This document shows positions 1 to 64,000 of a stretch of DNA of 64,000 nucleotides, piece after piece. The DNA is taken from NCBI GenBank assembly GCA_020723105.1, contig DYJL01000009.1, positions 62,001 to 126,000 of the forward strand, written 5' to 3'. Origin of the DNA: Nitrospira japonica (GTDB lineage Bacteria; Nitrospirota; Thermodesulfovibrionia; UBA6902). Every line of letters starts with the position of its first letter. Position 1 is the first letter of the stretch. Position numbers and translations under genes: made by a program. The notes beneath the pieces are model-generated. The model was not told where the DNA came from. It ran no database searches and saw only the letters and a list, made by a program, of their open reading frames with translations.

Positions 1-467
1 CCTTCTCTTACATTATGGCAACCCAGACAGTTTTTGCCCATATGATTTGACTTTGCCATATATGGAAATATCCCGCGAACATACTCTCCATCAAAGACTA
101 TCTTCTCTTGAGCTTTATCTATGACCTCTCTTTCAGCAGCATCTTTTGAATATTCGTCGACAGACGCTTTTCCGAAGTCTTTATCGAGAGTCTCGGCCCT
201 TATAATCCGTACATCGGCCGCATAAGACATCTGGTCTATGAATAATCTTTTGCCTGTTTTAAAATCTCCATTAAGCATCATTGTAGTCATGGCATTTAAA
301 ACCGTATCTCTGTATCCTTTAAATGTTGTATTTACTACTTCATCGAGCACTATACTCTTTGTCCTGCTTGTTGTTATAATACTGGAAATTATTATCATTA
401 CAGATAACATCACAATTAAAGGGATTATAATCTTCCACTTCAGGGATATGTCTTTTAAATTCATCAT
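1..467 (-). CDS. Methyl-accepting chemotaxis-type sensor with periplasmic haem-c motif (partial, N-terminus)
   Basis: This gene is missing from the ORF track because it runs off the window edge; 155 codons are visible. The ATG at 467 is preceded by AGGAGG five bases upstream. Residues about 10-33 form one membrane segment (KWKIIIPLIVMLSVMIISS), followed by an extracytoplasmic domain that carries a CLGCH haem-c attachment motif at about residues 147-151. A single-TM sensor with a haem in its periplasmic domain, directly upstream of cheA and CheW on the same strand, is most likely a chemoreceptor that senses redox potential or a small gas ligand. The cytoplasmic signalling domain lies outside the window, so a sensor kinase cannot be excluded. 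The first ~150 residues and the haem motif are seen; the MCP assignment is inferred from context. Confidence 0.75.
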   Translation of the reverse strand, partial: MMNLKDISLKWKIIIPLIVMLSVMIIISSIITTSRTKSIVLDEVVNTTFKGYRDTVLNAMTTMMLNGDFKTGKRLFIDQMSYAADVRIIRAETLDKDFGKASVDEYSKDAAEREVIDKAQEKIVFDGEYVRGIFPYMAKSNHMGKNCLGCHNVRE

Positions 468-538
468 ATATTCCTCCTGGTCTATTTTTGTATTGCCGAT
501 AATATTTACGTTCTTATTGCAATAATCCTGAACTTCAT

Positions 539-2800
539 TTACCAACGATTTTTCATTATTTCTTCTACATCGATCAGGAATGTGATCCTGTTGTTGAATA
601 TGGCAGAGCCGGAAACACCGTTTAATATCTTATCGGCCTCTTTATTAACAGATGGCTCCGGCAACTTCTTTATCCCCAACAGGCGTCCGACAAGGAGCCC
701 TGCCTCCCTTCCGTTATCAGTCAGCACTACCATGTAATATTGATCAAATTCCATTTGAGCAGTGACGGCTGTAATAGAAGGGATAGTAGTTAGAGGGGTT
801 ATCCTGCCCCTGTATTGTATCATCAACCTTTCGCCGATCTCCTCTATATCCGTTTTATGTATGATCTCTATTTCTTTTATCTTTCTCGCCGGAATGGCAT
901 ACTGCTCTTTATCGAAGTTGTCCACTAAAACAACATTGATGGCTGTTGCTTCTGCCTGTATCGCATCTTTATTTGCCGCGCTTTCAGCGTCTAACTGTCT
1001 CTCCGCCGTCTTTGACAATTTCATTAATGCGTCCACGTCTAATATAAAAGTAATCGAACCGTCTCCCAATATGGTGGCTCCGGACAAACCATATGGCTCG
1101 GTAATGCCCGCAAGACAGTCAAGGGGTTTTATAACGACCTCTTCCTGCCCGGATGTTTTATCAACTACCAGCCCCATCCTGAGCACGCCGTGCTTAATTA
1201 CTACAATGATAACTTCTGCATCATTTTCATATTTGTGCGGAAGGTTAAACAGCTCGGACAATAAGACAAGCGGCATCAATTCATCCCTCATTCTGAATAC
1301 CCTGTTGCCCCTCAGCATCTCTATCTCGCCGTATTTTATCCTGTGTGTTTCAAGTACATTTGACAGCGGTACAGTGTACCTTTGATCGGCTATGCTCACT
1401 ATAAGGGTATCGAGAATAGCCAGCGTCAGAGGTATCTTCAGCTTTATTTCGGTGCCTTCATGAAGCTCGGAATCTATTACAATCTGTCCCCTTAGTTTTT
1501 CGATATTGGTCTTTACAACATCCATGCCGACCCCCCTGCCCGATGTTTCGGATACTGCTTTTGCAGTTGAAAAACCCGGGGCGAAGATAAAATCAAAGAG
1601 GGTCTGTTTTGAGAGTTTACTTGCCTCTGTTTCACTGATCATCTTTTTTTCAATTGCCTTTTTCTTCACAGCTTCAATATCAATGCCCCGACCGTCGTCT
1701 TCTATGCTGATAACGACATAGTTGCCTTCATAATATGCCTTCAGGTCAATGCGCCCCGCCTTTTGCTTGCCTGACTTTTCCCTTTCATCCGGCGATTCAA
1801 TGCCGTGGTCCGCTGAATTTCTGATTATATGAGTCAGCGGGTCCCCTATGCCTTCTACAATATTTTTATCAATCTCCGTATCATCACCTGTTATGAAAAG
1901 TTCTATCTCTTTATTCATTTTTTTTGCAATGTCCCTGACTACCCGGCGGAACTTGTTAAACACTGTTGAAATGGGCATCATCCTGGTCTTCATTACTGCT
2001 ATTTGTATTTCAGTTGTAAGATGATTCAGATAGCTGCCGGCCTCGGCTAAATCAAGGTTTATAGTCTCGTCATCAGCATACCTTCTTGAAAGAAGTCTGT
2101 GAAGCTGTATATTCCGGTTGCGCGAAAGTACAAGTTCGCCTACCAGGTTAAAGAGATAGTCCAACTTTTCTACGTTTATTCTTATTGAACGTATATCTTC
2201 CTTTTGGGCCTGAGGCTCTGAGATTGGAACCTGAGATTTAGGAACTACTGAAGGAATGACCGGCAGAACATCCTTCTGCGGACAAATCTCCGCTGCTGTT
2301 GTTGAAGTATTTGCCGGGTCCTGTTTTTCCGTTCTTGACTCCTCTTGTTTTGTCCCCGGTTCCTGATCTTTACTGATTATGTCTTCAAGCCTTGCCCTTA
2401 TATCTTCCGTATTTATAGTTGAGTCTTTTTTATTTTCCTCTACATCTTTTAAGATCAGTTTTATGATATCAACGGCGTTTAATAATATATCCATTATGGA
2501 CGGGGTGAGTATCAACTCTGATTTTCTGAGTTTGTTAAGCACGTCCTCTGTTCTGTGTGAAGTGAGCTCCAGATTCTTCAAGCCTATAAATGATGAAGCG
2601 CCCTTCATGGAATGGAATACGCGGAAAATATTATTCAGCAGCTCAGTATTGCCGGGTTCTTTTTCAAGGGTTATAAAATCAAGTTCGAGCCGCTGGATAC
2701 CCTCTGTTGCTTCGGTCAAAAATCCCCTCATGATCTCGTCCATCATTACATCAACCGAAGCATCAACTGTATCTTTTTGTATTGTTTCTTCTGCAGCCAT
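539..2800 (-). CDS. cheA: Chemotaxis histidine kinase CheA
   Basis: This is the CheA kinase (753 aa) that phosphorylates CheY/CheB in response to chemoreceptors. Domain order: HPt domain at residues 20-125 with the phospho-accepting His in FHSMKGASS (about residue 63); a Pro/Glu-rich linker; the dimerisation domain from about 205; an HATPase with N box HIIRNSADHGIE and G box SGRGVGMDVV; then two consecutive CheW-like domains (about 460-590 and 620-750). No obvious P2 CheY-binding domain separates HPt from the dimerisation region. It starts 4 bases after the stop of the CheW-PilZ gene, so the two are co-transcribed and probably translationally coupled. A chemoreceptor follows downstream. Confidence 0.95.
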   Translation of the reverse strand: MAAEETIQKDTVDASVDVMMDEIMRGFLTEATEGIQRLELDFITLEKEPGNTELLNNIFRVFHSMKGASSFIGLKNLELTSHRTEDVLNKLRKSELILTPSIMDILLNAVDIIKLILKDVEENKKDSTINTEDIRARLEDIISKDQEPGTKQEESRTEKQDPANTSTTAAEICPQKDVLPVIPSVVPKSQVPISEPQAQKEDIRSIRINVEKLDYLFNLVGELVLSRNRNIQLHRLLSRRYADDETINLDLAEAGSYLNHLTTEIQIAVMKTRMMPISTVFNKFRRVVRDIAKKMNKEIELFITGDDTEIDKNIVEGIGDPLTHIIRNSADHGIESPDEREKSGKQKAGRIDLKAYYEGNYVVISIEDDGRGIDIEAVKKKAIEKKMISETEASKLSKQTLFDFIFAPGFSTAKAVSETSGRGVGMDVVKTNIEKLRGQIVIDSELHEGTEIKLKIPLTLAILDTLIVSIADQRYTVPLSNVLETHRIKYGEIEMLRGNRVFRMRDELMPLVLLSELFNLPHKYENDAEVIIVVIKHGVLRMGLVVDKTSGQEEVVIKPLDCLAGITEPYGLSGATILGDGSITFILDVDALMKLSKTAERQLDAESAANKDAIQAEATAINVVLVDNFDKEQYAIPARKIKEIEIIHKTDIEEIGERLMIQYRGRITPLTTIPSITAVTAQMEFDQYYMVVLTDNGREAGLLVGRLLGIKKLPEPSVNKEADKILNGVSGSAIFNNRITFLIDVEEIMKNRW

Positions 2801-2804
2801 TTCT

Positions 2805-3551
2805 TTAAGCTTTGATCAGATTAATAATTTTGCCCTCAATTAATTCCGGAGGTTCTTTAAACTTGACACATGCATGCTTACCCGACTTGTCCTGTGCATT
2901 TATCGTACAGATAACCATCCCTTCCAACTGTATATCGTCCCTGACGACTTTAATCTCCGTTCCCATATTTATATGGTCTTCAACCTGAAGTTTGCAGCCG
3001 CCGAGAGATACATCCAGTATCCTGCAAGGTTTCCACTCCGGTCCCATGCCGTTACCGGCGGCGGAGAAAATCGCCAGCACATTTGGTGTTCTTCTTGTGT
3101 ATTTCCTTTTTTCGTGATACTGCTGCGATTGTCCCTCGATATCAATTACACCTTCAGGGTCTATATGGACCAGCAGTTTATCCTCAAGGCGTTTAACTCC
3201 TACGATGTATTTTGCCTCTGCCTTTGATATTGTTGAGGGTGGTTTTTCCAGCTCATCATTATTGATATCCATAATTGTGCCTATTGAATCAACAAGCATA
3301 CCTGTTATACGGCTTTTTATCGAAAGGATGATTACATTGTATCCCTGCTCAGCCCTGTCCCTGATCCTGAAGGCAACGGCTAAATCTATTACCGGGACAA
3401 GGTTCCCCCTAAGATTTACAAGCCCTTTTAGCCACGCAGGGGAATTAGGCACATAGGTGTTTTTGAGCTCTGAAAAAGGTTTTATCTCCTTCAGATGGCT
3501 TATGTCCATGCTGAAATGCTCAGAGCCCACCCTGAATGTTATGGCTTTAAT
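2805..3551 (-). CDS. CheW-PilZ fusion (chemotaxis coupling protein with c-di-GMP-binding domain)
   Basis: The N-terminal ~135 residues are a CheW coupling domain (SPAWLKGLVNLRGNLVPVIDL). The C-terminal part is a PilZ domain with both c-di-GMP motifs, RKYTRR and DVSLGG. The protein should couple chemoreceptors to CheA and could tune that coupling by cyclic di-GMP. The ORF track starts at a GTG (3530), which would cut off the first CheW beta strand. Reading upstream in frame gives IKAITFRVGSEHF, which restores the strand, and an ATT codon at 3551 lies 8 bases after AGGAG (AGGAGAGAGGAAAATT). I therefore propose an ATT start; the GTG start is the alternative. Its stop lies 4 bases from cheA. Confidence 0.88.
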   Translation of the reverse strand: MKAITFRVGSEHFSMDISHLKEIKPFSELKNTYVPNSPAWLKGLVNLRGNLVPVIDLAVAFRIRDRAEQGYNVIILSIKSRITGMLVDSIGTIMDINNDELEKPPSTISKAEAKYIVGVKRLEDKLLVHIDPEGVIDIEGQSQQYHEKRKYTRRTPNVLAIFSAAGNGMGPEWKPCRILDVSLGGCKLQVEDHINMGTEIKVVRDDIQLEGMVICTINAQDKSGKHACVKFKEPPELIEGKIINLIKA

Positions 3552-4004
3552 TTTCCTCTCTCCTGTTTAAAAAGCATATATGTAATCTTACATATGCGAC
3601 GGGTCCTGCTTATTCAGCTCTATATTAATATCGGTCAAAAAAACTTAAACTTGAATAGACTGTTTATAGACTCTCTCCTTTCCCCTCTTTGTTAAAGTGG
3701 GAAATGATAAGCCGCCCTTTGCAAGATTCGTAGCCAGCGTTATTCACAAATTCGGAGCAAGTGTGGCGAAAGAACATATTGTGCGAGACCTTAAATCGTG
3801 GCTCGTGCCCGTTGTCCGTGTCCGTTTTTTTTCAACACGGTCACGTTAACCGGACACGGTTCACGATAATCTTGATGTTATTAGTCATGCCTGCTCCGAA
3901 ATAAAAGTTTATGAATAATCCGGGAAAGGGGATGGGCGGGGATTTCCGGGTTAATGATAATTACAGAGGGAGAGTAAGGATTACAGAAATTTATTAAGAT
4001 GCTG
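3552..4004. other. Intergenic stretch, 450 bp, holding a MITE-like element
   Basis: No open reading frame with family resemblance was found on either strand. Most of the stretch is taken up by the inverted-ended element at 3740-3918, which is listed separately. The remainder between that element and cheR is G-rich and without recognised signals. Confidence 0.6.
3740..3918. repeat. MITE-like element with terminal inverted repeats, copy A
   Basis: The left end reads TTATTCACAAATTCGGAGCA. The right end read on the opposite strand is TTATTCATAAAC, a few extra bases, then TTTCGGAGCA. The ends are therefore inverted repeats about 180 bp apart. Internally, CCGTGTCCG is matched by CGGACACGG about 27 bp later, giving a second inverted repeat. 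No transposase is encoded. A relative with the same end design and the same spacing is found at 46169-46342. Confidence 0.6.
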
Positions 4005-4850
4005 CTATTTCTTATATCCTATTGCATTTACGAAGTGCACGAGCTTAAAGTCGTTATTGAAACCGAAGAGCGTCTCCGCGTGTCCTAAGAACATGTAACC
4101 GCCGGCTTTGAGGTTTTCAAAACATGTCTTTAGTACCTTCTGTTTTGACTCCGCATCAAAATATATCAGCACATTGCGGATTAAAAGCAGGTCGATTCCC
4201 TTATATTTCCTGCAGCTTTCGTAATCCATAAGATTACATTTCTCAGGGATTACCATTGCCTTTATATCGTCTCTTATTTCATACCTGTCGCTGTCAATGT
4301 GTCTGAAATACCTCTGCCTTATATCAGGGCTCATGTTCCTCATCGAATAACCGCTGTATATGCCTGTCCTGCAGCTCTTAAGGACATCTTCGTTGATATC
4401 AGTGGCGATTATCCTGACAGTCCATTTGCTTAATTCACTTTTCAGATGCTCGGCAAACATAATAGCGATAGTGTACGCCTCTTCTCCTGAAGACGATGCA
4501 GCGCTCCATACCCGCACTTGCCCGAACCCGAGGACTTTGTTAGTCTTTATTATTTCAGGAATAACATTTTTTTCAACCGCAGAAATGAATTTCCTGTCAC
4601 GGAAAAAACTGGTCTCATTTACGGTTATCGCGTTAAAGAGATTATTCAACTCGTCCGAACTGTTATTGAAGCTGCCGAGGTAATTTATATAGTTGAAGAT
4701 ATTGCCGCAGCCTGTATCACTCAATCTTTCTTTTATCTTTATCTCAAGCTGAAAACGATTCTTTTCAGTAAAAAATATGCCGCTTCTCTTGTATATATAT
4801 TCTCTCAGGGAGTTGAATTCGTCGTCGGCAAGTTTATAACTTCTATCCAT
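4005..4850 (-). CDS. cheR: Chemotaxis protein methyltransferase CheR
   Basis: CheR (281 aa, usual family length) transfers methyl groups from SAM to glutamates of chemoreceptors for adaptation. Residues 1-60 form the small helical CheR N-terminal domain. NETSFFRD, the motif VRVWSAASSSGEEAYTIAI (SAM-binding loop) and IATDINEDVL are typical of the catalytic domain. The start overlaps the end of the HDOD gene by 8 bases, so the two form a translationally coupled pair. No cheB partner is visible in this window. Confidence 0.94.
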   Translation of the reverse strand: MDRSYKLADDEFNSLREYIYKRSGIFFTEKNRFQLEIKIKERLSDTGCGNIFNYINYLGSFNNSSDELNNLFNAITVNETSFFRDRKFISAVEKNVIPEIIKTNKVLGFGQVRVWSAASSSGEEAYTIAIMFAEHLKSELSKWTVRIIATDINEDVLKSCRTGIYSGYSMRNMSPDIRQRYFRHIDSDRYEIRDDIKAMVIPEKCNLMDYESCRKYKGIDLLLIRNVLIYFDAESKQKVLKTCFENLKAGGYMFLGHAETLFGFNNDFKLVHFVNAIGYKK

Positions 4851-5727
4851 TTATAATCTTTTCCATCTCGAATATCTCATTGTCTGCCCGGTCCAGATCC
4901 ATTACAAATCTTGCCATATCAAGATCACCTATATGAGGGTTCTTGTCCCTGACAATCTCAAATGCGGGAGTCCCGGTTAATATAATCCCCCTCATGTCCC
5001 CGCCGAAACCAAAACCTTTGAGCCTTGCTATTTGGTCTGCTAAAGAAATAACGGCGACTAATTCCCTGTACTCTTCCGATGCGTCCCTTACCAAATGATG
5101 GTATGCCGCAGTCTCGATAAACATCCGCGGCAATTTCCATTTTTCCAAAAGCCAACTGCCTATGCTGCTGTGCGATTCACCGATTATTTTATCCTCTGCT
5201 TCAGTAACAGATATATTATCGTCGTAGGTCAGTCTGATAACACCGGAATATATATCGTGATCGGACCTGTCAATTACAATCTTGCCTATATCATGTACTA
5301 GTCCTGCAAGATAGAGATTCTCCCGTACCCCTATGTCGAATTCCCTGCAGAATATCTTTGCTATTATGCCGGTGGCGATAGAATGTTTCCAGAACATTTT
5401 GAGATCAATCGTATCTATGCCGGCTGGAGGGTTAAAGGCTGAGCCGACGCCGCAAAATATACATAGCGACGCCAATTCTCTGAATCCTATAAGATTTACT
5501 GCATACTGGATTGATGAGACCTTATAGGGAAGTCCGTAGAAAGCGGAGTTTGCTATCCTCAGGACATTAACGCTAAGGGACGGGTCTTGCTCTATTATCC
5601 TGCTTATTTCCCGCACATCGCAATTTTCACTTTCAAGCAATTTGATAAGGTCATTAATTACGCCGGGGATAGGCGGCAGGTATTCTATAAGGCTCAGTAT
5701 CCTGTCTTTAAAATTCTCTATCATCAA
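4843..5727 (-). CDS. HDOD-domain signalling protein
   Basis: This 294-aa protein is made almost entirely of an HDOD domain (about 15-215). Signature stretches are DPSLSVNVLRIANSAFYG and LAGLVHDIGKIVI, the latter keeping an HD-like H-D pair. HDOD proteins are scaffold or regulatory proteins found next to chemotaxis, c-di-GMP and surface-motility genes; their biochemical activity is usually unknown. Its overlap with cheR suggests a role in the same signalling pathway. The start sits just after a non-coding stretch following typA. Confidence 0.88.
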   Translation of the reverse strand: MMIENFKDRILSLIEYLPPIPGVINDLIKLLESENCDVREISRIIEQDPSLSVNVLRIANSAFYGLPYKVSSIQYAVNLIGFRELASLCIFCGVGSAFNPPAGIDTIDLKMFWKHSIATGIIAKIFCREFDIGVRENLYLAGLVHDIGKIVIDRSDHDIYSGVIRLTYDDNISVTEAEDKIIGESHSSIGSWLLEKWKLPRMFIETAAYHHLVRDASEEYRELVAVISLADQIARLKGFGFGGDMRGIILTGTPAFEIVRDKNPHIGDLDMARFVMDLDRADNEIFEMEKIING

Positions 5728-5779
5728 CTGATAGAATACAAAAATCGTGTTATTTAAGGAAGCAGGCGGTTAAATATGA

Positions 5780-7588
5780 TTACCCCTTGCCCTTCGGCCT
5801 TTTATTCCCCTCGAGGATTCTCTTTCGAAGACGTATGGACTGAGGTGTTACTTCCACCAGCTCATCTTCTTTGATAAATTCTATAGCCTGCTCAAGATTT
5901 AAGAGCCGCGGCGGGATAAGAAGCAGCGCCTCATCAGAGCCCGAAGCGCGCATGTTGGTTTGCTTTTTTTCTTTTATGACATTGACATCCAGATCGCTTT
6001 CTCTTGAATTCTCACCGATAATCATTCCTTCATAGACAGGTGTATTTTCTTTTATTAACAAGGTCCCTCTCGGCTGAAGGTGAAACAGGGCATATGTAGT
6101 TGATTTACCCGACCTGTCAGCAACAAGCACTCCGGTCTGCCGTTTTGAAAGAGGCCCGTGCCACGGCTCATATCCGTCAAAAAGGTGATTGAGAAGTCCT
6201 GTGCCCCTTGTGTCTGTAAGAAACTGCGACCTGAAACCGATTAACCCCCTTGACGGTATCCTGAATTCAAGCCTTACCCGTCCGTTGCCGTTGTTCTGCA
6301 TCTTCTGCATCCGGCCCTTTCTCATGCCTACCTGCTGCGTCACCACGCCGACAAAATCCTCGGGGATATCTATCACGAGCAGCTCCATTGGCTCATGCAA
6401 AACATCGTTTATCTTCTTTGTTATCGTCTCCGGCATTGAAACAGAAAGCTCATATCCCTCACGCCTCATCATCTCAACGAGAATCGCAAGCTGCAATTCA
6501 CCACGCCCCATTACATTAAACGAGTCCGAGGCGCCGTCAAAATCAACCTTTATGGAAACATTATAAAGGAGTTCCTTTTCCAGTCTTTCCCTGAGATTTC
6601 TTGATGTCACGTACTTGCCTTCTTTGCCTGCAAAAGGTGAGTTGTTAATGGAAAACACTATTGAAATGGTCGGCTCGTCAACCTTTATCCTCGGCAAAGG
6701 CTTAGGATTTTCCACGTCGGTGATCGTGTCGCCTATGTTTATCCCTTCAATGCCTGCAAGGGCCACGATGTCGCCGGCTGACACTTCTTTTGCATCAATA
6801 CGCTCAAGTCCCTGAAAAGTATAAATGGTTGTAATCTTTCTCTTTAATGCCTCTCCGCTGCTGTTTATCATGGCAACGATATCACCGATTTTTACGGTCC
6901 CTGAAAAAATCCTGCCGATAGCAAGCCTGCCCACATAATCGTTATAGTCAATGTTTGTAACAAGGTATTGAAGAACGCCGCTACCGTCGCCATCAGGCGC
7001 CGGTACTGTTTTCAGTATAACGTCAAACAAAGGCATCAGGTCCTCTGATTTATCGTTCATATCAAGTTTGGCAATTCCCACCTTTGCATTTGTATAGACA
7101 ATGGGGAATTCAAGCTGCTCTTCTGTCGCATCAAGGTCAATAAAAAGGTCATAAACCTCATTGAGCACTTCCTGAATCCTTGCGTCAGGCCTGTCAATCT
7201 TGTTTATCACAAGGATTGGCGGCAGGTTGAGCTCAAGCGCCTTTCTAAGAACAAATCTTGTCTGGGGCAGCGGCCCTTCTGAGGAATCAACGAGGAGCAG
7301 CACACCATCAACCATCTTCATTATTCTTTCTACTTCACCGCCAAAATCCGCATGGCCCGGCGTATCTAAAATATTTATTTTCACTCCGTTATAGTCAACG
7401 GCAGTATTTTTTGCCATTATGGTGATCCCTTTTTCCCTCTCAAGATCATTACTGTCCATAACCCTCTCCTGCACCCTTTCATTGGCGCGGTAGATTCCAG
7501 CCTGCTTCAGCATGCAGTCCACAAGCGTTGTCTTGCCATGGTCTACATGGGCAATGATTGCAATATTTCTTAAGTCTTCACGTTTCAT
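5780..7588 (-). CDS. typA: Ribosome-associated GTPase TypA/BipA
   Basis: This translational GTPase (602 aa, standard length) binds ribosomes and helps growth and ribosome assembly under stress. The G-domain motifs are intact: AHVDHGKTT (P-loop, near residue 14), [16 protein letters not shown] (G3) and NKIDRPDA (G4). An EF-Tu-like domain 2, EF-G domains III/V and the BipA-specific C-terminus ([15 protein letters not shown]) follow. It is a single gene, with a possible own promoter upstream. Confidence 0.96.
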
Positions 7589-7609
7589 AAAACCTCTTTA
7601 TAAAAGTTG

Positions 7610-7637
7610 TTATTAGTATTAGATGTTAGCCTGACAA
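7610..7637 (-). promoter_or_regulatory. Possible sigma-70 promoter of typA
   Basis: On the minus strand a TTGTCA (-35) lies 16 bases before TAATAA (-10), about 20 bases upstream of the typA start. Spacing and boxes are acceptable but not strong. Confidence 0.3.
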
Positions 7638-7766
7638 CTCACCCCTGCATGTTTTATCGTTGGAGAACTTGAAACAGAAGGTTTTACTGCTGCAGACGAT
7701 ACGGTTCATTATAAACTATTCATCAAAGATAATACTATCCTGAAGGATTAGGGGGTAGAAAAAAAA

Positions 7767-7797
7767 CTGTTTAAACAGTTTGAGCGGTTTGAGCCTG
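7767..7797 (+). repeat. 9-bp-unit dispersed repeat, copy 1 (3 units)
   Basis: Three consecutive units of the pattern RGYTTRARC: GTTTAAAC, AGTTTGAGC, GGTTTGAGC, ending in CTG. As in the other copies it is preceded by an A-run and a GGGGGTAG-type segment. Related copies lie at 12525, 24556, 31702 and 39374. Confidence 0.6.
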
Positions 7798-7891
7798 TCT
7801 TGAAGCCGGGTTAAGTTAATATAAGTTTAAACCGATTATATATAGCAAGAGGAATAGTACGCTTTTAAAAACAGCTTAAAAGAACAATGCC

Positions 7892-9667
7892 ATGAAGAGG
7901 AAAAAATTAGGAACAATTCTCTTAGAAGAAAGCCTGATTACAGAAGAACAGCTCGAAACCGCCCTTACCATTCAAAGAGGAAAGAACAAAAAGCTCGGTA
8001 AGGTCCTTATTGGGCTGGGCTACATAAACGATATTCAGGTGGCAGAAGCGCTGACTAAACAGCTTTCTCTTCAACTGGTTGATTGCAACAACTATACCCC
8101 TTCGAAAGAGGTATTGGCTCTTGTTCCAAAAGAAATCGCCGAGAGCAAAATCGTCTTACCGCTGGAGCTGAAAGGTAAAAACCTTTTGATTGCCATGGCC
8201 AACCCGCTCGAATGGGAAACTATAGAGGATATTGCATTTGAAACAGGGTTGAAGATAACCGTGGCCATCTCATCAGAAAACAGCATTTTAAACGCAATAG
8301 AACGTTATTATGTTTCTTCCGATGATACCTGGCAGGTTCTCAAGGAATTGCCGACATATGAAAACGTCGAATTCATCAAACAGGATGTTGACGAAGAGAA
8401 ACAGCCCCTGGCTGTTCACTCTATCTATCAGGACAGTGAAGCGCCTCCTATAGTCAGGCTTGTGACAATGGTCATTGCTGATGCAGTGAAATCAGGGGCC
8501 AGCGACGTTCATATCGAGCCCCGGGAAAAAAATGTTCAGGTGCGATACAGAATAGACGGCGCACTTAAGAACATACAAATATATCCAAAACAAATTCAGG
8601 AGGCCGTGACTTCGAGAATAAAGATAATATCAAATCTCGATATCACCAACAGGAGATTCCCCCAGGACGGCCGAAGCGCCTTGCGCCTTGAAAATAAAAA
8701 CGTAGATCTCAGGATATCAACACTGCCGTCCATTTACGGCGAGACTGTCGTCATAAGACTGCTTGATGCCTCAACCGGGCTTATCCCTCTCAGCCATCTG
8801 GGCCTGGCTAATAATATCCTGAAACCGCTCATTGAAATCTTTACCCAGCCGCAAGGCATGCTCCTTGTCACAGGCCCGACAGGAAGCGGTAAAACAACTA
8901 CCATGTACTCCATCCTGCAGCAGCTTCGCACTGAGACAAAAAATATTATTACCCTTGAAGATCCAGTGGAATATAAACTCGGGGAAATAACACAGGTCCA
9001 TATTAACGAAGCCATCGGTTTTTCCTTTGCCAATGCGCTCCGCTCTGTTCTCAGGCAGGACCCGGACATAGTGATGGTAGGAGAAATCCGGGACGCAGAA
9101 ACAGCCGAGATAGCTGCACGGGCCGCATTGACAGGACATTTCGTACTCAGCACCGTACATACTAATGATACTATTTCTACAATCACGCGCCTGATTGATA
9201 TCGGGCTTAAACCCTTCCTGGTAACAGCAGCGGTCAGCGGAGTTCTGGCGCAAAGGCTTATCAGAAAGATTTGCACAAACTGCAAGGTGGAGACAACGAC
9301 ACCGGAAGAACTGATACGATTTGAAGTCGTGCCCTTTAAAACTTATTACAAAGGCACAGGCTGTGATAAGTGCAACCATACGGGGTATAAAGGCCGGATT
9401 GGAATTTATGAGCTATTACAGATGGACACAAAAATGAAACGCCTCCTCTCAAAACATTTCACCGTGGATGACATCTGGGATGTTGCGCGCAACTCGGGCA
9501 CGCAGCCGCTTTTTGAAGATGCCTGGGCCAAAGTCGGGGAAGGCATAACAACTGTGGAAGAGGTGCTGTCAAAAATTCCTTATCCGCATTTTCTGAATGA
9601 AACTAAAACCGAGAAAAGCCCGAAGACCAGCAAAAAACTTTCTGCTGCAGCCAACAACCCTCAATAA
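7892..9667 (+). CDS. GspE/PulE/PilB-family secretion or pilus assembly ATPase
   Basis: This hexameric ATPase (591 aa) powers type IV pilus extension or type II secretion at the cytoplasmic membrane. The N-terminal ~150 residues form the GspE/MshE N-domain (KLGTILLEESLITEEQLETAL). The core has Walker A GPTGSGKTTTM, an Asp box/Walker B region with DPDIVMVGEIRDAETAEIA, and a His box STVHTNDT. A tetracysteine zinc site CTNC...CDKC follows. The length and zinc insert fit both PilB and GspE. No other pil or gsp gene is in the window, so the system cannot be decided. The gene is convergent with kup and their stop codons abut with no spacer. Confidence 0.9.
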   Translation: MKRKKLGTILLEESLITEEQLETALTIQRGKNKKLGKVLIGLGYINDIQVAEALTKQLSLQLVDCNNYTPSKEVLALVPKEIAESKIVLPLELKGKNLLIAMANPLEWETIEDIAFETGLKITVAISSENSILNAIERYYVSSDDTWQVLKELPTYENVEFIKQDVDEEKQPLAVHSIYQDSEAPPIVRLVTMVIADAVKSGASDVHIEPREKNVQVRYRIDGALKNIQIYPKQIQEAVTSRIKIISNLDITNRRFPQDGRSALRLENKNVDLRISTLPSIYGETVVIRLLDASTGLIPLSHLGLANNILKPLIEIFTQPQGMLLVTGPTGSGKTTTMYSILQQLRTETKNIITLEDPVEYKLGEITQVHINEAIGFSFANALRSVLRQDPDIVMVGEIRDAETAEIAARAALTGHFVLSTVHTNDTISTITRLIDIGLKPFLVTAAVSGVLAQRLIRKICTNCKVETTTPEELIRFEVVPFKTYYKGTGCDKCNHTGYKGRIGIYELLQMDTKMKRLLSKHFTVDDIWDVARNSGTQPLFEDAWAKVGEGITTVEEVLSKIPYPHFLNETKTEKSPKTSKKLSAAANNPQ

Positions 9668-11461
9668 CTACATCGTCACCTTTGTAATGACGCCGTGAAG
9701 TTTGCCGTGAGGAAACTCGTAGAACTTTATAAATGTAGGCACGACCCTTTTAATAAAAGAAAATATCTTCCAGACAGGGTTCTTTGCAGCAATGTCTTCA
9801 AGTCCGTAATAAACAGCTCTCTCATCTACCCCGGCCTGTCTGAGGATTTCCTCGGCTGAGAAACGTTCCATATATCCCGCCTGTATCTCAAAGACCCTGA
9901 GGCCGCTTCCGATGTCTTCTCTGTAGAAACCAACAACCCCGAAAGGGTCCCTCCTGCTTACTATTGAAAGAAAGATATTGTCTTCATACATAATCCCGTG
10001 AGAAAACATGGTCTGGGTGATATAGCCTGGAATTGTCTTTATATCTCTTAAGAGAAAGAGCGCGGTACCTTTTATTTTAGGGGCCATAGAGTAAGTTGTA
10101 TTAAATTTCTGTATAAACTGCTCAAAGGGCATAAAATTCATAGCCTTGTAAAGGCTCTTCTGCCCCTGTGTATAAATAAGTATAATGATAAAAGGCACAG
10201 AGGCAAGTATCAAGGACCAGTAACCGCCGTGAGGTATTTTGGTCATATTGACTGAAAAATACATCAGATCAACAGCAGTTACAATTATCGCTACAAGGAA
10301 AAGCATGGTTTTTTTCTTGAGATAAAAAATCAGCACCATCATTATGCCTGTGATAGTCATGTCCCCTGTAACAGCCAGTCCGTATGCAGCCGCAAGTTTT
10401 GACGATTCTTTAAATATCAACATGACAAATAGGACAGCTATCAAAAGAAACCAGTTTGCCGAGCTGATATAAATCTGCGATTTTCTCTCAGTAGACGTAT
10501 AGTCCACCATAAACATAGGCATAATCCGCGTAGTTATTGCCTGATAAATAATGGAGAACATTCCGCTTATCATAGCCTGTGACGCTATGACCGTAGCAAA
10601 AATGCTGAGTAGAAGAAACGAAATATATAAATGCGGGGCATAGTGAAAGACCATTTCAAAAAGGACGTTTTTTGCTTCCGGATGTCTCAGAAGAAATGAA
10701 CCCTGTCCCAGATAATTTAAAGTAAGCACTACAAAGACCCCGCCCCAGGCCTTTCTGATAGGTTTTGCGCCGAGATGTCCCATGTCTGCAAAAAGCGCTT
10801 CACCTCCGGTAGCACACAGGATTACCTCTCCAAGCACCAGGCACCCTTTCCATCCATTTTCCAATAAAAACTTCACACCATGATATGGATTTATGGCATT
10901 CAGTATTACAGGAGCCTCAAGAATTGACAAGACACCTATCAGAGCCAGCGCTGAAAACCACACACACATTATGGGTCCGAAGGCAAAAGCAACCTTTTCC
11001 GTACCCTTCCTCTGAAACGAAAAGAGAAGCAGCGCTATGAACATGGCAACAAGCACGATAGTAGACCTGGATAAGTTTTCAAAACCCGGTATCAATACTG
11101 AACCTTCCACCGCACTCAGAATACTGATGGCTGGAGTGATTACCCCGTCACCCATTAGAAGAGAAACTCCGATAAATGTCAAAATGGTCACAAAGGTTAT
11201 CTTTTTTCTGGAGGTGAGAAGCGATGTAAGCGCTTCCCTGAGCACAATGGTTCCGCCTTCTCCTCTTATACTCAGGCTCATGGCAAGCCAGGTATACTGA
11301 AGGAAAACCAGAAGCATCATGGTCCAGATGATGAGGGACATTATTCCGAGGATATTATCAGCAGTGGGTTGAAGGAGGAGAAAAACTACAGTTACCGTAT
11401 AAATGGGGCTTGTACCGATGTCTCCGAATACAAGCCCCAGCGCCTTGATTATGCCTTTCAT
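9668..11461 (-). CDS. kup: KUP-family potassium transporter
   Basis: This K+ uptake permease (597 aa, slightly shorter than the ~620 aa of E. coli Kup) probably works as K+:H+ symport. The signature VFGDIGTSPIYT is at residues 10-22 and GEGGTIVLREAL follows the second helix. About 12 hydrophobic segments fill residues 1-430, followed by a soluble C-terminal domain. It shares the strand with the aldolase-like gene upstream (26-base gap) and faces gspE/pilB. Confidence 0.94.
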   Translation of the reverse strand: MKGIIKALGLVFGDIGTSPIYTVTVVFLLLQPTADNILGIMSLIIWTMMLLVFLQYTWLAMSLSIRGEGGTIVLREALTSLLTSRKKITFVTILTFIGVSLLMGDGVITPAISILSAVEGSVLIPGFENLSRSTIVLVAMFIALLLFSFQRKGTEKVAFAFGPIMCVWFSALALIGVLSILEAPVILNAINPYHGVKFLLENGWKGCLVLGEVILCATGGEALFADMGHLGAKPIRKAWGGVFVVLTLNYLGQGSFLLRHPEAKNVLFEMVFHYAPHLYISFLLLSIFATVIASQAMISGMFSIIYQAITTRIMPMFMVDYTSTERKSQIYISSANWFLLIAVLFVMLIFKESSKLAAAYGLAVTGDMTITGIMMVLIFYLKKKTMLFLVAIIVTAVDLMYFSVNMTKIPHGGYWSLILASVPFIIILIYTQGQKSLYKAMNFMPFEQFIQKFNTTYSMAPKIKGTALFLLRDIKTIPGYITQTMFSHGIMYEDNIFLSIVSRRDPFGVVGFYREDIGSGLRVFEIQAGYMERFSAEEILRQAGVDERAVYYGLEDIAAKNPVWKIFSFIKRVVPTFIKFYEFPHGKLHGVITKVTM

Positions 11462-11487
11462 AGCAAAAATTTCCTGTTCAAATCTTT

Positions 11488-12438
11488 TTATCCCAGGTCC
11501 GTGGCATTTGTCATTTGATCAAAAAACTGTGTGACTTTATTTTTCTTGTCTGACTCCATATGCGCCATGGCAGCACGCGGATGCTGATTCAGGACGCCTG
11601 AAATCATGTAAGGAATATAGTACCCCCAATCAATTTTTTCGGTCCATGGAAGGATCTCAGCCTCTATGGCCTCGATAAGCGGACGCACTTTAAATTTGGG
11701 GTTCTTCAGAAATGCAATAAGAAGTTCCAGAGGACAGTTTCCGGCTCCGCGTCCTATGCCATATAAGCTTGCATCGAGGTAATTAATGCCGGCAATAATT
11801 GCAGATATGGTATTGGCAAAGGCCAGTTGCTGGTTGTTGTGGCAATGAATCCCTATTGTCTTGCCAGGCAGGCGTTCCATGTATTTCTCTGCAAGCAATT
11901 CTATATCCTCAGAATAGAAAGCTCCAAAGCTATCCACTACATAAACTATCGGAACCCGGCTTTTTGAGAGATCGTCAAGGGCTTCATCCAGTTCCCGTAA
12001 TCCTACTGTTGAAACAGCCATGAGATTAATGGTCGTTTCATACCCTTTGTCAATACAATGATGCGCCAGGTCTATTGCTGCGTCGGTCTGATGTGCATAA
12101 CATGCAACCCGTATCATATCCAGGGAACTATCTGATTTGTGCGGGATATCGTCATATTCAATCCTGCCAATATCTGCCATGGCAGACAGTTTGATCATCT
12201 TTTCACTTTTACCGATAATGCGCTGGATATCCGCTTCAGCGCAAAATTTCCACGGGCCTACCTCAGCCCGTGAAAATGCGGACTCGGAACTGAGATAACC
12301 AATTTCCATATAATCAACGCCTGCCTCTGTGCAGGCCGTATAAACCTTGCAGACAAAGGCGTCGTCAAACTGCCACTTATTCATTAGACCTCCGTCACGT
12401 ACGGAACAGTCAATCACCTTGATTTCTGGTCTGAACAT
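11488..12438 (-). CDS. DRE-TIM metallolyase-like aldolase family protein
   Basis: This 316-aa TIM-barrel protein begins with VIDCSVRDGGLMNKW, a variant of the (T/D)LRDGG motif of the HMG-CoA lyase / isopropylmalate synthase / 4-hydroxy-2-oxovalerate aldolase superfamily. IGIHCHNNQQLAFAN supplies the HxH metal ligands, and GIGRGAGNCPLELL is the conserved glycine loop before the C-terminal helices. The substrate is not predictable: it lacks the C-terminal domain of isopropylmalate synthases and has no neighbouring dehydrogenase that would mark a meta-cleavage pathway. It may be co-transcribed with kup, but a functional link is not evident. Confidence 0.75.
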   Translation of the reverse strand: MFRPEIKVIDCSVRDGGLMNKWQFDDAFVCKVYTACTEAGVDYMEIGYLSSESAFSRAEVGPWKFCAEADIQRIIGKSEKMIKLSAMADIGRIEYDDIPHKSDSSLDMIRVACYAHQTDAAIDLAHHCIDKGYETTINLMAVSTVGLRELDEALDDLSKSRVPIVYVVDSFGAFYSEDIELLAEKYMERLPGKTIGIHCHNNQQLAFANTISAIIAGINYLDASLYGIGRGAGNCPLELLIAFLKNPKFKVRPLIEAIEAEILPWTEKIDWGYYIPYMISGVLNQHPRAAMAHMESDKKNKVTQFFDQMTNATDLG

Positions 12439-12524
12439 TTTTCATCTCCTTAGAAAATATTATTTTATTGAAGAGTATATTATACCTGAGTTGCTTGTTA
12501 TTAAAAAATACCTTTTTCTAATGA

Positions 12525-12546
12525 CCAGCTTAAGCTGTTTAAACCG
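12525..12546 (-). repeat. 9-bp-unit dispersed repeat, copy 2 (2 units)
   Basis: Read on the minus strand: GGGGTAGAAAAAAACGG, then GTTTAAAC, AGCTTAAGC, TGGTC. This is the same layout (GTAGA, A-run, CGGTTTAA units, TGGTC) as the copies at 31702 and 39374. Confidence 0.6.
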
Positions 12547-12584
12547 TTTTTTTCTACCCCTACCTCCTGTTTTATGCAACATAT

Positions 12585-12619
12585 AAAAAGGGCTATACCC
12601 TTTAACAGGTATAACCCTT
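12585..12619 (-). terminator. Rho-independent terminator after hppA
   Basis: On the minus strand AAGGGTTATACC pairs with GGTATAGCCCTT across an 8-base loop, followed by TTTTT. It lies about 80 bases downstream of the hppA stop and should end the sulfate-reduction transcript. A second GC-rich hairpin (GGGGCG/CGCCCC near 12637-12658) lies between it and the gene. Confidence 0.75.
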
Positions 12620-12700
12620 ATCATTGTCATTTAAGGGGCGGGGTATTCCCTCGCCCCAATCTCATCCTCACTATGAAGAGAGACACTTATCAGCTTTTAG

Positions 12701-14800
12701 CTATATCAAAGGAACAATCAACAGCGCCACAATATTGATGACCTTGATCATCGGGTTGATAGCCGGGCCTGCTGTGTCCTTGTACGGATCGCCGACTGTG
12801 TCGCCTGTGACAGAGGCTTTGTGTCCATCGCTCCCTTTCTTATGAATGACGCCTTTGTCGTCGGTAACGCCGTCTTCAAAGGATTTCTTGGCATTGTCCC
12901 ATGCGCCGCCGCCGCTTGTCATGGCGATGGCCTGGAAGAGTCCGGTCAGGATACTTCCGATAAGAACGCCACCGAGCGCTTCCCTGCCGAGGAGAAGACC
13001 TACTGCTATAGGAACCACCACCGGGATAAGGGCAGGGATCATCATCTGTTTGATAGCGCCTTTTGTGACAATGTCAACGCACTTGCCGTATTCCGGTTTT
13101 GCCTTGTATTCCATAATGCCGGGGATCTCCCTGAACTGTCTTCTGACTTCCTCAACAATGCTGCCTGCTGCCTTTCCGACAGCCTCCATAAGGAGTGAGC
13201 CGAAATAATAAGGGAGTAAACCACCGATGAAGAGGCCTGCCAGAACCATAGGGTTCGAAAGGTCAAACTGCATGTTGATAACTGCATTTGTTACAGGATC
13301 AATAAACGATCTTGAATACTCAGCAAACAGCACAAGCGCTGCAAGGCCTGCTGAACCTATCGCATAACCCTTTGTAACAGCCTTTGTTGTGTTACCGACT
13401 GCATCCAATGGGTCGGTGATGTTACGGATCTCTTCAGGCAGTCCTGACATTTCTGCGATACCGCCTGCATTGTCTGTTATCGGTCCATACGAGTCAATCG
13501 CAACAACAATTCCTGTCATTGAAAGCATCGAAACCGCTGACAGGGCGATAGCAAAAAGACCGCCCGCTGCATCACCGGAAAATCCGCCGCCTAATGAATA
13601 AGCGCCGAGGATTGAGGCAACAATAACTACAACAGGCGCCCCGGTTGACTTCATGCTGACTGCGAGCCCGGCGATCACGTTTGTGCCGTGACCGGTCAGG
13701 CTGGCCTTTGCAATGTGCTGCACCGGGCCATACTCTTTGGCGGTAAAGTACTCAGTTATCGCCACGATCAGGCCGGTCAATGCGAGGCCGATAAGTGACA
13801 TAAGGAAAACGTTCATCTGTGTAAATGACGGATGTGCGGCTATTGATGCAGCATCAAGGCCTGCCAAGAATTTACCTGTCACAACATAAAATGCTATTGC
13901 CGCAAGAACACCTGCAACAGCAAGCCCCTTATAGAGGGCACCCATGATATACTGTTTTTTCCCGAGTTTTACCGCAAAGGTGCCGATAATGGACGCGATG
14001 ATCGATATTCCGCCGAGCATCATCGGGAATTCAACCCATGGACTTTCAGCGCCAAAAACCGTCTTGGCCAAAAGCATTGCTGCAACGAGCGTGACGGTGT
14101 ATGTTTCATAAAGATCTGCTGCCATGCCTGCGCAGTCGCCTACGTTGTCACCAACGTTATCAGCAATAACCGCGGGGTTTCTGGGATCATCTTCAGGAAT
14201 TCCTGCTTCAACTTTTCCAACAAGGTCGGCGCCTACGTCAGCAGCCTTTGTATAAATTCCGCCTGCGATACGTGCAAACACACTCATAAGCGAGCACCCG
14301 AAACCGAGTCCCACGAGTGCATGGAATGCCATCTCAGGGGCTGCCTGCTTTGCTATAAAATAAAAACCCGCAAGCCCTATGATTCCAAGACCAACAACCA
14401 TAACGCCGGTAACCGAGCCGCCCTTGAACGCGAGGCTGAGCGCAGCCTGAAGCCCTTTGTGCGCAGCCTGTGTGGTGCGTACGTTTGCGCGGACAGTGAC
14501 CCACATGCCGACAAAGCCTGCAAGCGCTGAACCGACCGTGCCGACGATAAAACCGATAGCCGTCCAAATACCGAGATTCATCGCCGCAATAAGGACAACG
14601 AGGACCACTGCAACCATCGCTACTGTCTTATATTCGCGCGCAAGAAACGCATATGCGCCCTCTTTCACCGCATTTGAAATCTCCTGCATCTTCGCGTTAC
14701 CTGCATCTTGTTTTGATACCCAGACTGCTGTAAACAGAGCGTATATAACGCCCAGCGCGCCGCAAAAAAGCGCAAACAAAATAGTACTACTCATATGCAT
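12701..14800 (-). CDS. hppA: Membrane-bound proton-translocating pyrophosphatase (K+-independent type)
   Basis: This integral membrane PPase (699 aa, about 16 TM helices) hydrolyses PPi and pumps H+ outward. The catalytic acidic motifs are present: [35 protein letters not shown] is the substrate-binding region, and a second [12 protein letters not shown] motif follows. The stretch [15 protein letters not shown] carries Lys and Thr at the positions that separate K+-independent from K+-dependent (Ala/Gly) enzymes, so this is predicted to be a K+-independent H+ pump. An AAGGAGGA site precedes ATG-CAT-ATG; either ATG could be the start. Lying downstream of sat-apr-qmo, it can recover energy from PPi made by Sat. 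Confidence 0.96.
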
Positions 14801-14889
14801 TCCTCCTTTTTAATTGGTTTTGATTTAGAAAATTATATTTATGTAAATGTTGTTGCTCTTTTTCAGCCTTCCGCTCTCCGGTTTCATCC

Positions 14890-16002
14890 TTATTTCCGTG
14901 TTTCTCTTCCTGAATATTTCAAAAAGCATATTGCCGCCGATCTGTAAAACATATGCGCAAGTTTGGAATAAGGAAGATAAACAAATAGAGAGAGCACGAA
15001 AACGAGATGAATAAAATAGACCGTGTAAGCGACACCGGCAATGCCTGCGACCCTCGTCACCCAGGACAGGATGCCCGACGCCATAATGACTCCGACTATT
15101 GTAAGCAGCAGCCAGTCGAAATAACTTCCAACTCCGACTTTCTCTGCATTTTTAAACCTGTTGGATATCATTAGGAGAACACCTAATAACAAACCCGCAG
15201 CGCCGATAGTTCCGAAAATTTTTACTGGAAAACCTGTGCCTGTCAAGCTGAACGGAGACTCTATATGAAGTATGTCTATATAGAGAACTCCAAGCGCTGT
15301 CGCCATACCAAGCGCAATAAAACTGTAAAATACGAGAAAGTGTGAAGTAAACCGGTCCGCGCTTACACCACAGCTCTTGAATTTAATATGGCTTAATATC
15401 TCCTGCGTCGTAGCTGAAATGCTGCCACCCATATCACCTGATGAGACCTTGGCCGCCTTCTTCATATCCGCCCAGAATTTTTTCACACCCAGCACTCCAA
15501 CCACAACGCCAAAAAGCAACGCCGGGGTAAAGACAAATTGAAGAAAATGAGTAGAAGCAAATTTCGAAAATACAATCTCTCCATCAGGAATCCCAAACGT
15601 CCCTGCTACAGAGAGAAGTCCGGCTAATAACAGCAGCATAACAGGTATAAATGGCTTGCTGTTTACAAAGTTGACCATGAATTCAGGTGAGGAGTACTGC
15701 TTTATTGTCTGTTTTCTGATAGCGCCCAAAACTTCACCAGGCTTTGCTCCTCTGGGGCAATATGCTGTGCAATCATTGCACTGATGGCAAAGCCATACAT
15801 CAGGATTGCCGGCAAATTTTTCTTTTAGTCCCCACTGCGCCCAGACCATTTCTTTTCTGGGAAATGGATTGCTGTCAGGAGTTACATTACAGACAACTGT
15901 GCACGTAGCACATTGATAACATTTCTTCAGGGAATCTCCGCCCCCCTCAATAACCCCTTTCACAAAATCCAGATCAGGTTTTATTACTGTTGCTTCTGCC
16001 AT
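14890..16002 (-). CDS. qmoC: Quinone-interacting membrane-bound oxidoreductase subunit QmoC
   Basis: This membrane subunit (370 aa) links the menaquinone pool to APS reductase through QmoAB. The N-terminal part is HdrC-like with two four-Cys [4Fe-4S] motifs, CYQCATCTVVC and CHQCNDCTAYCPRG. Residues 115-360 hold about six TM helices resembling a cytochrome-b (NarI/HdrE-like) module with several His residues. This fused FeS-cytochrome b layout is typical of QmoC. It is the last qmo gene, 91 bases after qmoB, and the gap carries an unusual hairpin. Confidence 0.94.
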   Translation of the reverse strand: MAEATVIKPDLDFVKGVIEGGGDSLKKCYQCATCTVVCNVTPDSNPFPRKEMVWAQWGLKEKFAGNPDVWLCHQCNDCTAYCPRGAKPGEVLGAIRKQTIKQYSSPEFMVNFVNSKPFIPVMLLLLAGLLSVAGTFGIPDGEIVFSKFASTHFLQFVFTPALLFGVVVGVLGVKKFWADMKKAAKVSSGDMGGSISATTQEILSHIKFKSCGVSADRFTSHFLVFYSFIALGMATALGVLYIDILHIESPFSLTGTGFPVKIFGTIGAAGLLLGVLLMISNRFKNAEKVGVGSYFDWLLLTIVGVIMASGILSWVTRVAGIAGVAYTVYFIHLVFVLSLFVYLPYSKLAHMFYRSAAICFLKYSGRETRK

Positions 16003-16015
16003 CTATTCCTCCAAT

Positions 16016-16090
16016 GGTTAAAGGGATTGGGGGTTGGGGCTTGGGGATTAGTTATTTTTTCTAACCCCTAAACCCTAAACCCTAAACCCC
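16016..16090. repeat. Word-built hairpin with telomere-like CCCTAAA repeats
   Basis: Between qmoB and qmoC, GGGATTGGGGGTTGGGGCTTGGGGATTAG is followed after a short T-rich loop by CTAACCCCTAAACCCTAAACCCTAAACCCC. The two arms can pair imperfectly. The right arm is a short tandem array of CCCTAAA. Confidence 0.7.
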
Positions 16091-16093
16091 AAT

Positions 16094-18319
16094 TTACATT
16101 CCTTTAAACGGGTTCGGGCCTATTTCTTCTACCCTCTCAACAAAGTCATTAATCATCTTTGGAATCTGGTCATACTCCGATATTGAGACCTGTACAAGCT
16201 GGCATCTCTCGGATTCAAGCTGCAGTTTATCAAGTGTCTCTTTTACCTTGCTGAAACGATAATTTGCAAGCTCACTGCCTTTTACAAAGTGACATTGATA
16301 GTTCTCACCATACTTGCACCCCAGAAGAATCAGTCCGTCAATGCCCTTAGAGAATGCGTCTGTAACCCACACAAGGTTTGTTGAGCCAAGACATCTTACA
16401 GGTATAATCCTTGCCTTCGGGTTTAATTTCTGACGTTTAATCGCTGCGCTGTCCAAAGCAGGATATGCATCATTTTCACAGGCCAGCACTATTATCCTGA
16501 ATTCATCTTCCTCTGATTCAATGGATTTTATCATGGAGCCGACAATATCAACACTGAAATCCTTGAAGGATACAATTCTTTCAGGACATGCGCCCATACA
16601 TGTGCCGCAACGGCGGCAGCGGTTAATTCTATAAAATGGTGTGCCTTTTTCGTCTTCATCTATGGCTCCAAAGGGACATTCCTCAGTGCATCTCTTACAG
16701 GAAGTACACTTGATCATAAGAGGATCCGGGAATGTCGTATCCCAGGCTCTCGGATGAACTGCAATGCCCTTTGCAACATGCTCCACACACTGAACAGCTT
16801 TCAATGCCGCTCCAGCCGCATCTTCTGCTGCATCAGACATGGTCATAGGCTGTCTCACGCAGCCAGCGGAGTAAATACCGGTCCTTCTGGTCTCATACTG
16901 AAAGCATATGAAGTTTGAATCTGCAAAACCATATGCGCCTTCGAGTGACGGAAGTTCAGGGCCCTGCCTGTAATCAAGATTTAAAATAAACTCCGGCTTC
17001 GGTGTTGCTTCGATGTACGCCTTCTTTGCTTCATCACCTTTCTTTTGAGCCTCTGTGAGTCCGTCAAGATATTCCTGCGGTGCGCGTGTCACAGGCACAA
17101 TGCCTGTTGCAAGCACCACGAGGTCTGCCTCAACCTTTATTTTTTCTCCAAGAAGTGTATTTTCTGCCTCAATATAAAGATTGCCGTTTCCTGCATCACT
17201 AACACCTGTTACTTCGGCCTTTGTTAATAATACACCGGCGTCATTCTGCATATTTTTGTAGAACAGCTCTGTCTGTCCCGGAGTCCGAATATCTTTATAA
17301 AAGATCATTGCCATCGCATCTTCATTTTTCTCTCTCACATATTTGGCCTGCTTAAGGGAGGTGCCGCAACAGAATGATGAACAGTAGGGAAGGTGATTTG
17401 GATCCCTGGATCCGGCACACTGGATAAATGCGACTTTTTTTGCTTCTTTGCCGTCAGATGGGCGGGTTATCTTGCCCTTCTTTGCCATTTCCTCCATCTG
17501 AACATTTGTGATGACATTTGACTTGCCATATCCCAGATGTTCAAGCTTTGAGGCCTCATAAGGCTTCCATCCTGCGGCCATGATAATTGCACCAACCCTC
17601 ATGGTTTCACTGGTTCCGTTTTTCCTGATAGTAACATCGAGAAGCCCCGGCTGCCCTTCAGTCTTTTCAATAACTGATGATTTGAAAATCTTTATATTCT
17701 GATTGGATTCTGCTTCTTTAATTATATTAAAAATCCTGGGCTCTTCTAATTTATCATATGGATATTGTCTCGGTGTTTCTTTGTAAAGTTTTGCAGCCCA
17801 GCCACCAAGCTCTGCATCTTTTTCAACAAGAACCACTTGATAGCCCGCTTTCGCAGCCTCAAGAGCAGAAGACAGTCCCGACATGCCGCCGCCGATAACC
17901 ATTATTGTCTTACTTAGATCCTGAAGTATATTGGGTTCCGGAAGGCTGCCTTTCTGAGTCTTGATTATTCCCATTTGCATATAATCTTCAGCCAGACTCT
18001 GGGTATCATCAGTCATCGGCTCCTGGGTCCAGGCCACGAACTCCCTAAGGTTGACTCTCTCTACAATAGAGCCTGGAAAATCAAACTCCTCAAATTTTAC
18101 GCGCGGCGAGCATGCGCCGATGGTAATAGTATTAACGCCTTCCTTTATATCATTCTTTATAAGCTCCAACCCTTCAGGGCTGCATAAGAAATGGTGTACC
18201 CTGACATTATCTGCTTCAATTTTTGCAACACGGGCCGACTTCTTTTTCAGTTTTTCTATGTTAACGGTCTCTCCGATGCTGCATCCCGTGCAGATATATA
18301 CCCCGAATTTCTTTTCCAT
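16094..18319 (-). CDS. qmoB: Quinone-interacting membrane-bound oxidoreductase subunit QmoB
   Basis: This HdrA-like flavoprotein (741 aa) belongs to the Qmo complex. A FAD-binding motif IMVIGGGMSGLSSALEAA starts near residue 138. Two ferredoxin-type clusters CTSCKRCTEECPFGA and CRRCGTCMGACPERI sit near 535-575. The last ~140 residues form an MvhD/FrhD-like domain with the Cys of VLACEND and VRCLGS. It passes electrons between QmoC and AprBA, possibly through flavin-based chemistry. The start lies 8 bases from the end of qmoA. Confidence 0.95.
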   Translation of the reverse strand: MEKKFGVYICTGCSIGETVNIEKLKKKSARVAKIEADNVRVHHFLCSPEGLELIKNDIKEGVNTITIGACSPRVKFEEFDFPGSIVERVNLREFVAWTQEPMTDDTQSLAEDYMQMGIIKTQKGSLPEPNILQDLSKTIMVIGGGMSGLSSALEAAKAGYQVVLVEKDAELGGWAAKLYKETPRQYPYDKLEEPRIFNIIKEAESNQNIKIFKSSVIEKTEGQPGLLDVTIRKNGTSETMRVGAIIMAAGWKPYEASKLEHLGYGKSNVITNVQMEEMAKKGKITRPSDGKEAKKVAFIQCAGSRDPNHLPYCSSFCCGTSLKQAKYVREKNEDAMAMIFYKDIRTPGQTELFYKNMQNDAGVLLTKAEVTGVSDAGNGNLYIEAENTLLGEKIKVEADLVVLATGIVPVTRAPQEYLDGLTEAQKKGDEAKKAYIEATPKPEFILNLDYRQGPELPSLEGAYGFADSNFICFQYETRRTGIYSAGCVRQPMTMSDAAEDAAGAALKAVQCVEHVAKGIAVHPRAWDTTFPDPLMIKCTSCKRCTEECPFGAIDEDEKGTPFYRINRCRRCGTCMGACPERIVSFKDFSVDIVGSMIKSIESEEDEFRIIVLACENDAYPALDSAAIKRQKLNPKARIIPVRCLGSTNLVWVTDAFSKGIDGLILLGCKYGENYQCHFVKGSELANYRFSKVKETLDKLQLESERCQLVQVSISEYDQIPKMINDFVERVEEIGPNPFKGM

Positions 18320-18326
18320 CTATCCT

Positions 18327-19583
18327 CTACCTCCTCGCACTCTGAATACTTTTTATTGCGACCCCTGTTGCATCCTGAACAGACCGTGCAACATCAACAG
18401 GACTCTTTAGTGTTCCAACGGCAAACATGCCCTTTTTTAATGAAGCAGGCATGATAAAACCTTCATTAGTGTATGAAATATCAGTGGGTATCTTTGAAGC
18501 TACTGTTGAAGGAACCATACCGGCTGCAAGCACCACCATATCAAATCTTGCAGTAATTTTCTTGCCCAAAAGCACGTCCTCTGCCGTTAAAAGCACATCT
18601 CCTGTTGCAGTGTCTTCTTCAAGTTTTGCAACCTTGCCTTTTGTAAGCGTTACATTTGGATCGTCCTTAACCTTCCAGTAAAACTGCTCATACCTGCCAG
18701 GGGTACGTATATCTATATAAAAAATCTGCGCCTTTGAATCCGGATACTGCTCTCTTAAATATGTAGCCTGCTTTAGAGAAGCCATACAGCAAATGTATGA
18801 ACAATAAGGCAGATGATTTTCATCCCGGCTTCCGGCACACTGGACAAAGGCGACATTATTTACTTCTTTGCCGTCAGAGGGTCTGAGTATTTTGCCTGAG
18901 GTGGGCCCATTTGGGGAGGCCAGTCTTTCCATCTGCATGTTTGTGATTACATTTTTTATCTTTCCTCCGCCAAGAATATCCAGTTTTGTCACATCATACA
19001 AATCCCAACCTGTTGCAAGTACAATTGCGCCGACATTGAGATTAACTGCTTCCGGCTTCATGTCAAGATCAATCGCATCATACTTACAGGCTTCAGCGCA
19101 TTTTGCACAGGCCTTGCCTTTACAGTTTTTACTGTCAATAACATATTTAAACGGAAACGCCTGATTATGCGTTATATACGCAGCCTTCGTCTTATCCAGC
19201 CCAAAATTGAATTCGTTTGATATCTCAACAGGGCAAACCTCGGTGCAGGCATTGCATCCCACACATTTGTCATTTATAAATCTCGGATTCTGCTTTATAG
19301 TGACCTCATAGTTGCCTTCCTGCCCTGATATCTTCTCAACCTCTGCAAAAGTATAGAAGGTGATATCGCCGCTGTTCTTTATCCTTTTGAAATTTATCTC
19401 GAGACCGCAGTTCGGCGGACACAATTTCGGAAAATACTTATTAAGCTGTGTTACCCTGCCGCCGAGAAACGGCGTTTTTTCTACGATAACAACGTTAAAG
19501 CCTGCCTCAGCGGTTTCAACTGCTGCAGTAAGCCCGCTAAAACCGCCTCCGATTACTAATACCGTCTTTTGTTGCTCAGACAT
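18327..19583 (-). CDS. qmoA: Quinone-interacting membrane-bound oxidoreductase subunit QmoA
   Basis: This HdrA-like FAD protein of the Qmo complex has VLVIGGGFSGLTAAVETAE near the N-terminus and the family stretch LNKYFPKLCPPNCGLEINF. Near residues 110-170 it carries eight cysteines in ferredoxin-like spacing, CVGCNACTEVCP and CKGKACAKCAEACK, predicting two [4Fe-4S] clusters. The ORF track starts at 19601, but the ATG at 19583 (MSEQQKTV) is preceded by ATGGAGGATTAAG, so I use that start. It opens the qmoABC operon about 200 bases downstream of aprA. Confidence 0.94.
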   Translation of the reverse strand: MSEQQKTVLVIGGGFSGLTAAVETAEAGFNVVIVEKTPFLGGRVTQLNKYFPKLCPPNCGLEINFKRIKNSGDITFYTFAEVEKISGQEGNYEVTIKQNPRFINDKCVGCNACTEVCPVEISNEFNFGLDKTKAAYITHNQAFPFKYVIDSKNCKGKACAKCAEACKYDAIDLDMKPEAVNLNVGAIVLATGWDLYDVTKLDILGGGKIKNVITNMQMERLASPNGPTSGKILRPSDGKEVNNVAFVQCAGSRDENHLPYCSYICCMASLKQATYLREQYPDSKAQIFYIDIRTPGRYEQFYWKVKDDPNVTLTKGKVAKLEEDTATGDVLLTAEDVLLGKKITARFDMVVLAAGMVPSTVASKIPTDISYTNEGFIMPASLKKGMFAVGTLKSPVDVARSVQDATGVAIKSIQSARR

Positions 19584-19726
19584 CTTAATCCTCCATTTCA
19601 ACAGAGTTATTCAAATTATCAAGTACAAAGTTAAGCGGGATATACTTTACTACAAACGGGTAATGTCTGACAATATTTTTCCTGGTGGTGATTCATTAAT
19701 AATTCTAATGACTTGATAACTTAAAT

Positions 19727-19763
19727 AATTCTCCGAGCGCTGTTGCCAGCGCCCGGAGAATTT
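19727..19763 (-). terminator. Terminator-like hairpin between aprA and qmoA
   Basis: AATTCTCCGAGCGCTG pairs with CAGCGCCCGGAGAATT across a TTG loop, with one internal A/C mismatch. It lies about 20 bases after the aprA stop. It should end or attenuate aprBA transcription relative to qmoABC, which would allow higher AprBA than Qmo levels. That stoichiometric reading is inference. Confidence 0.7.
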
Positions 19764-19782
19764 ATACTCGCGATCAAACAGA

Positions 19783-21789
19783 TTAACTTATAATCTGTTT
19801 GTACTCCCTTGAGGACATCGTGAATTCGCCGGTATCCATGTTGTACTTGGAGCAGGTAAAGACCTTCCACTTATTGTCATCAATAAAGTCGAAGTCGCCC
19901 CTGTAATAGTAACCAGGGTATCTGCTCTCTTCTCTATAGAGAATATGGCGGGCATGTGCTTCCAGGGAGAGTATCCTGTGATAGTTTTCCCAGCATCTCA
20001 TAAGTTCATGGAGATTGCTTGCTGCCATCTTGGCTGAGTCTTCCTTCAACAATTTAAGCTGTTTCAGGCCTTCATCAAGCATGGTCTTTGAGGTCATATA
20101 CCATGTGGAGATACCGCCGAAGTACTCGTCAGCTATCTTCTGAAGCCTGGTCTGAAGCAGATTCGGTTTAATGTAGAAAGGATTTATCTCAGGATCTGTT
20201 GAATATGTTTTGTTCTTCTCGTAAGTCTCATACGGCAGATAGAGTTCGCCGGCAATCTCATCAGCGGTCTTTCTGATAGTTGGTTTGTAGCTGGCGTTAT
20301 CGAATATGAAAGCTAATGCAGCCTTTGCTGCAATTCTGCCTTCGGCATGAGAACCGGAGGAGAACTTGTGGCCTGATGCTCCACAGATGTCACCTGCCAT
20401 GAAAAGGCCTGGTACTGTGGACATTCTGTTGTAACCAAGATTCCACTCGGCTGGTGTTCCCGGTATATCGCCAGGGCCGCTGCACCAGAATCCTGCACAG
20501 CCTGCATGTGAGCCAAGGATATACGGCTCTGTCGGCATGATTTCAGACGGCTCTTTATCGGGCTCAATATTCTTTGAGGCCCAGAGACCAGCCTGTCCGA
20601 TACACATATCAAGAAAGTCTTCCCATGCCTCGGCTTCGAGGTGTTTCACCTTCTTTTTGCCTTCTTTCTCGCCAAGTTTTTCAATGAATGTTTTGTTGAT
20701 GGCGTCCATCGCTTCATGTGTCCTCATGATGATAGGACCTTTTCCTGCCTTCATATCTTTCATCATAAGATGGTTTCTGATGGCAGTTCCCATCTTGTCA
20801 ACGTATGCGCCGTATTTTGCCTTTGCCTCAGCAACATATTCAGGATTTAAGCAATAGTCTTCTCCAAGGCTGTTGGTAGCCTTTGCCTTAAAGAAGAGGA
20901 ACCATGCGCCTACCGGTCCGTAACCGTCTTTAAATCTTGCCGGCACGAATCTGTTTTCCATAAGGGTCAGCTCTGCGCCGGCCTGCATGCCGAGTGCATA
21001 ACCAGAACCAGAATTCCATACAGGATACCAGGCTCTTCCCTGTCCTTCTTTTGTTGATCTCGGCCTGAAGCAATTAACAGCGCCGCCGGCAGCCAATACC
21101 ATTGCCTTTGCCTTAAAGATGTACATCTTGTTTTCTCTGACGCTGAAGCCTGCTGCTGCAGCAACTCTGTTAGGATCATTTGCATCTCTTAAAAGTCTTA
21201 CGATGAAAACTCTCTCGAAATGGTTCTGCGCCCCGCCAGTTGCGGTCCTGTTATATTCGAGCGCTTTCTTTGCTGCTTCTGCAACAATTGCCTTGTAGGA
21301 CTCACCATTGATCATGATCTGCCATTTGCCAGACCTGACCGGGGTACCGCCATCTTTCAATGATTTCTTTCCTTCTTCTTTTGCCTGGAATCCGTCGAGA
21401 GAGAATCCGTCGTCGCCTTTTTTCCAAACAGGGAGTCCCCATTCTTCAAAAAGATGAACGCTGTCATCAACGTGTCTGCCGAGGTCATATATGAGGTCTT
21501 CCCTCACTATGCCCATCAAGTCACCTCTTACGTACCTGACATAATCTTCAACTTTATTCTCGCCGATATATGTATTGATAGCGGACAGACCCATTGCAAC
21601 TGCACCGCTTCTGTCTGTTGCGGCCTTGTCAACCATTGTGACCTTTAGCCCTTTTGGTGTGGCCCATCTGGCTGCTTCATAAGCAGCACCACAGCAAGCC
21701 ATACCGCCGCCGATAAGGAGAAGGTCTGTTTCAACTTCAACGACTTCAGGCTTTGCACAGTATGAAAAAGTACAAGTTTCTTTTTCCAT
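19783..21789 (-). CDS. aprA: Adenylylsulfate reductase alpha subunit AprA
   Basis: This is the FAD-containing catalytic subunit (668 aa, expected length) that reduces APS to sulfite and AMP, or the reverse. It opens with the FAD motif TDLLLIGGGMACCGAAYEAA and contains LAAGGAVNCFRPRS and HAGCAGFWCSGPGDIP, typical of AprA rather than of succinate dehydrogenases. It lies 17 bases downstream of aprB. Together with sat and qmoABC it makes the cytoplasmic sulfate-to-sulfite route. The direction of flow cannot be told from the gene alone. Confidence 0.97.
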   Translation of the reverse strand: MEKETCTFSYCAKPEVVEVETDLLLIGGGMACCGAAYEAARWATPKGLKVTMVDKAATDRSGAVAMGLSAINTYIGENKVEDYVRYVRGDLMGIVREDLIYDLGRHVDDSVHLFEEWGLPVWKKGDDGFSLDGFQAKEEGKKSLKDGGTPVRSGKWQIMINGESYKAIVAEAAKKALEYNRTATGGAQNHFERVFIVRLLRDANDPNRVAAAAGFSVRENKMYIFKAKAMVLAAGGAVNCFRPRSTKEGQGRAWYPVWNSGSGYALGMQAGAELTLMENRFVPARFKDGYGPVGAWFLFFKAKATNSLGEDYCLNPEYVAEAKAKYGAYVDKMGTAIRNHLMMKDMKAGKGPIIMRTHEAMDAINKTFIEKLGEKEGKKKVKHLEAEAWEDFLDMCIGQAGLWASKNIEPDKEPSEIMPTEPYILGSHAGCAGFWCSGPGDIPGTPAEWNLGYNRMSTVPGLFMAGDICGASGHKFSSGSHAEGRIAAKAALAFIFDNASYKPTIRKTADEIAGELYLPYETYEKNKTYSTDPEINPFYIKPNLLQTRLQKIADEYFGGISTWYMTSKTMLDEGLKQLKLLKEDSAKMAASNLHELMRCWENYHRILSLEAHARHILYREESRYPGYYYRGDFDFIDDNKWKVFTCSKYNMDTGEFTMSSREYKQIIS

Positions 21790-21806
21790 TGTTATCCCTC
21801 CTTTAT

Positions 21807-22226
21807 TTATTCTTTTCTGGCTTCGTAATTGAAAAAGCCAGTTGACTTTATTTTTGAGAAATCAGCTTCCGGTTTGCCTGTATATGGGTCAATAGATCCC
21901 TCTGTTGTAGTCCTGATAGGGAATTTGAATCTCTTCAGAATTCCGTTTCTGAACTTAACAGTCCACATAATGGAGTCTGTTCCTCTCATTGGAATAACAT
22001 TGGCTCCAATCGGGTTAAAATCCTGATAACCCCTTACTTCAATGGCCTGCTGCGGGCAAATCTTGACGCAGTTGTAGCACTCCCAGCACTGGTCAGGCTC
22101 CTGATTGTATGCTTTCATAAGATCTCTGTTCAGCGCCATGAGATCGTTAGGACAAATATACTGACAGGCAGTCTTGTCCTGAGCTTTACAACCGTCACAT
22201 TTTTCTGTGATTACAAAACTTGGCAT
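21807..22226 (-). CDS. aprB: Adenylylsulfate reductase beta subunit AprB
   Basis: This is the small FeS subunit (139 aa) that passes electrons to AprA. It carries two [4Fe-4S] motifs, CDGCKAQDKTACQYIC (with the AprB-specific long spacing) and CWECYNCVKICPQQAIEV, followed by the C-terminal tail that wraps around AprA. The start follows a GGAGG site. Qmo is the likely electron donor. A 200-base gap separates it from sat. Confidence 0.97.
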   Translation of the reverse strand: MPSFVITEKCDGCKAQDKTACQYICPNDLMALNRDLMKAYNQEPDQCWECYNCVKICPQQAIEVRGYQDFNPIGANVIPMRGTDSIMWTVKFRNGILKRFKFPIRTTTEGSIDPYTGKPEADFSKIKSTGFFNYEARKE

Positions 22227-22426
22227 TGTAATACCTCCTTCTTTGGTTTTTCAGCTTAAATTAAGCTATTGTTTAGCAAAGTCGGCAACTCCATCAGTTG
22301 CCTGTAAATCTATGATCAACACCCCCTTTCAATGAATATGCCTTTTAAAGAGGGCAACATATTTTATCCTTCAGCATATTCACACATCTTGATCTCGACC
22401 TTTATTGCCTTCAAAAAGACATAAAT

Positions 22427-23626
22427 TTATTTTTCAAGACTCTGATAATACTTAATCAGAATCTCTGCCACTTCAGGGCGTGAGAATTCTTTAGGCGGGG
22501 CAATACCCTTACCTAACATTTCACGAACTTTTGTACCTGAAAGCAGAACAAAGTCCTCTTTCGTGTGATCAGGCGCTTCACACATCATCATAACCTTGCC
22601 CAGTTTCTTCGAGTATGCAGTGTGGTCAGCCTTGAATATCTCAATTTTCAGCGCACCGGCAGGGACCTCATTATCAAAAATAGTTTGTGCATCAAATGGA
22701 CCGTAGTGATCACCAACACCTGCATGGTCCCGACCAACGATGAAGTGGGTTGCGCCCATATTTTGACGGAATATGGCGTGCAATACACCTTCGCGTGGAC
22801 CGGCATAAAGCATATCGAAACCATAACCAGTAACCATTGCGCTGTTTTTGGGGAAGTACAACTCGACCATTTTACGGATTGCAGCATCGCGAACAGGAGC
22901 CGGGATATCTCCTTTTTTCAGTTTGCCAAGTAACATATGAATAACCAGACCATCACAGCCCAAACGTTTCATTGCCATGTGGCAAAGTTCTTCGTGGGCC
23001 AGATGCATCGGATTACGAGTCTGGAAAGCAACAACCTTACTCCAGCCACGCTCAGTAATTTCGTTACGGATTTCAACTGCCGTACGGAAAGTGTCCGGAA
23101 ACTCATCCTGGAAATAAGAGAAGTTTAATACTTTAATTGGGCCAGAAAGACAAACTTTGCCCTGTGCGTTAAATGCATCAACTCCAGGATGTGCTTCAGG
23201 TGGCTTGGGACGGTAAACTTTTTCAGACATCAGCGCCATATCTTCATCGCTGAATTCTTCAACTGCTTTTACATCCATAACTGCAAGGATTGGATTGCCT
23301 TCAACATTTGGATCTTTAAGCGCAATGCGATCGCCTGCCTTGATGGAGCCCGCATTTTTGACCAGGTTTAAAATTGGAACCGGCCAGAACAGGCCGGATG
23401 TTGTTTTCATATTATTAGCAACAGACAGGGCATCAGCTTTATTCATGTAGCCAGTCAATGGGGTGAAGTAACCGCCACCCAGCATAACTGCGTTAGCTGC
23501 GGCAGCCGAGCTCACAACAATAGAAGCCAGCCCCTCAGCTTCCTTCTGCAGGGCTTCATTTGCAGCCGTGTCATATACAAATAGTGGATTTAGTTCGTCT
23601 GAACCATGTGGTTTAATTAATGCCAT
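22427..23626 (-). CDS. sat: ATP sulfurylase (sulfate adenylyltransferase)
   Basis: This homo-oligomeric dissimilatory-type Sat (399 aa) makes APS and PPi from ATP and sulfate. The nucleotide-binding motifs are QTRNPMHLAHEEL and GRDHAGVGDHYG, and a late FVLLSGTKVREML stretch completes the site. There is no APS-kinase domain, consistent with dissimilatory use. It lies between adk and aprBA; PPi removal by HppA pulls the reaction forward. Confidence 0.97.
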   Translation of the reverse strand: MALIKPHGSDELNPLFVYDTAANEALQKEAEGLASIVVSSAAAANAVMLGGGYFTPLTGYMNKADALSVANNMKTTSGLFWPVPILNLVKNAGSIKAGDRIALKDPNVEGNPILAVMDVKAVEEFSDEDMALMSEKVYRPKPPEAHPGVDAFNAQGKVCLSGPIKVLNFSYFQDEFPDTFRTAVEIRNEITERGWSKVVAFQTRNPMHLAHEELCHMAMKRLGCDGLVIHMLLGKLKKGDIPAPVRDAAIRKMVELYFPKNSAMVTGYGFDMLYAGPREGVLHAIFRQNMGATHFIVGRDHAGVGDHYGPFDAQTIFDNEVPAGALKIEIFKADHTAYSKKLGKVMMMCEAPDHTKEDFVLLSGTKVREMLGKGIAPPKEFSRPEVAEILIKYYQSLEK

Positions 23627-23664
23627 AATACTTCCTCCTTAATATTTTTCTTTTGGAATTTATG

Positions 23665-24312
23665 TTATATGCCAAGCGCATTACAAACTTTTACAAATAT
23701 TTCATCAATACTGCCTGTTCCACCGTCTACAGATTTCAGGATATTCTTTTTGCCGTAATAATCTATGAGTGGAGCTGTCTGCGCATTATATACTTCCAAT
23801 CTCTTTTTTATAGTTTCTTCCCTGTCATCGTCCCTCTGGAAGAGCTCACCGCCACATTTGTCGCATGCGCCGTCTTTTTTGGGAGCGTTGGAATAAATGT
23901 TAAACATCTGTCCGCAGGACTTGCAGGTCCTTCGGCCTGTGAGCCTTTTCATAAGGAGGTCGAATTGGACATCCACGCTCAAGGCTGCAGTTAATGACAT
24001 GTTTAATGAGCCAAGCATATTATCGAGAGCCTCTGCCTGCTTTGTGTTTCTTGGAAAACCGTCAAGGATATATCCCTTTTTGCAGTCATCCTGCTTCAGC
24101 CTTTCCTCAACCATGCCGAGAACAACACTGTCGGGAACCAGTTCACCTTTATCCATATAGGATTTAGCCTCTTTGCCTAGGGCTGTGCCAGCAGCAACAG
24201 CCGCCCTTAGAAGATCCCCTGTTGAAATCTGGGGAATTGGATTTTTCTCTATAATCTTTTTTGCCTGCGTGCCTTTCCCTGCGCCAGGCGCTCCTAATAA
24301 TACAAGTCTCAT
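23665..24312 (-). CDS. adk: Adenylate kinase (zinc-type)
   Basis: This 215-aa long-form adenylate kinase has P-loop GAPGAGKGTQA at residues 7-17 and the lid DDDREETIKKRL. The lid carries a four-Cys zinc site CKSCGQ...CDKCGG. It interconverts ATP+AMP and 2 ADP. Its place directly ahead of sat, 38 bases apart on the same strand, suggests a dedicated role in recycling the AMP released by APS reductase. Confidence 0.96.
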   Translation of the reverse strand: MRLVLLGAPGAGKGTQAKKIIEKNPIPQISTGDLLRAAVAAGTALGKEAKSYMDKGELVPDSVVLGMVEERLKQDDCKKGYILDGFPRNTKQAEALDNMLGSLNMSLTAALSVDVQFDLLMKRLTGRRTCKSCGQMFNIYSNAPKKDGACDKCGGELFQRDDDREETIKKRLEVYNAQTAPLIDYYGKKNILKSVDGGTGSIDEIFVKVCNALGI

Positions 24313-24555
24313 ACGTGTCTCCTTTATGCTTAGTAAAAGAATTTACTCTCTGTTTTTCTTCGGAGAAATTTACGAAGAATATTTATAAATAGGGTATTTA
24401 TCCGTAAAAAATTATTAAAAAGAAAGATAATGAGTAACTATATTATTTGAGAAATCATATGAGAGTCAATATAAAAATTTAAATTAATTTATAATTTTTG
24501 CTTATCAATTGTATTTTCTTATCCCATTTTCCTTTGGTCCCACCCGCTGATTGTT

Positions 24556-24636
24556 CGGTTTAAGCAGTTTAAACAGCTTAAGCGGCTTAAACTGGGCTTT
24601 TAAAAAAGGTCTATTATAGAAATTCTGAAACAGGCT
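24556..24636 (+). repeat. 9-bp-unit dispersed repeat, copy 3 (4 units plus conserved tail)
   Basis: Four tandem units, GGTTTAAGC AGTTTAAAC AGCTTAAGC GGCTTAAAC, are followed by TGGG. About 20 bases later comes the tail TATAGAAATTCTGAAACAGGCT (24615-24636). That 22-base tail is identical at 31744-31765 behind another copy. Confidence 0.75.
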
Positions 24637-24678
24637 TTCATGTCTGCTAAAAGATCCTAAACATGTTTTATTGGCAAG

Positions 24679-24707
24679 TTGTAAATTATTAGATATTATG
24701 GTATAAA
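24679..24707 (+). promoter_or_regulatory. Sigma-70-type promoter of the ppiC gene
   Basis: TTGTAA and TATAAA are separated by 17 bases, about 40 bases upstream of the start codon, and an AAAGGAGAAAG ribosome site follows. Confidence 0.5.
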
Positions 24708-24743
24708 ACTAACTCAATAATTTATTTCCAAAGGAGAAAGAAA

Positions 24744-25622
24744 ATGAAAAAAGTTTTGTTTGCAGTCTCTATATTACTGCTATCAATTTTAATTTTTGCA
24801 GGATGTGAAGAAAAGGCCAAGACAACCAGTCCCGTGCTTGTAAAAGTTGGCAATGCAGTAATTACTCAGGATGATTTTATAAAAGAAGTCACCCGTATTC
24901 CCGAATGGGCCAGAGAACAATTCAGTGGTAAAGAAGGCAAGGATAAGTTTCTTGAAGAACTTATAAAAAGAGAACTTGTCTATCAGGATGCAAAGAAGAT
25001 GAAGCTTGATAAGGATCCCGAGTACGTCGAAAAAATAAAAGAGTTTGAAAAAATGAATCTTATATCTCTGATTCTGAAAAAAGAGGTTGAAGAAAAAGCC
25101 AAAGTTGCCGACGCAGAAGTAAAAGAGTTCTTCGATAAGAATGCAGACAAGTTTACAGTCGGCACCACGGTTAGGGCGAGCCATATACTTATTGACAATG
25201 AGGAGCAGGCCCAGAAAATCCGTGAACGCATCAGAAAAGGTGAAAACTTCGCAAAACTGGCACAAGCGTTATCAAAAGATAAAGGCTCTGCTACAAAAGG
25301 TGGGGACATTGGTTATTTTGGCAGCGGCCAAATGGTTCCTGAATTTGAGAGAGCTGTCATGGCTCTTAAAGTTGGCGAGGTCAGCGACCCGGTAAAAACC
25401 CGCTTTGGCTACCACATCATACAACTGACTGATGTAAAAAAGGGTGAAGTTGCATCATTTGAGCAATCAAAGGAAGCAATAAAAAGACAGCTTCTTGCAG
25501 AAAAGCAGAGAGGTCTTATAGACTCATATATCGCCAATTTAATGAAACAGGGCAAAATCAAAAAAGATGACAAAGCCATTGCATCCATGGCGTTGCCTTG
25601 GGAAAAACCTCAGGGAAAGTAG
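24744..25622 (+). CDS. SurA/PpiC-type peptidyl-prolyl isomerase lipoprotein
   Basis: This 292-aa lipoprotein has signal peptide MKKVLFAVSILLLSILIFAGC with a lipobox at IFAGC. A SurA-like N-terminal helical domain (30-130) follows. A parvulin domain (about 140-235) is marked by RASHILI, GGDIGYFGSGQMVPEF and TRFGYHIIQL. It should help fold exported or outer-membrane proteins. A short C-terminal helix contributes to the chaperone part. The gene ends in TAG, 10 bases before tRNA-Ile, so the tRNAs may be co-transcribed with it. Confidence 0.92.
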   Translation: MKKVLFAVSILLLSILIFAGCEEKAKTTSPVLVKVGNAVITQDDFIKEVTRIPEWAREQFSGKEGKDKFLEELIKRELVYQDAKKMKLDKDPEYVEKIKEFEKMNLISLILKKEVEEKAKVADAEVKEFFDKNADKFTVGTTVRASHILIDNEEQAQKIRERIRKGENFAKLAQALSKDKGSATKGGDIGYFGSGQMVPEFERAVMALKVGEVSDPVKTRFGYHIIQLTDVKKGEVASFEQSKEAIKRQLLAEKQRGLIDSYIANLMKQGKIKKDDKAIASMALPWEKPQGK

Positions 25623-25632
25623 AATCTGTAGC

Positions 25633-25709
<77 letters not shown>

Positions 25710-25711
25710 TG

Positions 25712-25836
25712 CAAATTTTGCCTTCGGCAAAATTTGAAGTGAAAAATTAAAAGTTATTAGTTATAATAGACCACGTTGGAAAGTTCTTAGCTTCTCAGTT
25801 TTGACTTTTAACTTTTCACTCAAAAATTTGTTTCAT
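25712..25836. repeat. Nested hairpins between tRNA-Ile and tRNA-Ala
   Basis: A perfect 11-bp stem CAAATTTTGCC/GGCAAAATTTG lies 2 bases after the tRNA-Ile CCA. Then GTGAAAAATTAAAAGT is matched by ACTTTTAACTTTTCAC some 60 bases later. The spacing of these arms resembles the other word-built hairpins in this window. They could help separate the two tRNAs or act as partial terminators. Confidence 0.6.
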
Positions 25837-25848
25837 AAATTTTTGGCC

Positions 25849-25924
25849 GGGGGTGTAGCTCAGCTGGGAGAGCGCCTGCTTTGCAAGCAGGAGGTCATCG
25901 GTTCGATCCCGTTCACCTCCACCA
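25849..25924 (+). tRNA. tRNA-Ala (anticodon TGC)
   Basis: Acceptor GGGGGTG pairs with CACCTCC (one G-T), the anticodon loop is TTTGCAA, the T-arm has GGTTCGATCC, and CCA is encoded. The mutS2 start codon lies only 11 bases after the CCA. Confidence 0.97.
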
Positions 25925-25935
25925 ATTATCAATAA

Positions 25936-28320
25936 ATGGATGAGCAAACCCTCCGGGTCCTTGAGTTCAATAAGGTCCTTGGAATGGCTGCTGTATTTGC
26001 AGTCACTGTACCGGGGAAATATTTACTTCAAGGAACAAAACCGCTAAAAACTATCGACGGGATAAGGCAGGAGATTACCCTGGTCTCAGAGTGCTGGAGA
26101 TTTTTGTCTGAAGGACACTCTTTCGGTATCGAGTATTTTGATGATCTCTCACCGCTGTTTCAAAAGATCATACCTGCTGATGCCGTACTTGAGTCCTTTG
26201 AAGTAAGGGTGTTTCTGCCTCTCTTTTATTCTGCATTTAATCTGAAGATACTAAGCGAAGACCCCGCTCTGCCTGAAACCGGCAAACTCGTATCCCAACT
26301 TAACTCTCATCCTCACATCAGAAAAACAATTGATAAAGCAATAGACCGGGAGGGGAAGATACGTGATGAAGCTTCTCCAGACCTTGCTTATATACGGAAA
26401 AGCATCAAGTCCTGTGAAGACCGGATAAAGAGTATCCTGGAGGAAATATTAAATCAGAAAGACCTGATTCCATACCTGCAGGATTTCTATATTGCCGAAC
26501 GGAATAACCGCTGGGTCCTTCCGGTGAAAAGGGATTTCAAGGGAAAAGTAGCAGGCGTTGTTCACGATATTTCCAATACAGGGGAAACCGTTTATGTAGA
26601 ACCCTATTCCATTCAGCACATTGGAAATGACCTTGAATCATACAGGGCCGAAGAAAAGCTTGAGGAGTACAAAATTCTCAAAGGGCTTTCCGCACTCTTG
26701 CGTAAGCATATCAAAGAGATTAAAGAAGATTACCGCCTCGTTGCAAAAGTTGACGCCCTTCATGCAATTGCAGGATTTTCAGGACAAATGAATATGTCTG
26801 CTCCAGAGTTAAATGAGAAGGGATATATGAAAATCATCGGGGGCCGGCATCCGCTTCTCTGGAAAACATTGAAGAAGGAAAACCGCGAAGTCAAACTCGT
26901 TCCGCTGGATATAGAAATCGGAAGAGGCCCTTCTGTTATGGTGATGAGTGGTTCAAACGCAGGCGGAAAAACTGTTGCCCTTAAGACCATCGGGGTATTA
27001 ACCCTTATGGCTCTTTCCGGAATGCACATCCCTGCAGCATCAGGAACTGTAATTCCATTTCTGAAAGATGTCCTCGCTGACATCGGTGATGAACAATCCA
27101 TCGAACAAAACCTTTCAACTTTTTCAGCTCACATTACCCGTATCTCTGAGATTATCCGCCAAAGCAGCGCTCATACACTGGTCCTGATTGATGAGCTCGG
27201 AACAGGAACAGACCCTGAACAGGGTGGCGCCCTGTCATGTGCCATTTTGAGAAAACTGAAACAGCAGGGAGCCCTTACACTTATATCAACTCACCTCGGC
27301 ATGCTCAAGGCTTTTGCCCATTCTGAACCGGGCATGATAAATGCAGCCATGGAAATGGATGAAGTCAGTATTGAAGGTGTTTCAGCATTCCGGCCCACTT
27401 ATAAACTCGTAATAGGAGAACAGGGCACTTCACATGCCTTTGAAATTGCAGAAGCGTTGGGACTCGATGCAGATATCATCAGGGAGGCAAAGGTTTTCCT
27501 CAAAGATGAGGGGGGGCAAATCGAAGCGCTTATCCATGAACTGAAACAAAAGACAGCTTATCTCGACAGCAAAATAAGGGAGACCGGGAAACTGAAATTC
27601 GAGGCTGAGCACATGCATTCACATTTAAAAGACGAACTTGCCCGGCTAAAAATAATGGAGAAAGAAGCCATTACAAAAGCATTAAAAGAAGCTGAAGAGA
27701 TTGTCAGAAAGACCAAGAGGGAAGCGCGGGAGCTTATTGAAAAATTGAAACAGTCAACCCTGTCAGAGGCTGGTAAGGTTGCAAAAGAACTCGACAGGAA
27801 ACTCGAAGAGATAACAACAGTTCGCAAACAACATGCGCCTGAAAAAATACAGTGTCTTGAGGAAGTAAAAGAAGGTCAGCGAGTGTTTGTCAGCACCCTC
27901 AAAAAACATGGCATCGTCCATTCAGTAAATGAAAAAACGCGCAGGTGCAAGGTAACTGTTGAAGGCAAAGAAATTGAAGTGGCCCTTATTGAACTTTCTG
28001 AGCCTGCTGCTGACATGACTGAGAAAAAATCTCCTGCCCGTAAAGGCGAACGGCCGTTTACCTCAGCAGAACCATCCAGCATTTCAAACGAACTAAACGT
28101 AATAGGCCAGCGTGTGGACCCGGCCCTCTCCATTATTGAACGCTATCTCAATGAGGCGTCAATGGCAGGCCTTAAACAGGTCAAGATAATTCATGGGATA
28201 GGTACAGGGATTCTGGCCGGCGCCATAAGGGAATATTTAAGGGACCATCCCCTTGTTGATAGCTTCAGAAAAGGAAACGAAGACGAGGGCGGTATGGCTG
28301 TGACAATAGTTATATTTTAA
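25936..28320 (+). CDS. mutS2: MutS2 family endonuclease / ribosome-rescue factor
   Basis: This MutS-like ATPase (794 aa) has no mismatch-binding domain. The core domain occupies 1-320 and the ATPase has Walker A MSGSNAGGKTVALKTIG (about 335-350) and Walker B TLVLIDELGTGTDPEQG. A coiled coil spans about 515-640 and the C-terminal Smr domain about 720-794. In the Smr domain the usual L-D-x-R/H motif reads LNVIGQR, so the nuclease residue may be lost, while HGIGTGIL is kept. The start fits the family N-terminus (TLRVLEFNKVL). No Shine-Dalgarno is visible between tRNA-Ala and the ATG. Confidence 0.94.
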   Translation: MDEQTLRVLEFNKVLGMAAVFAVTVPGKYLLQGTKPLKTIDGIRQEITLVSECWRFLSEGHSFGIEYFDDLSPLFQKIIPADAVLESFEVRVFLPLFYSAFNLKILSEDPALPETGKLVSQLNSHPHIRKTIDKAIDREGKIRDEASPDLAYIRKSIKSCEDRIKSILEEILNQKDLIPYLQDFYIAERNNRWVLPVKRDFKGKVAGVVHDISNTGETVYVEPYSIQHIGNDLESYRAEEKLEEYKILKGLSALLRKHIKEIKEDYRLVAKVDALHAIAGFSGQMNMSAPELNEKGYMKIIGGRHPLLWKTLKKENREVKLVPLDIEIGRGPSVMVMSGSNAGGKTVALKTIGVLTLMALSGMHIPAASGTVIPFLKDVLADIGDEQSIEQNLSTFSAHITRISEIIRQSSAHTLVLIDELGTGTDPEQGGALSCAILRKLKQQGALTLISTHLGMLKAFAHSEPGMINAAMEMDEVSIEGVSAFRPTYKLVIGEQGTSHAFEIAEALGLDADIIREAKVFLKDEGGQIEALIHELKQKTAYLDSKIRETGKLKFEAEHMHSHLKDELARLKIMEKEAITKALKEAEEIVRKTKREARELIEKLKQSTLSEAGKVAKELDRKLEEITTVRKQHAPEKIQCLEEVKEGQRVFVSTLKKHGIVHSVNEKTRRCKVTVEGKEIEVALIELSEPAADMTEKKSPARKGERPFTSAEPSSISNELNVIGQRVDPALSIIERYLNEASMAGLKQVKIIHGIGTGILAGAIREYLRDHPLVDSFRKGNEDEGGMAVTIVIF

Positions 28321-28361
28321 CCCCTCCTGCACTGAATCAAAAAATTATTGAATGAACCGGA

Positions 28362-30203
28362 TTAGGATACTTTTTGCCCGGCAGGCGTTGAACATGGCAG
28401 ATAAGTCCTGAATGTGGTCCCTTTGCCTGGCTCACTGGAGATACTGATATGGCCATTATGCTGCCGTACTATACCGTACACTATGGCAAGGCTCTGTCCC
28501 CTTTCCTTATTTACATCTTCTGCCGTAAAGAACGGTTCAAAGATTTTATCTATTTTTTCCTTATTCATACCAACACCGGAATCTGTTACAGAAATCACGG
28601 CATACATTCCGGGCTCCTCAAAGTCATAGGCCTTTATTTGTTCTGCATCAAACCCAACAGTGCCGGAGCGAATAGTCAGTCTCCCTCCATTTGGCATGGC
28701 ATCACGTGCATTTTCTGCAAGGTTTATCAGTACCTGCTCTATCTGGCTGCTGTCAGCAAAGACCATTAATTCATTCGCCGGGGTTTCTATTGTCAGCTCT
28801 ATGTTCTTATTAAGCAGTCGTCTGAGAACTTTTTCAGCCTTACTGATAATCCTGTTCAGGTTCACTGGTTTCATATCCATCGTTTGTTTCTTGCTGAACT
28901 CAAAAAGATTATTTGTAAGCTGCGCCGCCTTGTTTGCAGCTTTAATTATTTGTTCAATATTAGGCAACAGCGGATCATAGCTGCCTATCTTCATGAAGGT
29001 AAGATGTGCATAACCAATAATCGAAGACAGGAGATTTTTAAAATCATAGGCTATTCCGCCAGCCAGCCGCCCTATCGCCTCCATTTTTTGCGCTTGTAAC
29101 ATCCGGAGTTTTTTCTGTTCTGTGATATTGCAAAAATGCCATACTCTGCCATAGTACTTATCGTCTGTTCCAGTCACAGGCGCAGACTGACAGTTAAAGA
29201 TAGTCCCGTCAATCAACGCAATCTCTTCATAGCTTCTTTCATGATGATTATTATTAAGATATCTCACCCGCTTCAGATACTCATCAGGCGTCATTACTTT
29301 ATCCAGCATGTACTTCAAGGCGCTTTCTTCGGATTTTGTTTTTATTATTTCATCCGGAATTTTCCACATATCAATAAAGCGTTGATTGCAAGAAAGTATT
29401 TCCCCCTTTTCATCCACCACAAGCATGCCTTCGCAGGATGTTTCCTGCTGTGTCATCTGAATAGCCTTTGATAATTGCAGCGCGCCCTCGGTCTCTATAC
29501 GCAACTCTATCATGGTATTGAAGGCCCGGCTTAGTTCCCCGATTTCATCACTGGTGCTGACATTCAGTTTTTGGTACAGGTTTTTGCTGCCTATGCCCCG
29601 GATTACTGATGTAACTTCAGACAACGGTTTTGTAGTGGTTCTGGCAAACAAGAAGGCTATGCTGATTCCTGCTACCAACACCCCGAAAATAAACAGCATC
29701 AGCGTCATCAGAATATCAGAGAGATCCTGTTTAATGGATTTCTCTGTAAGGCCCAGATGCAGGGAGCCCGCATTGCCCTCCATCAGAGGAATCGCAATAT
29801 GCATGATCTCCCCCTGTTCAGTATTCAAATAGTAAATTCTGTTTTGTTTCCCGGATGGGATATGATTTAAATTTTTCAGTTGAACCGGAAATCTTCCTCC
29901 AAATGTATGTGCTATCACGTTCCTGTTCTCATCAAGTATATATATGTACTCTATGTCTTCCACCTGTTTCTTCTGCTCATTAATCATCAACGTAAGTTCA
30001 AAAAATTTCTCTGTCAAGATCGGTGGTACTGCGTAACTCGCTATGTTTTGTGCAATGTAGACTCCCCTTTTCTGGAGTTTATCGAGGAGTTTGGGCTGAA
30101 CTGAGGCAATTATAAAAAGAGTAATCGCCAGTCCCGTGAGAAAGACTATCCCGACAGTACCACAGAGAATTTTTACCTTCAGAGTTATATTCTTATGCCA
30201 CAC
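28362..30203 (-). CDS. Degenerate PAS sensor histidine kinase lacking the phospho-accepting histidine
   Basis: This 613-aa membrane kinase has TM1 (about 10-30), an extracytoplasmic domain (30-165), TM2 (165-188), HAMP (190-240), PAS (250-365), an H-box region and an HATPase (490-605). The H-box reads LAGGIAYDFKNLL, where relatives have AHDFNN: the phospho-acceptor His is Tyr (codon TAT). The G2 box usually GTGLGL reads RGQSLA, whereas the N box NLAENARDAMPNGG and DSGVGM are kept. It is probably unable to autophosphorylate. It shares its boundary base with the PhnD-like gene. With the frameshifted receiver upstream this looks like a decaying three-gene sensor system. Confidence 0.85.
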   Translation of the reverse strand: MWHKNITLKVKILCGTVGIVFLTGLAITLFIIASVQPKLLDKLQKRGVYIAQNIASYAVPPILTEKFFELTLMINEQKKQVEDIEYIYILDENRNVIAHTFGGRFPVQLKNLNHIPSGKQNRIYYLNTEQGEIMHIAIPLMEGNAGSLHLGLTEKSIKQDLSDILMTLMLFIFGVLVAGISIAFLFARTTTKPLSEVTSVIRGIGSKNLYQKLNVSTSDEIGELSRAFNTMIELRIETEGALQLSKAIQMTQQETSCEGMLVVDEKGEILSCNQRFIDMWKIPDEIIKTKSEESALKYMLDKVMTPDEYLKRVRYLNNNHHERSYEEIALIDGTIFNCQSAPVTGTDDKYYGRVWHFCNITEQKKLRMLQAQKMEAIGRLAGGIAYDFKNLLSSIIGYAHLTFMKIGSYDPLLPNIEQIIKAANKAAQLTNNLFEFSKKQTMDMKPVNLNRIISKAEKVLRRLLNKNIELTIETPANELMVFADSSQIEQVLINLAENARDAMPNGGRLTIRSGTVGFDAEQIKAYDFEEPGMYAVISVTDSGVGMNKEKIDKIFEPFFTAEDVNKERGQSLAIVYGIVRQHNGHISISSEPGKGTTFRTYLPCSTPAGQKVS

Positions 30204-31144
30204 TATTTTCTTGTTCCTCTTTTATTTTGTGCTTCAACCCAGGCCTTCATTTCACGAATGGAATCATAGGCGCTGTCATCAATCGTAACGAATTTATCTA
30301 TCATCATGTTACTGAGAATTTTTTTCCCTTTTTCATCCTGATGAGCCGTAAGCAATATGTTCTGAATCTGCTTCTTTATCTCAGGATCCAACCCACGCCG
30401 CACCACAACAGGAGGAATTCCGTAAGGAGGAGATTTCATGATAACTCTGGTCCGTGCTGTCAGGCCTGGATTCATACGATTCAGATATTCCCATATAAGA
30501 CTGTCCACAGCAGCTCCATCAACGATATGCTGAACGACAGCCTGAATGGCTTTATCATGAGAATGGGCATAGATGTAGTTTCGGAAAAATGAATCTGGCG
30601 TCTCATTCATCTTTGACAGTATATATTTAGGTACTAATGTTCCAGAATTTGACATCGGATCGGTAAAGGCAAAGGTTTTTCCGCGGAGTTCCTTAAAATT
30701 TCTTATTGGGCTATCCTTTGCGACAATAATATATGAATAATAGACCGCCTCGCCATAGGCCTGAGGCGCTGCAATAAGCTCCAAGTCAAAATCCTTATGC
30801 CCATCCACATAAGGGCCGCTGCATATAAAAGCTACATCAACATCACCGGCTTTCAGAAGATTATAGATATCTTCATAACTCTCCCTGTCAACAAAATCAA
30901 CATGACGGGCCGTCTTTTTCTCAATATAGTCCAGCAGGTTTTTATAGTAGATGAAACCTTCCTTGGGGGTAATCATGCCGCCAACTGCTATACGCATTGA
31001 ATCACTGTAGGTTAGTTTGGTTTTTCCTTCCAATTTTTCTTTATTCTCAAGGCTGATCGTTATTGACTTCTCATCCCTTTCACACCCACCGGTTATGATA
31101 AGTCCAAAAGCAATCAGTATACAGAAAATTATTCTCTTCAGCAT
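30203..31144 (-). CDS. PhnD-like periplasmic oxyanion-binding lipoprotein
   Basis: This 313-aa lipoprotein has signal peptide and lipobox IITGGC (Cys about 20). Its periplasmic-binding fold is of the phosphate/phosphite/phosphonate family (PhnD/PtxB type): RIAVGGMITPKEGFIYYKNLLDYIE, DVAFICSGPYVDG, FAFTDPMSNSGTLVPKYIL. No ABC permease or ATPase adjoins it. It precedes a sensor kinase, so a ligand-sensing partner role is likely, as known for AioX-type proteins of arsenite sensing. That parallel is inference. GGGAGGA supplies a good ribosome site. Confidence 0.85.
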   Translation of the reverse strand: MLKRIIFCILIAFGLIITGGCERDEKSITISLENKEKLEGKTKLTYSDSMRIAVGGMITPKEGFIYYKNLLDYIEKKTARHVDFVDRESYEDIYNLLKAGDVDVAFICSGPYVDGHKDFDLELIAAPQAYGEAVYYSYIIVAKDSPIRNFKELRGKTFAFTDPMSNSGTLVPKYILSKMNETPDSFFRNYIYAHSHDKAIQAVVQHIVDGAAVDSLIWEYLNRMNPGLTARTRVIMKSPPYGIPPVVVRRGLDPEIKKQIQNILLTAHQDEKGKKILSNMMIDKFVTIDDSAYDSIREMKAWVEAQNKRGTRK

Positions 31145-31145
31145 A

Positions 31146-31600
31146 TTAAATTTCCTCCCGACAATTTATTAATCCGTTTCTCTGTAAAATTATAAAGCTT
31201 TTCTGAAACTTATACAATTTACCCCTGCCAATACTTTCCTTTATCTTAGTTAAAATGTCCTTAGGCTGAACAGGTTTCAGTAAAACAGGCACATCCTCTT
31301 TTGGCAGCATGCTTCTGTCTATCATATCTGACGGATAGCCGCTCATAAAAATAAACTTGCGCCGGGATTTATTTTCCTTATTTCGTGATAGACAGCTATG
31401 CCTTTTTTCTTTGGCATATTCATATCGAGGAGACAAAGACATACAGCTTCATGATTTTCCATAAATTTCCTTACCGCATCCTCGCCGTCTTCAGAGATAA
31501 TAACATGGTATCCGGCTCCATGCAACACAATTTCCATAAGCTTTCGCAAAGTTGCGTCATCATCTGCGACTCTGTTTTTACAACAGTAACATTTTTTCAA
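31146..31600 (-). pseudogene. Frameshifted response-regulator receiver domain
   Basis: Two overlapping ORFs in different frames each encode half of a CheY-like receiver. The first (from 31600) gives VADDDATLRKLMEIVLHGAGYHVI, the phospho-acceptor region LLDMNMPKK and YHEIRKINPGA. The second gives KFIFMSGYPSDMID and the Lys motif VLLKPVQPKDIL. One missing A near 31355-31361 (GGCGCAAGTTT) explains the switch. The first beta strand is also damaged. There is no output domain. It heads the PhnD-like/kinase operon. Confidence 0.8.
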
Positions 31601-31681
31601 GAAGCTTTCCTGACCCTGTCTATTCCTTGTGCTCTCTGTTCCGGAAGACAGAGAGTAGGGTATAGCATATAGGGGATAGGG

Positions 31682-31770
31682 AGTAGATAAGAAATAAAAA
31701 ACGGTTTAAGCAGTTTAAACCGATTCTTTAGAAGGATGTCGTTTATAGAAATTCTGAAACAGGCTGACAT
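31682..31770 (+). repeat. 9-bp-unit dispersed repeat, copy 4 (2 units plus conserved tail)
   Basis: GTAGATAAGAAATAAAAAACGGTTTAAGC AGTTTAAAC CG is followed by TCTTTAGAAGG and the tail TATAGAAATTCTGAAACAGGCT (31744-31765). The tail is identical to the one behind copy 3. Confidence 0.75.
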
Positions 31771-31817
31771 CCCCTGTGACAGGACCTTTCTTTTTTTACT
31801 GCACAGGGGATGACAAG

Positions 31818-31976
31818 TTAGTTTTCACAACAAAGACGCCTCATGCTCTTCTTTCCAGTGGGCGAAACCGCCATCACAACTTCTACCTTGTTTCCACAAA
31901 GACTGCAGAGTTTTGCTGAATTCCTGGACTCGGACCTTGCAGCAACATCGGTCTTTGACTTGGCTTTTCCTGACAT
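31818..31976 (-). CDS. Small Cys-rich (zinc-ribbon-like) protein
   Basis: I choose the ATG at 31976, giving 52 aa, because AAGGAGGAAAG lies just upstream of it. The longer ORF in the track has no such site. The protein is basic and Ser/Lys-rich at first, then LCSLCGNKVEVVMAVS and LCCEN, four to five cysteines consistent with a small zinc ribbon. Function is unknown. It may be a nucleic-acid-binding or assembly factor, but nothing in the sequence decides this. Confidence 0.6.
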   Translation of the reverse strand: MSGKAKSKTDVAARSESRNSAKLCSLCGNKVEVVMAVSPTGKKSMRRLCCEN

Positions 31977-32221
31977 AATACTTTCCTCCTTTCCGTACGG
32001 CAAACAAACCGCAAAATTCCCCTTTCTTTTTTCATGCACACAGCTTCCACTTCAAATGAATCCTTTTCAGGGATTTGATAATGCAAGGACTGCGAGGCAA
32101 TATAAATCCGAGGACGATTTATTCTATCTAAAGTTAAAAAAGTTTGTCAATTACACCGTAATTTCGTGGACCTTATATTTTTGCTTCATGCAGTTAAATG
32201 ATGTTAGAATACGCAAGTTAT

Positions 32222-33574
32222 ATGAAACCAAAGATTTTGATAGTTGACGACGAGCCTGATATTTGTAAGGCCCTGGAATTCATCCTGAAAAATGATGGCT
32301 ATACCGTAACCTCTGAGAACAGTGGTGAAGCTGCTGTGGAAAGGATAAAGCGGGAGTCTTTTGATGTAATACTGACAGACCTCAAGATGGGCAGTGTTGA
32401 TGGTATGACAGTCCTGGAAAAGACCAAGGAGATAAGCCCTGATACTGCTGTTATTTTGATGACCGCTTTTGCCTCTATTGAGTCCGCCGTGGAGGCCATG
32501 AGAAGGGGCGCCACTGACTATATTGTTAAGCCTTTCCTTAATGAAGAAATAAAACTTACCATAAAAAAACTCATCGAACAAAAGAAACTGATAACAGAGA
32601 ATATAGCCCTCAAACAGCAGATAAGCCAGCGCATGATCTACAAAGAATTCGTTGCGAATTCTGAAGGTATGCTTAACATCCTGGAGACTCTTGAAAAAGT
32701 AATTCCCACAAAAAGCAATATCCTCTTATTAGGCGAAAGCGGAACCGGAAAAGGCCTTATTGCAGAACTTATTCACGGTAACAGCCAGAGGCGTGACAAA
32801 CCCTTTATCTCAATAAATTGTTCCGCCATACCCGAGGGGCTTCTTGAGTCAGAGCTTTTTGGCTATAAGAAGGGCGCATTTACAGGGGCTGTATCTGATA
32901 AATTAGGGCTGATACCTCTTGCTCATCAGGGGACCCTATTCCTGGATGAGATAGGCGATATGCCTTCCGCTCTTCAGGTAAAGCTTCTTAAGGTGTTAGA
33001 GACTGGTGAGATCCTTCCTCTCGGTGACACCAAACCCAGGATAGTGGATGTAAGAATTATCTCTGCAACCAATGCAAATATAGAGAGCAAGATTAAAGAG
33101 GGGAGGTTACGGGAAGACCTTTACTGGCGCCTGAATGTAATAGAAATCAAAATACCTTCTTTAAGAGAGAGAAAAGATGATATTGAACTGATCTCAAAAT
33201 ATTTTATTAATAAATTCTCAAAAGAACACAATAAAGATATTAAGGGCGCAGACAAAGAAGTTCTATTCCTGTTTTTAAGATATTCCTGGCCCGGCAATGT
33301 GCGGGAGCTCGGAAATGTTATAGAAAGGGCTGTTGTTCTTGCACAGGGGCCTTATATAACTATTCAGGATATTCCTGATAAATTTAAATTGAACCAGAAA
33401 GAGGCCTCAGAAGCCTCCTCTACCCTCAAAGAGTACATTAGTGATTATGAAAAAAACCTGCTTTTAAAGATGTTTGAGACGCATAAAAAAAACAAGGAAG
33501 AAACCGCAAAGGCCCTGGGTATTGACCTCGCAACACTTTACAGAAAATTTAACAAATATGGAATTGATGAATGA
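32222..33574 (+). CDS. NtrC-family sigma-54-dependent response regulator
   Basis: This activator has three domains: receiver (2-118; DDE at 9-11, phospho-acceptor in VILTDLKMG, Lys in YIVKPF); a sigma-54 AAA+ domain (about 140-365; Walker A GESGTGKG, GAFTGA loop, LFLDEIGD, and an arginine finger region); and a Fis-type HTH (410-450; KEETAKALGIDLATLYRKF). I start at MKPKILIVDD (32222) rather than 32198, because the receiver strand begins there. No kinase is adjacent. The divergent cytochrome operon has a -24/-12 promoter and an upstream inverted repeat, so it is the best candidate target. Confidence 0.93.
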   Translation: MKPKILIVDDEPDICKALEFILKNDGYTVTSENSGEAAVERIKRESFDVILTDLKMGSVDGMTVLEKTKEISPDTAVILMTAFASIESAVEAMRRGATDYIVKPFLNEEIKLTIKKLIEQKKLITENIALKQQISQRMIYKEFVANSEGMLNILETLEKVIPTKSNILLLGESGTGKGLIAELIHGNSQRRDKPFISINCSAIPEGLLESELFGYKKGAFTGAVSDKLGLIPLAHQGTLFLDEIGDMPSALQVKLLKVLETGEILPLGDTKPRIVDVRIISATNANIESKIKEGRLREDLYWRLNVIEIKIPSLRERKDDIELISKYFINKFSKEHNKDIKGADKEVLFLFLRYSWPGNVRELGNVIERAVVLAQGPYITIQDIPDKFKLNQKEASEASSTLKEYISDYEKNLLLKMFETHKKNKEETAKALGIDLATLYRKFNKYGIDE

Positions 33575-33909
33575 AGAGGCCTTTCCATACAGGCGCTGTC
33601 TTTGGTGGAGGGTTAGGCCTTGTAATTGCTTTAAGTATGGATATCCTGCTGGGACAGGGCATAGGATCTGGATGGTGCGAGGCCGTAGCCCACGACCTGA
33701 ATCTGCTGTTTAAAACCAATTTCCCCAATTATCATATTGTCGTAATAATCGGCGTAATTGCTTCTATAGGCTTAATTGGTATTTTTGGCGCTGTCATCGG
33801 AGGGCTATCGGTTGTATTGATAGACCGTTTTTTTAATAAACTCATAGAAAAAGGAAGCAGCAAGGAACAAGAGACAAGTAGCAAGTTGCAAAGGACAAGG
33901 GGCGAATAG
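33571..33909 (+). CDS. Small two-TM glycine-rich membrane protein of unknown function
   Basis: This 112-aa protein overlaps the end of the NtrC-type regulator by ATGA and is therefore translationally coupled to it. Two hydrophobic segments (about 8-30 and 55-85) surround a short loop. The last ~15 residues (KEQETSSKLQRTRGE) are encoded by the start of the adjacent AAGGAACAAGAGACAAG repeat, so the repeat has extended or replaced the native C-terminus. The family is not recognised; association with the regulator hints at a membrane partner in sensing. Confidence 0.65.
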   Translation: MKRPFHTGAVFGGGLGLVIALSMDILLGQGIGSGWCEAVAHDLNLLFKTNFPNYHIVVIIGVIASIGLIGIFGAVIGGLSVVLIDRFFNKLIEKGSSKEQETSSKLQRTRGE

Positions 33910-33985
33910 CAAGGTGCAAGGGACAAGAGACAAGCCCTGCAGCCTGTTTACTTGCCACTTACCCCTTGCACCTGTCTTACCCCTG
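33850..33985. repeat. Word-built hairpin repeat (GACAAG words)
   Basis: Quasi-tandem words such as AAGGAACAAGAGACAAG, AAGTTGCAAAGGACAAGGGGC and AAGGTGCAAGGGACAAG are answered by CTTGCCACTTACCCCTTGCACCTGTCTTACCCC. This gives an imperfect long hairpin between two convergent genes, probably also acting as terminator. Confidence 0.6.
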
Positions 33986-34840
33986 ATGGCACTTCCCGCA
34001 ATCCATCACGTTTGACGCTGTGTTTCCATTGTGACAGGCTCCGCAGAATTTGCCGTTATACATAGCGTCCATCTTCATCCTGCTTCCGCCTTTTCTCATA
34101 ACAAAAAGTTTTTTGTGGCATTCATCACATTTAAATGCAGGGCTATGAACATTATGACTGAACTTAACTGCTCCAATACCTTTATTTCTGTAAGTCAGGT
34201 CCGCACTTGGCGCAGGAGTCTTTTCATGACACTTATTACAATCGTAAGATGAGAATGCTTTTTTACCGTTATGGCAGGCACCGCAGGATTCGCCATTATA
34301 TATTTCATCCATTGTTACCTTTGTACTGCCTTTGCTCATAGAAAACATTCCTGCTGAATGACAAACACCGCATGTGTTTGATGTTGTATGTTTCTCATGA
34401 GCAAATCTTACAGATGAATTCCCCTTCCCCATAGTTATGAAACCCTCCGGCGCTGATATAACAGATTTGCCAGATTTTGTTTTCTGGGCAACCTTATATC
34501 CCTTTACCCCTGTATGACAACGTGCGCACTGGGTGTTTGAGGCAAAGGCCATCTGTCCATTATGACATGCACCGCAATATTTGCCCTTATAAAGAGAGTC
34601 CATATTAAAATCGCTCTTTTGCTGAGCCTTTAATGCAACTGCGTCAAAAAGACTGTTATGACACATCTCACATGACAGGCCCCTGTCTTCTGCATGAAGC
34701 TTGTGGCTGAAGATGACTGACTTTACAGGCTTGCTATAAATAATATCACCACCATGCGAAGCGTCAGCAAATACCGCCTCATCAAAAAAAACTAGCATTG
34801 AAATCATTAGTAATATGCCAAGAACTATTTTCTTTTTCAT
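33977..34840 (-). CDS. Nine-haem periplasmic cytochrome c built of three c7-type repeats
   Basis: This 287-aa exported protein (signal peptide 1-25) has nine CXXCH motifs: CEMCH, CGACH, CARCH, CGVCH, CGACH, CNKCH, CDECH, CGACH, CGKCH. They fall in three tandem units of ~80-90 aa with the same plan: F(S/A)H..H, CXXCH, MD..Y.G..CGACHNG, CXXCH. Each unit resembles a three-haem cytochrome c7 domain with distal histidines ahead of it. As the last gene after NrfD and the FeS protein it is the likely periplasmic electron acceptor or donor of that quinone-linked module. Confidence 0.9.
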   Translation of the reverse strand: MKKKIVLGILLMISMLVFFDEAVFADASHGGDIIYSKPVKSVIFSHKLHAEDRGLSCEMCHNSLFDAVALKAQQKSDFNMDSLYKGKYCGACHNGQMAFASNTQCARCHTGVKGYKVAQKTKSGKSVISAPEGFITMGKGNSSVRFAHEKHTTSNTCGVCHSAGMFSMSKGSTKVTMDEIYNGESCGACHNGKKAFSSYDCNKCHEKTPAPSADLTYRNKGIGAVKFSHNVHSPAFKCDECHKKLFVMRKGGSRMKMDAMYNGKFCGACHNGNTASNVMDCGKCHQG

Positions 34841-34852
34841 GATCCGCTCTCC

Positions 34853-35608
34853 TCATCCTTTCATATAAAATACATTTGGTTTTGCGCCAACCTCGGGCCG
34901 AAGTACCCATACAGGCTTTTCAATCTGGTGCACGAGCTTGTAAACTTCACTGTCCGGGTTTGAAAGATCGCCAAAGTTGCGCGCGCCTGTCGGACATGCA
35001 GCCGTACAGGCAGTAAGCTTCTCTCCCTTTGAGAGACGGGTATCAATGCAAAAGTTGCATTTATCAATGGAATGTTTTTCTTCATTGAAATATCTTGCAT
35101 TGTAGGGACAGGCCATTACGCAGACCTTGCAGCCAATACATTTATCATAATTCATCATAACGATTCCATGCTGCTTGTCTTTATAAGTCGCCTTTACAGG
35201 GCAGGCCCTTACACAAGGAGGATTATTGCACTGGTTGCACAGTACAGGGATGAACTCCCTCTTTTGCCCTATGGCATCAGGGACATCACGTTGCAGTATT
35301 GCTGTGCGATAGCCGTATTCAGGGACATCGTTTGTAATAATACAAGCCTCCAGGCACCTCTCGCAGTCAATGCACAGGTTCTGCCTGATTACCATACTAT
35401 AATGAGGCTTATAAGGATATTTCTCAGCCACTTCCTCTGTGGATGCAAATACCTTGTTAATATTTGAGATAGCTGACAGAATTGTTCCTCCGGCAAAGAC
35501 GCCTGTTATTACAAGTCCAATTCTGAGAAACTCTCTGCGCTCAATTATCGAGAGAGAGTTTGATTTTTCTTCTTTTAAATCATCAGGATTAAATTTGCCG
35601 TGTTTCAC
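34853..35608 (-). CDS. Tat-exported four-cluster ferredoxin subunit (NrfC/HybA/DsrO-like)
   Basis: This 251-aa protein has a twin-arginine-like leader IERREFLRIGLVITGV followed by a hydrophobic stretch, so it faces the periplasm. Four [4Fe-4S] motifs are present: CIDCERCLEAC, CNQCNNPPCVRACP, CIGCKVCVMACP and CNFCIDTR...CTAACP. It should wire electrons between the NrfD membrane subunit and the nine-haem cytochrome. The gene lies 12 bases upstream of the cytochrome gene and 72 bases after NrfD. Confidence 0.92.
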   Translation of the reverse strand: MKHGKFNPDDLKEEKSNSLSIIERREFLRIGLVITGVFAGGTILSAISNINKVFASTEEVAEKYPYKPHYSMVIRQNLCIDCERCLEACIITNDVPEYGYRTAILQRDVPDAIGQKREFIPVLCNQCNNPPCVRACPVKATYKDKQHGIVMMNYDKCIGCKVCVMACPYNARYFNEEKHSIDKCNFCIDTRLSKGEKLTACTAACPTGARNFGDLSNPDSEVYKLVHQIEKPVWVLRPEVGAKPNVFYMKG

Positions 35609-35680
35609 TTTCTTACCTCCATGTTTTATTCAGAAACTTGATCTTTCCCTACCCGCTACCCGCTATACGCTGCACGCTAA

Positions 35681-36931
35681 TCAGTGTATCTCGCTCTTAT
35701 GCCCTTTAAAAACTCTCTCTCCAAGAAGAAAACTTGTTGCTACAACACCCATACCCCCAAGTACAACCATAATTTCATAAAAGGAAGGAGTGTACTTATG
35801 TAATGAAGAATATTCATTAACTCCGAGATCATGATACAAAGGCACAATCTGCCCTACTACAACGAGGTCATATCTCATAATAAAGATTCCTATTATCATA
35901 AGGAGCGAAGCCGTAAACATCATGTTGATATTCTTTCCCTTTGAACGCAGCAGCAAGATGAACGGTATTACCATGCCTATCAATACCTCAAAGAGCCAGA
36001 AGTTAAGCGAATAAGGCCCCGCAAGCATGGCCTTGATGGCTTCAACTTTTCCAGAAGCTGCAACAAGACCGGTAATTATCTTCCATGTTGCAAAAAACAT
36101 AATTACTGTCAGCAAAAGGGTGCACAATTTCCCAACGGCTTCCAGGGAGCGCTCCATTGGTTTATCCATCATTTCATTATTAACCTTATATCCGAGATAT
36201 GTGAAAAATATGATCGCCGCGCATCCCGAGGCCATTGCCGAGGCAATAAAATAAATCGGCATATAAGGGCCATACCAATACTCTCTGCCGTGAAGCATGC
36301 CAAAGATAGCACCCAGATTGCTGTGTGCTGCAATTCCGGAGATCAATCCTAACAGCCCTGAATACATTGCATATTTATGACTGCCTATCAGCAGGAATAT
36401 AAACTCAACAATCATAAAAAACATGTACGCTCCATAAAGCGTGCCCATCCACCAGATATTCGAGGTAAGATTCGGCGAGATTGCATTATAGATAGCCATT
36501 CTGAAAGGGTTTTCTATATCAAGAAAGATGACTGTAAAGCCTGCCATTATTGTAACTACTGCGAGGAAGACGGTTCGTTTGGCAATCGGCATGAAATCTT
36601 TAATGCCAAACACATGACCTATAGATGATACTATGCAAAGCCCTGTGGAAGTTACCACAAAAAATATATAGGTCGAGATTAATATCCCCCACGCCACCTC
36701 ACGGGTCACTCCGTAGGCATGGCGATATCCCATGTTAATTGCATTTGCACTTGACATCGCAGATATAAAGACCATGATTCCGCTTATTATAAGAAGCACA
36801 TAAAATGATTTGCTTCCAGACAGGAATTCCATGAGATTTGAATACCATGTTGTTGCTACAGAAGAATCAAATGAACGTGTAACATCTTTAACTATTTCCG
36901 ATACCTTTACAGGTTTGACATCCTCAGGCAT
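35681..36931 (-). CDS. NrfD/PsrC-family quinone-reactive membrane subunit
   Basis: This 416-aa integral protein has about ten hydrophobic helices and shows the NrfD-family plan (EFLSGSKSFYVLLIISGIMV, IENPFRMAIYNAISPNLTSNIWWMG). It would oxidise or reduce menaquinol and pass electrons to the FeS subunit. There is no molybdoenzyme in this operon, so the NrfD-FeS-cytochrome set resembles the quinol:cytochrome modules of DsrOPJ, Qrc or Nrf complexes rather than a complete reductase. Confidence 0.92.
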   Translation of the reverse strand: MPEDVKPVKVSEIVKDVTRSFDSSVATTWYSNLMEFLSGSKSFYVLLIISGIMVFISAMSSANAINMGYRHAYGVTREVAWGILISTYIFFVVTSTGLCIVSSIGHVFGIKDFMPIAKRTVFLAVVTIMAGFTVIFLDIENPFRMAIYNAISPNLTSNIWWMGTLYGAYMFFMIVEFIFLLIGSHKYAMYSGLLGLISGIAAHSNLGAIFGMLHGREYWYGPYMPIYFIASAMASGCAAIIFFTYLGYKVNNEMMDKPMERSLEAVGKLCTLLLTVIMFFATWKIITGLVAASGKVEAIKAMLAGPYSLNFWLFEVLIGMVIPFILLLRSKGKNINMMFTASLLMIIGIFIMRYDLVVVGQIVPLYHDLGVNEYSSLHKYTPSFYEIMVVLGGMGVVATSFLLGERVFKGHKSEIH

Positions 36932-36959
36932 TTTCTGTTTTCCTCCTTTTCAAAATAAT

Positions 36960-37022
36960 TATGATGCAGGGCATAGGTAGGGTTTCTTACTATACCCTGC
37001 ATCCTTACCACCCTGCACCCTT
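36960..37022. repeat. Word-built hairpin repeat (GCAGGG words)
   Basis: GATGCAGGGCATAGGTAGGG is answered by TATACCCTGCATCCTTACCACCCTGCACCC, an imperfect hairpin between the small membrane protein gene and nrfD-like gene. Confidence 0.5.
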
Positions 37023-37026
37023 TTTT

Positions 37027-37350
37027 TCAGTGTCTTGCTGGTGCTTCTGCTGGTACCTCGTGCCTGGCCCTGATAGCGTCAACTGCGCTGCCTGCGGCCC
37101 ATCCCACTATTCCTGTTCCGAGTACGAAGGTTATTGCTGCCACTACTACCCCTATTATCATGGAAGCAGCCACAATCAATCTTGGTAAAAGTGCTGCCTG
37201 AACTGGTGAACCTAAAAGACTGCCAGCTATCTTAAGACCGATTACTCCTCCAATCATAGAGCCCGGGAATAAGCCAACCAGAGCAAACAGTAAGAGTCCC
37301 ATCCCTGTTCCTACATATAAACCTTTTTTTGCCATTTCTTTTGTTGTCAT
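37027..37350 (-). CDS. Small glycine-rich membrane protein, paralogue 2
   Basis: This 107-aa protein has an N-terminal KKGLYVGTGMGLLLFALVGLFPGS helix, a middle glycine-rich stretch and a second helix pair (about 55-90). It is clearly a paralogue of the protein at 37830-38159; the first 95 residues align without gaps of note. It lies between the sigma-54-type promoter and the NrfD gene in the same operon. Possible roles are assembly or stabilisation of the membrane complex. The family is not recognised. Confidence 0.75.
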   Translation of the reverse strand: MTTKEMAKKGLYVGTGMGLLLFALVGLFPGSMIGGVIGLKIAGSLLGSPVQAALLPRLIVAASMIIGVVVAAITFVLGTGIVGWAAGSAVDAIRARHEVPAEAPARH

Positions 37351-37369
37351 TTTTGTATCCTCCTTTTTT

Positions 37370-37440
37370 GTTAGCGTATAGCGGTTAGCGTGTATTTATT
37401 TTTCTATACCCTACTCCCTATACGCTACACGCTTTTTATT
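37370..37440. repeat. Word-built hairpin repeat (AGCGTATAGCGG words)
   Basis: TTAGCGTATAGCGGTTAGCGTGTA is answered by TATACCCTACTCCCTATACGCTACACGCT after an AT loop. It sits between two genes of one operon, so it may act as an RNA-stability or processing structure. Confidence 0.6.
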
Positions 37441-37792
37441 TTTTTCTGGATCCTAAAATTTTTATCTCTTTTCTTGCTTCTTTATATGGCGCACTGTCCA
37501 TAATCATAAGCTCACTATATTTATTCTGAAAACCTATCAGTTCATCAAGGGTATTAATCTCAATTACCCATTGTTTCTCTTTTACCTTTTTATCGCAAAC
37601 AACCATCCCTCCTTCCTCTCTGTGATTTATTCCTGCTTCAATCCAATCCTTATACCATACTTTTTTTCTGGCAGCTTCAAGCGTCTTAACTGTTCGGTAA
37701 TCCAGCGGCGTTAACTCTTCTTCTCTGGCCTCATCACATGGCTTTTTGCTTTCCTTCAAAGATACCGTGGTCCTGCTTACAACAAATTTCAT
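37436..37792 (-). CDS. Hypothetical soluble protein in the cytochrome operon
   Basis: I start at the ATG (37792) that follows AAGGGGAAAAT, giving 118 aa beginning MKFVVSRTTVSLKESKKPC. The protein is hydrophilic with no signal peptide. Notable stretches are EARKKVWYKDWIEAGINHREE and KQWVIEINTLDELIGFQNKY. No cofactor motif is visible. Lying between two paralogous membrane proteins it is probably an accessory cytoplasmic factor; the function is unknown. Confidence 0.7.
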   Translation of the reverse strand: MKFVVSRTTVSLKESKKPCDEAREEELTPLDYRTVKTLEAARKKVWYKDWIEAGINHREEGGMVVCDKKVKEKQWVIEINTLDELIGFQNKYSELMIMDSAPYKEARKEIKILGSRKK

Positions 37793-37829
37793 ATTTTCCC
37801 CTTTCGTCATATATAAGCAATGCTAAGAT

Positions 37830-38159
37830 CTATTTCTGATGTACTGCTAAATCCGTGACCTCTTCCTTTCCAGTCTTTACCAAATCAATTAAATAACCAA
37901 TGGCCCATCCTGCAAGGGAACCGCCTACCACAAAAACTACGCCTGCAACCATTACACCCAATACCATAGACATTCCGACTATTATCCTCGGCAATAATGC
38001 AGCGCCCACTGGTGTCCCAAACAAATTACCGGCAATACTGAGGCCCACAACACCACCAATAAATGAACCAGGGAGTAACCCAATAAGAGCAAATAATACA
38101 AGCCCTGCGCCTGCACCTACATATAATCCTTTTTTTGCTATCTCACCTTTTGTCTTCAT
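37830..38159 (-). CDS. Small glycine-rich membrane protein, paralogue 1
   Basis: This 109-aa protein is the first gene of the sigma-54-type operon. It shares KKGLYVGAGAGLVLFALIGLLPGSFIGGVVG and AALLPRIIVG with the paralogue 480 bases downstream, so a tandem duplication interrupted by one gene is evident. About three hydrophobic segments are predicted. The role is unknown; first position in the operon suggests that it is needed for the complex. Confidence 0.75.
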   Translation of the reverse strand: MKTKGEIAKKGLYVGAGAGLVLFALIGLLPGSFIGGVVGLSIAGNLFGTPVGAALLPRIIVGMSMVLGVMVAGVVFVVGGSLAGWAIGYLIDLVKTGKEEVTDLAVHQK

Positions 38160-38199
38160 TTTTGTTTCCTCCTTTCATTGTTCTTTAGTCTTTAAAAAA

Positions 38200-38214
38200 G
38201 CATATTCCATGCCA
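38200..38214 (-). promoter_or_regulatory. Sigma-54 (-24/-12) promoter of the small-membrane-protein/NrfD/cytochrome operon
   Basis: On the minus strand TGGCATGGAATATGC matches the consensus TGGCACGnnnnTTGC at 9 of 11 defined positions, with GG and GC exactly 12 bases apart. The expected start site is near 38188, some 29 bases before the first gene. Confidence 0.7.
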
Positions 38215-38258
38215 AGTTGAATCCTATTGATTTTTAAGGAAAGTGCTATGGGAATTGT

Positions 38259-38293
38259 CTGCAAAGTTGCAAAGAATTTAATTATCTTTGCAG
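38259..38293. promoter_or_regulatory. Inverted repeat, likely enhancer site for an NtrC-type activator
   Basis: TGCAAAGA-N9-TCTTTGCA (38268-38292), overlapped by a second pair CTGCAAAG / CTTTGCAG. The centre is roughly 90 bases upstream of the predicted sigma-54 start, the usual place for activator binding. It lies between the divergent operon start and the end of the 11-haem cytochrome gene. Confidence 0.55.
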
Positions 38294-38326
38294 GATTGCA
38301 AAAACAATAGCGAAGTCTGGGAAGAA

Positions 38327-39220
38327 TTAATATACAAATTGTTCGGGGCTCTTATATGAATGACATTGGGAGCATAGGGTCTTGGCAGCAGCCTTTCCAA
38401 CAATCCATGAATGGGCTTTATGACAGTCAATGCAATTCAGGCCTTTTTTCATATGGAATCCATGCTGTCCTACAGATGTTTCATTTCTGTGGCACTCGCT
38501 TAGGCATGTATCAGGTGTTGGTTTTATTTCTCCGTGCGGCTTGTGGCATTGGTGGCAAAGCAGTTCTGCCATAGGCCCTGCCTGAGGAATGGCAGGATGA
38601 CATTTTATACATCTGTCTTTAGGAACCATGGAAGGCGTCTTTTCTGAAAAAAAATGGCATTTGAGACAGGAGAAAGCCTCCATGCCAAGTCCGTGCACGC
38701 CTTTATCCTGATGGCACTCCTGACACGCATTTCCATTGGGATGAAAATTATGCAGTGCATCTTTATGACAGGTCTTGCAGTCAATCCTTTGTATAAATAC
38801 ATGCTTTGCATGCCCATAGGATTTATTCAGTGTTAAAGACCCCTGAATTGATTCATTCATATGACACTGCTTGCAGGAAATCCAGGGTTTTTCTCTTCCG
38901 TGAGTTTGAGAAAATTTCTTGCTATTGCCGCTTATAACAAATGTTGCAAGAAGCTGGTTCTGCTCCAGGATGCTCAATTGATGACACTTCTGACAGATTA
39001 CGCTTTTGTGTCTGCCGTCATACCATTGTGTGAAAGCCTCTTTCATCAAATGACATGACATGCAGAATTGCGGGTCCTCCTGGGTATGCCTGTAGTACTT
39101 AAGCCCTACAACAACACCCAGTACAGCAATAACGATTATTAAGACAAGGGCCATGCCCTTCAAATATTCCAGAGCCCTGCCTATCAGCTCTACAAACCTG
39201 CTGTAAAGATTCATCTGCAC
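38327..39220 (-). CDS. Membrane-anchored 11-haem NapC/NirT-like cytochrome c
   Basis: This 297-aa protein has one N-terminal TM anchor (about 20-42) followed by a periplasmic domain with ten CXXCH motifs (CMSCH, CQKCH, CKQCH, CKTCH, CQECH, CLKCH, CIKCH, CHQCH, CIDCH, CSQCH). It also has one CX3CH (CLSECH), eleven potential haems. The first part matches NapC/NirT quinol dehydrogenases (EDPQFCMSCHLMKEAFTQW). The extra C-terminal haems suggest a fused electron wire. It could carry electrons from menaquinol to the periplasm for an arsenate reductase or for extracellular acceptors (inference). Confidence 0.9.
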   Translation of the reverse strand: MQMNLYSRFVELIGRALEYLKGMALVLIIVIAVLGVVVGLKYYRHTQEDPQFCMSCHLMKEAFTQWYDGRHKSVICQKCHQLSILEQNQLLATFVISGNSKKFSQTHGREKPWISCKQCHMNESIQGSLTLNKSYGHAKHVFIQRIDCKTCHKDALHNFHPNGNACQECHQDKGVHGLGMEAFSCLKCHFFSEKTPSMVPKDRCIKCHPAIPQAGPMAELLCHQCHKPHGEIKPTPDTCLSECHRNETSVGQHGFHMKKGLNCIDCHKAHSWIVGKAAAKTLCSQCHSYKSPEQFVY

Positions 39221-39279
39221 CTCTTTGTCATACCACTTTAGGAGATATAATTATGCCATTACCAATGTTTTTTTTCTAA

Positions 39280-39312
39280 CCCGGATTATTCAAAAACATT
39301 TGCAATGGAGAA
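39280..39312. repeat. Solo MITE-like end
   Basis: CCCGGATTATTCAAAAACATTTGCAATGGAGAA resembles the outer end of copy A read on its minus strand (CCCGGATTATTCATAAACTTTTATTTCGGAGCA). No partner end was found nearby. Confidence 0.35.
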
Positions 39313-39373
39313 TACATGGAAAAAACAGGGAATAGGGATTAGGAGATAGTGGGTAGATAAGAAGAAAAAATAT

Positions 39374-39394
39374 AGCTTAAGCGGCTTAAGCTGG
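39374..39394 (+). repeat. 9-bp-unit dispersed repeat, copy 5 (2 units)
   Basis: GTAGATAAGAAGAAAAAATAT precedes AGCTTAAGC GGCTTAAGC TGGTCTTTAGACGG, the same layout as copy 4 but without the long tail. Confidence 0.65.
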
Positions 39395-39411
39395 TCTTTA
39401 GACGGACGGCA

Positions 39412-40449
39412 TTACTTCAACTGTTTTTTCTTTGATGAAAACTCGCCAAAGGAGACATGTTCTTTAATCGCATATATTGATCCAATGACCACTGTAGATC
39501 CCATAGCTACAAGCCATGCAACTATGCCGTAGCTTAAGGCAACGGCCTTCTGAATGCCAAATATTCCATGTAAAGAAACAACACAGGCCAGATGATACGA
39601 ACCAAGAAACCCTGGCGTTGGTGCAAGCGTAATAAAAATCGCAACAGTCAGACAGATGATCATAAGAGAAGATATAACAGGAAGTTCGTTCTCTATTCCA
39701 AAGGCAAAATAAAGCGGGTAGTAGGTAACAATAAATACTGTCCAGATAAGAAAAGAAAGAAAAATGGAAGCCAGAAATCCCCGATGGTCCCTTATAATAT
39801 TGAGGCCTTCTGTAAATGAATGGACCAGTCCGACAATCTTCTCTTTCCATTTTGGAGGAAAGGGTTTAATGCAAATACCCAGTATCTTCATAGCCCAATC
39901 ATTTTTAAATTGCAGGAAGGCCGAAAAAAGAAGGATAAAAATACATAACATAAAACTTGCAGTCCCGAAAAACTTGATCTTATCAATGATCTGATATTCG
40001 CCACCCTGATTTTTTGGGGTAAGGGCATCTGGCATAACCAGTAATATCCATACAATTAAAAGCAGAAGTACAATTAAATCAAAAAGTCTCTCTATAAATA
40101 TTGTTGCAAAAGAAGAACTGAAACTGATCCTCTCCCTTTTGGAAAGAAGATAGGCCCTGATAAATTCTCCTGCCCTGGCAGGAAGCATATTCGCCATGAA
40201 GCCTACCATCAATGGAGAAAAAAGGGCCGCAGTCTTTACATTTTTTATAGGACGGATTAAATAGTGCCATCGCATAGCCCTGAGTAAATAGCTGAACAGA
40301 ACAAGAAGAATTGCCGGAATAAGATATAAATAATGCACTGACAAAAGGGCTTCGGTCAGCTCAGACAGCTTAACTCCCTTAAATGCATAATACAGGGAAA
40401 AAACGATAAGGATAAGGCCTATGAAGAGATGAACAAATTTTTTATTCAT
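39412..40449 (-). CDS. Lysylphosphatidylglycerol synthase/flippase-like membrane protein (YbhN/UPF0104 family)
   Basis: This 345-aa integral protein has about eight TM helices and the family hallmark FSSSFATIFIERLFDLIVLLLLI together with ATPTPGFLGSYHLACVV near the C-terminus. Members are the membrane domains of MprF or glycan/lipid flippase-like proteins; the substrate is not predictable here. It is a single gene on the minus strand and ends next to a dispersed repeat. The start codon follows a weak ribosome site. Confidence 0.85.
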   Translation of the reverse strand: MNKKFVHLFIGLILIVFSLYYAFKGVKLSELTEALLSVHYLYLIPAILLVLFSYLLRAMRWHYLIRPIKNVKTAALFSPLMVGFMANMLPARAGEFIRAYLLSKRERISFSSSFATIFIERLFDLIVLLLLIVWILLVMPDALTPKNQGGEYQIIDKIKFFGTASFMLCIFILLFSAFLQFKNDWAMKILGICIKPFPPKWKEKIVGLVHSFTEGLNIIRDHRGFLASIFLSFLIWTVFIVTYYPLYFAFGIENELPVISSLMIICLTVAIFITLAPTPGFLGSYHLACVVSLHGIFGIQKAVALSYGIVAWLVAMGSTVVIGSIYAIKEHVSFGEFSSKKKQLK

Positions 40450-40566
40450 GAGTTGTCAGCGATGAAATAGTATACCTGTGAAATTAATTAACAATCAAGT
40501 GGAAGAAAGGTCTTTTCTAATCGGGTTACTATCAAAACGAAGTGGATACTGTTACAATTATTAATA

Positions 40567-41415
40567 ATGAAAATATTCTACTCACCTCAATGTCTCGCAT
40601 ATTCACATCCTGGACATCCGGAGGCCCCTGTAAGGATTGAGTCTGCCTATCATTATCTCAAAGAAAAGAAATTCGAATTTATTGAACCGGCCCCTTGTTC
40701 AGATGAAGATGTTCTATTGGCTCATACAGCGGAACTGCTTGAGAGCGTAAGAAAGGAAAATTTTTTCGATTTTGATACGCCTGCATTCCCGGGTATTTTC
40801 AATATTGCAAAATTATCTGCAGGTAGTGCAATTGAGGCAGCCCTGCATTGTTTAGCCACAGGCGAAAAGGCCTTTTCCTTTATGCGGCCGCCCGGACATC
40901 ATGCTACCAAAAGAAAACTTGGAGGTTTTTGTTACTTTAATAATATCGCTATCGCCTCGTTAAAAGCACAACAAAAAATTAAAAAAGTTGCAATCGTGGA
41001 CTTTGACTGCCATCACGGTAACGGAACTGAAGACATCTTTATTGACAATAAAAACGTTATGTATTTATCTCTGCATCAAAGCCCCCTATATCCCGGCACA
41101 GGCCTTAGCAGCAGGGAAAACTGCATTAATTATCCTCTTCCTGCCCAGACAAGTCCTGGCGAATATCTCTCTGTGCTTGAACAGGGACTTGAGAAGATAA
41201 GGGGCTTTGCCCCTGACTTACTGGCAGTCTCTGCCGGATTCGACACATATAAACTGGACCCTATTACCAGCTTTTCCCTGGAAAAAGAAACTTACACGGA
41301 TATAGGGAGAAGGCTTGCAGATTTACAGATACCAACATTTTCCATTCTTGAAGGCGGCTACAGTAAAGAGCTTGCCGAATGCATTTGTAATTTCCTCACC
41401 GGCCTTGAAGAATAA
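40567..41415 (+). CDS. Histone-deacetylase-family amidohydrolase (AcuC/HdaH-like)
   Basis: This 282-aa zinc hydrolase of the HDAC superfamily shows all the catalytic elements: the His pair in MRPPGHHATKRKLGGFCYFNN, metal ligands in VDFDCHHGNGTEDIF and SAGFDTYKLD, and the Tyr-bearing EGGYS loop. Bacterial members deacetylate polyamines, acetyl-lysine proteins or small amides. Nothing around the gene tells which. The three downstream tRNA genes on the same strand start about 100 bases after its stop. Confidence 0.9.
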   Translation: MKIFYSPQCLAYSHPGHPEAPVRIESAYHYLKEKKFEFIEPAPCSDEDVLLAHTAELLESVRKENFFDFDTPAFPGIFNIAKLSAGSAIEAALHCLATGEKAFSFMRPPGHHATKRKLGGFCYFNNIAIASLKAQQKIKKVAIVDFDCHHGNGTEDIFIDNKNVMYLSLHQSPLYPGTGLSSRENCINYPLPAQTSPGEYLSVLEQGLEKIRGFAPDLLAVSAGFDTYKLDPITSFSLEKETYTDIGRRLADLQIPTFSILEGGYSKELAECICNFLTGLEE

Positions 41416-41514
41416 CCTGTGCAATTTCTGAGCTGAATCTGAATATTATTGAAGCGGGTGATTTTTATAGGCGCTTTGTTGTAAAATTTCCTGAAGTTTA
41501 ATTAATCAGTACAG

Positions 41515-41591
41515 GTGAGTGTAGCTCAGCCGGTTAGAGCATCTGACTGTGGCTCAGAGGGTCGGGGGTTCGAATCCCCTCACTCACCCCA
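41515..41591 (+). tRNA. tRNA-His (anticodon GTG)
   Basis: Acceptor GTGAGTG pairs with CACTCAC, the anticodon loop is CTGTGGC, the discriminator is C, and CCA is encoded. The base before (41514) is G, so the G-1 of tRNA-His can be genome-encoded. Confidence 0.96.
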
Positions 41592-41593
41592 TT

Positions 41594-41665
41594 TTAGAGT
41601 AAAGAGTCAGGAGTTACGAGTTAAGTAAAAAACTTAACTGCTTGACTCTTGACTCATAACTCTAA
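41594..41665. repeat. Word-built hairpin between tRNA-His and tRNA-Arg
   Basis: TTAGAGTAAAGAGTCAGGAGTTACGAGTTAAG pairs with CTTAACTGCTTGACTCTTGACTCATAACTCTAA around an A-rich loop. A near copy separates the next two tRNAs. Confidence 0.75.
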
Positions 41666-41668
41666 GAT

Positions 41669-41745
41669 GCGCCTGTAGCTCAGTGGATTAGAGCATCGGC
41701 CTCCGGAGCCGAGGGTCGGAGGTTCGAATCCTCTCAGGCGCGCCA
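41669..41745 (+). tRNA. tRNA-Arg (anticodon CCG)
   Basis: Acceptor GCGCCTG pairs with CAGGCGC, the anticodon loop is CTCCGGA, the T-loop is TTCGAAT, and CCA is encoded. Confidence 0.96.
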
Positions 41746-41748
41746 TTA

Positions 41749-41818
41749 TAGAGTTAAGAGTCAGGAGTTATGAGTTAAGTAAAAAACTCAACCGCTTGAT
41801 TCTTGACTCTTAACTCTA
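41749..41818. repeat. Word-built hairpin between tRNA-Arg and tRNA-Lys
   Basis: TAGAGTTAAGAGTCAGGAGTTATGAGTTAAG pairs with CTCAACCGCTTGATTCTTGACTCTTAACTCTA. It is very close to the hairpin at 41594-41665. Confidence 0.75.
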
Positions 41819-41824
41819 AGCAGA

Positions 41825-41897
<73 letters not shown>

Positions 41898-41899
41898 CT

Positions 41900-42589
41900 T
41901 TATAATTTACCTTCTTTAACATCCTTGCATTCGCCGATGGGTACGGGTCCGCCAAATACCCTGTAATGCTCCTTTAAAATCTCGCACACATCTTTTGCAT
42001 CATCAACAATATGAAAAAAAGCAAAATCCTCGGGGCTTATCGTTCCATGCTGTACAAGAGTGTTTTTCATCCAGTCTATAAGGCCCTGCCAGTATTCCCT
42101 GCCAAACAGTATAATCGGGAAAGAGTCAAGCTTTCCTGTCTGCACCAGGGTCAAGGCCTCAAAAAACTCATCCATTGTGCCGAATCCTCCAGGGAATATG
42201 ACATAAGCAATGGCATACTTTACAAACATCAGCTTTCTGACAAAGAAGTATCTGAAGTCAATGGCTATGTCCTGATATTGATTTGACACCTGTTCATGAG
42301 GAAGCTGGATATTGAGTCCGATGGATTTACTTTTTCCCATTTTGGCGCCCTTGTTCGCAGCCTCCATAATACCAGGGCCGCCGCCTGTTATCACAGAAAA
42401 GCCTGCGTTAGAGAGCATCTTGCCCACCTTTATGGCCTGATGGTAGTAATATGAATCCTCATTCAGCCTTGCGCTTCCGAATATAGTCACTGCAGGGCCC
42501 AGCTCATAAAGGGTTTCAAAACCCTCAACCAGTTCCGACTGTATTCTGAATACCCGCCAAGTGTCCGATTTCCTTAAATCTTCAATCAT
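41900..42589 (-). CDS. LOG-family Rossmann-fold protein (TIGR00730-like)
   Basis: The protein (229 aa from the ATG at 42589) has the LOG signatures VITGGGPGIMEAANKGA and FPGGFGTMDEFFEALTLVQ, the PGGxGTxxE active-site motif of nucleoside-5'-monophosphate phosphoribohydrolases. The track's GTG start nine codons upstream lacks a ribosome site, while GGGAGGAAGG precedes the ATG. It follows arsA after 34 bases and may be co-transcribed with the ars genes; a mechanistic link to arsenic is not known to me. Confidence 0.85.
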   Translation of the reverse strand: MIEDLRKSDTWRVFRIQSELVEGFETLYELGPAVTIFGSARLNEDSYYYHQAIKVGKMLSNAGFSVITGGGPGIMEAANKGAKMGKSKSIGLNIQLPHEQVSNQYQDIAIDFRYFFVRKLMFVKYAIAYVIFPGGFGTMDEFFEALTLVQTGKLDSFPIILFGREYWQGLIDWMKNTLVQHGTISPEDFAFFHIVDDAKDVCEILKEHYRVFGGPVPIGECKDVKEGKL

Positions 42590-42623
42590 GCAACCTTCCT
42601 CCCTTCTGTAATTCACCTGCCTA

Positions 42624-44528
42624 TTATATATTCTTGGACAAATGTATACCTGCCATTTTCAGCCGTTCAAGCCCCTTTATCTCGTCCTGCAGCATAGGAA
42701 ACTGGAGCACAGGGAGGTTGAATTTATTCTGTATCGCCTCTAAATACTGCATCTGCATCTGTCTCCTGTTTCTGAAAAAGTCATTAACGCATACCTCTTC
42801 TGGCAGGACCATATTCGCAACCACAAGCTGTGTCTCAATGCCTGCATCTTTTAAATCAAGCATGGCCCTGTACGATTCAAGGACTGGAGTAGATTCCGGA
42901 TAAAGCACAAGGCAGAATACTGACTGCTCTGATTTGCGGAGTATATTAATGATTTTTCTGAATCTGTTTTCTGTCTCCCTTTTTGCCTTTGCACCCTCTG
43001 TTGTATCTATCATCATCTCCGCCTGTTTCGCATAATCAAAAGGAAGGTCGAGAAGCCTCAATGTATGTCCTGTCGGAGCGGTATCAAAGACAATTACATC
43101 ATAAGCGCTGCTTTCTATAAAACGAATGAATTTGTCGAATGCTGCCATCTCTTCAATACAGGGGGAATTAAGCTCCTCTTCCATAGCGGCTATCATATCT
43201 TCAGAATATTTTTCCCTCGCTTCTTCGAGAACTCTCTCTTTGTACTCAGTAAAAGCCTTCTCCTGATCAATCATCACTGCAAAAAGATTTTCTGCAATCT
43301 CTGAAGGCTCATCATCTATCTTTACATCAAATACTTCACCGATGTGCGCTGCAGGGTCTGTAGTTACAATAAGTGTTTTGAATCCCTTCTGTGCTGTATG
43401 CATTGCAGTAATGCACGATATAGTCGTCTTGCCAACCCCGCCCTTGCCGGTGAAAAAAATTGCTTTGGTCTGGTTAGCCGGAATGATTAGCTTATCGATA
43501 TCAGGCTTTTCAATATTGCCAAGATGGGTAGCACTCAAGACTCCAGCTTTTACTCTTGTCATTCCGGCTTGTCGGGAATCTTTCTTCTCAAAAAGATTCC
43601 CGACGCGCCCTGCTTGCGGGAATGACATACGATTGATGTTGTTGCGTGCTACAAACAATTTCTCCGCTACACTTTTTAACGCCTCAATCCCCTTTACTTC
43701 TCTGTCCCTTAACAACATAAACCGTTTTGGCTTGCTGATTGCCTTTTCAGTTGCTCCGAGCACCCTCTGCTGCGCTTCATATTTCTTTCTGAAAAACTCA
43801 ATATCACAGACTTCTTCAGGCAGTATTCCGTTTATGATAATCTCTCCAGATTTAATGCCGATTGTCTCAAGCTCTTTTGACGCCCTTATGGTTTCATAAA
43901 GCGAGAGTTCCTCAGGACGCATGACAAAGATGAAATCTGTACGTTCAGGATTCTTCAGAAGTGAAGTCGCACGGTCGTACTTATCTTTGGAATCCTGTAT
44001 GGACTGTACCGGGCCGAGACATGTTTGGCCGCTGCCTTTTGCGGATTCCTCTATATGTCTGGACCAGTCCACTGGAAGCTCAAGCAAGCGTATGGTGTGT
44101 CCGGTAGGCGCAGTATCAAATACAATGATGTCGTATTCATCCACTTCCATAAAATCAATAAACCTGTCAAAAGATGCCATCTCTGTTGTGCAGGGACCGC
44201 TCAGGTTTTCCTCGAGAGATGCTATCACATCATTGGGCATTATCTCTCGAAACGGGCCGATGATCCGCTCTTTGTACTCCCTTGTCGCCTCATCCGGGTC
44301 AATTTCCATGGCATGTAATTGTAGGGGTAATTCATGAATTACCCCTACAGATATCGGCATTATCCTATGCCCGATCTCCTGTTCAAATACATCTGCAAGA
44401 TTGGATGCCGGGTCGGTTGTTACAATCAATGTCTTTTTGCCTGACAACGCATGATGCAATGCCGTGGCGCATGCCATCGTGGTCTTGCCAACCCCGCCCT
44501 TGCCTGAAAAAAATATATATTTTGTCAT
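42624..44528 (-). CDS. arsA: Arsenite-transport-type ATPase ArsA (fused two-domain)
   Basis: This 634-aa protein has two homologous ATPase halves, each with a deviant Walker A (FFSGKGGVGKTT near residue 7, FFTGKGGVGKTT near 355), VTTDPASN/VTTDPAAH and VFDTAPTGHT motifs. In arsenic resistance ArsA energises an arsenite permease; no arsB or acr3 lies in the window. The gene is longer than usual (~585 aa), partly because two palindromic repeats (30 bp and 69 bp) are read through in frame, adding 10 residues in the first half and 23 in the linker. It overlaps the end of arsM by 4 bases. Confidence 0.9.
   Translation of the reverse strand: MTKYIFFSGKGGVGKTTMACATALHHALSGKKTLIVTTDPASNLADVFEQEIGHRIMPISVGVIHELPLQLHAMEIDPDEATREYKERIIGPFREIMPNDVIASLEENLSGPCTTEMASFDRFIDFMEVDEYDIIVFDTAPTGHTIRLLELPVDWSRHIEESAKGSGQTCLGPVQSIQDSKDKYDRATSLLKNPERTDFIFVMRPEELSLYETIRASKELETIGIKSGEIIINGILPEEVCDIEFFRKKYEAQQRVLGATEKAISKPKRFMLLRDREVKGIEALKSVAEKLFVARNNINRMSFPQAGRVGNLFEKKDSRQAGMTRVKAGVLSATHLGNIEKPDIDKLIIPANQTKAIFFTGKGGVGKTTISCITAMHTAQKGFKTLIVTTDPAAHIGEVFDVKIDDEPSEIAENLFAVMIDQEKAFTEYKERVLEEAREKYSEDMIAAMEEELNSPCIEEMAAFDKFIRFIESSAYDVIVFDTAPTGHTLRLLDLPFDYAKQAEMMIDTTEGAKAKRETENRFRKIINILRKSEQSVFCLVLYPESTPVLESYRAMLDLKDAGIETQLVVANMVLPEEVCVNDFFRNRRQMQMQYLEAIQNKFNLPVLQFPMLQDEIKGLERLKMAGIHLSKNI
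43558..43626. repeat. In-frame palindromic repeat in the arsA linker
   Basis: 69 bp bounded by GTCATTCC and GGGAATGAC, with inner arms CGGGAATCTTT and AAAGATTCCCG. It is 23 codons long, read as QAGRVGNLFEKKDSRQAGMT, and lies between the two ATPase halves. Confidence 0.75.
44320..44349. repeat. Perfect 30-bp palindrome inside arsA
   Basis: TGTAGGGGTAATTCATGAATTACCCCTACA is self-complementary along its full length. It is 10 codons long and in frame (VGVIHELPLQ). The second ATPase half has no matching residues at the homologous place. Confidence 0.85.
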
Positions 44529-45328
44529 TTATGTCCCTCTATACAGACACTGACTACATAGTCCTGAATAGATTCTCCCTTTTTTAAGCTACCCATTATC
44601 TTCCCTTCCACCGGATCTTCGGTATATGAATCGGTGTATAATGATAACCCTTTCCCGGATACCTTCACGTCTTTAAAACCAGCCCTCTCTACTATTTTTC
44701 TGTATTCATCAACAAGTATTGCTCCGGCAATACAGCCTACATATGCCAGAATATTTTCCAGGATCTTTTCCGGAAGTTTTTTCAAAAGAGCGATATCAGA
44801 AATTGATATCCTTCCGCCTGGTTTCAGTACCCTGTAGATCTCCTGAAAGACCCGCGGCTTGTCTGCTGAGAGATTGATCACGCAATTGCTTATGACTGCA
44901 TCAACTGAATGGTCTGCCGCCGGCAGATTCTCAATCTCGCCAAGCCTGAACTCAACATTTTTTATCGCGTTTCTTTTTGCGTTGTCCCTTGCCTTCTCTA
45001 TCATCTCAGGGGTCATATCAACACCGATAACCTTGCCTTTAGTACCGACTTTCGAAGCAGCCAGAAAACAGTCAAAGCCCGCGCCTGCGCCGAGGTCCAG
45101 CACAATTTCTCCTTTTTTCAGACCTGCCAATGCCGTAGGATTACCGCAACTTAGGGCGAGGTTTGCCTCATCCGGAATTGCCCTTAAATCTTCTTCAGAA
45201 TATCCGATCGATTTTGCATACTCCTTTGCATCAGGGCCAGAGCATGTGCCGCATCCGCACCCCTTCTGTCCCTTTGCGATTTTTCCATAAGCATCCCGGA
45301 CTATTTTTATCGTTTTAGCTCTGTTCAT
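44525..45328 (-). CDS. arsM: Arsenite S-adenosylmethionine methyltransferase
   Basis: This 267-aa class I methyltransferase has SAM motif VLDLGAGAGFDCFLAA and arsenic-binding cysteines in GCGCGTCSG, SCGNPTAL, ISNCVINLS and AYVGCIAGA. The latter two correspond to the conserved Cys pair of ArsM. It would methylate As(III) to mono-, di- and volatile trimethyl forms. It lies in a tight arsR-arsD-arsM-arsA order, overlapping arsA by 4 bases. Confidence 0.92.
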   Translation of the reverse strand: MNRAKTIKIVRDAYGKIAKGQKGCGCGTCSGPDAKEYAKSIGYSEEDLRAIPDEANLALSCGNPTALAGLKKGEIVLDLGAGAGFDCFLAASKVGTKGKVIGVDMTPEMIEKARDNAKRNAIKNVEFRLGEIENLPAADHSVDAVISNCVINLSADKPRVFQEIYRVLKPGGRISISDIALLKKLPEKILENILAYVGCIAGAILVDEYRKIVERAGFKDVKVSGKGLSLYTDSYTEDPVEGKIMGSLKKGESIQDYVVSVCIEGHK

Positions 45329-45342
45329 AATAGCCTCCTGAA

Positions 45343-45684
45343 TTATTTCCTCGTCACAGATATTGGTTTCCCTTTTTTCATCGGTTCAATATTTAACACC
45401 TTGCATATCTCTTCGTAATCAGGATATGCTCCGGTCTTGAATACCTCTCCATTTATCATTGTAACCGGCAATACTTTCTTTCCACCCTTATGAAGCAATT
45501 CAGCAATTTTTTTGTTTTCAAGAAATTCCTTTGGCTGCTGCGCAAGATTAAACCTTTCAACGTCAACACCCTGTTTCTTCAATGCCAGCACGGCCTCGTT
45601 CATCTTTACAAGAACAGGGTCAATACTCGGCCCGCATAATCCCGATGAACAGCACATTGCAGGATCGTAAATTTTGATTCTCAT
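45343..45684 (-). CDS. arsD: Arsenic metallochaperone ArsD
   Basis: This 113-aa protein has the vicinal cysteines of ArsD: DPAMCCSSGLCGP (Cys 11-12 and 17). The body (KVLPVTMINGEVFKTGAYP) matches the family thioredoxin-like fold. ArsD collects arsenite and hands it to ArsA, consistent with arsA two genes downstream. It lies 14 bases upstream of arsM. Confidence 0.93.
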   Translation of the reverse strand: MRIKIYDPAMCCSSGLCGPSIDPVLVKMNEAVLALKKQGVDVERFNLAQQPKEFLENKKIAELLHKGGKKVLPVTMINGEVFKTGAYPDYEEICKVLNIEPMKKGKPISVTRK

Positions 45685-45754
45685 TTTATTTGCCTCCTGT
45701 GTTCTTACACTCTAAAAAGTTAACTTTCAAGAAATCCCAGTATTACTTATCTCC

Positions 45755-46099
45755 TTATTTACAGCATTTGTTCTTATTCTTCATATCCTTTAACTTTATC
45801 AGTCTTGAAAGATATACCTTTATAGTTTCGTCCGTGATCTTTTCTGTGACTGTGAGCACAAGAAACCTTCGGAATATATCTGAATCATTTATACTGTAAT
45901 GCACCCATTTGCCCTGCCGTCTATCCCTTATAAGTCCTGCTTCTTTCAGCACATTGAGATGGAATGAAATCTTGGGCTGGCTCATGTCCATAACGCTGAC
46001 GAGATCGCATACGCATATCTCGCCTTTCTGAAAGATCTTCAGCATCTTCAGTCTTGTTTCGTCTGAAAGCGCCTTAAAGACGCTTATCAATTCCTGCAT
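45755..46099 (-). CDS. arsR: ArsR-family arsenite-responsive repressor
   Basis: This 114-aa winged-helix regulator has the typical FKALSDETRLKMLKIF start and an ICVCDLVSVM metal-binding helix (the Cys-x-Cys of As(III)-sensing ArsR). The DNA-reading helix is MSQPKISFHLNVLKEAGL. A Cys pair ends the protein (NKNKCCK). It is the first gene of the ars operon, 70 bases ahead of arsD, and likely represses its own promoter in the region that also holds the MITE-like element. Confidence 0.93.
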   Translation of the reverse strand: MQELISVFKALSDETRLKMLKIFQKGEICVCDLVSVMDMSQPKISFHLNVLKEAGLIRDRRQGKWVHYSINDSDIFRRFLVLTVTEKITDETIKVYLSRLIKLKDMKNKNKCCK

Positions 46100-46500
46100 C
46101 CCGATTTCTCCGTTTCTTTAACAAGACGTATTATCATATTAATTGAATTTGATTTATTGTTAGCCCTGATTATTCATAAATTTTACTTGGAGCACGCCAC
46201 AGTTCAAAAACATCTTGAATGCGAGGGATTTTTTGAATCTTGAATATTGAATCTTGAATTTACAGAATGTATTTTTTCTGTTTTTGCTAAGGTATCGCTC
46301 AATATGTTTTTTCACCATACTTGCTCCAAGTTTATGAATAATGTAGGTTAGTAAATTAATAATGAATCAATTTAATCATATAAACATTATTTGATTTGTT
46401 TGTCAAGGCAACAGGTTGTCTGATGTCTTTGGGCCCCGGCGAATCCGCCAGTGTGAAGAACTATAAACGCTCTGTGTAAATATTTATGTTCTAAATTGGA
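46100..46500. other. Intergenic region upstream of arsR
   Basis: 400 bp between arsR and the end of a same-strand sensor kinase gene. It holds MITE-like copy B (46169-46342), including a run of TTGAATCTTGAATATTGAATCTTGAATTT words, and presumably the ars promoter/operator. No ORF was recognised. Confidence 0.5.
46169..46342. repeat. MITE-like element with terminal inverted repeats, copy B
   Basis: The left end is ATTATTCATAAATTTTACTTGGAGCA. The right end read on the other strand is ATTATTCATAAACTTGGAGCA, about 175 bp apart. It has the same design as copy A at 3740-3918, while the interior is unrelated and rich in TTGAATCTTGAAT words. Confidence 0.65.
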
Positions 46501-48300
46501 TTAGACCGCTCCCTTTGTTCTTTCCTGGTAAAAAGGACATTTTCTGCAGTCCTCATATTTCTGTGCAAAGGTACCCTGAACCTTTCCCTCACAAAAAGTG
46601 CCTGCGACGGCCCAGCAAATCCGCCCAAAGTTTGGATAGGCAGGGCATTTAATCGTAGCATCCTTATCTCTGCTGCAGTTCATATACTCCCAGCACTTCT
46701 TCTCCAAGGAATCTTCTTCACTCTGATAAGGGAAATACAGGCTGAAGGTGGAGCCTTTTCCTGCAACGCTTTCTGCTTTAATAAAACCGCCGTGTTCCTC
46801 TATAATTTTTCTTGTTATTGAAAGTCCAAGCCCTGTGCCATGGCCTATCTCTTTGGTGGAGTAAAACGGCTCAAAGATCAGGGGCAGTTTCTCTTCGGGT
46901 ATCCCTGGGCCTGCATCGGATACAGAAATAACAGCATATGTCACATAGTTAAGTTCTTTCCCGGTTGCGGTTACTCCCAGTACTCCTCCCTGGGGCATTG
47001 AATCAATTGCGTTTATTATAAGGTTGCCAAGTGCGAGTTTTATCTGTTCCGGATCTATCAGAACCTCCGGAAGCTCCTCCTCGATTTCCATCTTTAACTC
47101 TATAGCATGTTCATTGAGAAGGTCTTCATACATCTTCACCGTTTCCATTATAATCGGCTTCAGATGATTTCTTTTAAAACGACACCTGGCCTCCCTTGAA
47201 AAGGTCAGGACATCCCGCAGTATCTTCTCAAGCCTGTTCACCTCTGAGACTACTACCTCTGTATACTCTTTCTCTTTTGCGCCGGTAACAATTTTCTTCA
47301 ATCTGCGGGCAAAGCCGCCTATTGCAGTCAGGGGGTTTCTTATTTCGTGCGCCACATCTGCTGTAAGCCTTCCGAGCGATGCAAGTTTTTCTGCCTGAAT
47401 CATTTTCCCCTGCGACTTTTTTAATTCCTCAGTCTTTTTTTCAACTTCTTTCTCAAGTGTCTGCGCCCAGTTATGAAGCCTTTCCCTTGAGGCCTCAAGC
47501 TCTCCAGTCATCTCATTAAAAGTGCCGGCCAGATATTGCATTTCGTCTTCTGAACGGATGTACACTTTATGTTTGAGGTCGCCGCCTGCGACATTATCCA
47601 TTGCATCTGACAGTATGGATACAGGCGTTAAGACAAATTTTTTCAGAATGAAATAGAGAAGAAAAGAAGCCCCTACCAGAAACATAAAGGCATAGATGGT
47701 TATATTTACAGTTTGTCTCTGAACAATTTTATCCAGAGAGGCCAGGGAAAAGTCTGTCTCAATAATCCCTAACACCCTTTGTTCCTGAGAATGAATATGG
47801 CAGGCTGCAGTATAGCAGGGTGCTTCATTGTAGATGGGTTCAATAAATGTGAGTGTTTTATTGTCCCTGTTGCTCGCATCAATTATCCATTGTTTCTTGT
47901 CTTCCAATGCAGCTAACGGTCTTTGGGAATCTAAATGGCAACCTTTGCATGCAAAGGTGTCACGGTTTACCATTTGCCCGATTTCATGCCTTGCCGATGA
48001 ATAAAAGATTTTCCCTCTGTTGTCAAATATCCTTATTCTTTTGATGTCCTCAGAGAGGGCAATACTTTCGATTGTATGCTGTACAGCTTCCCTGTGAACG
48101 GTAAGCATACTGTAGCGTGTGCTCTTCTTTATAAAATCTGAGAACGAGGCTACATACTTAACCGCGCTGACTGTGAGGTTTTTTTCCCCTTCATCTATCA
48201 ATATATAGCATGAAATACCCCCGCCAACTACAAGCAGCATGACGATGGTGATAATCAGTTTTCTGGCTAAGGACCCTTTAATCTTTCGCGATGATATCAT
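46501..48300 (-). CDS. Haem-c-binding sensor histidine kinase with C-terminal two-CW domain
   Basis: This 599-aa membrane kinase has TM1 (about 12-30) and a periplasmic domain with CKGCH and a CX4CH motif (CYTAACH), so two haems are likely. TM2 (about 198-218), HAMP and an intact H-box ADVAHEIRNPLTAIGG follow. The HATPase has N box NLIINAIDSMPQGG and GTGLGLS. After the kinase, CWEYMNC...CPAYP...CW...C...CRKCPFY forms a Cys-rich two-CW module that may bind metal. It lies downstream of a second haem kinase and the ArrAB-like genes on the same strand, so it may sense redox or arsenic-related respiration. Confidence 0.9.
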   Translation of the reverse strand: MISSRKIKGSLARKLIITIVMLLVVGGGISCYILIDEGEKNLTVSAVKYVASFSDFIKKSTRYSMLTVHREAVQHTIESIALSEDIKRIRIFDNRGKIFYSSARHEIGQMVNRDTFACKGCHLDSQRPLAALEDKKQWIIDASNRDNKTLTFIEPIYNEAPCYTAACHIHSQEQRVLGIIETDFSLASLDKIVQRQTVNITIYAFMFLVGASFLLYFILKKFVLTPVSILSDAMDNVAGGDLKHKVYIRSEDEMQYLAGTFNEMTGELEASRERLHNWAQTLEKEVEKKTEELKKSQGKMIQAEKLASLGRLTADVAHEIRNPLTAIGGFARRLKKIVTGAKEKEYTEVVVSEVNRLEKILRDVLTFSREARCRFKRNHLKPIIMETVKMYEDLLNEHAIELKMEIEEELPEVLIDPEQIKLALGNLIINAIDSMPQGGVLGVTATGKELNYVTYAVISVSDAGPGIPEEKLPLIFEPFYSTKEIGHGTGLGLSITRKIIEEHGGFIKAESVAGKGSTFSLYFPYQSEEDSLEKKCWEYMNCSRDKDATIKCPAYPNFGRICWAVAGTFCEGKVQGTFAQKYEDCRKCPFYQERTKGAV

Positions 48301-48317
48301 GCACTGCTTATCTTTCT

Positions 48318-50357
48318 TTAAGTTTTAAGAGGTAGTGTTACGGTAAAGGTAGTGCCCTTGCCAACTTCGCTCTCAACGGTTATGGAGCCGTTCATTTTTT
48401 TGATTATGCTGTAACTGACTGCAAGCCCCAGACCCGTGCCTTTTTCTTTGTTGGTATAGAAAGGATCAAATATCTTGGGTACGTCATCCTTGTGTATGCC
48501 AACTCCTGTATCTTCAAATTGAATGACCATGTTGTCGTCTTTTGCAAAGCTCCTTATAGTAAGCGTACCGCCTTTAGGCATGGAATCAACAGCATTAAGG
48601 GCCAGATTTATAAAAACCTGCGACAGTTGTTTGTCTTCACAAACACATGTAGTATTACATAAGGACGGGGAGAGGTCTTTTATAATAGAAATGCCCTTCG
48701 CCTTTTTATCGAAGTGAATGATATTAACTGAATGCTCGATAATTTCATTTATAAGGCACTCTTTACTCTCCCCAGTAGGCATTTTTATAAAGCCTGAAAG
48801 CTGTTTCAGGATATCAGATATCCTGTTTATATGATAATAAATAGTCTCCAGGTTTTCTTTTTTAAATTCGTCTTCTTCCGCTTCTTTCAGTATCTGCACA
48901 AAAGAGAATATAGATGTCAACGGATTGCCAATCTCATGCGCAATGCCTGCTGAAAGCCTTCCCAGTGATGCCAGTCTCTCCGAATGGATTATCTGCTCTT
49001 CCATGTTTTTCATCTCTGTTATATCCTGTATAAGCCTTATATATCCGGCCACTTCTCCATCCGGCCTTTTCACAGGAGCGTTGGTAATCTGAAAATACTT
49101 TCTCTTTTGTCCGAAGAGATCAGGCATTATTGTTGTATTCATATCTTTGGCATACGTATCAAAAATAACAGAACAATCCGCACATAAATCCTCACATGAA
49201 AGCCCTGTAACTTCACGCCCTGCCATTTCATTAATTTTTTTGTTGGACCATAGAATCTTTCCTTGCCTGTCAATAAGTATAAGTCCGCCGCCAATGGCGC
49301 TGACAATCGTATCAAGTTTTTCCTTTTCGTTTGCAAGTTCGGCTGTTCTTCTTTTGACTTTTGTTTCAAGCTCGACAGCATATTTTTCCAGCTCTTCTTT
49401 CCGTTTTGCGCTTTCTTCTGCCGTTATTCGCCGCTTGTTGAATACAATCAATAAGGCAGACACCAGAGTGGTAGTCACAAAGATGGCGATTATGAGATAA
49501 GAGTACAATTCCATGCTCTGTTTTGTGGCAAGAGTCACTTCAGAGTAGGGCGCAGATACCGCAATTATCCATGAAAGGGTGTCTATATTGGCAGAGGAAA
49601 AGGCAATAATCTTGTCCTCTCCTGATGGGGCAATATACTTTCCGTAATTACCTGCTTTTCCTTCTATAATCCGTTTTTCAAGGTCGAAACTCACATGGCA
49701 TTTGAAACAGGCCTCGTCTGCTTTATAAACATTTCCCCCAACCATTTCAGGCTGGATCGGATGATACAGGAGTGTTCCATTTTTGTTCATCATCCAGGCA
49801 TATCCCCTGGTGCCTGACTGTATATTACCCACAAAATGGCCTGCTATGTCCTCAATCCTTCTGGAGAGAAAAACTATCCCGTTAAATTTATTCTGATTAT
49901 ATACAGGCGATATGACGTAGACATCAGACAGTGTTTCTACAGTGGTAGTTCCGCGAGATTCCATCTTTTCTGCTTTAGCTAATATTTCCGGAATAACAGG
50001 TTTTAAAAATCCTTCAGTCACCTCCGAGAAAATTACCCGGCCCGTACTGTCTATTATTCCAAAAGAGGTCTTGAGGGTTTTCTTCTTCTCAAGGACATCC
50101 TTTATCAATCCATCAATACTGTCCCGATTCCTTAAATCTTTTTTTGACAGCACCTCAGAAATATGAAGTACCCCCTCTTTTATAAAAGAGAAATGTGCCT
50201 TTATATGGTCCGATATAGACTTGGAAAGCAAGAGTTGTTGTTTGTTGAACATCTCTGCCATCTCCATCTGAAGGGATTCCTGGAAGAAGACGCTAAGGGT
50301 GATAAGCGCGGAGACTATAATAATGAGGGTGACTATTATTAACAGATAGCCTTTCAT
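48318..50357 (-). CDS. Cache/haem-c sensor histidine kinase
   Basis: This 679-aa kinase has TM1 (5-25) and a long extracytoplasmic Cache-like domain containing a haem motif CFKCH near residue 225. TM2 (about 282-305), coiled coil and PAS domain (345-450) follow. The H-box AGIAHEIGNPLTSIF is intact, and the HATPase has NLALNAVDSMPKGG and GTGLGLAVS. It overlaps or nearly abuts the next kinase (18 bases) and begins after a strong terminator behind the arrB-like gene. A soluble ligand plus haem redox input is likely. Confidence 0.9.
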   Translation of the reverse strand: MKGYLLIIVTLIIIVSALITLSVFFQESLQMEMAEMFNKQQLLLSKSISDHIKAHFSFIKEGVLHISEVLSKKDLRNRDSIDGLIKDVLEKKKTLKTSFGIIDSTGRVIFSEVTEGFLKPVIPEILAKAEKMESRGTTTVETLSDVYVISPVYNQNKFNGIVFLSRRIEDIAGHFVGNIQSGTRGYAWMMNKNGTLLYHPIQPEMVGGNVYKADEACFKCHVSFDLEKRIIEGKAGNYGKYIAPSGEDKIIAFSSANIDTLSWIIAVSAPYSEVTLATKQSMELYSYLIIAIFVTTTLVSALLIVFNKRRITAEESAKRKEELEKYAVELETKVKRRTAELANEKEKLDTIVSAIGGGLILIDRQGKILWSNKKINEMAGREVTGLSCEDLCADCSVIFDTYAKDMNTTIMPDLFGQKRKYFQITNAPVKRPDGEVAGYIRLIQDITEMKNMEEQIIHSERLASLGRLSAGIAHEIGNPLTSIFSFVQILKEAEEDEFKKENLETIYYHINRISDILKQLSGFIKMPTGESKECLINEIIEHSVNIIHFDKKAKGISIIKDLSPSLCNTTCVCEDKQLSQVFINLALNAVDSMPKGGTLTIRSFAKDDNMVIQFEDTGVGIHKDDVPKIFDPFYTNKEKGTGLGLAVSYSIIKKMNGSITVESEVGKGTTFTVTLPLKT

Positions 50358-50398
50358 AACTACGGCTATTCTACCAAATCAGGCATGATTTATAACAT

Positions 50399-50431
50399 AA
50401 AGGGAGGGATAACTGTTGTATCCCTCCCTTT
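50399..50431. terminator. Strong terminator-like hairpin after the arrB-like gene
   Basis: AAAGGGAGGGATA and TATCCCTCCCTTT form a perfect 13-bp stem around a 7-base loop, 15 bases after the arrB-like stop. It probably ends the arrAB-like transcript; its tail on the minus strand is AT-rich. Confidence 0.8.
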
Positions 50432-50445
50432 ATTGAAATTATGTC

Positions 50446-51243
50446 TTAAGCTTTTTTAGCTGCTGCTTTAAAGCTTCTGATGTAAAAGACATTCGGCTGT
50501 GTGCCTTTTTCACCTGACTTCAAGGTCTCGCCCTTGTTATTCTTCAGGTTAACAGCTTTATGCTTCTTAAGAGCCTGGCTTAGCTCACTGTTTGGATCGC
50601 TCTGGTCCCCGAAGATTCTTGCCTTTGCAGGGCATGCCACTACGCAATAAGGCTGTTCACCATTCATAACCCTGTGTTCGCAAAAGATGCACTTTTCTAC
50701 CTTACCCTTTTCACGTACACTTGCATAATCAGAGTGTTTGTAAAGGGTGCGGTGAGGAGGCAAATCACCAGCCTTCTTGGACACCTCAGCGCCTGAAGCA
50801 GTGCATCCCGCAATGACTTCCTTATTGTCTTTGTAGAAGGGATGTACTTCGTCTTCGAAGTCATTGAAGCTTATTACGCTGTACTGTAATCCGGATTTAT
50901 CCGCATCCTCCGTGCTGTAAGGACACGCCCTCTGGCACTGACGGCATCCGATACATCTTTCCATGTTGTGAATTGTCATACCGTTTTCGTGTTTGTGCAT
51001 AGCCTTTGGCGTTACAGGACAAGCCTTCACACATGGCGCATCTGTGCAGTGATTGCAAAGAACAGGCCTTGCTGTAAAATTTACATTGGGGAACTTGCCC
51101 TCTGTTGTCATGACAAAGTCTGCCCAGTTGAATCTCTGCCCCTTGGCCCGGTCCTGAGTATTGTTCTCAGTTTTGCATGCTATTGCACAGGCGCCACAGC
51201 CTACACATTTTTGTAAATCTATAACCATTCCATATTTTGGCAT
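50446..51243 (-). CDS. Molybdoenzyme iron-sulfur subunit (ArrB-like)
   Basis: This 265-aa ferredoxin-like subunit of the DMSO-reductase family has four [4Fe-4S] motifs: CVGCGACAIACK, CNHCTDAPCVKACP, CIGCRQCQRACP and CIFCEHRVMNG...CVVACP. The N-terminus GMVIDLQKCVGCGACAIACKTENN fits ArrB/PsrB proteins. No signal peptide; it would be exported together with its Tat-dependent partner 19 bases upstream. It carries electrons from a quinol-derived carrier into the molybdenum subunit. Its size matches ArrB (~235-265 aa); PsrB-type partners are the alternative. Confidence 0.88.
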   Translation of the reverse strand: MPKYGMVIDLQKCVGCGACAIACKTENNTQDRAKGQRFNWADFVMTTEGKFPNVNFTARPVLCNHCTDAPCVKACPVTPKAMHKHENGMTIHNMERCIGCRQCQRACPYSTEDADKSGLQYSVISFNDFEDEVHPFYKDNKEVIAGCTASGAEVSKKAGDLPPHRTLYKHSDYASVREKGKVEKCIFCEHRVMNGEQPYCVVACPAKARIFGDQSDPNSELSQALKKHKAVNLKNNKGETLKSGEKGTQPNVFYIRSFKAAAKKA

Positions 51244-51262
51244 TTATTTTATCCTCCTTTCC

Positions 51263-53842
51263 TTAAACCTTTTCGATTCTTACGGCTGTAAAGCCGCCGT
51301 TTCTGCAGTTGCTGCCGGTAAAGCGTTCTGTATCAAAAGGCATAAGATCATTGTTATTGGCGCCCCTCGGCGTCTTGCCGAATTCCTTTGCGGCAACCTT
51401 ACCGTAAGCATAATGACCCTGGCCATAGCACTTTGAAACCGTGCCGGGTCTGACCCCTTCAAAAAGTTTTGCCTTTACAGTGATACTCCCTGTCACAGAG
51501 GTAAGCTTTACCATATCGCCGGTCTTGATGCCAAGTTTTTTACCGTCTTCTGGATTGATTCTTACTACATCATCCCAGCTCTCATCACCGACGTCAACCT
51601 TCTTGAATTCCTGATACCATGGGGTGTTCTGGCTTCTGCCTTCCCTGTTAAGCCTTGACTTGAAGTCAACGAGGATATATGGATATTTAACAGGATCGCC
51701 CCATACTTTCGGCGACTCGTAATGAGGTACGAACACTTCTTCGCCTTTTGCAAGGTAGCCGGCAGCCTCGACTATATCATCAATGCTGGTTTTGTGTTTT
51801 TTGGCATGATCGCCGAGGGCTTTCTTGAGGGTTTCACTATAGAATTCAAACTTAAAGGTCACTGTACCTTCTATTGTTTTCTTTCCGTCTTTTTCAACTT
51901 CCTTGCCGAATTTACCCCAGAGCTTTCTGAACTCATAACCCTCAGAGTTGTAAATTCCCTTTGCCTTAAAGTCTTCCCAGCCATTCAGCTTATCGCCTTT
52001 TAGCGGCTTTTCAGGCTTCCAGACAGGCGCGCTTATGATTTTTGTGGCAATCAGAGCAAAATCTTCCGCATTAGTTGGCATATTGCCTGTTTCCGGATCT
52101 TTGAATGAGTTGTAGTAATTAACCATGTTAGGAAATCCCTTGGCATTCAGCTTTTCAGCAAGCATATACATAATCTCAGTCTCGTCAGCCTTCTCTTCCC
52201 ATAACCTTCCTACTACCGGCTGCTGAATAGAAAGATGGGTATGCAAGTTGCCTTTGTTGCTGACACAGGTCAGTTTCTGTGTTGCATGATGTGCTGCTGG
52301 TAAGACGATATCAGCAAACATAGCTGCCTCAGATGGATTGGTTCCAATGTGAATATAGAAAACCTTTTTCATTGCCTTATCCCATCTGTCAGCGCCGGTA
52401 CATGAAAAATTAAAGTTGGCCCAGTAGCTCATACAAACCTTAATATCATAAGGATCTTCATTAAGGACGGCGGTGGCAACATTGTTTGTGATAACAGAAC
52501 TGCCAGCTTTTCCTTCTGATATCGCAGGGAAAGCCTTTGTGCCTCTCTGGTCTATTTTTTTCTCTTTGCTATATTTCTTTGCTGTTTCATCGAGAAACTC
52601 ATCAATTGCAGGAACTTTTCCTGAAGGAGACTTTGCATGATTTCTTAATGAACCGCCCTCATTCTCGCAGGAACCTAAAAGGCCGTTAAGGGCATGAATC
52701 GCAAATGAGGCATAAGCGCCCCTCGGACTCATAACAGGGCCCGGGCCCATCCACACAGCAACTTTAGGGGCTGCCTTGCCCATAGTTTTTGCTATTCTGA
52801 TAATCTGGTCTTTAGAAATACCGCAAATCTTTTCGGCCCATTCAGGCGTCCGGTCCTTAAGTTCGATGTTCCACCATTTGACAAGTCCATGAGTATGGAT
52901 TTCAGCAAATGCCGCCTCGTCAACGGACTTGCCGGAAACAAACTGGTTCTTGCCATCCTTGAAGTCGCCTACAAACTCTTTGCTCCACATCCCTTCAGTG
53001 AGAATGACGTGGGCGATTGCGGTTGCGAGGGCGCCGTCTTCTCCGGGCTTTACAGGAACCCATTCATGGGATTTTGCCGCTATGGCGCTGAGCCTTGGAT
53101 CTACAGTAATGACTGTGCCATTATCAATAACATCACCGATTTTATTGATTGTATTAGGAACATTTCTGTTGGAACTTAATGGATCGCAGCCCCATACAAC
53201 AAGGCATTTGGTGTTAGCAAGGTCATAATCCCTGTAACCCCAGAAACCTTCAGTATAAAAAGGACCAAACTTTTCGGCTTCAGCGCATATGGCGCTATGT
53301 GAAATAGAATTTGGCGAGCCCAGTATCTTGGGCAGGGTTCCGTAAGCAAGAACCTCTGTCTTATCAGAATACCTTCCTCTTATAAACAGAAACTTATGCG
53401 GTTCATTATTTTTTCTGAGTTCAAGGAGCTTGTCTGCAACCGTATCCAAAGCTTCATCCCATGTAATGGGGACAAATTTGGGATCAACACCTCTTCCCTT
53501 CTCAGTGTTGGTCCTCTTCATCGGAACTTTGACTCTGTCCGGATCATAGAGTTCCTGTAATATTATGTGTCCTCTCGGACATACATACCCGTTGTTGACT
53601 TTGGACAACTGATTGCCCCTTACCTTGACCGCCCTGCCGTTCTGCACAAAAAATTCAGCCGGACACCACTGCGTGCACCCCTGACATGTTGACGGTATCC
53701 ACTTGCCGGCTTCGGTACCGCCGCTTCCGGTCTTATGGTCTTTGCCATTTGCAAAAGCATTCAGCACTATACCGCCATTCATTGCAAGGGCTACGCCCGT
53801 AGCTACACTTGCCTTCAGAAAATCCCTTCTTTTAATTTCCAT
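51263..53842 (-). CDS. arrA: Tat-exported molybdopterin oxidoreductase, probable respiratory arsenate reductase ArrA
   Basis: This 859-aa catalytic subunit has a Tat leader (IKRRDFLKASVATGVALAM), one [4Fe-4S] motif (CQGCTQWC...CPRG) and the molybdopterin domains of the DMSO-reductase family. Near residue 160 it has RGRYS, and then HSAICAEAEKFGPFYTEG. As I recall, Arg-Tyr, His-Ser, Cys (Mo ligand), Lys and the Tyr in WGYRDY correspond to active-site residues of Shewanella ArrA; ArxA instead carries GRGWG. Length also matches ArrA. The gene precedes arrB-like and lies near ars genes. Related thiosulfate, polysulfide or tetrathionate reductases remain possible. Confidence 0.65.
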   Translation of the reverse strand: MEIKRRDFLKASVATGVALAMNGGIVLNAFANGKDHKTGSGGTEAGKWIPSTCQGCTQWCPAEFFVQNGRAVKVRGNQLSKVNNGYVCPRGHIILQELYDPDRVKVPMKRTNTEKGRGVDPKFVPITWDEALDTVADKLLELRKNNEPHKFLFIRGRYSDKTEVLAYGTLPKILGSPNSISHSAICAEAEKFGPFYTEGFWGYRDYDLANTKCLVVWGCDPLSSNRNVPNTINKIGDVIDNGTVITVDPRLSAIAAKSHEWVPVKPGEDGALATAIAHVILTEGMWSKEFVGDFKDGKNQFVSGKSVDEAAFAEIHTHGLVKWWNIELKDRTPEWAEKICGISKDQIIRIAKTMGKAAPKVAVWMGPGPVMSPRGAYASFAIHALNGLLGSCENEGGSLRNHAKSPSGKVPAIDEFLDETAKKYSKEKKIDQRGTKAFPAISEGKAGSSVITNNVATAVLNEDPYDIKVCMSYWANFNFSCTGADRWDKAMKKVFYIHIGTNPSEAAMFADIVLPAAHHATQKLTCVSNKGNLHTHLSIQQPVVGRLWEEKADETEIMYMLAEKLNAKGFPNMVNYYNSFKDPETGNMPTNAEDFALIATKIISAPVWKPEKPLKGDKLNGWEDFKAKGIYNSEGYEFRKLWGKFGKEVEKDGKKTIEGTVTFKFEFYSETLKKALGDHAKKHKTSIDDIVEAAGYLAKGEEVFVPHYESPKVWGDPVKYPYILVDFKSRLNREGRSQNTPWYQEFKKVDVGDESWDDVVRINPEDGKKLGIKTGDMVKLTSVTGSITVKAKLFEGVRPGTVSKCYGQGHYAYGKVAAKEFGKTPRGANNNDLMPFDTERFTGSNCRNGGFTAVRIEKV

Positions 53843-53862
53843 TACTTCCTCCTTTCAGTAGA

Positions 53863-53892
53863 TGTGACCTATAGTTAGAACCTCGGGTCACA
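53863..53892 (-). promoter_or_regulatory. Inverted repeat in the arrA-like leader
   Basis: TGTGACC and GGTCACA are separated by 16 bases, ending about 20 bases upstream of the start codon (GGAGGAAGTAATG). The arms resemble a CRP/FNR-type half-site, though the spacing is wider than a CRP site. It could be an operator or a leader hairpin. Confidence 0.45.
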
Positions 53893-53927
53893 ATGATGCT
53901 GAACCAAGTCCAGCTCGACACTTCTGA

Positions 53928-53942
53928 GCAAGTTTAAACCCA
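53928..53942 (-). promoter_or_regulatory. Possible sigma-54 promoter of the arrAB-like genes
   Basis: TGGGTTTAAACTTGC on the minus strand has GG and GC 12 bases apart with a full TTGC -12 box; the -24 box is weaker than consensus. The start site would be about 75 bases upstream of the arrA-like gene. Confidence 0.35.
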
Positions 53943-54437
53943 ATACTTTTCAAGATTCCCTTTAATCACCCCCTTCTTCAAGAAATAAGTTTGCAATCTT
54001 AAGACAGGTTAAGATAATACACTTACACTTTCTGATAATGCTTTGAAGAAATAATTTGTCCCAGGAACATAATTATAAGGAACGCTTATCTTATCGGCAA
54101 CGGAATTATTTACTTTAGCCTGAGAGCATAAGGGAGCAGTTCGCCAGCCTGCAATACTCGGGAAGCGGTTAGATTTTCTTAGAAGGCAATTGCTTTTTCT
54201 AATAGTGGAAAGCATTTAGTAGATAAGTGCTTTCTTTTTGTTTGTTATCATTAATACCTTTCTGTTTTGATTTCAGTTAAAAGGCAATGCTAACGGTAAA
54301 TATCATACCACAATAATCTTTTTTTTCAAATTGTGCCCGTGAAAAAGTTGCTTTTTCAGTAGCAGTTCCTTTACGCTAAACGAAAAGCATCTTAAAAATA
54401 TCAGTATTTTTGAGACGTAATAACAGGAGGATTTTAC

Positions 54438-54761
54438 ATGTTAACAATAACAGATATAGCCGCAGAAAAAGCAAAAGAAATATTAACTGAAGAAGGGAAG
54501 CCCGAGTGGGGACTGAGGTTTTATACAGCAGGGAGCAGTTGCTGCGGACCTTCATACGGGATAGATATTGTTGAGGAGCCTTCCAAGGGAGATGAGACAA
54601 TCGAAAAAAATGGCCTTAAAGTTTATATTGAAGCTGATACATACAAAAATCTTGCCGGTATGAAGATAGATTACATTCAGGAAGGCGATAACGAAGGGTT
54701 TGTGATTGCCGGAGGCCAGCCTCCATCATGCGGCCCTGGCTGTGGTTCTTCATGTGGTTAA
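54438..54761 (+). CDS. HesB/IscA-like iron-sulfur protein
   Basis: This 107-aa protein has the A-type carrier fold (MLTITDIAAEKAKEIL) with Cys ligands in SSCCGPSYGI and a Cys-rich tail CGPGCGSSCG in place of the usual CGCG. It probably binds or delivers [Fe-S] clusters. The variant spacing places it in a HesB-like subgroup rather than canonical IscA. A good ribosome site AGGAGG precedes the ATG. It is convergent with the FmdB-like gene. Confidence 0.85.
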   Translation: MLTITDIAAEKAKEILTEEGKPEWGLRFYTAGSSCCGPSYGIDIVEEPSKGDETIEKNGLKVYIEADTYKNLAGMKIDYIQEGDNEGFVIAGGQPPSCGPGCGSSCG

Positions 54762-54772
54762 CAGTTTAACCT

Positions 54773-55267
54773 CTATAATTCATAAAGAGTTTCATCAATT
54801 TTAGGACGTTGTTTTTTATGGCGTCTGGGCCCTTTATCCTCCATGATAAAGGGCTCTTCCTTTTCCAGTAAATCCCCCATCTCTTCCTCGATTTTTTCAG
54901 GGTCTTCTCCCTGTTCCATGCGGCGCAAGGCCTCTTCCATCCCTGCTCCCATAGAGACCCCGGTTGCTTCTGAGAGTTTTTTCATCAGCCGGGCTGCCTG
55001 ACGCGGGTCCTGCTCATTAATTTTCCCTGCATCATTAGCAAGTATATCCATTGCCTTTTCCATTTTAGCCTCATTAAGATCAGGTATTGCCGCATCTGTT
55101 TCTCCACCTTCTTTCCTGTTAGAAACGGCTGCAAACAAAGACATCCTGCGCTGTAATTTAATATTCTTGCAGCTTGGACAATCCGGAATTTTCCCGGTGT
55201 TGACGGTCCTGGAAAAAAAATTGTAGATGGTGTTGCAGTTACTGCAATAAAATTCGTAAACCGGCAT
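54773..55267 (-). CDS. FmdB-family zinc-ribbon protein
   Basis: The real start is the ATG at 55267 ([12 protein letters not shown]); the longer ORF in the track runs into tRNA-Leu. The protein is 164 aa with an N-terminal zinc ribbon CSNC...CPSC typical of FmdB putative regulators, followed by a long acidic helical region ([22 protein letters not shown]). FmdB proteins are small and of unclear function; the long acidic extension is less common. It lies 13 bases downstream of the tRNA on the same strand and may be transcribed with it. Confidence 0.85.
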
Positions 55268-55280
55268 AGGTTGAAAAAGA

Positions 55281-55365
55281 TGGTGCCGAAGGCGGGACTC
55301 GAACCCGCATGGATTGCTCCACACGCCCCTCAAACGTGCGTGTCTACCAGTTCCACCACTTCGGC
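55281..55365 (-). tRNA. tRNA-Leu (anticodon GAG)
   Basis: Read on the minus strand: acceptor GCCGAAG/CTTCGGC, anticodon stem CACGT/GCGTG with loop TTGAGGG, a long variable arm (TGGAGCAATCCA) typical of class II tRNA, T-loop TTCGAGT, CCA encoded. Confidence 0.96.
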
Positions 55366-55528
55366 ATTAATAATACTCAGCCTTGGTAAAATAGAATACC
55401 TTTGCAAGGTAATAACAACGGATATCATTATAAAACACAAGGGGAATTCAATACAACCCTGTAACCTTGAACAAACACATCATTCTCAATTAAGATTATA
55501 CTGACAATAAATCAGAACCGAGGAAAGT

Positions 55529-57244
55529 TTGCCAAAAATTTCAATCCTGCCAGATATATTAATCAACAAAATTGCTGCGGGCGAGGTCATTGAAAGGCCG
55601 GCTTCGGTCCTCAGGGAACTGCTTGACAACTCCATTGATGCAGGTGCAACAAAGATCGATATTGAAATACTCCACGGCGGGAAAAAACTCATTAAGGTAT
55701 CTGACAACGGTTGCGGCATGGACCAGGGCGATGCCGCGCTGTGCTTTGAGAGACATGCAACAAGCAAGATTAAATCTGAAGAGGACCTCTTTGATATATC
55801 CACCCTCGGATTTCGGGGCGAGGCGCTCCCTGCAATAGCCTCGGTTTCAAAAGTTACTCTTATTACCTCCATCGGGGATTCTGCCTCAGGAATAAAAATA
55901 GACCTCGGCGTCAATCAGAAAAAAGAAATATCAGATGCGCCCCCGCTGCAGGGAACGACTATTGAAGTGCGCGATATTTTTTATAACACCCCGGCGAGGA
56001 GAAAATTCCTGAAAAGCACGACAACCGAGCTGGCACATATTATTGAAATGGCAGTGCAAAAGGCATTCGCATATCCCGACATATCATTTTCTCTCACACA
56101 TAACAGCAGCGAAATCTTAAACGTCTCGTCAGCCTCAAATTTAAAAGAGAGGTTTATCCAGCTTTACAGCAATGAGGCTGCTGCGGAGTTTCTCGAAGCA
56201 GAAAAAGAAGGAAGGGCGCTAAAGGTCTACGGTTTTGTCTCGGCCCCTGATTTTGCAAGGACGAGGAGGAGCCACCAGCACATATTCGTAAACAAACGCC
56301 CCGTGAAAAATCCAACTGTCAACCATGCAATATACAGCGCCTACGACAATCTGATACCAAAAGACAGACATCCTGCTTTCTTTCTTTTTATTGATGTTGA
56401 TCCTCAAAAAGTGGATGTCAATGTCCATCCTGCAAAGCGCGAGGTGAGATTTGAAACTCCTGATGAAATTCACAGGACAGTGGAGGCTGCGGTACATGAA
56501 GCCCTGACCCCGCACAGCTCAAAAAGCTATCACGCAGATCAACATGCTGATTTCAGGCCGCAGAGTTATGGTGACTCTCCATTAACCGATAACCCGTTTG
56601 TCAGTGAATCGTTACCAAGCATTTCACATGCATTTCAGACGGATTTTTTTACATCCGGCATTACACATGAGGTCCGTACTTTTTTTCACATTGGAGAGTC
56701 CTTTTTTGCAAAAGTTACAGACAACGGCTTGCTAATCATGGACCAGCACGCCGCTCACGAAAGAGTATTATATGAAAAATTTTTAGCGAACACTTCCATT
56801 GAGACAGCGCCTCTTTTTCTTCCGCTAAGGATAGAACTGCCTGTCAAGGAGTATCACACTATTATCAAACACAAGGAATTTCTTCACGGTCTCGGGCTTG
56901 ATGTGGATGCTTTCGGAGGGAACAGTGTAATTGTACGGGCGCTGCCGGGAGAGCTTTCAAAAGCTGATATGAAAGGGCTTTTGATGGATGTGGCAGCGGG
57001 AATTCTTGAAGAAGAGACCATCGGCATAAAAAGCGATTTAACCGAATCACTTCTGAAAAATATTGCTGCAAGGCTTGCGTGTCATAAATCCGTAAGAGGA
57101 AGCGAGCAGCTTACCAGTGAAGAGCTGTCAAAACTGATGGACGATCTTGGTAAAACAAAAGATCCGGGCCGGTGCCCGCACGGCCGCCCGACAACAATTC
57201 TGCTGTCACTGGCTGAACTTCAAAAGATGTTCAAGAGGAAATGA
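55529..57244 (+). CDS. mutL: DNA mismatch repair protein MutL
   Basis: This 571-aa GHKL ATPase has ELLDNSIDAGATKIDI, DNGCGM, ATSKI and GFRGEAL in the N-terminal third. The C-terminal domain carries DQHAAHERVLYE, the metal-binding motif of endonuclease-type MutL, with ACHKSVRG and CPHGRP behind it. The start is TTG (TTGCCAAAAATT) with AGGAAAG shortly upstream. It overlaps miaA by 4 bases; mutL-miaA-hfq is a classical order. A mutS gene is not in the window; mutS2 is separate. Confidence 0.95.
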   Translation: MPKISILPDILINKIAAGEVIERPASVLRELLDNSIDAGATKIDIEILHGGKKLIKVSDNGCGMDQGDAALCFERHATSKIKSEEDLFDISTLGFRGEALPAIASVSKVTLITSIGDSASGIKIDLGVNQKKEISDAPPLQGTTIEVRDIFYNTPARRKFLKSTTTELAHIIEMAVQKAFAYPDISFSLTHNSSEILNVSSASNLKERFIQLYSNEAAAEFLEAEKEGRALKVYGFVSAPDFARTRRSHQHIFVNKRPVKNPTVNHAIYSAYDNLIPKDRHPAFFLFIDVDPQKVDVNVHPAKREVRFETPDEIHRTVEAAVHEALTPHSSKSYHADQHADFRPQSYGDSPLTDNPFVSESLPSISHAFQTDFFTSGITHEVRTFFHIGESFFAKVTDNGLLIMDQHAAHERVLYEKFLANTSIETAPLFLPLRIELPVKEYHTIIKHKEFLHGLGLDVDAFGGNSVIVRALPGELSKADMKGLLMDVAAGILEEETIGIKSDLTESLLKNIAARLACHKSVRGSEQLTSEELSKLMDDLGKTKDPGRCPHGRPTTILLSLAELQKMFKRK

Positions 57245-58176
57245 ATACCGTCATCATTATCCTTGGCCCCACGGCTGCAGGCAAGACAGGCGCATCAATC
57301 CTTCTTGCAAAGGCCTTAAAGACAGAAATCATCAGCGCCGATTCCATGCAGATTTACCGCCACATGGACATAGGCACTGCCAAGCCGTCCCCTGCTGAAT
57401 TAAAAGAGGTCCCCCATCATCTAATAAACATATTGTCACCCGATGAGTCCTTCAGCGCTGGAAAATTTAAGGACAAAGCAACAAAAATCATAAACGCCTT
57501 GCATAGAGAAAATAAAATTCCTTTACTCGTCGGCGGCACTGGACTTTATATAAGGGCCCTTACCAGAGGACTCTTTGAAGGACCCTCTGCTGACTGGCCA
57601 TTGAGGGAAAAATTAAAAAAGGAGGCCGAGGACTTCGGCAAAGAACATCTTCATAAATATCTCAGTTCTATAGACCCGGAAGCTGCAAAGAGAATCAGTC
57701 CTAATGATTTAAGAAGGATCATACGTTCCCTCGAAGTCGCCCTGAAGGAAGAAAAAACAATCTCAGAGCTTCAAGGCGCATCCACAAAGCCGGAACAATA
57801 TAATTTCATCAAGATCGGGCTTATGCGTGAGAGGAAAGAACTCTACCGGTTAATTGATGAACGGGTTGATAAAATGATGCGGGACGGTTTGCTTGAAGAG
57901 ACCGGAAAGCTCCTTAAACTGAATCCTTCATCAACAGCATTGCAGTCCCTCGGCTATAAAGAAATCAGCAGTTATATTGCCGGAGAAACATCCCTTGAAG
58001 ACGCCGTTGCTCTCATAAAAAAGCAGACGAGAAATTACGCAAAGAGGCAGATGACATGGTTTAAAAAAGAACCCGGCATAAACTGGATAGACGTGACAGG
58101 CCTCATGGATTCGCATAAGATTTTTGATAAGGTAATAAATGATATTGAAATTCTAAGGCAATTGATTTACCCTTAA
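57241..58176 (+). CDS. miaA: tRNA dimethylallyltransferase MiaA
   Basis: This 311-aa enzyme adds the isopentenyl group to A37 of tRNAs reading UNN codons. P-loop GPTAAGKTGAS is at residues 9-19, SADSMQIYRHMDIGTAKP follows, and GGTGLYIRAL is the substrate loop. The tail VKKQTRNYAKRQMTWF-like stretch (KKQTRNYAKRQMTWFK) is typical. It overlaps mutL by ATGA and is followed by hfq after 33 bases. Confidence 0.96.
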   Translation: MNTVIIILGPTAAGKTGASILLAKALKTEIISADSMQIYRHMDIGTAKPSPAELKEVPHHLINILSPDESFSAGKFKDKATKIINALHRENKIPLLVGGTGLYIRALTRGLFEGPSADWPLREKLKKEAEDFGKEHLHKYLSSIDPEAAKRISPNDLRRIIRSLEVALKEEKTISELQGASTKPEQYNFIKIGLMRERKELYRLIDERVDKMMRDGLLEETGKLLKLNPSSTALQSLGYKEISSYIAGETSLEDAVALIKKQTRNYAKRQMTWFKKEPGINWIDVTGLMDSHKIFDKVINDIEILRQLIYP

Positions 58177-58209
58177 AGTGTCTGATAAACCTTCATAAGG
58201 AGACATCCC

Positions 58210-58437
58210 ATGAGCAATGCAGATCATAAACTTCAGGACCAATACCTAAATCATGTAAGAAAAGAGAAGATCCCGGTCACAATATATCTCTTAAACGGGG
58301 CCCGGCTCAGAGGCACCATAAAGGGTTTTGACAAGTTTGTGGTTTTGCTCAAAAATGAAGTCCAGCAGATCATTTATAAACACGCTATATCAAGCATTGT
58401 CCCTGAGAAAGATATTCATCTTGATTTTGAGGGCTGA
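58210..58437 (+). CDS. hfq: RNA chaperone Hfq
   Basis: This 75-aa Sm-like protein has the Sm1 motif ([39 protein letters not shown]) and the Sm2 motif [10 protein letters not shown]. It lacks the long C-terminal tail of enterobacterial Hfq. It forms a hexameric ring that matches small RNAs to mRNAs. A GGAG-type site (AAGGAGACA) precedes it, and it lies in the conserved place after miaA. Confidence 0.96.
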
Positions 58438-58443
58438 CCTGGT

Positions 58444-58845
58444 ATGCAAAATAAACCGAGAAATCCCATTTTGACCGTTGATGCAATCATAGAAATCAAC
58501 GGGGGAATACTCCTTATAAAGAGAAAGAATCCTCCTCCGGGCTGGGCTATCCCAGGCGGTTTTGTTGATTATGGAGAGACCCTTGAAGATGCAGCAACCA
58601 GAGAGGCCAAAGAAGAGACCGGCCTCGACATACAATTAGTCAGACAGTTTCATACCTATTCAGCGCCAGGAAGAGATCCAAGACACCATACAGTATCAAC
58701 GATATTCATAGCTAAAGCAGACGGCATGCCGAAAGCAGGGGACGATGCAAAAGAAGTGGGCATATTTACCAGAGACACCCTGCCAGAAAATCTCGCCTTC
58801 GACCATCGGCAGATCCTTGAGGATTATTTCACAGGGAAGTATTAA
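58444..58845 (+). CDS. NUDIX hydrolase
   Basis: This 133-aa protein has the complete NUDIX box [24 protein letters not shown], which binds Mg2+ and cleaves nucleoside diphosphates linked to another moiety. The flanking strands ([24 protein letters not shown]) resemble ADP-ribose/ADP-sugar pyrophosphatases. It begins 6 bases after the hfq stop, so the two are likely co-transcribed. The actual substrate is not predictable. Confidence 0.9.
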
Positions 58846-58865
58846 TCCGGATAATTTATAACCTG

Positions 58866-59186
58866 GGCGCAACTCACGTTGTTACGATAAATAATGCCTT
58901 TTCTGACACCCTCAAGAGAAAACGACGTGAGCTTGTCGGCAAGAAATGTTATGAAGTGCTTCACAGAAGCAGTAAACCCTGGCCTGATTGTCCTCATAAG
59001 CAGACCGTAGAAACCGGGGCAGAAATACGGGTCATCCATATAGTTGAACATTTAATATCACCCCCATCCTCAGGCAAGGTTATCCTCGCTATTCGTAAAT
59101 TTTGCATCAGATACAGAAAACACATTGACAGGTCTGACTTTGAGCGGCTTATAATGCAGGCTAAATTGCACTTAAGTAAAACATAA
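58866..59186 (+). pseudogene. PAS-domain remnant
   Basis: In one frame without a plausible start the translation reads INNAFSDTLKRKRRELVGKKCYEVLH...WPDCPHKQTVETG. This is the diagnostic core of a signalling PAS domain (N-AF, ELVGKKCYEVLH, PDCPHKQT), followed by degraded sequence up to a TAA at 59186. The track's 76-aa ORF is the tail of this frame. It is a leftover of a lost sensor protein between the nudix gene and the antiporter gene. Confidence 0.7.
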
Positions 59187-59201
59187 TTTATACTACTCGA
59201 A

Positions 59202-61208
59202 ATGGTGGAATCAGAATTTTTAAAATCGCTGGTTATCATCTTTGGTGTTTCCGCTGCCGTAGTATTCCTGCTGCACAGATTAAAGATACCCTCCATTGTA
59301 GGTTTCCTTGTTGCGGGCCTTATTATCGGGCCTTACGGCATAGGACTTGTGGAAGACGTTCACGCCGTGGAAATCATGGCAGAAATCGGCGTCATACTCC
59401 TACTGTTTACCATCGGCGTTGAGTTTTCAGTGACAAAACTTATGCGAATGAGGAAGGCCATTCTTGGCGGAGGCGGGGCGCAGATATTGCTGACAATCGT
59501 CCTGTCTGCAACTGCCGCCTATCTCATGACCGGTTACACAAACCGGGCTGTCTTCACAGGCTTCCTTGTCGCCCTGAGCAGCACGGCGATTGTCCTGAAA
59601 ATGCTCTCAGAAAGAGGGGAAACAGATACCCCGCACGGACGCATGATGATCGGGATATTGATCTTTCAGGACCTGTGTGTGGTCCCCATGATGCTCCTTG
59701 TTCCCGCACTCTCCGGTGAAGGCATAAATGTAACGGATGTGGCTATTAAAATGTTGAAAGCGGCTCTGATCATAGCGGCCGTACTCCTGAGCGCCAGATG
59801 GCTGGTCCCGAATCTCCTGCATCAGGTAGTCCGCACAAGAAGCCGGGAGCTGTTTATAACCACAATCATCCTCTTCTGCCTCGGAATAGCGCTTTTAACT
59901 TCAAGGTTCGGGCTCTCCCTTGCGCTCGGCGCATTTCTGGCAGGGCTTATTATTTCAGAGTCGGAGTACGCGCATCAGGCCACAGCAGACATACTGCCCT
60001 TTAAAGAAAGCTTTATGGGTTTATTTTTTGTTTCTGTCGGAATGCTGATGAATGCAGGTTATATGGCGGGGAACTGGCAGAAGATATCCGTGACTGTCGG
60101 ACTGATATTCGGACTCAAGGTGATTACAGGAACAATCTCAGTCCTGGCAACAGGAAGCCCTTTCAGGACCGCTGTCAGCGCAGGCCTCGGGCTGGCCCAG
60201 ATCGGCGAGTTTTCATTTGTGCTTGCAGTTGCTGGAAAGACGTCGGGGCTTATATCAGAAGATTTTTATCAGATATTTCTCTCATCCTCTGTAGCAACCA
60301 TGCTGATTACCCCTTTTGTAATGAAAGCCGCCCCTTCTGTGTCTGCATGGGTAGCATCAAGGCGCCTGCTGGAGAAAGTTGATAAGCTTAAAAGAATTTC
60401 CAAAGAAGGCCCCCCTGCGAAAAGGCAGGGACATGTAATAATTATCGGCTTTGGTTTGAACGGAAAAAATCTGGCAAGGGTCCTGAGAGAGGCCGAGATA
60501 CCCTATGTTGTTCTTGAGATGAACAGCGACACAGTAAGAAAGATGATGAAGAAAGGAGAGCCGATATATTACGGCGACGGGACCGGCGCAGAGATACTTC
60601 ATAAACTTAATATTGAAAAGGCAAGGCTTCTCGTCGTGGCCATATCCGACCCGGCCTCCACAAGGACTACTGTGTCTGTCGCAAGGCATGAGAACCCTGA
60701 TATTTATATTATTGTGAGAACCAGATACATCGCTGAAGTTGACGAGCTGATTGCACTTGGCGCAAATGAAGTGATACCCGAAGAATTTGAGACATCGGTT
60801 GAGATATTCTCAAGAGTGCTGCATAACTATCAGGTGCCGGGAAATGTAATTACAGACTATGTCAGCAGTATAAGAAAAGACAGCTACAGTGTTCTGAGAA
60901 CAGTTGATCTCCCTCCAAAACATCTTGCTGAACGATATAGTTTTTTAAAAGATATTGAGACTGAGACGTACCTGATCAAGGAATTCTCCAAAGTGATTGG
61001 ACATTCAATAAAGGAACTGAATCTCCGGGCTGAGACCGGAGTTACTGTCATCGCTTTACAGCGGGGTGAAGAAATACATCAAAACCCTCCTCCTGATTTT
61101 GTCCTGAAAGAAGGAGACATACTTCTGCTTATCGGCAGAAAAAAAGATATCAACCATGCTAAGGATTATCTTGAATCCGATAAATTTATAGCGATGAAGT
61201 ATCATTGA
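59202..61208 (+). CDS. CPA2 cation:proton antiporter with TrkA domains (KefB-like)
   Basis: This 668-aa protein has an N-terminal Na+/H+ exchanger domain of about 12 TM helices (residues 1-385; LKIPSIVGFLVAGLIIGPYG, SLALGAFLAGLIISESEYA). A TrkA-N Rossmann domain (407-520, IIGFGLNGKNLARVL) and a TrkA-C domain (570-655) follow. It should exchange K+ or Na+ for H+ under nucleotide control. The start follows the PAS remnant after 15 bases. It overlaps the next antiporter gene by a few bases. Confidence 0.92.
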   Translation: MVESEFLKSLVIIFGVSAAVVFLLHRLKIPSIVGFLVAGLIIGPYGIGLVEDVHAVEIMAEIGVILLLFTIGVEFSVTKLMRMRKAILGGGGAQILLTIVLSATAAYLMTGYTNRAVFTGFLVALSSTAIVLKMLSERGETDTPHGRMMIGILIFQDLCVVPMMLLVPALSGEGINVTDVAIKMLKAALIIAAVLLSARWLVPNLLHQVVRTRSRELFITTIILFCLGIALLTSRFGLSLALGAFLAGLIISESEYAHQATADILPFKESFMGLFFVSVGMLMNAGYMAGNWQKISVTVGLIFGLKVITGTISVLATGSPFRTAVSAGLGLAQIGEFSFVLAVAGKTSGLISEDFYQIFLSSSVATMLITPFVMKAAPSVSAWVASRRLLEKVDKLKRISKEGPPAKRQGHVIIIGFGLNGKNLARVLREAEIPYVVLEMNSDTVRKMMKKGEPIYYGDGTGAEILHKLNIEKARLLVVAISDPASTRTTVSVARHENPDIYIIVRTRYIAEVDELIALGANEVIPEEFETSVEIFSRVLHNYQVPGNVITDYVSSIRKDSYSVLRTVDLPPKHLAERYSFLKDIETETYLIKEFSKVIGHSIKELNLRAETGVTVIALQRGEEIHQNPPPDFVLKEGDILLLIGRKKDINHAKDYLESDKFIAMKYH

Positions 61209-61219
61209 CAGAAGATAAC

Positions 61220-62218
61220 ATGTTACTCTGGCTTGGATTCTTAATCTGCACAGCAGCCATCGTCTTTGCAGGCACGAGGCTGTCAAAGTACGGCGATATA
61301 ATCGCTGAAAAGACCGGTCTCGGCAGGACATGGATAGGCGTTGTGCTCATGGCATCGGTCACCTCTCTGCCTGAGCTTGTGACGGGAATCAGCTCCGTTA
61401 CTTACGCAGGTGTGCCGGACATCGCAGCGGGCGATGTCCTTGGAAGCTGTGTCTTCAACATGCTCATCCTTGCAGTCATTGATGCTATATATCGTCCGAT
61501 GCCCATATCAACAAGAGCGCATCACGGCCACGTACTTTCTGCAGGTTTCGGAATAATCCTGCTGAGTATTGTTGTCATCAGCCTCTTTGCCGGAAACAAC
61601 ATTCCCTCTCTTGGATGGATAGGGATATACACTCTATTGTTTGCAGTCATTTATTTCATAGCGATGAGAATGGTCTATTTTTACGAAAAGAAACAACTGT
61701 CAGAGTTCGTGAAAGAAAGGGCTGATGAATTAAGATATCGGGAAATCCCGACCAGAACGGCGGTGTTACATTATGTGGTCAATGCGGTAATTGTCATCAT
61801 TGCTGCTATTTTTCTGCCAAAGATAGGCGAGGGCATTGCGAAAGTTACAGGACTGGGACAAACCTTTGTCGGGAATTTCTTTATAGCAATCTCCACTTCT
61901 CTGCCTGAAGTAGTGGTTTCTGTTGCCGCCGTCAGAATGGACGCTGTGGACCTTGCAATAGGCAATTTGTTCGGAAGCAATATTTTCAACATTTTCATAC
62001 TTGCCATTGATGATATCTTTTTCACAAAAGGGCCCATACTTTCTTTTGTTCAAGAGAGCCATGCAATTTCAGCGTTATCTGCCATTGCCATGACCGCAAT
62101 TGCAGTTATAGGCCTTACATACCGCGCCGAGAAGAAGCGCCTGTTTCTTGCATGGGACTCTATCGGAATAGTTCTGGTATATGTGGGCAATCTGATGCTT
62201 CTGTTTATGATGCGGTAA
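61220..62218 (+). CDS. Sodium/calcium exchanger family protein (YrbG-like)
   Basis: This CaCA-family antiporter (332 aa) has the two alpha-repeats with SVTSLPELVTGISSV and AISTSLPEVVVSVAAV, and ends each repeat with a GS-N pattern (GSCVFNML, GSNIFNIF). About ten TM helices. I start at the ATG at 61220 (MLLWLGF); the track's TTG at 61205 would overlap the preceding gene by 4 bases and is the alternative. With the KefB-like gene it forms a two-gene ion homeostasis unit. Confidence 0.88.
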   Translation: MLLWLGFLICTAAIVFAGTRLSKYGDIIAEKTGLGRTWIGVVLMASVTSLPELVTGISSVTYAGVPDIAAGDVLGSCVFNMLILAVIDAIYRPMPISTRAHHGHVLSAGFGIILLSIVVISLFAGNNIPSLGWIGIYTLLFAVIYFIAMRMVYFYEKKQLSEFVKERADELRYREIPTRTAVLHYVVNAVIVIIAAIFLPKIGEGIAKVTGLGQTFVGNFFIAISTSLPEVVVSVAAVRMDAVDLAIGNLFGSNIFNIFILAIDDIFFTKGPILSFVQESHAISALSAIAMTAIAVIGLTYRAEKKRLFLAWDSIGIVLVYVGNLMLLFMMR

Positions 62219-62262
62219 ATCGGGTAGAATACTATTTTCTATCAACAGGAACGGAAGACAAT

Positions 62263-64000
62263 TTGAAATTGAAAATAATAATAGCTTTCGTTACAGCCCT
62301 GCTATTGCATGGCATATCGATTAATGCGATGTCCGCCGAGCACAATATTGTCCTTGACGGCCCCCATAAATTTTCCACTGGTGATGATCCCGCATAGTCA
62401 GCGCCATCATATGACGATTCAAAATGGCAATCGATCATTATTCCCGGAAGCTGGCAGTCACAGGGGATCAAGTCTGAAAAGGGTATCGGCTGGTACAGGA
62501 TTCATTTTACCGCTCCTGAGGCAATCAATAATATGCAGCCTGCCGTCTTGCTCGGACGTATCGGGGATGCCGATGAAGTTTTCCTTAACGGTGTCAGGAT
62601 CGGCGGAGAAGGTTTGATCGGCAGACGATTTGTCGAGGCGACAAAGATCAACAGGCTCTATATCATCCCACAGGGTCTTCTTAAATACAACGAGGACAAC
62701 CTTCTATCAATAAGGGTGATGAATACTTATCTCAACGGCGGTATTTTTGACAAGAATATAATGCTGGGCGACTATAATTACCTGTTGACGAATAAATTAA
62801 ATAGAGCCAAAGATGTCCTGGTCATCGAGTCCTGTTTCCTCACCTTTTTTGCAATATTCTTTGTGACATGTTTTTTCTTTTATGTTCAGGGGCTCAGAGA
62901 CAGGGAATATATTTACTTCTGGCTGTTTATAACAATATATGGGGTACTCTTCTTTCTTGGAAGCCGTGCTTTTTATAACACCGGGCTGAAAACAGTATTT
63001 GTTCAGCATGCGATCAATACTCTGGCAGCCTTGCTTCCTGCTAACCTCATCATGCTTTTAATGCGTATATATAACGAGGAAACACCTGCTTATATCAAAC
63101 CTGTCCTTTCTCTGTTTTGTATCATCGCGCCGGCAACTATTTTGTTCCCGGACTATCCTATAAGGGAATATTTATATAAATTGTGGGGGGTAATTTTTAT
63201 TCTGACCGCCGTCTTTTTGGTCTTCTCAGCAATGAAAGCTTATCAGAGAAAGTTTTATGAATCCGGTTATATCCTGTTAGGTGTGACAGGCCTGATTGCG
63301 GGACTGATACTGGAATCAGTTGGAGGGTTGGATCTTTTGCAGGTTACGGGCTTTTTCCTGTGGGATTATTCGGCGGTCTTTTTTATGATTTGCCTTATGT
63401 GCGCTTTGACGGCAAGATACGCCCGCATCAAGGAAGAGCTGCAAACAGCGTCAGTGCGAATATTCGACGCTCATGAGGAGGAAAGAGGGAGACTCGCAAG
63501 AGAGCTGCATGACGGGATCGGCCCATCTTTACTTGCCATAAAATTACGGCTTCGTATGCTTGAAGAAAAAGTCGGGGAAGTAACGTCCATAGGTAAAGAA
63601 GATTTCCCGGAGCTTATATCGGACATCTCGAATTCTATAGAAGAGTTAAGAGCAATTGCTACGGACCTCAGACCCTCTTTTCTTGAAAATGTAGACATAA
63701 CCGACGCTATTAACTGGCATGCTGAAAAGATTCAGGATAAATTAGGCATACAAATAAAGGTTGATTCCAACGGTTTGACAAAAATAGCCACAAAAACCAA
63801 AGATACCATATACAGGATATACCAGGAGGCTTTAAGTAATGCAATAAAACATTCGGGAGCGACATTGGTTAATGTAGTTTTAAGAACGAAGGGGAATTTA
63901 TTATCATTGGAGATCAAGGACAACGGCAAAGGATTTGATCCGGACCGTCCCGGGAAAAAAGGGACGGGTTTCGGGCTTCATACTATGAGGGAAAGAGTGG
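62263..64000 (+). pseudogene. 7TMR-DISM-type NarL-family sensor histidine kinase with in-frame amber (partial, runs off window)
   Basis: From a TTG at 62263 (after GGAACGGAAG) a signal peptide MKLKIIIAFVTALLLHGISINAMS is read, then KFSTGDDPA and a TAG at 62395-62397. The same frame then continues open to the window end. Beyond the stop: SAPSYDDSKWQSIIIPGSW (a 7TMR-DISM-type extracellular domain), about seven TM helices and a HisKA_3 H-box RGRLARELHDGIGPSLLAIKL. An HATPase (EALSNAIKHSG, DNGKGF, GTGFGLHTMRER) completes it. Only the tail is missing. The TAG most simply replaces a TGG Trp codon (family pattern DDPAW.). Confidence 0.8.
62395..62397 (+). other. In-frame TAG within the sensor kinase gene
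   Basis: The codon in GATGATCCCGCA TAG TCAGCGCCATCA stops the frame 45 codons after the start. Reading frame and protein similarity continue immediately beyond. A single G-to-A change from TGG would explain it. Confidence 0.8.

Follow-up and report, generated by a model that had tools for sequence, protein, structure and literature searches.

The gene at positions 51263-53842 (minus strand) of the window, the whole 64,000-nucleotide stretch of DNA analysed here, is predicted to encode the molybdopterin subunit of a respiratory arsenate reductase, and its translated product, complete in length, falls in the ArrA clade and has ArrA-type active-site residues. It is very probable that this subunit and the neighbouring ArrB form a periplasmic ArrAB enzyme, which would draw electrons from the quinone pool by way of a separate quinol dehydrogenase of the cytochrome type and reduce arsenate to arsenite as an alternative acceptor to sulfate. 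The arrA reading frame occupies exactly these positions, starts with ATG, is free of frameshifts and specifies 859 amino acids. The motifs named for ArrA are a Tat signal, a C-x2-C-x3-C-x27-C sequence and a cysteine Mo ligand (PMC2500031), and all of them are present: the Tat signal lies at the start of the protein, the 4Fe-4S motif spans residues 53-88, and Cys186 is the ligand. A domain search additionally identified the Pfam Fe4S4, molybdopterin and molydopterin-binding domains. The active-site residues named in a first-pass annotation of this DNA were each located, RGRYS at residues 155-159, H-S-x-x-C (as H-S-A-I-C) at 182-186, Lys at 191 and WGY at 201-203. In the alignment each is identical to its counterpart in Shewanella ArrA (chain 6cz7), where we take them to have individual roles in arsenate binding. 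Their presence is informative since ArxA differs: the ArrA rows carry RGRY[ST], HSxxCAE, Lys and GY, all of which occur in the window protein, whereas the ArxA rows carry YGRGW and HxSMC.

Among solved structures, 6cz7 is the best relative of the protein (937.6 bits, 52% identity); the runner-up, at 163.8 bits, is 2vpw, a polysulfide reductase from Thermus. The homology is not a matter of chance, because the match to 6cz7 is full-length and has this score. The AlphaFold model (mean pLDDT 77) was compared with solved structures by Foldseek, and 6cz7 was again first, with a TM score of 0.88 and an E-value of 2.8e-95, the next match having an E-value of 5.7e-40. A maximum-likelihood tree of 46 rows was then computed under LG+C20 PMSF, covering ArrA, ArxA and PsrA types. 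In this tree the window protein and Shewanella ArrA are grouped at 100/100 support, while ArxA is the outside neighbour of the ArrA clade and the PsrA types lie further out, both on starred branches. The AU test rejected the joining of the protein and its close kin to ArxA (p = 4.65e-5) and to the PsrA types (p = 1.55e-6). The phylogenetic check had been set beforehand, and its outcome was placement in the ArrA clade, with TtrA compared by profile only. The G+C content of the gene (45.7%, against 43.4% for the window) is unremarkable, and recent transfer into the contig was not adopted on base composition.

A polysulfide, thiosulfate or tetrathionate reductase would suit the sulfur metabolism of the host, which possesses sulfate-reduction genes, and PsrA, PhsA and TtrA share with ArrA the common Mo-bisPGD superfamily with its Cys ligand. 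The probability of such a function is nevertheless negligible. The active-site loops are not shared, the protein does not place with PsrA-type enzymes in the tree or the AU test, and its NCBIfam score is 1078.5 bits for ArrA in comparison with 276.9 for PhsA and 79.6 for TtrA, the last being compared by profile only. Furthermore, the Foldseek gap amounts to 55 orders of magnitude, and no psrC or ttrC follows arrAB.

ArrA-type enzymes may be reversible, and sequence alone leaves the direction unproven. ArxA and ArrA form sister clades, and the former can work in both directions (PMC7327174), so that an enzyme acting chiefly in the reverse direction, as an arsenite oxidase of the ArxA type, has to be weighed. 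The ArxA locus of the Cereibacter ORIO and Sulfuricella plasmids encodes a PhnD-like sensor of related type together with a kinase and a regulator. This is nonetheless very improbable for the window protein, which fails to place in the ArxA clade and lacks the YGRGW-type loop. The plasmid ArxA sequences are only 31-33% identical to it and fall outside its clade, and the joining of the two was rejected as described above. ArxA loci differ further in the extra iron-sulfur protein arxB' and the NrfD-type arxC, neither of which lies beside the window arrA. Among 80 related loci, only 1 has an NrfD of the arxC type near arrA. The sulfate-reduction genes of the host lineage also speak against this assignment.

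The arsenate reductase reading has to be reconciled with the curated cut-off of the NCBIfam ArrA equivalog NF041714, 1600 bits, which is not reached by the protein. It should be noted that this cut-off was exceeded by no match in 76 Geobacter-family, 399 Bacillota-phylum and 296 Nitrospirota genomes, 25 of the last having an ArrA-type match. Since no sampled match passes, the cut-off is of no use here for telling ArrA from other proteins; it appears to suit a narrow group and was not taken as a defining property of ArrA.

The ArrB-like partner expected from the first-pass annotation is encoded at 50446-51243 (minus strand), beginning 19 bp past arrA in the adjacent A-B order of ArrA loci. This tetracubane iron-sulfur subunit of 265 aa has NF041715 as its best match (249.7 bits) and contains four 4-Cys motifs for 4Fe-4S clusters. 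The genes continue on one strand in the order arrA, arrB, two kinases, a gap of about 400 bp, arsR, arsD, arsM and arsA. The pair of sensor histidine kinases directly after arrB is co-directional with arrAB and carries CxxCH-type motifs in the sensor part: the first (48318-50357, minus strand) has dCache and PAS domains and one CxxCH motif, and the second (46501-48300, minus strand) has a CxxCH and a CxxxxCH motif. Their earlier description as haem kinases holds as far as these one or two motifs each are concerned, but not for a tie to arsenic or for conservation near arrA, as no clear orthologues were found beside arrA in relatives.

Beyond the gap, all on the minus strand, are an arsR-type metalloregulator (45755-46099, from profile and domain matches), the arsenite metallochaperone gene arsD (45343-45684, above the NF033727 cut-off), an arsM-type arsenite methyltransferase (44525-45328, above that of NF008823) and an arsA-type ATPase of two tandem halves (42624-44528), whose partner pump was not found in the genome. 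Family searches of the genome recovered neither Acr3 nor ArsP. Its only ArsB-profile match, on contig C36, is a CitMHS-type transporter (CitMHS 308.7 bits versus ArsB 80.4). Consequently, the four genes of the ars set are present as had been claimed, but the set is not complete, for want of Acr3, ArsP or a convincing ArsB. The arsenite produced by ArrAB might be handled by these products, through binding by ArsD, methylation by ArsM, or export. The broader idea of an arsenic-cycling unit with methylation and haem kinases is upheld in part only: it retains its co-directional neighbours, but loses strength from the missing efflux pump and from the rarity of the arsDMA grouping, each of arsA, arsD and arsM occurring in 1/80 of the related arrA loci.

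A module of the ArrX type is present at a distance from these genes. The periplasmic oxyanion sensor at 30203-31144 (minus strand), of the phosphonate-binding type, has ArrX 6x6b, the sensor through which arr operons respond to arsenate, as its best solved relative (193.6 bits, compared with 147.1 for AioX and 68.3 for PtxB). Seven residues are listed for the AioX pocket (PMC5908839), and all seven are kept in the sensor according to the alignment, as expected of an ArrX-class protein. Directly after this arrX-like gene lies a histidine kinase (28362-30203, minus strand), putatively in the arrS role, and facing the sensor gene is a sigma-54-dependent NtrC-type response regulator (32198-33574, plus strand), putatively in the arrR role. 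The sensor gene does not adjoin arrA but is located about 20 kb from it. A search for a sigma-54 promoter upstream of arrA gave no match, and matches across the window were fewer than expected by chance. Because of this distance and the lack of a sigma-54 site upstream of arrA, we infer rather than observe that the ArrX-type module would control arrAB. In several Nitrospirota (L052, L056, L067, L070, L099, L041) two periplasmic binding domains are fused in tandem in the ArrX-like sensor; the first resembles ArrX, and the second, tested in L041 only, resembles PtxB.

The neighbourhoods of 80 related arrA loci, 59 of them of at least 12 kb, were compared. The relatives, found among groundwater Nitrospirae MAGs (PMC6730927), Geobacteraceae, Desulfobacterales and Betaproteobacteria, share the arrAB order and are 58-87% identical to the window protein, a range that excludes the 2019 sequences of PMC6730927 themselves. 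A TorD gene is near arrAB in 71 of the 80 loci; in the larger ones an arrX-class gene (19/59) or acr3 (17/59) is often nearby, and at least one of arrX, acr3, arsA, arsD and arsM was found in 34/59. The window differs from these relatives in that two kinases and arsRDMA come after its arrAB, in the place of TorD, an Fe-S protein, FmdE and MoeA. A subclade of ArrA, mostly from Nitrospirota hosts (L066, L069, L070, L073, L099, L128, L129), carries Asn where the window protein has Lys191, and several of its members nonetheless have arrX, a kinase and a regulator beside arrA.

These neighbourhoods also bear on whether an ArrA-clade enzyme might serve another physiological oxyanion, for example antimonate or thioarsenate. 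Antimony-specific respiratory reductases, AnrA and SbrA, have been described (PMC13284237), the reference AnrA being outside the rows of our tree. This alternative is improbable here, since the ArrA active-site residues are kept, an ArrX-class sensor is encoded in the window, the same 34 larger related loci have acr3, arrX or arsDMA near arrA, and the ArrA family has been described without another identified physiological function (PMC10100899). The original identification as a probable respiratory arsenate reductase is therefore supported by the grouping with Shewanella ArrA, the AU tests, the active-site residues, ArrB, the neighbourhoods of relatives and the ArrX-type sensor.

For arsenate reduction by ArrAB, a route for electrons has to be proposed, as neither ArrC nor another NrfD adjoins arrAB in the window. 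ArrC-type anchors are likewise missing from all but 1 of the 80 related loci. Many known arr operons lack ArrC, and in Shewanella the cytochrome CymA takes its role (PMC2500031). Two candidates are encoded on the minus strand of the window. The first is a NapC/NrfH-type multihaem cytochrome c with about 11 haem motifs (38327-39220), a possible CymA-like quinol dehydrogenase. The second is a cluster of a multihaem cytochrome c7, a Tat iron-sulfur protein and an NrfD-type membrane protein (33977-36931), which might provide a link to the quinone pool. This cluster has no catalytic subunit alongside and resembles a quinol-cytochrome exchange module. Electrons would pass from the quinone pool through either of them to ArrAB, in place of the missing ArrC, and ArrAB would then reduce arsenate to arsenite in the cell. 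No TorD gene lies beside arrAB in the window; the TorD genes of the genome are confined to contig C86, one being within a paralogous arr locus, and TorD from that locus may mature the window ArrA. In summary of its likeness to known enzymes, the system resembles ArrA of Shewanella sp. ANA-3 (6cz7) in fold, cofactor motifs, active-site residues, the ArrB partner and the lack of ArrC, and is unlike it in the level of identity, the unmet equivalog cut-off, a host with sulfate-reducing genes and the absence of an adjacent TorD.

The host assembly belongs to Nitrospirota, and its completeness is put at 100% and its contamination at 0.86%. Outside the arr system, the window contains qmoCBA, aprA, aprB and sat at 14890-23626 (minus strand), assigned from profiles and gene order. 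For sat, aprA, aprB and qmoC the profile scores lie above or among the curated cut-offs, and qmoA and qmoB were assigned from HdrA-like homology and gene order. On contig C80, dsrA passes its cut-off and its neighbour is dsrB-like; DsrD after dsrB is not claimed, its profile score being 19.0 against a cut-off of 24.2. With sat-aprBA-qmoABC located in the window and dsrAB on another contig, sulfate reduction and arsenate respiration both appear to be encoded, in agreement with the sulfate-reducing lineage assigned by the first-pass annotation. Sulfate-reducing Nitrospirota occur in groundwater. If they indeed respire arsenate, these bacteria can mobilise arsenic, and their sulfide can also trap or thiolate it. 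In 2019, putative arrA was reported from Nitrospirae, in three groundwater MAGs and in eleven published genomes, the nearest sequences being from Deltaproteobacteria (PMC6730927). The window arrAB is a well-supported further example in Nitrospirota, with a richer context, and is not a new kind of system. The presence on one contig of sat-apr-qmo, a sensor of the ArrX type and genes for methylation and for handling arsenite strengthens the arsenate-respiration proposal of that study and makes it testable.

The more unusual item is the diverged second ArrA-type operon of the genome, which lies outside the window on contig C86 (L038:7101-12382). Its ArrA2 is 45% identical to the window ArrA and belongs to a long-branched clade within ArrA (100/100 in the 46-row tree), found so far in Nitrospirota relatives only. 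In the operons of this clade the gene of a secreted tetrahaem cytochrome is joined by arrA2 and arrB2, and most of them continue with TorD and an Fe-S protein. Six genomes of the order retain the cytochrome-arrA2 arrangement. In most members Asn replaces the substrate-loop Lys that follows the Mo-ligand Cys. A division of substrates, in which the window ArrAB would use arsenate and the arrA2 clade a different oxyanion, with one TorD shared by both, is a tentative and rather unlikely suggestion. Several proteins of the arrA2 clade are about 1000 aa in length (L044, L045, L046, L047), and that of L045 has an insert of about 80 residues after ArrA position 144.
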